29,005 nucleotides of DNA from a virus. Both the position numbers and the translations under genes were made by a program. The notes below the pieces were generated by a model. That model was not told the origin of the DNA. It worked only from the letters and a program-made list of their open reading frames with translations, and did not search any database. Shown in pieces: positions 1 to 29,005 of the stretch (its first letter is position 1; each line of letters starts with the position of its first letter). The stretch covers positions 1 through 29,005 of IMG/VR virus record IMGVR_UViG_3300037502_001013. One strand, given 5' to 3'.

Positions 1-66
1 TTATTAGTGCAGTCGAATACGGCTAGTAGTATTGACTGTATTGTAAGTTATGTAGAGATCAACTAA
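1..66 (+). CDS. C-terminal end of an upstream phage structural gene (partial)
   Basis: Frame 1 is open from the left edge to a TAA at 64-66 and encodes 21 residues ending in SSIDCIVSYVEIN. The end is a short alternating hydrophobic strand, as at the C-terminus of beta-rich phage structural proteins. The Shine-Dalgarno of the next gene (AAGGAG, 65-70) overlaps this stop, the usual packing of genes in this window, which supports a real gene end. The product cannot be identified from so short a piece; a baseplate or fibre protein is a guess from context. Confidence 0.6.
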   Translation, partial: LLVQSNTASSIDCIVSYVEIN

Positions 67-76
67 GGAGCGACTA

Positions 77-427
77 ATGACATATTTTTTAGGTAATAAT
101 CAAAGCGAACTGTTAAACGGTTCTCCAAGATATTTTTATGCTCTAAGAAGAACTGACGAAGGCGATCTGTACGTTGTTAGAATAGATCAATTAAACGGCG
201 AAGATGTTGTAATTAATAACGAAGGTGATTCTTCTGAAAATTATGATAAATTTTCAGTTGGTGTTGATTTTTTTAATGGCAGAGCAGTAAATCATGAACT
301 TGTTTATGATAATTTAAAATATGAGCAGTACAGATGGGATGATAGATTTATGAGTTACTATATCGATGAGGACGGCAATCTATCAGTTATAATCGGACAG
401 GATAGAAATTATCCTACTGATGTTTAA
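77..427 (+). CDS. Small conserved hypothetical virion protein
   Basis: A 116-residue acidic protein with no signal peptide or membrane segment. The start is set by AAGGAG at 65-70, six bases before the ATG. It contains RYFYALRRTDEGDLYVVRID near the N-terminus and a DNLKYEQYRWDDR stretch near residue 85, a pattern I associate with a small protein found beside fibre or baseplate genes in T4-like phages of aquatic bacteria; this is recollection, not a search. It sits directly upstream of the first large fibre gene and downstream of another probable structural gene, so a minor virion or fibre-associated role is likely. No enzymatic motif is visible. Function unknown. Confidence 0.8.
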   Translation: MTYFLGNNQSELLNGSPRYFYALRRTDEGDLYVVRIDQLNGEDVVINNEGDSSENYDKFSVGVDFFNGRAVNHELVYDNLKYEQYRWDDRFMSYYIDEDGNLSVIIGQDRNYPTDV

Positions 428-429
428 AG

Positions 430-436
430 ATAAATA
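430..436 (+). promoter_or_regulatory. Candidate late promoter ATAAATA before the fibre cassette
   Basis: ATAAATA lies in the gap between the 116-aa gene and the first large fibre, 28 bases before the ATG at 465. It matches seven of the eight bases of the T4 late promoter TATAAATA. By T4 spacing, transcription would start near 442, leaving a short leader with AAGGAA at 452-457. The same motif type appears before four other genes in this window. Confidence 0.55.
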
Positions 437-464
437 TAGAATAGAATACTAAAGGAATTCAAAA

Positions 465-3400
465 ATGGCTGAATTTAAAATTGGTAGATTGAGATTTGTA
501 TGGCGCGGTTTATGGACTACCGGTTACGCCTACGTCAAAGATGATGTAGTGCGTGTTGGTGGTTCTTCTTACGTTTGTATTACAGGTCACACATCACAAG
601 CGACTTTTGCTGCTGATAGCATCAAATGGGAAAGAATGCAGGAAGGCATTCAATTTAAAAATACATGGACAACTACTACCATTTATGAAAGCAACGATAT
701 CGTTGTTTATGGTGGAATTGCTTATATCTGTACTACAGCACATACCAGTACAAGCACATTTGATCCCACAAAGTTTTCAGCCATTGTTAAAGGTTTTGAT
801 TACAAAGGCGCATGGAGCGGATCTAGCGTAGCATATAAATTAAATGATTTAGTAAAATATGGCGCAAACATTTATCTATGCACAACTGCACATACATCTA
901 CTGCTAGTTTTGTAACCGATTCTGGTAATTGGTCATTATTTGTTCCAGGCTTAGAATTTGAAGACAGCTGGAGTGGAGCTACTACATATCAAAGAGGCGA
1001 TATCGTAACCTATGGTGGTTATTCATATGTATCTCTGCAAAATCATATCAATCAAGTTCCTAGTACAGCCACTTCATATTGGGACATATTAACCACTGGC
1101 TATAAGAACGAAGGTATTTGGAACAGCATTGACACCTATGAAGTAGGTAACGTAGTTCAATACGGTGGTAATGTCTACGAAGCAATTGCAGACAACTCAA
1201 ACACTGTGCCAACAAATACAGGATCTTGGAAATTATTGGTTCAAGGTCTAAATTTCTTGGGCAGCTGGAGTGCAGGACAAAGCTACAAGCCTGGTGACGT
1301 AGTAAATTATGGCAGCAGCAGCTACAGAGTCAAAGTAGCACATACATCAGCAAACAGTGGTGCTGAAAGACCAGATCTTGACATTAGCGGTGTAAATTAT
1401 GGATTGTTAAGCGAAGGGGACAGTAACTATGTGACACTGAATCGCGGTGATCTTATTGCTCGCGGAGCCAGTGCAAATTATAATCTTCCAATAGGTTCTG
1501 CCGGCAAAGTACTAAAAAGTGACGGCACAGACCCAATTTGGGATTACTTTGGTGTAAGACAAAAAGTTTACTATGTAGCCCCAAATGGCACCGACAGCGT
1601 TGGGTATGGTGAAACTATTGACCGCCCATGGGCAACTATTGCATATGCCTGCGCTAACGTAACAGGTCCTGCAACTATTAACATTAAAACAGGCAGCTAT
1701 GCAGAAGCATTACCTATCAGCGTTCCAGCAACTGTTTCATTAGTTGGCGACGAGTTAAGAACCGTAACAGTGACACCGGCTAGCGGATATGCTGCTACAA
1801 ACATGTTTTATCTAAGAAACGGCAGTAACATTCGTAACATTACAATGAGCGGCTTGACCAGCTCATTGGGTGCCCCACTACCATCCGGAACAAGAAGAAC
1901 ATCAGTGTCATATATAAGTTTAGATCCAGGCACTGGGCCCACAGATAACACTGTATGGATTACTACAAAATCACCATATGTACAAAACTGTACTACATTC
2001 GGTACTGCTGTGTGTGGTTTAAAAGTGGATGGTACTTTACACAACGGTGGAAATAAGAGTATCGTAGCTAACGATTTCACACAGATTATCGATAACGGTA
2101 TTGGTGTGTGGTTAAATGGTGGAGCCAAAGCAGAACTGGTGTCGGTATTCACATATTTTTGTTATATTGGATATTTGACGACTAACGGTGGAACAATTCG
2201 TGGTGTTAACGGCAACAACTCATACGGTACATATGGTGCTGTGTCAGAAGACGGAGACCCAACAGAAACGCCACAGACCGGCACAGTAAATAATAGAAAC
2301 AATGAAGCCATTGTTGGAAATGTAATTTGTGCAGGAAGTCAAATTGTTCTTTTAGAATTACTAAACGGCGGTGAAGCTTATACATCTGCTACAGCCTTAA
2401 TTTCAGGTAATGGTGCTGGTGAAAATATTACACCTGTGTTTACCAACGGTGCAATCAGTCGAGTTGATATTACTACTGAAGGCACCACACATAAAACAGC
2501 ACTTAACAATGCTCAAACAGGCACAGCAACAAGTATCACATTAAGTGTCACAGATCTAACACCCACAAATGCATACAATGGTATGAGAATTACTATTATT
2601 GACGGTCAAGGATACGGACAGACTGGAATTATTAGTGCTTATAATGGCGGCACAAAAGTTGCCACAATTGTCAAAGAAGATACAACTCCGGGTTGGGATC
2701 ATTTAATTCCAACTGGCGTTGTTGAAACTACACTAAACGAAACAACAAGATATAGAATTGAACCAAGAGTGTCACTTACAGGTGGTGCTGCACCAACAAC
2801 CCCGGCAAAACTCCGAGCAGTAGTGGAAGCTGGTGAATTAATAGACATTTATATCATTGATGGTGGCGAAGGATACAACCCTGCAAGCCCTCCAGCAATT
2901 GTTATCACTGATCCAAATGCTACAATTTTAGGAGCAGCCACAGTTTCAATTAAAAATGGTGCAATTTCAAAATTTACCTATACTAATAGGGGAGTGTCAT
3001 ACACTACTGCCACTGCAACTATAACTGGTGACGGCTATGCAGATATTTTGCAGACCGGCGGATACTTGAATGTGAATGGATTAAGTTCAGCTCCAAGGCC
3101 AGGCTCTAACCTATCGATAGCAGGCGATTCCATTACATATAGGATTGTGGCATTCACAAATCAAACAGGATCGTCACCGAATATCAGTGGAAGACTACAA
3201 GTCAGTCCCGTAATTGCCACAGCACCTGCACAAAGCACTGTTGTTACAATAACTGAAAGATATTCAAATGTTCGACTAACTGGTCATGACTTCTTAAATA
3301 TCGGAACTGGTGGTGTTACTACAACAAATTATCCAGGAACACCCTCACAACCTCCAGCACAAGCAAATGAGGTTATTGAATACGGTGGTGGTCGTGTGTT

Positions 3401-4061
3401 TTACACCAGTACAGACCAAGATGGTAACTTTAGGGTTGGTGAATTGTTCTTAGTTGAACAGGCCACAGGTATTGCTACGTTGAATGCTGATGCGTTCAAC
3501 TTATCAGGATTGAATCAACTACAACTTGGTGCAGTAGCACTTGGTGGCTCAGGTGTTGCTATTAGAGAGTTTTCAGCAGATCCGTTATTAACTGCTGATG
3601 CCAACGACATTGTACCAACACAACGAGCTGTCAAAACATTTGTTGAAAATATTATTGGTGCTGGTGGTTCTAATATCACTGCTAACTCAGTAACGTTAGG
3701 CGGTATGGAACTGCTGGGCAATCAAATCACTGCCACAGGTGCATTGAATTTGGTAATGACCACAATTGATCCAACAGCAATAATTGTATTCAATAGAATA
3801 CCAACAACATCTGTGGCACCAACATCTGGTACACATTTAACTAACAAAACTTATACTGATTATACATATGCCCCAACTATTCAAAATTTATCATTTGAAA
3901 AGAGCACAGGAAGAATTCAGTATCAAGAAGAACATGCAAGTACGGCCAATACTGTTACACATGTGTATGATTCAGATACCACAGTAACTCAAGCATATAT
4001 TGGTCAAGAAAGATCAAGTTTTTCAATCAATGCTGCGGGCCATTTGATAATTACTATGTAA
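465..4061 (+). CDS. Large tail fibre with six carbohydrate-binding-like repeats and a beta-helix
   Basis: A 1198-residue virion fibre. Residues about 11-300 hold six repeats of roughly 50 residues, each with a pattern W...Y..nD.V.Y.G..Y.c...HtS (starting near residues 11, 64, 112, 163, 213 and 262), resembling chitin-binding/CBM5_12-type modules. Near residue 369 a segment YYVAPNGTD, followed by a 'DRPWATIAYA' stretch and INIKTGSY, resembles the start of right-handed beta-helix (pectin-lyase-like) domains. Residues about 620-950 are beta repeats with GGEAYTSA and GGEGYNPA turns. The C-terminal third has DGNFRVGELF and a VPTQRAVKTFV segment that I associate with fibres of T4-like aquatic phages. 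Start chosen from AAGGAA seven bases before the ATG. Probable role: receptor contact or adhesion; which glycan is unknown. Confidence 0.85.
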   Translation: MAEFKIGRLRFVWRGLWTTGYAYVKDDVVRVGGSSYVCITGHTSQATFAADSIKWERMQEGIQFKNTWTTTTIYESNDIVVYGGIAYICTTAHTSTSTFDPTKFSAIVKGFDYKGAWSGSSVAYKLNDLVKYGANIYLCTTAHTSTASFVTDSGNWSLFVPGLEFEDSWSGATTYQRGDIVTYGGYSYVSLQNHINQVPSTATSYWDILTTGYKNEGIWNSIDTYEVGNVVQYGGNVYEAIADNSNTVPTNTGSWKLLVQGLNFLGSWSAGQSYKPGDVVNYGSSSYRVKVAHTSANSGAERPDLDISGVNYGLLSEGDSNYVTLNRGDLIARGASANYNLPIGSAGKVLKSDGTDPIWDYFGVRQKVYYVAPNGTDSVGYGETIDRPWATIAYACANVTGPATINIKTGSYAEALPISVPATVSLVGDELRTVTVTPASGYAATNMFYLRNGSNIRNITMSGLTSSLGAPLPSGTRRTSVSYISLDPGTGPTDNTVWITTKSPYVQNCTTFGTAVCGLKVDGTLHNGGNKSIVANDFTQIIDNGIGVWLNGGAKAELVSVFTYFCYIGYLTTNGGTIRGVNGNNSYGTYGAVSEDGDPTETPQTGTVNNRNNEAIVGNVICAGSQIVLLELLNGGEAYTSATALISGNGAGENITPVFTNGAISRVDITTEGTTHKTALNNAQTGTATSITLSVTDLTPTNAYNGMRITIIDGQGYGQTGIISAYNGGTKVATIVKEDTTPGWDHLIPTGVVETTLNETTRYRIEPRVSLTGGAAPTTPAKLRAVVEAGELIDIYIIDGGEGYNPASPPAIVITDPNATILGAATVSIKNGAISKFTYTNRGVSYTTATATITGDGYADILQTGGYLNVNGLSSAPRPGSNLSIAGDSITYRIVAFTNQTGSSPNISGRLQVSPVIATAPAQSTVVTITERYSNVRLTGHDFLNIGTGGVTTTNYPGTPSQPPAQANEVIEYGGGRVFYTSTDQDGNFRVGELFLVEQATGIATLNADAFNLSGLNQLQLGAVALGGSGVAIREFSADPLLTADANDIVPTQRAVKTFVENIIGAGGSNITANSVTLGGMELLGNQITATGALNLVMTTIDPTAIIVFNRIPTTSVAPTSGTHLTNKTYTDYTYAPTIQNLSFEKSTGRIQYQEEHASTANTVTHVYDSDTTVTQAYIGQERSSFSINAAGHLIITM

Positions 4062-4082
4062 TAAGGATTAAGGAAGATAAAC

Positions 4083-6185
4083 ATGCCAACAACTGCACTA
4101 GGATCAACAAGATTTGTTAAACAAGGAGTTTACAGCGGCTCAGTAGCCTATTCTGTAGATGACGTAGTTTACTACAACGGTAAATGGTACTTATGTACCG
4201 CCGACGCAACAGCAGGAACACTGCCAACAGATATAACAAAATTTACTGTTTGGCAAAGTGCCTTTAATTGGAGAGGCAATCATAATAACACTGCCACAGC
4301 TTACAAAGTGGGCGATGTTGTTAGATATACAGTTAACTATACTACAGGATCAACGGGTTCTGGAACACATACTAGAACATCATCACAGGTGTTTATTTGT
4401 ATATTAGATCATACCAGTAACGGCACAACAACTTTTCTTCCTTTAAACGTAACATACTGGACTCCGATTAGCCTGCAGTCTTATCATGAAGGTTCAGTAA
4501 GTCTAGTAAATCAAAATGTAACACAGTCTTGGATGGCACAGGGTTCAGATCCTAGTAAGATTGTACAGTTTCCTGGTTACGGGCGAGTTGGTGAAACAGA
4601 AGCACCTTATCTAAAAGGCCTAAATCATTGTCATGCTATGACCTATGATCGTGGATCATTGATAACACAAAGTGGTCAATACAGATATTGGGGACTTGAC
4701 ACTAATAGTTCACAACCAAACAACTTTACTGTAGGACCACACTCAACCACAGCCAGCTTTTTCTTTAATGATTGGTTTAGATCGACTAGCAACAGCGGTG
4801 CAGGTGTACATTCAACACCAGACAATCAAATACCTAGACTAATACAGGTAGAACAGGGCTACGATTGGGCACTGCTTTTATTCAATAACGGAGAGTTATA
4901 TCACATAGGATATGGAGCACAAGGACAAAGTGGTGATAGAAGCAATAGTTCAAGACGTATAGCACGTCCTGGCGGCACATATTCTGAAACAGCATTGGCA
5001 ACTAATACCAGCACACACATTTTAAGAAATGCTAGAATTAAACGTATAGCAACATCAACTGATGAAAGAAACGCCAGCGTACACCACTGTGTGGCTTTGG
5101 ATGAGGACGGTAACGTTTACACTTGGGGATATAATGCCTACGGTCAACTAGGTGATAACAGTACCACAAATAGAAACATTCCTACGCTAATTCCCAAGGC
5201 ATTCTTTAACCTGCTATCAGGTGAAAAAGTTGTTGGCATTTGGGCTGGTGGTGGCGAATACGGATGGACTATGGCATTAACTGAAAAAAATCAGCTATAT
5301 GCATGGGGATATAACAACTACGGTCATTTAGGGCTAGGCACAACAAGCACAGGTGTATTAGTTCCTACAGAAGTTACCACGCAAACATGGACCACTGCTG
5401 GCGTAGGCACAATTAGAAAAATTGCTACATGCACAGGCGTAAGCACACAGTTTCAATCAACAGCAATTTTGACCAGTAAAGGTTCAATTTATGTTGCTGG
5501 ATATAATGCTGCTGGACAGTTTATGTTAGGTAACACCAGCCAACAAAACAGTTTTGTCGTAGTTACTTCAGGTCCGGGCGCTAGTGAAAGTGCAGAAGAT
5601 GTATGGATCACAGCAAGCCAGTTTGCAAGCATGTACGTAACTGATGTGGCTAGTAAAAAACTTTGGGCCTGCGGAGCAAATAATGTAGGCCAATTGGGTA
5701 TTCAAGGAACCAACACAAGCTATAATACAGCTCAAGAGTGCTACAGATCAATCAACAACGTAGAAACTGCACTAACTGGTGTTACTCGACTAACTGCTAT
5801 GGGTGGTAGTACTGGCGGTAATAATACATCCGTAGTAGTTTGTACTTCAGATGGTTGGAGCTATGCTGCAGGATACAATGGCTACGGACAATTAAGTCTA
5901 GGAAATACCAGTACTCAACACTATGGTTTTACTGATGGCAACGGTAAGGAATCCACAGGACAACGTGCTTTTACTATGGTAAAAATGCCACCAAGTCTAG
6001 CAGGTAAAGTGACGGATGTTTGCTTTATGGGATATTCTGACGGTTCTAGTACTAGCTATACTAGATGCTATTGGCTAGCTTCAGACGGACGGGTGTACGA
6101 GGCAGGATACAACAGTAGTTTCAGTGTAACAGGAACTGTTGCAGGTGATCATTATAACGTTATGCGACCAGTGATGTTAGGTTAA
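4083..6185 (+). CDS. RCC1-repeat beta-propeller fibre protein, paralogue 1
   Basis: A 700-residue protein. The N-terminus (residues 8-50) has the same W/Y-rich docking-like pattern as its neighbours (VYSGSVAYSVDDVVYYNGKW), with a second copy near residues 60-115. From about residue 265 onward there are seven RCC1-type repeats with cores such as HIGYGAQGQSG, TWGYNAYGQLG, AWGYNNYGHLG, VAGYNAAGQF, ACGANNVGQLG, AAGYNGYGQL and a degenerate last EAGYNSSF. Seven repeats is what a closed RCC1 beta-propeller needs. RCC1 propellers are protein- or ligand-binding platforms, so as a virion protein this is most likely a host-surface adhesin (inference). AAGGAAG at 4070-4076 supports the start. It begins 21 bases after the preceding fibre. 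Confidence 0.85.
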   Translation: MPTTALGSTRFVKQGVYSGSVAYSVDDVVYYNGKWYLCTADATAGTLPTDITKFTVWQSAFNWRGNHNNTATAYKVGDVVRYTVNYTTGSTGSGTHTRTSSQVFICILDHTSNGTTTFLPLNVTYWTPISLQSYHEGSVSLVNQNVTQSWMAQGSDPSKIVQFPGYGRVGETEAPYLKGLNHCHAMTYDRGSLITQSGQYRYWGLDTNSSQPNNFTVGPHSTTASFFFNDWFRSTSNSGAGVHSTPDNQIPRLIQVEQGYDWALLLFNNGELYHIGYGAQGQSGDRSNSSRRIARPGGTYSETALATNTSTHILRNARIKRIATSTDERNASVHHCVALDEDGNVYTWGYNAYGQLGDNSTTNRNIPTLIPKAFFNLLSGEKVVGIWAGGGEYGWTMALTEKNQLYAWGYNNYGHLGLGTTSTGVLVPTEVTTQTWTTAGVGTIRKIATCTGVSTQFQSTAILTSKGSIYVAGYNAAGQFMLGNTSQQNSFVVVTSGPGASESAEDVWITASQFASMYVTDVASKKLWACGANNVGQLGIQGTNTSYNTAQECYRSINNVETALTGVTRLTAMGGSTGGNNTSVVVCTSDGWSYAAGYNGYGQLSLGNTSTQHYGFTDGNGKESTGQRAFTMVKMPPSLAGKVTDVCFMGYSDGSSTSYTRCYWLASDGRVYEAGYNSSFSVTGTVAGDHYNVMRPVMLG

Positions 6186-6197
6186 AAGGAAAATAAA

Positions 6198-8591
6198 ATG
6201 GCAATATTAGATCTTGGTAAAGTAAAATTTTTATGGAAAGGTGATTGGGCTACTGGTACCAATTACGAAAAAGATGACATTGTTCATCATCAAGGTGAAG
6301 TATGGATATGTAAGCAGACACACTCCGCCAGTGTGAGTGGTGACGGTCTAAACAGACTAGCTCCTGGTAAACGATATCGTCAAAGTGCCTATGGTGTTAG
6401 TTTTGATCCTAATAAACCACCTGTAATTTATAATGTAACCAAAGTCGGTGGTAAGTTTTTTCTAAATGGTAGAATAAATCCTAACATCACTCTTGAAAAA
6501 GGTCATAGATATAGATTTTATGTTTATTCTAACTCAATGAACGGTGTTAATTTTAGATTTGCCACATCCACTGATGGTACCACATATACCACAGGCGTAA
6601 CAACTAGTGGAACCCCTGGAACCCCTGGCGCATATGTTGAAATCACTGTGCCTCTAGGTGCACCAAGCACACTATATTATAAACAAGATGGTACTACTGG
6701 TGTAGCAGACTCTGCTACAATCACGATCAGTTCTATATGGCAAGGTTGGCAGTATTGGGAAGAATTATCTTCTGGCTTTAGATGGACTGGTGCATGGAGC
6801 AATGCCACACAATATTATACTGACAACGTGGTTGTTTACGATGGTAATATGTATATTGCCACTTGCGACAATGTAGGTGAAATACCAGACATTGTTCAAG
6901 TCAGTAGAACTGCGACATTTAGTGACTGGACTGGACAACAAACTACTCAACGCAATAACTATTGTTGGGAACTGCTGTCAGGCAATCAAACTAAGAGAAG
7001 AAAAAACAACGCCATGTGGTTACCAAATCAAGGACCCATCAATTGGCCATACCTTCATAATGATGACACTGAGCCTGCAGTTTGGAGAAAATCTTACTAT
7101 ATTTCCAGTACTGGCAGAGTGTACGGACTAGGTTGGGGCACTGCCAGTAATCAAGGTTATAATACTAGTGGTTCGGGTAATAGTTTCTGGACCGAAATAC
7201 CGTTTAGATACTACGATTGGTATAAGAGCGCCGATGCAGTAAACTATGATGGTGGCATACAGCCAAGAATGGAAGAAGACTTTAAAATCAATGAAGGCTA
7301 CAATAGACTCTACAATAGAAGTGGTCGTCCACCAAAATGTATCCAGATTGAGATGACTTACGGAGCCACATATTTCTTATTTGACAACGGAGAATTATGG
7401 CACATTGGCCACAACGCTCAAGGCCAAGCTGGTATCGGCACCACCGGTAACAGAAATAGACCAACTCGTGTGCAAAACTTACACGACAGAAAGATTATCA
7501 AAGTCAGTTGCAGCAAAGGATCAGAAACCAACTCGTTTCATACAATTGCACTAGATGATGAAGGTGACGTATGGACTTGGGGATATAACGCTTATGGTCA
7601 GTGTGGACAGGGCACTTCTGTAAACATTTATAGTCCAAGACGTATCCCAAGAGAATGGTTGGGCGGTGAAGAAGTCATTGATATTCTTGCAGCAGGGCAC
7701 GAATATGGGTCTACATATATTAGAACCAAAGGCAACAATATCTATGCATGGGGCTACAATGGCTATGGACAGTTAGGCTGCGGCGACACAACAGATAGAT
7801 GGCGTCCAACTAGAATGACCGCATTCAATCCTATCACAAATGGTGGTATTAGAAAATTTGCTGCTGTGGGTCAAGGATCTTTATGTTCATTCCACTTGCT
7901 AGATGGTAACGGATACATGTGGCATACTGGCTATAACGGCTATGGTGTTGCTATTAACGGCAGCACCACAAACAATAACACTATTGCTCGAAGTACTACT
8001 GCACCAACTGCGGCTGCAACAGTTAATTTCTGGACCAGCGCACCTGCAAACTACAATATGCTATGGATGAGAATAACCAACGGCAACACCTATTTTGTAG
8101 GTTATAACGGCAGTAACTATATTGGTGGTATTGGTAACAATACTAGCCCAATTTCAACCCCCACACTGGTGTTTAATGTCACTAATGCTAAACGTGTGTT
8201 TGCTAGAGCCACGTACACAACTAACATTCGTGTCTATTGGTTGACTGATCGTGGTGAACTATGGTTCCAAGGTTATACTAACTACAGCTCACACGGAAAT
8301 GAATATGGTGGCAGTGGATCAAATGTTCAGGATGGTACCAATTATTATCCAGTTAGGATGGCTATTCCTTCCGGAACCAAGATCATTGACATGTTCATAA
8401 GTTGTGTGGACTCAAGTACAAACTATTTTGGATCTACTAACTATTTCTTATGTGACAATGGACAGATATATGGAAACGGATTTGCTGGTGCTAGTAGTGA
8501 TTTAAATAACTTTTTACTAGGTCATCAATATAATACATGGAACAGCGGAGTATTGTATCCTATGGATGTTACCAGAGGTTACGCAATTTAA
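6198..8591 (+). CDS. RCC1-repeat beta-propeller fibre protein with degenerate cupredoxin-like domain, paralogue 2
   Basis: A 797-residue protein, 12 bases after the previous gene. Residues 9-40 repeat the shared N-terminal module (FLWKGDWATGTNYEKDDIV). Residues about 74-178 form a beta domain with ITLEKGHRYRFYVYSNS and LYYKQDGTTG, laid out like cupredoxin-fold domains of marine phage proteins, but the Cys, His and Met copper ligands are absent. A second module of the first type follows (residues about 195-260). From about residue 310 come RCC1-type repeats, seven to eight by eye: LGWGTASNQG, HIGHNAQGQAG, TWGYNAYGQCG, AWGYNGYGQLG, HTGYNGYGV, VGYNGSNYIG, QGYTNYSSHG, GNGFAGASSD. Later repeats are eroded. 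Likely virion adhesin; receptor unknown. Confidence 0.85.
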   Translation: MAILDLGKVKFLWKGDWATGTNYEKDDIVHHQGEVWICKQTHSASVSGDGLNRLAPGKRYRQSAYGVSFDPNKPPVIYNVTKVGGKFFLNGRINPNITLEKGHRYRFYVYSNSMNGVNFRFATSTDGTTYTTGVTTSGTPGTPGAYVEITVPLGAPSTLYYKQDGTTGVADSATITISSIWQGWQYWEELSSGFRWTGAWSNATQYYTDNVVVYDGNMYIATCDNVGEIPDIVQVSRTATFSDWTGQQTTQRNNYCWELLSGNQTKRRKNNAMWLPNQGPINWPYLHNDDTEPAVWRKSYYISSTGRVYGLGWGTASNQGYNTSGSGNSFWTEIPFRYYDWYKSADAVNYDGGIQPRMEEDFKINEGYNRLYNRSGRPPKCIQIEMTYGATYFLFDNGELWHIGHNAQGQAGIGTTGNRNRPTRVQNLHDRKIIKVSCSKGSETNSFHTIALDDEGDVWTWGYNAYGQCGQGTSVNIYSPRRIPREWLGGEEVIDILAAGHEYGSTYIRTKGNNIYAWGYNGYGQLGCGDTTDRWRPTRMTAFNPITNGGIRKFAAVGQGSLCSFHLLDGNGYMWHTGYNGYGVAINGSTTNNNTIARSTTAPTAAATVNFWTSAPANYNMLWMRITNGNTYFVGYNGSNYIGGIGNNTSPISTPTLVFNVTNAKRVFARATYTTNIRVYWLTDRGELWFQGYTNYSSHGNEYGGSGSNVQDGTNYYPVRMAIPSGTKIIDMFISCVDSSTNYFGSTNYFLCDNGQIYGNGFAGASSDLNNFLLGHQYNTWNSGVLYPMDVTRGYAI
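7746..7771 (+). repeat. 26-bp exact repeat shared with the third propeller gene (copy 1)
   Basis: The bases coding for AWGYNGYGQ in propeller 2 are identical over 26 bases to 10076-10101 in propeller 3, then continue as agttagg against aattagg. The surrounding DNA has diverged, so this is a patch of identity at an RCC1 repeat core. Confidence 0.9.
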
Positions 8592-8608
8592 TTTAAAAGG
8601 AGTCTATA

Positions 8609-9031
8609 ATGACAAGAAAGATTATGAGTTTTGTGGAAGTACCAGGAGTAGTTCCGCCACAATTTAACAAAGCTGACAATACAATCATCGATGATGTTGA
8701 TCAATTGGGTAATATCGATAACAAATATTTTTTCAGCATCGATGATGCCAACTGCGAAGTCGTAGCTGAAGAAGAAAGTCAATTGAAATTCTATGATTTC
8801 AGTAAGTCAGAAGATGCTGCTGAATTCAAAGCAGCGGCTAATAAATTGGTCTACATTAATATAAAATTAGATGAGATCGAAGCCAAACTTGTGAGATCTA
8901 ATTCATTGTATATGTTGATCAAAAATGCAGTTGAAGGTAGTGAAGAACTAACGTCGAAGATTCAAGCAGTCGAGTCAGAGAAAGAAGAATTTCTACAATC
9001 TTTAGGCATTCCAGGTCAATCAGCAATCTAA
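8609..9031 (+). CDS. Small acidic protein of unknown function between two propeller genes
   Basis: A 140-residue, strongly acidic protein. AAGGAG six bases before the ATG at 8609 favours this start over the in-frame ATG at 8624. The N-terminal half is mixed (EVPGVVPPQFN, KYFFSIDDANCEVVAEEE); the C-terminal half from about residue 70 is predicted by eye to be helical and charged (LDEIEAKLVRSNSLYMLIK, then a SEKEEFLQSLGIPG end). I recognise no family. It is the only small soluble-looking protein among 20 kb of fibre genes and is flanked on both sides by RCC1 propellers. A fibre-assembly chaperone or a virion linker are possible roles, but nothing in the sequence proves either. Confidence 0.8.
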   Translation: MTRKIMSFVEVPGVVPPQFNKADNTIIDDVDQLGNIDNKYFFSIDDANCEVVAEEESQLKFYDFSKSEDAAEFKAAANKLVYINIKLDEIEAKLVRSNSLYMLIKNAVEGSEELTSKIQAVESEKEEFLQSLGIPGQSAI

Positions 9032-9046
9032 TAAAAGGATATAAAG

Positions 9047-11206
9047 ATGAGTTCTATAGATATTTCTAAATTAAGAAATCGATGGATGGGAAAATGGAAC
9101 CCATCTGTTCGATATGAGACTAACGATGTGGTTCAATATCGAGGATCAAGTTATGTCTGTGTCAAAGACATTCCAGAAACACAGGTAGTGGTAGCTGACA
9201 CCGGTATTAGTACAAACTTTTATCAAAGCATTCCACCAACGCTGGTATTAAAATCTATAGAACCTACAGATCGCACATACTGGCTTGATATGGCTCCAGC
9301 AACGGCTTGGAAAGAAACTTGGACAGCCAGAACAACGTACACTCAAGGTGACGTAGTTGAATTAGGTGGTGATCTTTATATCTGTATACTAGGCGGAGTT
9401 AGAAACACTTATGTCACTGACTCTAGGTACTGGACTAAGATTTTTGAAAATGCTGACAGAGATCACCGATACATCTGCGCAGATTTCTTCAACCAGCAAC
9501 CGTTAGGTTGGACACGCAACCTTGGCGATGCATGGTGGGGAAGCGGTACACCAAGCTGGATGTTTGGCTTTGTTGGTTATGATGGTAACGCCTATGTAGG
9601 CGGAGGAAAATATCGTGGCGCAGGTATGGGCAACAGCTCAGCCAACAGTCTAAGCCAAACAGGCTGGGCAACTCCGGGATTCAGCTTTGTTGATTGGCTG
9701 GTAAGTAGTGATAAAGGTGGAGCCGGAACCATGACAACCCCAGATGGACAAACACCAAAAGTCATACAGTGGGCACACTGTGGTGGAGATTCTACCGGCA
9801 GCAGTGGCGGAAACAGTTTGTGGTTAATGAACAACGGTGAAGTCTATGCTTCAGGGTATAATGCACAAGGTCAATTAGGTATAGCGGCTGCTGATACCAC
9901 AACTCGTTGGTGGCCTACTAGAGTCAGCAACACAGCAACATTGGATTGGTTAGGTAATACCATCAGCAAGAGTTTTAATCAAACAAAAATGATTAAGGTT
10001 TGTATGACCAGTCAAGGATTTTGGAACCAAGGTGCAACCAGCTGCTTCTCATTAGGCGACGACGGCACAGTTTGGGCATGGGGCTACAATGGCTATGGAC
10101 AATTAGGACTGGGTCCAGAATCAACAGCTACCAATAGTGTTGGGCAAGCACAGACTGATCAATTTCAACCAAGACGTATTCCTCAGAGTTTCTTCGATCA
10201 CAAGAAAATCGTTGATATTATGGCACATGGTGGAATTTATGGTTGGGTGTTTGCTGTTGATGAAGACGGTTTCTTATGGACTTGGGGATTGAATATTCGC
10301 GGCGGCAGCGGCCTTGCAGATAGACACGCTGATACTGGCTATACACTTGGTCGGCAGTTTACTCCGGTACGTGTAAGCACAGATTGGAATAGACATGGTG
10401 GTATTAGAAAAATAATGATGAACGGTACAGCGGGTAACTGGGAACATACATTTATATTAGATGGTGAAGGTTATTTGTGGTTTGCTGGACAATATCAGCA
10501 AAATAACAGCACACAGATGTACGGTGTTACAGCATCAGGAACTACCACACAGACAACAACTAAATTTGTTAGATTAGATAAAAATTGGTTCTCTGAACAT
10601 AAAATTGATAATTTCTGGTTATGTGGTGGTGGCGAATTTAACGTAATTATCAGAGAAGCAGGTACTGGTTTAACTTATGTATTTGGTACTAACGAAGAAG
10701 GACAATTAGGACAGGCATCTAACCATAGATATGGTAGTTCGACTTGGACTCCATTCCCAACAGCAATCAGAGGCGTCAGATATGTTAAAGATGCTATCAT
10801 TCTAGACTCTGGCAAATCTAGTGCCACAACAATTATGATGTTGACTGATGATGGTGAAATATGGTGTCGAGGAACCAACAGCTATGGCGGTTTAGGTCTT
10901 GGTTTTGCAGGATCAACTACAATTCCGGGTGTTGAGGAAATTGAAGACAACGGTAGCCAAAACGAATATCATAAAATGCCACTACCTCCAGGATCAAAAG
11001 CTGAAGGAATCTGTGACTTTGGCAATGAGGGTTATGACGCTGTCATGGTTAGATTAGACAACGGCGGTGTTTACATCACTGGTTTTGACGGTACTGGAAC
11101 TGGCAGTCATATGATACAAGGGCACTTGAACGTGATCAGCTATAACAACAGAGTTGCTAACCCTGGTTCGTATCATTGGTATACATTGCATTCATACCCA
11201 GGTTAA
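9047..11206 (+). CDS. RCC1-repeat beta-propeller fibre protein, paralogue 3
   Basis: A 719-residue protein. Residues 6-40 carry the shared N-terminal module (RWMGKWNPSVRYETNDVVQY), with a second copy near residues 87-125 (WKETWTARTTYTQGDVVEL). From about residue 260 seven RCC1-type repeats can be picked out: ASGYNAQGQLG, AWGYNGYGQLG, TWGLNIRGGSG, FAGQYQQNN, VFGTNEEGQLG, CRGTNSYGGLG and a weak ITGFDGTGTG at the end, with a further glycine-rich partial one near residue 185. Repeats 3, 4 and 7 have diverged strongly. The start has AAAGG at 9033 upstream. It follows the small acidic gene by 15 bases and is very likely cotranscribed with the other two propellers. Probable receptor-binding or decorating virion protein. 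Confidence 0.85.
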   Translation: MSSIDISKLRNRWMGKWNPSVRYETNDVVQYRGSSYVCVKDIPETQVVVADTGISTNFYQSIPPTLVLKSIEPTDRTYWLDMAPATAWKETWTARTTYTQGDVVELGGDLYICILGGVRNTYVTDSRYWTKIFENADRDHRYICADFFNQQPLGWTRNLGDAWWGSGTPSWMFGFVGYDGNAYVGGGKYRGAGMGNSSANSLSQTGWATPGFSFVDWLVSSDKGGAGTMTTPDGQTPKVIQWAHCGGDSTGSSGGNSLWLMNNGEVYASGYNAQGQLGIAAADTTTRWWPTRVSNTATLDWLGNTISKSFNQTKMIKVCMTSQGFWNQGATSCFSLGDDGTVWAWGYNGYGQLGLGPESTATNSVGQAQTDQFQPRRIPQSFFDHKKIVDIMAHGGIYGWVFAVDEDGFLWTWGLNIRGGSGLADRHADTGYTLGRQFTPVRVSTDWNRHGGIRKIMMNGTAGNWEHTFILDGEGYLWFAGQYQQNNSTQMYGVTASGTTTQTTTKFVRLDKNWFSEHKIDNFWLCGGGEFNVIIREAGTGLTYVFGTNEEGQLGQASNHRYGSSTWTPFPTAIRGVRYVKDAIILDSGKSSATTIMMLTDDGEIWCRGTNSYGGLGLGFAGSTTIPGVEEIEDNGSQNEYHKMPLPPGSKAEGICDFGNEGYDAVMVRLDNGGVYITGFDGTGTGSHMIQGHLNVISYNNRVANPGSYHWYTLHSYPG
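10076..10101 (+). repeat. 26-bp exact repeat shared with the second propeller gene (copy 2)
   Basis: Second copy of the RCC1-core patch described at 7746-7771, 2.3 kb away in the same orientation. A less exact relative lies near 5869-5892 in the first propeller gene. Confidence 0.9.
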
Positions 11207-11220
11207 AATGAAGAAGGAAA

Positions 11221-14052
11221 ATGGCAAATAATCTATCATGGCTACCTGGAATACTCACTCAAGATGAAAGTGCCGTAAAGTTATTAGGCGGCACTAATCT
11301 TGCTTTCACAGGCATTGAAACCACTCTAGTAGATGGGCCGAATCTAAATGTGCTACATGATTTCAATGTAGATGCATTTGGTTCTGCCCATTATGTTATA
11401 CATGCCGAATGTGGTTCTGAACAACGTGAAACTTTAAATGTTTCAGTGGTAGCAAAACTAAACAAAGCATCTATAGTTGTCTATGGTCGTATAAACACAG
11501 GTGTTAATCTAGTTGATGTAAGTGCTGACATAACTGACAGTGTGTTGAAATTATATGCTACACCATCAGTTCCAGGACTGCAAAATGTAAAAGTAACAGC
11601 ATTTGCTACCCTAGCCGAAACAATAGTAGGTGAAAGCGCAAACGCCACAGTCTACTATTTTACAAAAGTCAACGGCACTCCAAAATTTACTTTAAATCTC
11701 GGCCCCTACACTAGCGATGTAGTGGCTCCGTCACTGACTTTTTATAAAGGTCTTGCTTATAGATTTGATCAAAGTGAAAGTTCAAATAGCGCAAATCCGT
11801 TTATTGTGGGCACTACAGCTAATGATGCTAACTCTGCATATACAGCAGGGATATCTTATTATCTAAATGGGGTCAAAGTACCACAGAGCGACTACACTAA
11901 TGTGCCGACATTTTCTGCAGCCACATCTAGATACATTGAAATCATAGTATCTGATACATATCCTGGAACATTATATTATTTTAGTTCAGCAACTGCTAAT
12001 TTAGGTAACACAATAACAGTAACGACACTAAGTGAAAGTGGTAGTACTGGTGGTGGCGGAGGTGGTGGCGGAGGTGGTGGCGGAGGTGGTCCAGTGACTT
12101 CTGGAGCCGCAGTTGATTTAAGCAATCTAGAACCTACATCAATTAACCAATCACTAATTCCCAATGTAACAAGTAGTTTAGATTTAGGCAGTGCTAGTAA
12201 CAGGTGGCGTGATTTATATCTAAGCGGAAACAGTATAATATTAGGTGGTGCAACAATCAGTGCTACAGGATCAGTTGTTAACTTGCCTGCTGGATCAACG
12301 ATTGCCGGAACACCCATAGGTGGCGGTGGAGGCGGTGGTGGAGGATCAAACAGTTTTACTACTGTAAGAGTTGATGGGCAATCTGATGTAGTCGCCGATT
12401 CTTCTACCGATATCTTAACACTAGTTGCTGGATCAAATATAACTCTAACCACAGACCCTTCTACTGATAGAGTAACTATTAGTTCTACTGGGGGCGGTGG
12501 TGGTGGGGGTAACGCATTTAGAAGAATCGACGTAGCTGGGCAAGCCTCAGTCTCAGCGGACCAAATTGAAGATATTTTAACATTGGTCGCAGGCCCAAAT
12601 GTATCCATAACTACAAATGCGGCCACAGACACCATTACAATTAGTGCTACTAGCGGAGGTGGCGGGCCTTCCGGAGTTAGCTCAGGTGTTGCCAATCGAC
12701 TGGCTTATTATGCATCATCCGGATCAGTAGTACAAGACACTGGAAATGGTCTAACATGGAACGGACAGTTCTTACAAATTTTAGGAACACTATATACTAC
12801 AGGTGCTAAGAGCTATCTAAGAGCATATTGGGATACTTTAAATGATTTAAACATAGAAGCACCTCCTGTGACTTGGAGAGGAATGGTAGCAGTTGCTGGC
12901 GACACAGGAAAATTATACTATGCTAACGCCGGAACTTGGAATCGACTGGCTAATTTTAGTGATATCCCGACCAATGCAAATGGATATGGCAGGATACAAG
13001 TCGATGGTCAAACAACCATAACCTCAGATGCTCCAAACGATCTTCTAACATTTAATGCCGGTGTGGGCATGACCATTACCACAAACCCAGATACAAACAC
13101 TGTGACGTTTACATCAAGTGGCGGCGGCGGCGGTGGCGGTATTACTGTAGAAGATGCACAAGATGCTGCTGCAAGTTTGTTCACTAGTGGTACACATAAT
13201 GGCATAACTTTTGTTTATAATGATGCATCAAATAGTATCAACGCTACTGTGACCGCAAGTGCTGGAATTTATACTGACGAACAGGCCCGTGATGCCGCAG
13301 GTTCTTTGTTTTCAACTGGAACACATTCTGGAATTAACTTTGTCTATGATGACGACAACAACAGAATAAATGCCACAGTAAGTTTTCCAACACCTTATAA
13401 TGATGAAAATGCTCAAGATGCCGCAGCATCTATGATTACCAATGGTAGTCATACTGGCATTTCATTCACATATCAGGATGCATCTAATAGAATAGACGCT
13501 GCTGTATCTAGTGAGTACATTCAGGATCAAGCAGCATCGTTGTTTACTGCTGGAACACATTCAGGAATCAGTTTCAGTTACGATGATAATAATAATCGTA
13601 TGAATGTGTCTGTAACTGGTGGTGGCGTAACACAATTTTCTAACTTAACAGATGCAAGCACAGCAACGTTGACTGTGGACAAAATTTATCTACCTGCCAT
13701 AACTATGCTTAATGTTACCAACAACGGCGCAAGTAGTTATAGGTTTGATCAATACGGTACTGCAGATAATCCCACTATATATGCGTTGAATGGTGCTACT
13801 GTAGCATTTAATTTGAATGTAGCAGGCCACCCATTCCTTATACGTACATCGGGAGGATCTAATTACAATGATGGCCTAGTACATGTGTCAACTACTGGAA
13901 CAGTCACTACCGGCAGTTCAGCGCAAGGTCAAACTTCGGGTACACTCTATTGGAAGATACCTCAATCTATCAGTGGTAACTACCAGTATATTTGTGGTAT
14001 TCACAGTGGGATGGTAGGTGTGATTTCAGTAAAAGACATAGCTGCGATATAA
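11221..14052 (+). CDS. Modular tail fibre with poly-glycine linkers and C-terminal cupredoxin-like domain
   Basis: A 943-residue fibre. Residues about 152-278 are a cupredoxin-like beta domain without copper ligands. A 14-glycine linker follows (residues 277-290), then SLDLGSASNRWRDLYLSG, a motif common in phage fibres. Three repeats of about 50 residues (VDGQ...DILTLVAGSNITLTT... ) are separated by runs of 9, 7, 4 and 7 glycines. Four repeats of the type AQDAAASLFTSGTHNGITF then occupy residues about 640-800. The last about 110 residues form a second cupredoxin-like domain with GHPF (His870) and YICGIHSGM (Cys925, His928, Met931), matching the His-Cys-His-Met ligand order of type-1 copper proteins. 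The AAGGA Shine-Dalgarno is unusually close to the ATG (2-3 bases). Likely virion adhesin; copper binding is an inference. Confidence 0.85.
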   Translation: MANNLSWLPGILTQDESAVKLLGGTNLAFTGIETTLVDGPNLNVLHDFNVDAFGSAHYVIHAECGSEQRETLNVSVVAKLNKASIVVYGRINTGVNLVDVSADITDSVLKLYATPSVPGLQNVKVTAFATLAETIVGESANATVYYFTKVNGTPKFTLNLGPYTSDVVAPSLTFYKGLAYRFDQSESSNSANPFIVGTTANDANSAYTAGISYYLNGVKVPQSDYTNVPTFSAATSRYIEIIVSDTYPGTLYYFSSATANLGNTITVTTLSESGSTGGGGGGGGGGGGGGPVTSGAAVDLSNLEPTSINQSLIPNVTSSLDLGSASNRWRDLYLSGNSIILGGATISATGSVVNLPAGSTIAGTPIGGGGGGGGGSNSFTTVRVDGQSDVVADSSTDILTLVAGSNITLTTDPSTDRVTISSTGGGGGGGNAFRRIDVAGQASVSADQIEDILTLVAGPNVSITTNAATDTITISATSGGGGPSGVSSGVANRLAYYASSGSVVQDTGNGLTWNGQFLQILGTLYTTGAKSYLRAYWDTLNDLNIEAPPVTWRGMVAVAGDTGKLYYANAGTWNRLANFSDIPTNANGYGRIQVDGQTTITSDAPNDLLTFNAGVGMTITTNPDTNTVTFTSSGGGGGGGITVEDAQDAAASLFTSGTHNGITFVYNDASNSINATVTASAGIYTDEQARDAAGSLFSTGTHSGINFVYDDDNNRINATVSFPTPYNDENAQDAAASMITNGSHTGISFTYQDASNRIDAAVSSEYIQDQAASLFTAGTHSGISFSYDDNNNRMNVSVTGGGVTQFSNLTDASTATLTVDKIYLPAITMLNVTNNGASSYRFDQYGTADNPTIYALNGATVAFNLNVAGHPFLIRTSGGSNYNDGLVHVSTTGTVTTGSSAQGQTSGTLYWKIPQSISGNYQYICGIHSGMVGVISVKDIAAI
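12049..12090 (+). repeat. Tandem 12-bp repeat encoding a 14-glycine linker
   Basis: Three perfect copies of GGTGGTGGCGGA followed by GGTGGT, in frame, give 14 consecutive glycine codons. Shorter in-frame glycine-codon runs lie at 12319-12345 (9 codons), 12490-12510 (7), 12655-12666 (4) and 13120-13140 (7) in the same gene. The perfect repeat unit means copy number can change by slippage without breaking the frame. Confidence 0.95.
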
Positions 14053-14066
14053 GGATTTTAGCTTGA

Positions 14067-14073
14067 ATAAATA
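14067..14073 (+). promoter_or_regulatory. Candidate late promoter ATAAATA before the 254-aa fibre gene
   Basis: ATAAATA lies in the 41-base gap after the copper-domain fibre, 20 bases before the ATG at 14094. T4-type spacing would place the transcript start near 14079, giving a short leader that includes part of the GAAGAAG purine run. This gap is longer than most others in the cassette, which fits an internal promoter. Confidence 0.5.
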
Positions 14074-14093
14074 TATGAAGAAGATTGATAATT

Positions 14094-14858
14094 ATGGCAC
14101 AAGCAACATTAAAACAGTTTAAATCAGAAAGTGGTTTTTTAACTAGTCCCGAAAGTAACTTTGGAGACATAACAGCCACTCAGGTTACTGTTGACAATAT
14201 ACGAATCAACGGAAACACCCTAACTGCAACTAATACTAATGGTAACATTAATTTAGTGACTACGGGTACTGGAACTGTTGTTGCTGGATCAATCTCGTCT
14301 AACAGTGTTGATGCATTTATTTTCACAGGAAATTTAGATGGCGATGTCACTGGTGATGTTAAGTCATCTACAACATCATCAGTAGTTTTAGACACTAGTA
14401 ACTCCACTGCAATTTTTACTGGTAACGTGACTGGCAATATCACTAGTAATGGCATTTCGACGTTTCTTAATATTAATGTGGATGGTGGGGCCGTTGATGG
14501 GACACCTATTGGTGCAGGTTCTGCAAGTTCTGGTAGATTTACGTCGTTAATAGCAACATCAAGTATCTCAGGACCAATCGGCAACGTATCAAAAAATACC
14601 GGTCAATTTACGTTTGTAACGGCTGACAACACGATACAGGCGTTGTCGACAGATCAAAGCAATAACACTTCATCAGGATCAATAGTGTCTTTTGGTGGTA
14701 TTGGTATTGCAAAAAACGCAAACATTGGTGGCACACTAAGTGTAGTAGGGACCGCCAGCGCAGCAGAACCAGTTAATAATAATGATTTAACGACGAAAAC
14801 ATATGTTGAGTCTCAAGATTTAAAAACGCTAGCGATAGCAGTGGCTTTTGGACTATAA
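14094..14858 (+). CDS. Small beta-rich tail fibre protein
   Basis: A 254-residue protein. I chose the ATG at 14094 (MAQATLKQF) over an in-frame TTG at 14085, because the GAAGAAG purine run at 14077-14083 is correctly spaced only for the ATG. The N-terminus has SGFLTSPESNFGDITATQVT, then VTVDNIRINGNTLTATN and INLVTTGTGTVV, patterns frequent in fibres of T4-like aquatic phages; the rest is short beta repeats (GNLDGDVTGDVK, GNVTGNITSNG). The C-terminus has NNNDLTTKTYVESQ, a trimeric-fibre-like end. It follows an apparent late promoter and is followed 12 bases later by the giant fibre. Likely a fibre segment or an adaptor between longer fibres. Confidence 0.8.
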   Translation: MAQATLKQFKSESGFLTSPESNFGDITATQVTVDNIRINGNTLTATNTNGNINLVTTGTGTVVAGSISSNSVDAFIFTGNLDGDVTGDVKSSTTSSVVLDTSNSTAIFTGNVTGNITSNGISTFLNINVDGGAVDGTPIGAGSASSGRFTSLIATSSISGPIGNVSKNTGQFTFVTADNTIQALSTDQSNNTSSGSIVSFGGIGIAKNANIGGTLSVVGTASAAEPVNNNDLTTKTYVESQDLKTLAIAVAFGL

Positions 14859-14870
14859 TTAGGAAATATA

Positions 14871-17800
14871 ATGGCAAAAAAACGAATTCAACAATACATT
14901 TTTGTTCCGGGAGTTTCAGGTAACAGTAATGCGTACCCCAACGCCTACGACTTGATCACTGCAAATAAGGAATTTATCAAAGACGAAGCATCTAAATGGA
15001 TCGATCAACAGATCATAACTGACTCTGCTGTTAACTTATTTCCCAACGCCGTAACACTGCTAACAAACAACAAAGAATTTTTAAAAGAAGAAATCACAGC
15101 TTGGATCGGACAACAAACCAGCATTGGCATTGCACCATTTGGCGGGTATACTTACGATGCTGCAAAATGTAAAAGAGACGTTGGCTATGTAATTGATGCA
15201 TATATTAATGATATAAGATTTGGTGGTAATGAAAAAACTATCGAAGTTGTGTCGTTATATTGGGTGGGATCTATCCCACAAGTTGACGGGGACAGAGCAC
15301 CAGAAGTTGCAGCCCATGTTAAATTACGTGATATTATTAATAACTATATCTTTACAAGAACCCTTTATCCAACAATTCAAGGCACAGCAATTCAGAATGT
15401 TTCAGGTTCAAATGCTGAAGTAGGTGCATCAACACGAATCACCGTGTTGTCTACTATTGTAACTGATGTAATCGATCAAGGTCTTGATGTATTACCGGCA
15501 CTATCATACGGCGCAACATTTGCCAACTATACATATAATAATGCCAAATGTGAAAGAGACATTGGGTATGTTTTAGATGCATATCTTTGGGATTTGAGAT
15601 ATGGCGGCAATAGAAATACGAGGAAGATTGCAGGTTATTACTGGATTGGCGGCGCTCCTCAGATTGACGGTGATAGAACGCCTGAGGTAGCCACACATAA
15701 TTTTATAAGAGATTTAATCAATAACTATATTATTAAAAACCTTGCATATGCAAGTCTTCAATCCCCAGTAGTAACTACTCAGACTATAAATCTAGCAAAG
15801 CCATTTGAAACTGGAGCTGACACTAGAATCACATATCTTTCTGGATTACTCACTACGGTAATTCAAGGTGGTCTTGATGTAATGCCAGCACTTATTAGCG
15901 GCGCAGCACTTTGCTATGTTCAAGGTAAATGGACTCTAGATCAATTATTGATTATTACCAATGTAACACATAATGAAATATTATACAACTTTGCTGACCC
16001 AGCAACAGGTGTAACACAGGTCTACGCAGACCCGACGACCCCAGACAATGACACTGAAATTGAGTATGGTTTTACCGGTTTTGTCCTAGCTAAAGATACA
16101 ACTTCAATGTCTGCAACAGACCAAATACAAATATTTGTTGAAGATTATTTAGAATTAAAAGTCAGACCTTACGATTTTGGTACGGATGCTATTGAAAGGC
16201 AGCGTGTGGCTACAGCACAGTCTATGCTTGATGCTGACTTTGAATACGGACTACAGCCAACTAAATGGCAGGCAATTTCTCTTGCAAGAAGCTATCCAAG
16301 TGTCTATGAAATTCCAGGAACAGATACCGCAGTAGTTACTATAACAACAGATGCAAGTGCTACAACTGGTGGTACTGGCCAAAGTTTAATTACAGTAACA
16401 ACTGTTGGTGCTCATGGATTGACTCCAGGAGTACCGTTCATAATCAGAGCGTTAAACACAAATTTAAGCGGCTTCAGTAGAGCCGAAGGTGTGTTTCTTG
16501 TTAATTCAACACCGAGTTCTACGCAGTTCACGTATTTTGCTAAAGCCAAAGTCGGCAGCGTGGCAGGATCACAACTTCAAGAAACTTACACATTAATTCG
16601 TCGAGGTCAATTTTACACAGGCGCTAGTGTCGGTACGCCGACATTTAGCGTTTTTAGTCAAGGTGCAAGCGGATCATTTTTACCGGCATTAAATGTTCCT
16701 TCTGGAAGCACAGTAATTCCCTATGCAGGATCAATTCCACCTAACGGTGCCCCAGTAACTAATGTTACCTCTATAAACCCAGGAACACAGATAACTGCTG
16801 TCACTGGTACTGGGTCTACTGATACTGAGTCATATACTGGTCTAACTGGCATTAACGTATCTGGTATCGGTGTAGGAGCAGAATTTACTGTTGACAGAAC
16901 ATCTGGAGTATACTCAGTGACTGTGACTACTGCGGGAACTGACTATGAAGTAGGTGATCAGATAGTTATTTACGGAACATCTTTAGACGGCACGTCACCT
17001 GGAAACGACTTACTGATCACCGTGGCCACGATTACTGGTGTAGGAACAACGGGACCCATAGCCACAGTAACATCTTCTGGATCTGGTGTTGCATCCGGTG
17101 TAACTGCATCACAGACAATTTTAGAAACTGGAAATGTTGGGACATCAACTCTAGTGTTTTCAGATACTACCGGAATCATTCCAGGATTGGCAATGAATAG
17201 AGGTGACGGCACTGCCACAATTGTCACAGATGTTTCTGGAACTACAGTAACCATTTCTAGACCACTAACTACTGCAATTTCTGGTTCAACTGATGACTTC
17301 CCAAATCTAGCCCCAACACCAATAGTAGGCACTGGCACCAGTGCTCAATTAACTATCACAAGAACTGGAACATCATATAGCGTTACTGCAATCACAAATG
17401 CAGGCACTGGATATCGTGTCGGAGACACATTGTTTGTTTCAGGTTCAAGTTTAGGTGGTAGTTCACCAACAAATGACGCATATGTTGTTGTGTCAGCAAT
17501 CACTGGTCCTGGCCCAACAGGCCCCATCGGATCTGCTACGGTCACTGGTATAGGTATTGATTCTAATACTTACACAGGTGTCGCCGCAATAAATTTAAGT
17601 GGTCTAGGATCTGATGCTACTTTTAATGTAACTCGAAATGGCGCAAATTATAATGTAACCATACAAGATGGTGGTACTGGTTATGTACTTGGTGACAAAA
17701 TTAGAATTTTAGGCACAAGTTTAGGTGGTGCAACACCGGCTAATGACTTAACTATCACAGTTACAGAGATATTAGCTGGTGTTATTGTTAACACAACAAG

Positions 17801-20800
17801 TTCAGGCACTGGTGCATTGGGGTCAGCATCTTATCCAGAACCAGATATTGATTCTTCGGCTGTAATTTTGGATGCTGATGGGGCACAGTTTAGTGTTTCT
17901 AGATCAGGCCCAATCTATTCAACAACATTAGTTAACGGCGGGTCAACAAGAAGAACAGCCAAGACTACTAATGGTGTAGGCATTGACTATAGCACATCAA
18001 TCAAAAAATATGGATCTGCAAGTTTGATCGTAAACAATGCGCTACATCCAACGGCAGCATCACAATATGTGACTTTTGCCAGTAGTTCAGATTTTGCGTT
18101 CGGCACTGGTGATTTCACTATTGAGTTTTGGTTTAGACGAACTTCCGGAAGCCAGTTTCAAACACTATTTGATATGAGGTCTTCTGCAGCCACAGAAGTG
18201 GCGTTGACTTTGGGATTAAACACAACAAATCAGCCATATTTGTTTATCAACGGCGCTATAAGGATTCAAAGTACATCTGCACTACTAGCAGATACATTTC
18301 AACACATAGAAATAGCTCGAGTTTCCGGAGTTACTAGATTATTTGTAGATGGATCTCAGGTTGGAACAGATTACACTGACAGTAATAATTACGGATCTAA
18401 ACCTATTAGAATCGGTGCAGACTACAACTTTGCCTATGGTGTTGATGGTTATTTTGATGACTTTAGAGTATCAAAGGGATTGGGTAGACACTCGTCAACA
18501 TTTACAGCACCAGCAGAAGAACTACAACCTGATTCAAGCACAGTACTTTTATTGAACATGAATACTTCTCCTGGTTCAGTTACTGTGAGCGACGACGTCG
18601 GTGGATATAAAATTGGAAATCAAATTATAATTCGAGGAACAGAATTAGGCGGCGCAACTCCGGCCAATGACCTAACTATCACAGTATCAGGTGCTACCTT
18701 AGGAGTCATATCCGCAATTTCAACATCTGGTACAGCCCTAGATCAGCAGTCATTCTCAGCCGTGTCAGGAACTAATATTACTGGACAAGGATCTTCAGCA
18801 GCATTTGCCATAAGTAGATCAGGCACTTCTTATGTTTCTGTGTTAAACACAACTCCAGGCACTGGATACACTGTCGGTGATAGGCTAAAGATTGCTGGCA
18901 CATCAGTTGGCGGTGCAACCCCAGCCAATGACATAACCTTAGAAGTATTAACTATTGGCGGTTCTGGTGAAATTGGATCAATATCTATATTATCAGGAAC
19001 AGCACTGTCTTCAACCCAAGCATATACGTCTCTGGCACCAACAAATGTTGAAACTAGAGGTACAGGACTTGTTATAAGTGTACATAAGGAATCTGGCAGT
19101 TATAGTATTAACGAAATTCAAGGATCACCGATCGGTGGGGACAATTATTCATTAGGCCAACGATTTACAATCACTGGTGACAACTTGGGTGGATCATTTG
19201 GCACTAATAACGCTACTATCACAATTACAGGAATTGACACCAGCGGTTCAGTAACAACTGTGTCTATCACAGGTACAGCAGCTGGCGGAAGCTCAGTAGA
19301 TTTCTTTTCAACTGTTACGATATCAGAACCCACAATTAGTGTGTTGGCCACTACATCGGTTATCACTTTCTCTGCAATCGCCAAGATCCAAGTAGATTTT
19401 TTAACTCCCCACGGGTTTGTTCCTGGTATGGGACTGCTAGTTAATATAACATCTGCAAGTTTAAATCAAAACTTAGCTGCTGGATCATTCTTTGTTGAAG
19501 AAGTGCCTACACCGACTAGAATTAGGTATACTGCTAGATCTGTCGGCAATGTCACACCATCTGGATTAGCTGGCATTGTTTATACAAGAGCAGATACTTT
19601 CTTTAGCCACAGACCGTTCGACGGTGGTGTACAGTTAGGTACTGGCGGTCCGCAGCATGGATCACAAGCCATACGTATGAGCAAGAATTACATTCGTTAT
19701 CAATCAGGTAAAGGCTTAATGTACACTACTGGTGCGCTATTTGCCCCAAGCTACGATATTTTAAGAGCAAGCTCTACAGGTGTTGGTGCAGGTTCTGTTA
19801 TAACATTTGTCACAGATGATGTAGATCATGGCTTACAAGCGGGCGCAGACGTAAGAATTATTGGTATTGAAACCGTTGGATATAATGGTACATATACTGT
19901 TGCAAGTATTATTGATGAACGAACATTTACAATTATTGCTACACAAGGACTGGGATCTACCACAGCCACGTTAAGCAATCAAGCTCAAGTATCTATGTTC
20001 CAATGGAGTGGTGCAACTGTACGTGCTGGTTGCTTTGACGATCAAAATGGAATGTATTGGCAATATAACGGACAACGTATTGCTGTAGGCGTAAGATCGG
20101 CAACATTCCAGATTGCAGGTAGCGTTACAGCGACCCCTAACAGCAATACGATTACTGGTAGTGATACTAGATTTAGAGATCAATTAAAGGCTGGTGATAA
20201 GATTGTTATTCGAGGAATGACTCATACTGTAACATCGGTAGAGTCACAGACTTTATTATATGTTGCTCCTGACTATAGGGGTGCAAATACTAGTACTAAA
20301 GTTAAACTATGTAAGATTGACGATCGATTATTTTATCAGGATTCGTGGAATAGGGACAGTGCTGACGGCACAGGACCAAGCGGATACAATATTGACGTTA
20401 CAAAGATGCAGATGATCGGAATCCAGTACACATGGTATGGTGCTGGTTTTATCGACTTCATGTTAAGGGGCAAAGAAGGCGATTTCTTGTTTGTACACAG
20501 AATTAGAAACAATAACGTAAACACAGAAGCATTTATGCGTTCAGCTAACTTACCTGTTAGATATGAAGTTGTCAATGATGGTGCAGTGGCAAGATTATCT
20601 AGCAATATTACTGCATCATCAACATCTGTTCCTTTAGATAGTACCGAGGATTTTCCGGATACAGGCACCGTATACATAGATAATGAACTTATTTCTTACA
20701 CCAGTAAAACATCGTCATCGCTCACTGGATTAACAAGGGCTGCAACTATGCAACAGTTTGCAGCAGGATCATTAAGATCCTATACTGCGGGCTCGGCAGC

Positions 20801-21746
20801 AAGTCACAATGAAAGAACTGGAGTAGTATTAGTTGGTAATAGAACAAGTCCAGTGATTAGTCATTGGGGTAGTGCTTATCTAACAGATGGCGGATTTGAT
20901 GCTGACCGAGGCTATTTGTTTAACTATCAGGCCACATCATTTGTAGCATCAACAACACGTGCCACAGCGTTCTTAATTAGGTTGGCTCCAAGCGTCTCAA
21001 ACGCCATCGTTGGCGATTTAGGCGATAGAGAGTTAATCAACAGAGCGCAGTTACTATTGCAGGGCATTGAAGTTACTGCAGGTAGTGGTAGTGCATCTGG
21101 TATCGTTGTTGAAGGCGTATTGAACCCAAGTAACTATCCCCAAGATCCGACGCTAATTGAGTGGAGAACCTTAGCCAACCCAGCGTTAGGTGGATTGCCC
21201 AGCTTTGCACAGGTAGCACTCGGCAGCTCAGTAACTTGGGATAATACATTTACTGTGACTTTTGCTGCGTTTAGTGTATTGGGTCCGTATAATAGAACCT
21301 ACTTCCTACGATTCCTTGCTACGGAAACCACTAACGTAAGACCTGGTATGATTGTTAGCTCACCAACCCCAGCGGTTCAAGCATTGATTCCTGGTGGTAT
21401 GACCGTGACTGGATTAAGTGGCATATTTAATATCGGTGGCACAAACTACAGAGAAGTTTATTTCAACAGAAACTTCCTAGGTAACGTTACTAACGGATCA
21501 GAATTTTCATTTAGCTCATTGGCTAGCTATGCTGCCCCAGGTGAAGCAATTTTCTCATTCGTTGGATTACCTAACGCACAGACACAACTTGATCTAAGAC
21601 CACTGAAAGAGATTACTAATACTGCTATTGGTGGTAGGGGAATGTATCCAAACGGTCCAGATGTGTTGGCAATTAACTGCTTCTTAACTGGTGGATCAAC
21701 ACAAGAAGTCAGTATTGTGTTACGTTGGAGTGAGGCGCAGGCCTAA
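14871..21746 (+). CDS. Giant tail fibre with tandem repeats and an inserted LamG-like domain
   Basis: A 2291-residue protein, the largest in the window. Two copies of an N-terminal module with KC(K/E)RD(V/I)GYV(I/L)DAY lie near residues 93-220 and 221-350. From about residue 640 to 1510 there are at least six repeats centred on GY.vGd...i.GtslGGatPaNDl.i.v. Between residues about 1034 and 1233 a LamG/concanavalin-like domain interrupts one repeat: SIKKYGSASL, GDFTIEFWFRR, TRLFVDGSQVG and GYFDDFRVSKG are typical strands. Residues about 1620-2291 contain YWQYNGQRIAVGVRSATFQ, YQDSWNRDSADGTGPSGYN and QYTWYGAGFIDFMLRG, features I recall from large structural proteins of T4-like aquatic phages. AGGA lies upstream of the ATG. 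The gene ends directly against the convergent NUDIX gene. Confidence 0.85.
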   Translation: MAKKRIQQYIFVPGVSGNSNAYPNAYDLITANKEFIKDEASKWIDQQIITDSAVNLFPNAVTLLTNNKEFLKEEITAWIGQQTSIGIAPFGGYTYDAAKCKRDVGYVIDAYINDIRFGGNEKTIEVVSLYWVGSIPQVDGDRAPEVAAHVKLRDIINNYIFTRTLYPTIQGTAIQNVSGSNAEVGASTRITVLSTIVTDVIDQGLDVLPALSYGATFANYTYNNAKCERDIGYVLDAYLWDLRYGGNRNTRKIAGYYWIGGAPQIDGDRTPEVATHNFIRDLINNYIIKNLAYASLQSPVVTTQTINLAKPFETGADTRITYLSGLLTTVIQGGLDVMPALISGAALCYVQGKWTLDQLLIITNVTHNEILYNFADPATGVTQVYADPTTPDNDTEIEYGFTGFVLAKDTTSMSATDQIQIFVEDYLELKVRPYDFGTDAIERQRVATAQSMLDADFEYGLQPTKWQAISLARSYPSVYEIPGTDTAVVTITTDASATTGGTGQSLITVTTVGAHGLTPGVPFIIRALNTNLSGFSRAEGVFLVNSTPSSTQFTYFAKAKVGSVAGSQLQETYTLIRRGQFYTGASVGTPTFSVFSQGASGSFLPALNVPSGSTVIPYAGSIPPNGAPVTNVTSINPGTQITAVTGTGSTDTESYTGLTGINVSGIGVGAEFTVDRTSGVYSVTVTTAGTDYEVGDQIVIYGTSLDGTSPGNDLLITVATITGVGTTGPIATVTSSGSGVASGVTASQTILETGNVGTSTLVFSDTTGIIPGLAMNRGDGTATIVTDVSGTTVTISRPLTTAISGSTDDFPNLAPTPIVGTGTSAQLTITRTGTSYSVTAITNAGTGYRVGDTLFVSGSSLGGSSPTNDAYVVVSAITGPGPTGPIGSATVTGIGIDSNTYTGVAAINLSGLGSDATFNVTRNGANYNVTIQDGGTGYVLGDKIRILGTSLGGATPANDLTITVTEILAGVIVNTTSSGTGALGSASYPEPDIDSSAVILDADGAQFSVSRSGPIYSTTLVNGGSTRRTAKTTNGVGIDYSTSIKKYGSASLIVNNALHPTAASQYVTFASSSDFAFGTGDFTIEFWFRRTSGSQFQTLFDMRSSAATEVALTLGLNTTNQPYLFINGAIRIQSTSALLADTFQHIEIARVSGVTRLFVDGSQVGTDYTDSNNYGSKPIRIGADYNFAYGVDGYFDDFRVSKGLGRHSSTFTAPAEELQPDSSTVLLLNMNTSPGSVTVSDDVGGYKIGNQIIIRGTELGGATPANDLTITVSGATLGVISAISTSGTALDQQSFSAVSGTNITGQGSSAAFAISRSGTSYVSVLNTTPGTGYTVGDRLKIAGTSVGGATPANDITLEVLTIGGSGEIGSISILSGTALSSTQAYTSLAPTNVETRGTGLVISVHKESGSYSINEIQGSPIGGDNYSLGQRFTITGDNLGGSFGTNNATITITGIDTSGSVTTVSITGTAAGGSSVDFFSTVTISEPTISVLATTSVITFSAIAKIQVDFLTPHGFVPGMGLLVNITSASLNQNLAAGSFFVEEVPTPTRIRYTARSVGNVTPSGLAGIVYTRADTFFSHRPFDGGVQLGTGGPQHGSQAIRMSKNYIRYQSGKGLMYTTGALFAPSYDILRASSTGVGAGSVITFVTDDVDHGLQAGADVRIIGIETVGYNGTYTVASIIDERTFTIIATQGLGSTTATLSNQAQVSMFQWSGATVRAGCFDDQNGMYWQYNGQRIAVGVRSATFQIAGSVTATPNSNTITGSDTRFRDQLKAGDKIVIRGMTHTVTSVESQTLLYVAPDYRGANTSTKVKLCKIDDRLFYQDSWNRDSADGTGPSGYNIDVTKMQMIGIQYTWYGAGFIDFMLRGKEGDFLFVHRIRNNNVNTEAFMRSANLPVRYEVVNDGAVARLSSNITASSTSVPLDSTEDFPDTGTVYIDNELISYTSKTSSSLTGLTRAATMQQFAAGSLRSYTAGSAASHNERTGVVLVGNRTSPVISHWGSAYLTDGGFDADRGYLFNYQATSFVASTTRATAFLIRLAPSVSNAIVGDLGDRELINRAQLLLQGIEVTAGSGSASGIVVEGVLNPSNYPQDPTLIEWRTLANPALGGLPSFAQVALGSSVTWDNTFTVTFAAFSVLGPYNRTYFLRFLATETTNVRPGMIVSSPTPAVQALIPGGMTVTGLSGIFNIGGTNYREVYFNRNFLGNVTNGSEFSFSSLASYAAPGEAIFSFVGLPNAQTQLDLRPLKEITNTAIGGRGMYPNGPDVLAINCFLTGGSTQEVSIVLRWSEAQA

Positions 21747-21756
21747 TCAAATTAGG
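21742..21756. terminator. Candidate bidirectional hairpin at the stop-to-stop junction
   Basis: CCTAAT (21742-21747) and ATTAGG (21751-21756) form a perfect 6-bp inverted repeat around a CAA loop. The hairpin contains the fibre stop TAA (21744-21746) and the NUDIX stop (21747-21749, - strand). No U-run follows on either strand, so a classical intrinsic terminator is not shown; it may only stabilise the 3' ends. Confidence 0.35.
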
Positions 21757-22196
21757 GTCACAACATCAAATATTGTTTGAAGTTTGGCCCTAACTGTCTT
21801 ATTTCCAAAACTACTGCGAAGGCCTTGATGTAACGGCTTTGGCGCAGTGTCTATATTACACCAACACCATCCGTTGTGCTCGCTGCTGAGTTTTGGTATG
21901 AACTCGTTGTCTACAACACACAAATATGTGTGGAAATTAAAGACGTTATCGTTGCTGACAAATGTTTCTAATGGAACTGATTTAATAATAGTAGGAATAT
22001 CACCGATTTCTTCCTGCATTTCTCTCTGAAGTCCCTGCCATGAATTTTCTCCAAGATCATTAGTGCCGCCCACTAGTCCCCAGTGACCTGAATGTTTACC
22101 AGTGGCTTTTTGCAGAAGTAAGATGCGTCCAGAAGATTTAGAATAAAAAATTGCACCACTACATACTATTCGATCTTTTATAGTTCTAATCTCCAT
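21747..22196 (-). CDS. NUDIX hydrolase
   Basis: A 149-residue protein with a complete NUDIX box: G44-x5-E50-x7-R58-E59-M60-x-E62-E63-I64-G65, in the GGTNDLGENSWQGLQREMQEE segment. The E residues bind the divalent metal used to hydrolyse a nucleoside diphosphate linked to a moiety X; the substrate cannot be told from the box (oxidised dNTP, NADH, ADP-ribose or RNA cap are all possible). Length is typical of MutT-like proteins. Its ATG overlaps the 3' end of the gp15 gene by 19 bases, with AGAGGAA just upstream inside gp15, so it is translationally coupled to tail-completion genes. It ends stop-to-stop with the giant fibre gene. Confidence 0.93.
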   Translation of the reverse strand: MEIRTIKDRIVCSGAIFYSKSSGRILLLQKATGKHSGHWGLVGGTNDLGENSWQGLQREMQEEIGDIPTIIKSVPLETFVSNDNVFNFHTYLCVVDNEFIPKLSSEHNGWCWCNIDTAPKPLHQGLRSSFGNKTVRAKLQTIFDVVTLI

Positions 22197-23809
22197 GTTC
22201 CTCTTGGATACTCCCCTTCAAAGCTCTTACGCCAACTGACGCCGTCCCATTTGTATTGAACATTAGTATATATGTTTGTAAGGTAAATCAAAGAGTCCAT
22301 TGTGGCAGCAGCATCAAAAATTACTTGCCACTTAGTGCCATCCCACTCTATAATATCATTAGTATTGGCAATAAAATCGCTATTATCTGCGTTTTTCCAT
22401 GCATTTGGACCATCCTCATTAAGATAGACCTCGTATGTGATTACGTCATCTATGTTAACTGTATTTGTCAATTTTATAGACAAAAGACCTTGTGCATTGA
22501 TTTGTGTAAATGTAACTGCCAAATCATTGACGTAAACTTTGACATCATCAACATTATCGTAGTCCACAGCAGTATCTATTCTATTACTACGACTATCTGC
22601 TATTAAGGTTTCTCTAACACCGCCTCCGATGTTATTGATAATTAAATACCTTGTTCCCAATGTAGGAACAGCTAACCCAGATCCTGGCGCACTTTTTTCT
22701 GGATCTACAATAGCATCGAATGTTCCGGGACTATTTGGTCTCGCTGTACTGATAATATCTGTATTACTGGGATAAGTGTCTGGATCCCAGTTGACTGTTA
22801 GTATACTTTCATCTAAACTGTTTATGGCCACAGTTCCTGAAACTTCTGTGCCGTCATTTTGAATTAAAAATATCTGTGTTGCGCCTGCACGATATTTTCC
22901 TGGATAGGCATCAAGAACTGTACGCCAATTTATATTGTCTGGGGTTTCGATGTCCACGTCTGTAAGGTCTGTGGCATCTGCACCAGTAATTTCGCCTTGA
23001 TCTAAAATTCTAGCCTGACCACCGTACACAACAATTCTATAATTGTCTATAGTTGTTTTGATTGTGTGAATAAGGTCAGCAGCTTTAACACCATCGGGGG
23101 TTACATCAACCCCCAGTCCTTCAATGTATCCATTGTTACCTCGCTCAATGCCCTCAAATACACTCATAATGATACTGTGTACAACTCCTAGTTTTTTAAC
23201 TTTACTAGGCGGGCTAATCCATATAGGAATATCAAAACTTAGTGTAGCAATATCAATATTACTTTCAGCACCTACAGGTATACTACGACTACTAAATTGA
23301 ACATCACCTAAGTTTACTACACTTAAACTAGTCCAATCTAAATAGTTGTCAGTAGTTTGTATCTCTAAACTAGGATTGAATAGCATTAATATCTGTTCTA
23401 ACAACTGTAGTTTTTGTTCAGTATTACTGGTCCATATATCAGCTTTAAGAGTCATTTTGAATGGTGTGGGCATTAGTCGTTCTACAGTATAATTACGCCC
23501 TTGACTGCTAGTGTAGTCACCATTTTCAATGTCACGTTCACGAATATGTACTTTTCCTACATGTGTGGCATCTGCTAGTCGTTCTTTATCTAAATCTAAA
23601 TCAGTGATGTAAACGGCAATGCGCGGAGCACTGTTGATTTTATTTTCACTATTTTGTTTTTGAATATGCGCAACTTGTCTATCGCTGTCACCGTACATTA
23701 CAGGTACGCGAACTAATCTTCCATCACCATATTTTACCACAAAGTTACTAAGCAAACGTATAGTCTGCAATAGATAACGTCTTATTTGGCCATCGTAAAA
23801 AAACTGCAT
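22178..23809 (-). CDS. gp15: Tail completion / sheath stabiliser protein, gp15-like
   Basis: A 543-residue protein. Residues 1-215 align by eye with T4 gp15 (272 aa): FFYDGQIRRYLLQTIRLLSN with the T4 N-terminal FYNSSFRRYATLMGDLFSN, VRVPVMYG with FIRVPITYA, MPTPFKMTLKADIWTSN with NPSPIKMIYELSIFTR, then EQILMLFNPS with EQILPYFQP and IPIWISPP with VNGWMYPP. gp15 caps the tail tube and sheath and joins tail to head. The protein is twice the T4 length; the extra C-terminal about 300 residues are beta-rich and end with two W-rich repeats (IEWDGTKWQVIFD, YKWDGVSWRKSFEG). The ATG overlaps the stop of the frame-shifted gp14 gene as TAATG, so the two are translationally coupled. High confidence in family, less in the function of the extension. 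Confidence 0.85.
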   Translation of the reverse strand: MQFFYDGQIRRYLLQTIRLLSNFVVKYGDGRLVRVPVMYGDSDRQVAHIQKQNSENKINSAPRIAVYITDLDLDKERLADATHVGKVHIRERDIENGDYTSSQGRNYTVERLMPTPFKMTLKADIWTSNTEQKLQLLEQILMLFNPSLEIQTTDNYLDWTSLSVVNLGDVQFSSRSIPVGAESNIDIATLSFDIPIWISPPSKVKKLGVVHSIIMSVFEGIERGNNGYIEGLGVDVTPDGVKAADLIHTIKTTIDNYRIVVYGGQARILDQGEITGADATDLTDVDIETPDNINWRTVLDAYPGKYRAGATQIFLIQNDGTEVSGTVAINSLDESILTVNWDPDTYPSNTDIISTARPNSPGTFDAIVDPEKSAPGSGLAVPTLGTRYLIINNIGGGVRETLIADSRSNRIDTAVDYDNVDDVKVYVNDLAVTFTQINAQGLLSIKLTNTVNIDDVITYEVYLNEDGPNAWKNADNSDFIANTNDIIEWDGTKWQVIFDAAATMDSLIYLTNIYTNVQYKWDGVSWRKSFEGEYPRGTWRLEL

Positions 23810-24965
23810 TATAAATCTGCCCTAGGTTTAAGTGCTTTGCTAAGTGCTTGACGTTCTTCAACAACTTCACCTGCAATAGTATTTGTATTTGTATTATTAA
23901 TAAATCCAGTTTTGAGAGTTTTTCTGTTGTCAGTGTTAGTTAATGTATGACGTACACTGTCCTCGATTTTTAACCAACGTCCACCATCATAGCGAAATAA
24001 TCTATTTGGAGCAAATCAGTACGTAAAAAATAATCATCTTTTTGTGGACTGGCTGGAAATTGTATGCCGTGTCCAAACTCATAGCCATTAGGTGGTATAC
24101 CATCACCTAACAAATATCCTACATAGCCACTACGTTGTGCTCTACCATGGATACGACTAGTATCAAGACCAGTATTACTGGCATCTAAATCAGTTTGATC
24201 AACTGTTTCTAATGTTGGTTTACCAGTATTTGGATCTACAGCCAAAGTATAAAATTGCTGTGTTTCGTAACCACTTTTTGGAACATCTGCTTCTGCTTGT
24301 GCTAATATAGCATCATTAATTTCTAATTCTCGGCCTTTAGTGCTGAGTATATCTCTTAGAGTTTCAGTGCCACATTCTGTAGCAGGTTGGTCTAAAATAT
24401 CTGCAAACTGCTGACTATCCACTATCTTTTTAAGTTTTAATCTATATAAATGTGGCCACCATGTTTGACTAAAACCTTCACTGGCTCTACTCACGTCCTC
24501 TATAACAAAATATCTAGGTAAAGCAACCATGTAATCGTTGAGAGCAAACTCATCTTTTAAATGTGGCAGTTCAAAAACATCTCCGCTTATGGGTTTTCTA
24601 CCAACGCTCTTGATCCAATCATTTATATGCACTGTCATGAATATAGTATCGTTGTCTATAAACAAGCCAAACTGACTAAGATTAAAGTCTAAATTCTGTA
24701 CGTTGTAAATGCCACGTACTTTGTAGATGCTGGGATCGTATTTTCTATCCCTATTTTCTAATAATAACAAATCTTGTATGTTTGTAACATCTAAGGTATC
24801 ATAATTGGGCTGATCCGCAGTGGCGTTGGCCTCAGCAGTATTGACACCAATGTATTTGTGTAGGTAAAGATCAGTCCCGCCCATCTGAAACATTTCAGAA
24901 ATTTGACGGTCTATGAACTTATAATCATTACCTCGTTCGGGTTTATATAATGATAATCGTGGCAT
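23809..24965 (-). pseudogene. gp14: Neck protein gp14-like gene, interrupted by a one-base frameshift
   Basis: The first frame (24965 to 23970) encodes 331 residues: SEMFQMGGTDLYLHKY, IQDLLLLENRDRKYDPSIY, LSQFGLFIDNDTIFMTVHIN and KPISGDVFELP are the marks of gp14 neck proteins of T4-like phages, which help join head and tail. After DDYFLRTD the frame runs into LLQIDYFAMMVDVG and stops. One base back, the sequence continues in the next frame as FAPNRLFRYDGGRWLKIED and on to VVEERQALSKALKPRADL, ending at TAA (811-809 of the 23 kb block), which overlaps the gp15 ATG. Restoring one T in the run at 24013-24015 gives 385 residues. No canonical slippery heptamer is visible, so a sequencing or assembly indel, or a true mutation, is more likely than programmed frameshifting. 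Confidence 0.88.
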
Positions 24966-24970
24966 AATGA

Positions 24971-24977
24971 TATTTAT
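24971..24977 (-). promoter_or_regulatory. Candidate leftward late promoter ATAAATA for gp14-gp15-NUDIX
   Basis: On the - strand ATAAATA ends five bases before the gp14 ATG (24965). With T4 late-promoter spacing the transcript would begin on the A of that ATG. No Shine-Dalgarno lies in the normal window before the start. It is one arm of the palindrome at 24970-24991. Confidence 0.5.
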
Positions 24978-24983
24978 CGTACG

Positions 24984-24990
24984 CTAAATA
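24984..24990 (+). promoter_or_regulatory. Candidate rightward late promoter CTAAATA for gp13
   Basis: CTAAATA lies 17 bases before the gp13 ATG at 25008. T4-type spacing gives a start near 24996, so the mRNA would begin within the Shine-Dalgarno AGGAG (24995-24999). The flanking CGCTAAATATA is repeated exactly before the tail sheath gene. Confidence 0.6.
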
Positions 24991-25007
24991 TACTAGGAGA
25001 GCAAAAG

Positions 25008-25775
25008 ATGCCTGAATCAACGATCCTAAGAGAAAGAGAAAACGTCTATGATTACGTTAAAAACATGCTGGCTGACGGCATGGTAGATGTTGAGCTTGAT
25101 CCTATACATTATGAAACTGCACTAAATCGTGCTCTAGCACGATATCGACAGAAAAGCGCACATTCTGTGGAAGAAGCTTATTATTTTTTAGAGTTAAAAC
25201 AAGATACTAACGATTATCGTTTACCTGACGAGATAATTGAAGTCCGTAGTGTGTTTCGTAGAACAGTAGGTAGTAGAACAGCGGGCGGTAGTGGCGGTAC
25301 ATATTTTGAACCTTTTAATTTGGCCTATACCAACACTTACTTATTAAATAGCACAATGTTGGGTGGTCTCGCTACTTACGAATTATTCGCTCAATATCAA
25401 GAAATGGTTGGACGTATGTTTGGAGCATACATTGAATTTCAATGGATTCCCACCACTCATACTTTAAGAATTTTACAGCGTCCTTACGCAGAAGGCGAAC
25501 AGATTATGATTCGTGGTTATAATCACAGACCTGATGATATACTTTTAAGAGATCGTTATGCTGGCCAATGGTTCAAAGATTATACGTTAGCAATCTGTAA
25601 AACTATATTAGGCGAAGCACGTAGTAAATTTGGCAATATTGCAGGTCCTGGTGGCGCCGGCGGATTAAACGGTACGGCTTTACTCAGTGCTGGTAAGGAA
25701 GAAATTGAAAAATTAGAAAAAGAAATTGAAACTTACGTTGCTGGCGGAACAGGCTATACATTTGTAATTGGATAA
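25008..25775 (+). CDS. gp13: Neck protein gp13-like (head-tail joining)
   Basis: A 255-residue protein. VDVELDPIHYETALNRALARY matches the T4 gp13 segment [21 protein letters not shown] in layout, and the C-terminal YAGQWFKDYTLAICKTILGEA followed by a GPGGAGGLNGTALLSAGKEE stretch matches [20 protein letters not shown] and the glycine-rich turn plus helix of T4 gp13. T4 gp13 has 309 residues; the shortening lies mostly in the middle. With gp14 it forms the neck that lets tails attach to filled heads. AGGAG at 24995-24999, eight bases upstream, supports the start. It is transcribed away from gp14-gp15, from the opposite arm of a shared palindrome. Confidence 0.85.
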   Translation: MPESTILRERENVYDYVKNMLADGMVDVELDPIHYETALNRALARYRQKSAHSVEEAYYFLELKQDTNDYRLPDEIIEVRSVFRRTVGSRTAGGSGGTYFEPFNLAYTNTYLLNSTMLGGLATYELFAQYQEMVGRMFGAYIEFQWIPTTHTLRILQRPYAEGEQIMIRGYNHRPDDILLRDRYAGQWFKDYTLAICKTILGEARSKFGNIAGPGGAGGLNGTALLSAGKEEIEKLEKEIETYVAGGTGYTFVIG

Positions 25776-25777
25776 TC

Positions 25778-26158
25778 ATGAGAGCAAAAGAATTCGTATC
25801 AGAAACACAAAGTAAAAAAATTACTAAAAGACAGTTGCAGTCTGCAACCGGGGTCAATATTTTTAATGATCGAGGAACGCAGTGGTCTAGTGATTACAGC
25901 GGATACAGGGCTATGATGGCTGCTGCTATGACTGATGGCGAAAACGAACCTAAAATAGATAAAGAAAGCTATATTGGTAAGAAAAAAACAGCATACCCTT
26001 ACACTCCCGAAGATCAAAATAAACTGAAAAAAGCATTCAAAGCAGTGGGAATAACTTATAAAGACCCCACACACGGTGATATGCGCAGTTTAGAGTTAAA
26101 TGATACGAACAAAGTAAGTCCTGTACCTAAACGCAAAAAGAACAAATACGGCGTTTAA
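25778..26158 (+). CDS. Small basic protein with capsid-targeting-like N-terminus
   Basis: A 126-residue, lysine-rich basic protein two bases after the gp13 stop, with no clear Shine-Dalgarno of its own, so probably translated by coupling. It begins MRAKEFVSETQ. This resembles the T4 capsid-targeting sequence MKTYQEFIAE of internal head proteins, which the prohead protease cuts after a hydrophobic-x-Glu; here V7-S8-E9 would be the site. The rest (RQLQSATGVNIFNDRG, KKAFKAVGITYKD, PKRKKNKYGV end) has no family I recognise. A DNA-binding, co-packaged internal protein is a plausible reading; an unrelated small cytoplasmic protein is the alternative. Confidence 0.75.
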   Translation: MRAKEFVSETQSKKITKRQLQSATGVNIFNDRGTQWSSDYSGYRAMMAAAMTDGENEPKIDKESYIGKKKTAYPYTPEDQNKLKKAFKAVGITYKDPTHGDMRSLELNDTNKVSPVPKRKKNKYGV

Positions 26159-26162
26159 TCTA

Positions 26163-26191
26163 TTGACACATTCAAAAAAATACAGTAATAT
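26163..26191 (+). promoter_or_regulatory. Sigma-70-like promoter for the dNMP kinase gene
   Basis: A perfect TTGACA (26163-26168) is separated by 17 bases from TAATAT (26186-26191), predicting a start near 26198 and a very short leader holding GGAGGG (26202-26207). An alternative -10, TATAAT at 26191-26196, would need a 22-base spacer and is less likely. Host-type promoters like this usually drive early or middle phage genes, unlike the A/T-only motifs elsewhere here. Confidence 0.65.
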
Positions 26192-26213
26192 ATAATATCT
26201 TGGAGGGTATTAT

Positions 26214-26903
26214 ATGATTATTGGCATCTGCGGATTTATAGGATCCGGCAAAGACACCGTTGCAGACTATTTGGTAAATTTTCATGAATTTAGACGTGAA
26301 AGTTTCGCCAACACACTAAAAGACGCAGTCGCAGCCGTTTTTGGGTGGGACAGGACCATGCTAGAAGGTCGAACCAAAGAAGCACGTGAATGGCGTGAAC
26401 AGGTGGATTTTTGGTGGAGCAATAGGCTAGGACGACAAATTACTCCAAGATGGGTCTTACAATATTGGGGCACAGAAGTGTGCCGTAAAGGTTTCCACGA
26501 CGATATCTGGATTGCCAGCTTAGAAAATAAACTACGTAGTAGCAAGGACGATGTAGTAATATCTGATTGCAGATTTCCTAATGAAATTGAAAGCATACGC
26601 AAAGCAGGTGGCGAGATTGTATGGGTCAAACGGGGAGAATTGCCTGCATGGTATAATCTTGCTTTGGACTCCAACAAAGGCCAAAATCTAGCCTTTCAAG
26701 AACTAAAACGCATGGGCATTCATGCCAGTGAAACTGCTTGGGTAGGCACTGATTTCGATCATGAAATTGACAATAATGGTACTATAGATGACTTGTATAA
26801 ACAGGTAAAATCCTTGCTTATAAGTCAGGAACAAGATCACCCTGACGCCATCGAACGCCCTCTTTATGTAGGACTCTCTGACAATTTGCACATATTGTCT
26901 TAA
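26214..26903 (+). CDS. gp1: Deoxynucleoside monophosphate kinase, T4 gp1-like
   Basis: A 229-residue cytoplasmic kinase that phosphorylates dNMPs to dNDPs for phage DNA synthesis (T4 gp1 has 241 residues). The P-loop is GFIGSGKDT at residues 7-15, followed by FANTLKDAVAAVFGWDR, the RWVLQYWGTEVCR segment, and the VVISDCRFPNEIESIRKAGGE strand-helix with WVKR, all typical of the phage dNMP kinase family. The start has a strong GGAGGG six bases upstream and its own sigma-70-like promoter. The last about 28 residues overlap the convergent HNH gene and look unlike the rest of the family (inference), suggesting that the tail was replaced when that gene arrived. Confidence 0.92.
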   Translation: MIIGICGFIGSGKDTVADYLVNFHEFRRESFANTLKDAVAAVFGWDRTMLEGRTKEAREWREQVDFWWSNRLGRQITPRWVLQYWGTEVCRKGFHDDIWIASLENKLRSSKDDVVISDCRFPNEIESIRKAGGEIVWVKRGELPAWYNLALDSNKGQNLAFQELKRMGIHASETAWVGTDFDHEIDNNGTIDDLYKQVKSLLISQEQDHPDAIERPLYVGLSDNLHILS

Positions 26904-27159
26904 GATTATTAGGGCGGGTATTATTTTGATTCCCGTCTACATGAAACACATTGAACTGCTCTTTGTGTTTACTTTTATAGCCACATTTTTCACATTGATC
27001 TTTTTGCTTGTAGCCATCCAAATACCATTTGGGGAACCCATAAGCAACACCTCCGTGTCGTAGGCATATTTCGCACTTTTTTCTAAAATAGGTGCGACCT
27101 TCTTTTTTATAGTTAATTGCGGCAGGCCTAAGGCCGCAAGAACATAGTGGTCTTGACAT
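26818..27159 (-). CDS. HNH-type endonuclease with two zinc-knuckle pairs
   Basis: I place the start at the ATG at 27159 (MSRPLCSCGLRP), giving 113 residues; the frame is open up to 27267, but the extra 36 residues would lie over the leader of the sheath gene and look non-coding. Cysteine pairs C6/C8, C29/C32, C56/C59 and C90/C93 fit zinc-stabilised HNH folds. The HNH core is FNVFHVDGNQNNTRPNNL (H73, N84/N85) followed by KTICANCQ; the usual final His after the last Cys pair is Gln (Q94), so catalysis may be weakened. Such stand-alone genes are common homing-type nucleases between T4-like phage genes. It overlaps the 3' end of the dNMP kinase by 86 bases. Confidence 0.75.
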   Translation of the reverse strand: MSRPLCSCGLRPAAINYKKEGRTYFRKKCEICLRHGGVAYGFPKWYLDGYKQKDQCEKCGYKSKHKEQFNVFHVDGNQNNTRPNNLKTICANCQRVLHKEGVRWRQGDLVPDL

Positions 27160-27229
27160 AACTGTATTTAACCTAACCTTTTCTACACCTTTTTTGGGTG
27201 TTAAACACAGTTGATTTCTCCAATATTCG

Positions 27230-27236
27230 CTAAATA
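27230..27236 (+). promoter_or_regulatory. Candidate late promoter CTAAATA for the tail sheath gene
   Basis: CTAAATA within CGCTAAATATA lies 34 bases before the sheath ATG. The same 11-base string precedes gp13. The predicted start near 27242 leaves a leader of about 29 bases with AGGAG at 27256-27260, ten bases before the ATG. Confidence 0.6.
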
Positions 27237-27270
27237 TATGAACACGAGGAATCTTAGGAGATACCACACA

Positions 27271-29005
27271 ATGGCAAATCTATCATCACCAGGCGTAAGC
27301 GTAACAGTAATTGACGAGAGTTTTTATACTCCGGCTGCTCCAGGTACAGTACCGCTAATTATTGTCGCCAGCGCAGAGAACAAAGCTAATGCTTCAGGAA
27401 CAGGAATTGCTCCAGGAACATTAAAAGAAAATGCAGGATCAGTATACTTAATCACAAGCCAAAAAGATTTAGTAGATACTTTTGGTAATCCTGTATTTAA
27501 AACAGATTCAAATAACAACCCAATTCATGCTGGGGAACAAAACGAATATGGATTGCAGGCAGCATATAGCTTATTAGGCGTAAGCAATCGTGCATTTGTA
27601 GTTCGAGCAGATTTAGATCTTAATAAAATAAATCCGTCAGCAACACCGCCAGCAGCAGACCCAGAAAATGGCACACATTGGCTAGACACAAGGAATAGTG
27701 CTTGGGGTATTTTTGAATGGAACGGCGCTGGTAGAACAGTTACTAATGGTCAGACATTTGTTAGTAAAACTCCAATCGTTATTACTGATACAACAAAAGC
27801 AGATTCCTCAAGTCCATATGCTCCAAAATCTAGCGTAGGCAGTATTGGTGACTATGCAATTGTTAGTTTAAGCAATTTAGATACAACATATTCGGATCCA
27901 GATAGATTATGGTATAAGAATAGAAATGGATCTTGGGTTCAAGTAGGATCAAACGCATGGGCAGAATCATGGCCAACAATTACCGGAACTGAAGTAAATC
28001 CAACAATTACTGTTGGACAGTCATTTACACTCAATGGTATTACTGTAACATCTAACGGTGCTACAGTTCAACAACTGGCCGCAGTAATTAATTCCGGCAG
28101 TCCATCAACAGCATTATTTGCTCAAGGAATTACTGCAGGTGTTGTAAATGGTAAATTAGAAATTTATTCAAATAACAAAACAATGGTTAATGCAGAGGAT
28201 AGCTCAGCATCCAACGCTATTGCCATTGCTAGTGGTACGCTAAATGTAGAAACAGTGTTAGGTATTGTTCCTAAAACTTATTATGCGCCAAGACTAGCAA
28301 TTCAACCACACACTCAAGTACCGTTGTACAAATCAACAGATACTTCACCAAGACCAACAGGTTCAGTATGGGTTAAAACCACAGAGCCAAATAATGGTGC
28401 AAGATTGCGTGTCAAACGTTATAACAGCGATACAGATGCATTTGAATCTGTAGAAGCTCCCATGTATGCTACTAATCAAGCTGCTATCTATAATTTAGAT
28501 AGATCAGGTGGTGGAGAAAATATTCCTTTAGGCGCATTATACACACAAACTAACAGCACAGAAAATCGCGGAGACGATGACAGTCCAAGAGTGGCCGATT
28601 TTAAAATATTCCGCAAACGTGCAATTGGTGCAACAACTATTAGAACTGTAAAAATTATCGATGGCACATTCATTACCGCTGGCGGTACAGCATCAAAGAG
28701 CTTTACCATTCAAGAAAGTTTAAAAGGCCAACTAGCACTTTCAAGTGCAGTCACAGTGTCTTTTACAGCTACAGGTATCGGATTAGCTGATGCTGAGGCA
28801 ATGGCTGGCGCTATCAATGCTGCCGGGTTTGTTAATATTGAAGCAAGTATTGACGCACAGAATAGAGTTACTATTTCTCATAAATTAGGTGGTGAGTTTA
28901 GATTAGCCACAGTGTTAAATGGTGCATTAAGTCAAGCAGGGTTTGCTGCCTACAATGTGCTTACTGGATCTGGCACATTAAATCTAAGTGCAGCCCCAGA
29001 TGGTG
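27271..29005 (+). CDS. gp18: Tail sheath protein gp18-like (partial, runs off the right edge)
   Basis: The frame from the ATG at 27271 is open for 578 codons to the window end with no stop. The N-terminus MANLSSPGVSVTVIDES, then YTPAAPGTVPLIIVASAENK, SVYLITSQKDLVDTFGNPVF and YGLQAAYSLLGVSNRAFVVR are the hallmarks of contractile tail sheath proteins of T4-like phages. The sheath polymerises round the tail tube and contracts to drive it through the cell envelope. Residues about 130-155 (HWLDTRNSAWGIFEWN) and the variable middle correspond to the surface-exposed domains. T4 gp18 has 659 residues, so a modest C-terminal part is missing here. AGGAG at 27256 and the CTAAATA motif upstream support a strong late gene. 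Confidence 0.95.
   Translation, partial: MANLSSPGVSVTVIDESFYTPAAPGTVPLIIVASAENKANASGTGIAPGTLKENAGSVYLITSQKDLVDTFGNPVFKTDSNNNPIHAGEQNEYGLQAAYSLLGVSNRAFVVRADLDLNKINPSATPPAADPENGTHWLDTRNSAWGIFEWNGAGRTVTNGQTFVSKTPIVITDTTKADSSSPYAPKSSVGSIGDYAIVSLSNLDTTYSDPDRLWYKNRNGSWVQVGSNAWAESWPTITGTEVNPTITVGQSFTLNGITVTSNGATVQQLAAVINSGSPSTALFAQGITAGVVNGKLEIYSNNKTMVNAEDSSASNAIAIASGTLNVETVLGIVPKTYYAPRLAIQPHTQVPLYKSTDTSPRPTGSVWVKTTEPNNGARLRVKRYNSDTDAFESVEAPMYATNQAAIYNLDRSGGGENIPLGALYTQTNSTENRGDDDSPRVADFKIFRKRAIGATTIRTVKIIDGTFITAGGTASKSFTIQESLKGQLALSSAVTVSFTATGIGLADAEAMAGAINAAGFVNIEASIDAQNRVTISHKLGGEFRLATVLNGALSQAGFAAYNVLTGSGTLNLSAAPDG

Follow-up and report, generated by a model that had tools for sequence, protein, structure and literature searches.

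Does the tail protein of a T4-like phage end in a copper-binding domain, and what would such a domain do in a virion? The question is raised by a 943-aa protein whose gene lies within a cluster of tail genes on a T4-like phage fragment; this fragment, the whole stretch of 29,005 bases of a virus record that was analysed, is referred to as the window. An earlier note had proposed that the protein ends in a cupredoxin with an apparent, complete type-1 copper site formed by His870, Cys925, His928 and Met931. It would be unusual to find copper in a phage tail, and we found no description of copper or a cupredoxin in phages in the literature searched, which covered few subscription journals.

The tail protein and its candidate copper site

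Neighbouring genes have matches to families of tail fibre, baseplate, tail sheath stabiliser and head-tail adaptor proteins. The features of the protein that bear on the question are as follows.

11221..14052, + strand: 943-aa tail protein (open reading frame); over its last 290 aa it matches phrog_677, 'baseplate wedge tail fiber protein connector'
13138..13620, + strand: repeat stem preceding the cupredoxin domain, about residues 640-800 (approximate boundaries, read from the sequence)
13678..14049, + strand: C-terminal cupredoxin domain, residues 820-943, core 851-938 (AlphaFold2, Foldseek against PDB, HMM)
13828..13830, + strand: His870 codon, candidate copper ligand 1, in an H-P-F motif; invariant (72/72 homologues)
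13993..13995, + strand: Cys925 codon, candidate copper ligand 2; invariant (72/72), the sole Cys of the domain
14002..14004, + strand: His928 codon, candidate copper ligand 3; invariant (72/72)
14011..14013, + strand: Met931 codon, candidate axial ligand; invariant (72/72)

The phrog_677 match takes in the C-terminal domain (E 5.4e-37; residues 655-940 on profile positions 139-411 of 412), and a Pfam search with the full 943-aa protein gave nothing useful. The stem consists of four 'DAAxSLFTxGTHxGIxFxYDDxxNxxxATV' repeats. All four candidate ligands lie at the positions that had been claimed, with the His870 codon beginning at 13828. The cupredoxin itself was borne out by fold and profiles, with its extent refined to about 124 aa (residues 820-943), wider than first proposed.

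The predicted arrangement is that of a type-1 site, with an N-terminal His, and Cys, His and Met on the loop preceding the last strand. The C-x2-H-x2-M pattern occurs once in the window's open reading frames of at least 110 aa, where composition predicts 0.015 occurrences, and shuffling the 943-aa protein 2000 times never produced it. Cys925 is one of two Cys in the entire protein. A disulfide role for it within the domain was ruled out, as there is no second Cys there, and we counted this lone conserved Cys in favour of a copper site.

Megablast of the window against phages gave no matches. The best query-spanning matches of the tail sheath stabiliser were to jumbo Pseudomonas phages of the PA5oct type (34% identity), and psbA was absent from all 12 related contigs in which it was sought; the host thus need not be a cyanobacterium. 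The sheath stabiliser gene (22178-23809, - strand) adjoins a NUDIX hydrolase gene (21747-22196, - strand), a pair that seems to be present also in PA5oct-like Pseudomonas phages. The tail cluster also holds three adjacent open reading frames for RCC1-repeat (beta-propeller) proteins (Pfam RCC1; 4083-6185, 6198-8591 and 9047-11206), two of which have an N-terminal CBM_5_12 carbohydrate-binding module. A 1198-aa tail fibre protein (465-4061) has five CBM_5_12 stretches, and a 2291-aa virion protein (14871-21746) combines a Laminin_G_3 domain (ConA-like lectin) with a weak match to an endosialidase beta-barrel.

Predicted fold and kinship with cupredoxins

Residues 820-943 were modelled with AlphaFold2 from an alignment of 27 sequences (A1), giving a pLDDT of 94.5 and a pTM of 0.88. 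The predicted structure is the Greek-key beta-sandwich of cupredoxins. In this model Cys925 (model residue 106) closes strand 100-106, His928 and Met931 (109 and 112) lie in a loop directly followed by the last strand (113-119), and His870 (51) stands just ahead of strand 53-57. Foldseek returned 111 PDB matches at E<=1e-3, and among the 50 listed all were cupredoxin, CuA or multicopper-enzyme folds. The best were AcoP (1.4e-5), rusticyanin, two-domain laccases, plastocyanin and amicyanin, with a probability of 1.00 to cupredoxins. TM-scores were moderate, at about 0.45-0.58, as expected of a distant relative.

Profile comparisons led to the same families. All ten matches of the A1 profile to PDB sequences were cupredoxins (E 0.06-1.3), as were 43 of the 44 obtained with a profile of six divergent copies (A3), the top one being copper nitrite reductase at 4.5e-5. 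In hhalign, comparison with an alignment of amicyanin-family proteins from plasmids gave P 2.5e-6, with Cys, His and Met in register, and the profile of 231 phage copies gave P 1.1e-7 against the same family. Against Pfam Copper-bind (PF00127) the window domain alone scored 13.9 bits, under the cut-off of 21.2, and 20 of 27 homologues gave weak matches; a search for Copper-bind across the record itself found nothing over threshold. By contrast, the domain of a Bacteroidota homologue (L284) passes that cut-off with 31.1 bits. The phage profile recovers L284 at 1e-24; it recognises five relatives from cells, none scoring worse than 2e-23. Since a Bacteroidota domain passes Pfam and the phage profile recognises the cellular relatives, the chain of homology is closed without appeal to the motif alone. 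The only phmmer match of the single domain against PDB, LpqN, was rejected as spurious.

The likeness to amicyanin (Paracoccus, mau cluster) extends over the C-x2-H-x2-M loop, the Y-x-C strand before it and the last strand after it. The amicyanins compared have H-N at the first ligand where the window domain has H-P, and their context is that of mau and methylamine dehydrogenase genes rather than tail genes. The window domain had no match to the amicyanin equivalog TIGR02657 and fell far below the cut-off of the NCBIfam plastocyanin model. Multicopper oxidases and small laccases are further Foldseek neighbours. The type-1 site of multicopper oxidases likewise has its first ligand in an HP(F) motif; the window domain differs from these enzymes in being a single domain without the His pairs of type-2/3 copper.

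The expectations of the earlier note fared accordingly. Structure prediction and comparison with amicyanin and plastocyanin gave the cupredoxin fold it had foreseen, at high model confidence and with cupredoxins as nearest neighbours. The profile search for cupredoxins that it suggested gave matches in PDB (A1 and A3); the domain alone stayed under the Pfam cut-off. Its assignment to the amicyanin type holds for the loop, which aligns to real amicyanins, and fails at the first ligand and at the NCBIfam equivalog cut-offs.

Conservation, loss and spread of the site

A set of 72 distinct close homologues, gathered in many cases with search patterns containing none of the four residues, retained all four ligands without exception, indicating that the site is not a product of chance. 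The positions between Cys, His and Met each take seven or eight different residues in the same set, so that free variation is found around the ligands and not at them, as the earlier note's reading needs. Identity of the domain among homologues is about 57-77%, making it the best-conserved part of the protein, with a variable stem. We consider it almost certain that residues 820-943 form a cupredoxin whose candidate type-1 copper site is intact.

In a wider set, obtained by iterating a profile over 265 loci (285 distinct copies from viral contigs), 232 copies kept the four ligands. The Cys-His pair was lost in 52, nearly always together with the other ligands, and a single copy had His, Cys and His with Met missing. 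The ligand site is thus retained or lost as a unit. The first ligand is followed by Pro (H-P) in 223 of the 232 ligand-bearing copies, and the domain is internal in 124 of them.

Two ligand-less relatives of the domain are encoded in the window itself.

11728..12021, + strand: ligand-less cupredoxin paralogue in the same 943-aa protein, residues 170-267, NPF...YYFSSATANLG (HMM E 1e-7)
6480..6683, + strand: weak cupredoxin-like segment, also without the ligands, in the adjacent 797-aa open reading frame, residues 95-162 (same HMM, E 3e-4)

The HMM used here was built solely from ligand-bearing copies of other phages. Residues 170-267 scored 31 bits against it, and 2000 shuffled versions never scored more than 10 bits. 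As single-sequence AlphaFold2 gave a pLDDT of 33.7, the cupredoxin fold assigned to this segment is one that homology predicts. A viral scan for this copy found one relative only, at a contig edge; three relatives carry ligands in both copies. The presence of a ligand-less paralogue in the same protein was also counted in favour of the copper site. Two cupredoxins per chain are found, too, in baseplate proteins of the Syn9 gp103 type (L105 8328-12488) and homologues such as L106 3319-6312, with a ligand-bearing domain at about 374-465 and a ligand-less one at about 582-676.

Searches beyond the window showed the domain to be widespread. With the P-SSM2 copy, tblastn matched 353 phage records, nearly all of Synechococcus and Prochlorococcus phages, and reached small podovirus-sized genomes (P-SCSP2, P-GSP1); outside the cyanophages it matched a few Pelagibacter phages and one Actinomycetia phage. 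The Syn9 copy matched 338 phage records. For scale, the Syn9 gp8-like baseplate protein, counted separately from the domain carriers, is found in 473 records. Among the annotated matches listed, carriers are mostly 'baseplate wedge tail fiber connector' proteins, the others being tail fibres, proximal fibres and protease-annotated proteins. IMG/VR holds at least 583 confirmed relatives, found with two patterns, and a search of plasmids for the domain found none.

Syn9 gp102 (YP_717769.1), a gp9/gp10-like connector, shares with the window protein the phrog_677-type annotation, the C-terminal place of the domain and the HPF...C-x2-H-x2-M set, and differs in its length (406 aa) and stem, at about 33% identity. 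In the records consulted, neither protein carries a copper-site annotation. In P-SSM2 the domain is internal and flanked by collagen-like stretches. S-TIM4 gp9 also carries it. When cyanophage S-TIM4 was evolved experimentally on new hosts, the mutated proteins prominently included those of the tail fibre and baseplate; gp9 is not named among them in the text consulted (PMC6224464).

A genome scan with a single-sequence query gave 17 cellular loci, mostly in Bacteroidota, several with a lipoprotein-like N-terminus. The HPF-type domain in these surface proteins of Bacteroidota and other bacteria (L273-L289) is mostly C-terminal. The Bacteroidota lipoproteins (Marivirga, L273; uncultured Bacteroidetes, L284) have the same motif set as the phage domain but are cellular and apparently lipid-anchored rather than part of a virion. 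The P-SSM2 and Marivirga copies are 70% identical, which suggests exchange of the domain between phages and bacteria; the window copy is more distant. Our searches show by sequence that the domain is a mobile module, found both in bacterial surface lipoproteins and in T4-like phages, especially cyanophages, where tail and baseplate proteins carry it. Automatic superfamily annotation in databases may already mark some of these proteins. What appears to be new, judging from sequence and model, is a cupredoxin serving as a virion module.

Possible roles of a copper domain in the virion

We think it probable that the domain carries copper in the virion. On balance, the explanation we favour is that an intact-site cupredoxin is used as a mobile tail module and acts as a copper-stapled, rigid adhesion or assembly module. 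A role chiefly in structure or adhesion, as opposed to redox chemistry, is put forward tentatively. The domain would be synthesised copper-free in the copper-poor cytosol and would take up copper after release of the virion. Since type-1 sites have a high affinity for copper and free copper is almost absent from the cytosol, loading is most likely to follow release. The metal would bridge the loop of His870 and the one bearing Cys, His and Met, locking the beta-sandwich and ending the fibre stem in a rigid, protease-resistant module. The earlier note had placed the domain at the tip of the tail fibre. A tip that determines specificity now seems less likely, and a rigid adhesive or structural module is preferred to a hypervariable tip: no other part of the protein is as well conserved, and about half of the viral copies of the domain lie inside their protein.

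A chance motif in a fibre domain that is no cupredoxin is scarcely credible: it draws on the sub-threshold Pfam score of the domain alone and is already contradicted by the agreement of fold, profile and conservation evidence and by the absence of the motif from shuffled sequences. That the domain is simply a structural beta-sandwich, with a site left over as a relic or binding some other metal by accident (zinc, silver, or Cu(I) only), deserves more weight but remains unlikely. Copies without ligands are evidently tolerated, so the fold does serve as a metal-free scaffold. However, the four residues are invariant in ligand-bearing copies whilst their neighbours are free to vary, and loss is all-or-none rather than piecemeal.

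Two further proposals give the copper an active part. In one, Cu(II)/Cu(I) cycling would report the redox state of the cell surface and trigger attachment, or the site would take electrons from a surface reductase. All residues of a type-1 electron-transfer site are kept, the nearest PDB folds are electron-transfer proteins, and adsorption of cyanophages has been described as light-dependent (PMC9229316, citing Jia 2010). Against this, no partner protein is known, and the relatives in Pelagibacter and Actinomycetia phages and in Bacteroidota lipoproteins, together with the lack of psbA in the 12 contigs, indicate no special link to photosynthesis; we regard such a device as improbable. Equally improbable, in our judgement, is copper-mediated adhesion, in which a copper-binding surface protein of the host would recognise virion copper, analogous to the 'Ferrojan horse' idea for iron. 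The domain does occur in tail and baseplate proteins, but type-1 copper is buried and four-coordinate, and a conserved, often internal domain is unlike a specificity tip. Metal in fibre tips has a precedent in the iron HxH sites of T4 gp37, and alterophage R22Y also has iron HxH sites in a tail fibre (PMC11705849), although those hold octahedral iron through paired His and the window domain has a type-1 copper fold.

If copper is bound as the favoured explanation holds, a large share of cultured cyanophages would bear copper proteins on their attachment apparatus. Copper would join iron in phage tails, and virions, though a minor copper ligand, would be a widespread one in water. A bolder extension, which we consider improbable, is that the baseplates and fibres of cyanophages and related T4-like phages bear working type-1 copper centres that pick up their metal from the water once the cell has lysed; the redox state of this copper would gate attachment and connect infection with light, redox chemistry or the supply of copper. 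With copper bound, cyanophage attachment would be open to direct testing, Syn9 and P-SSM2 being described phages with known hosts.
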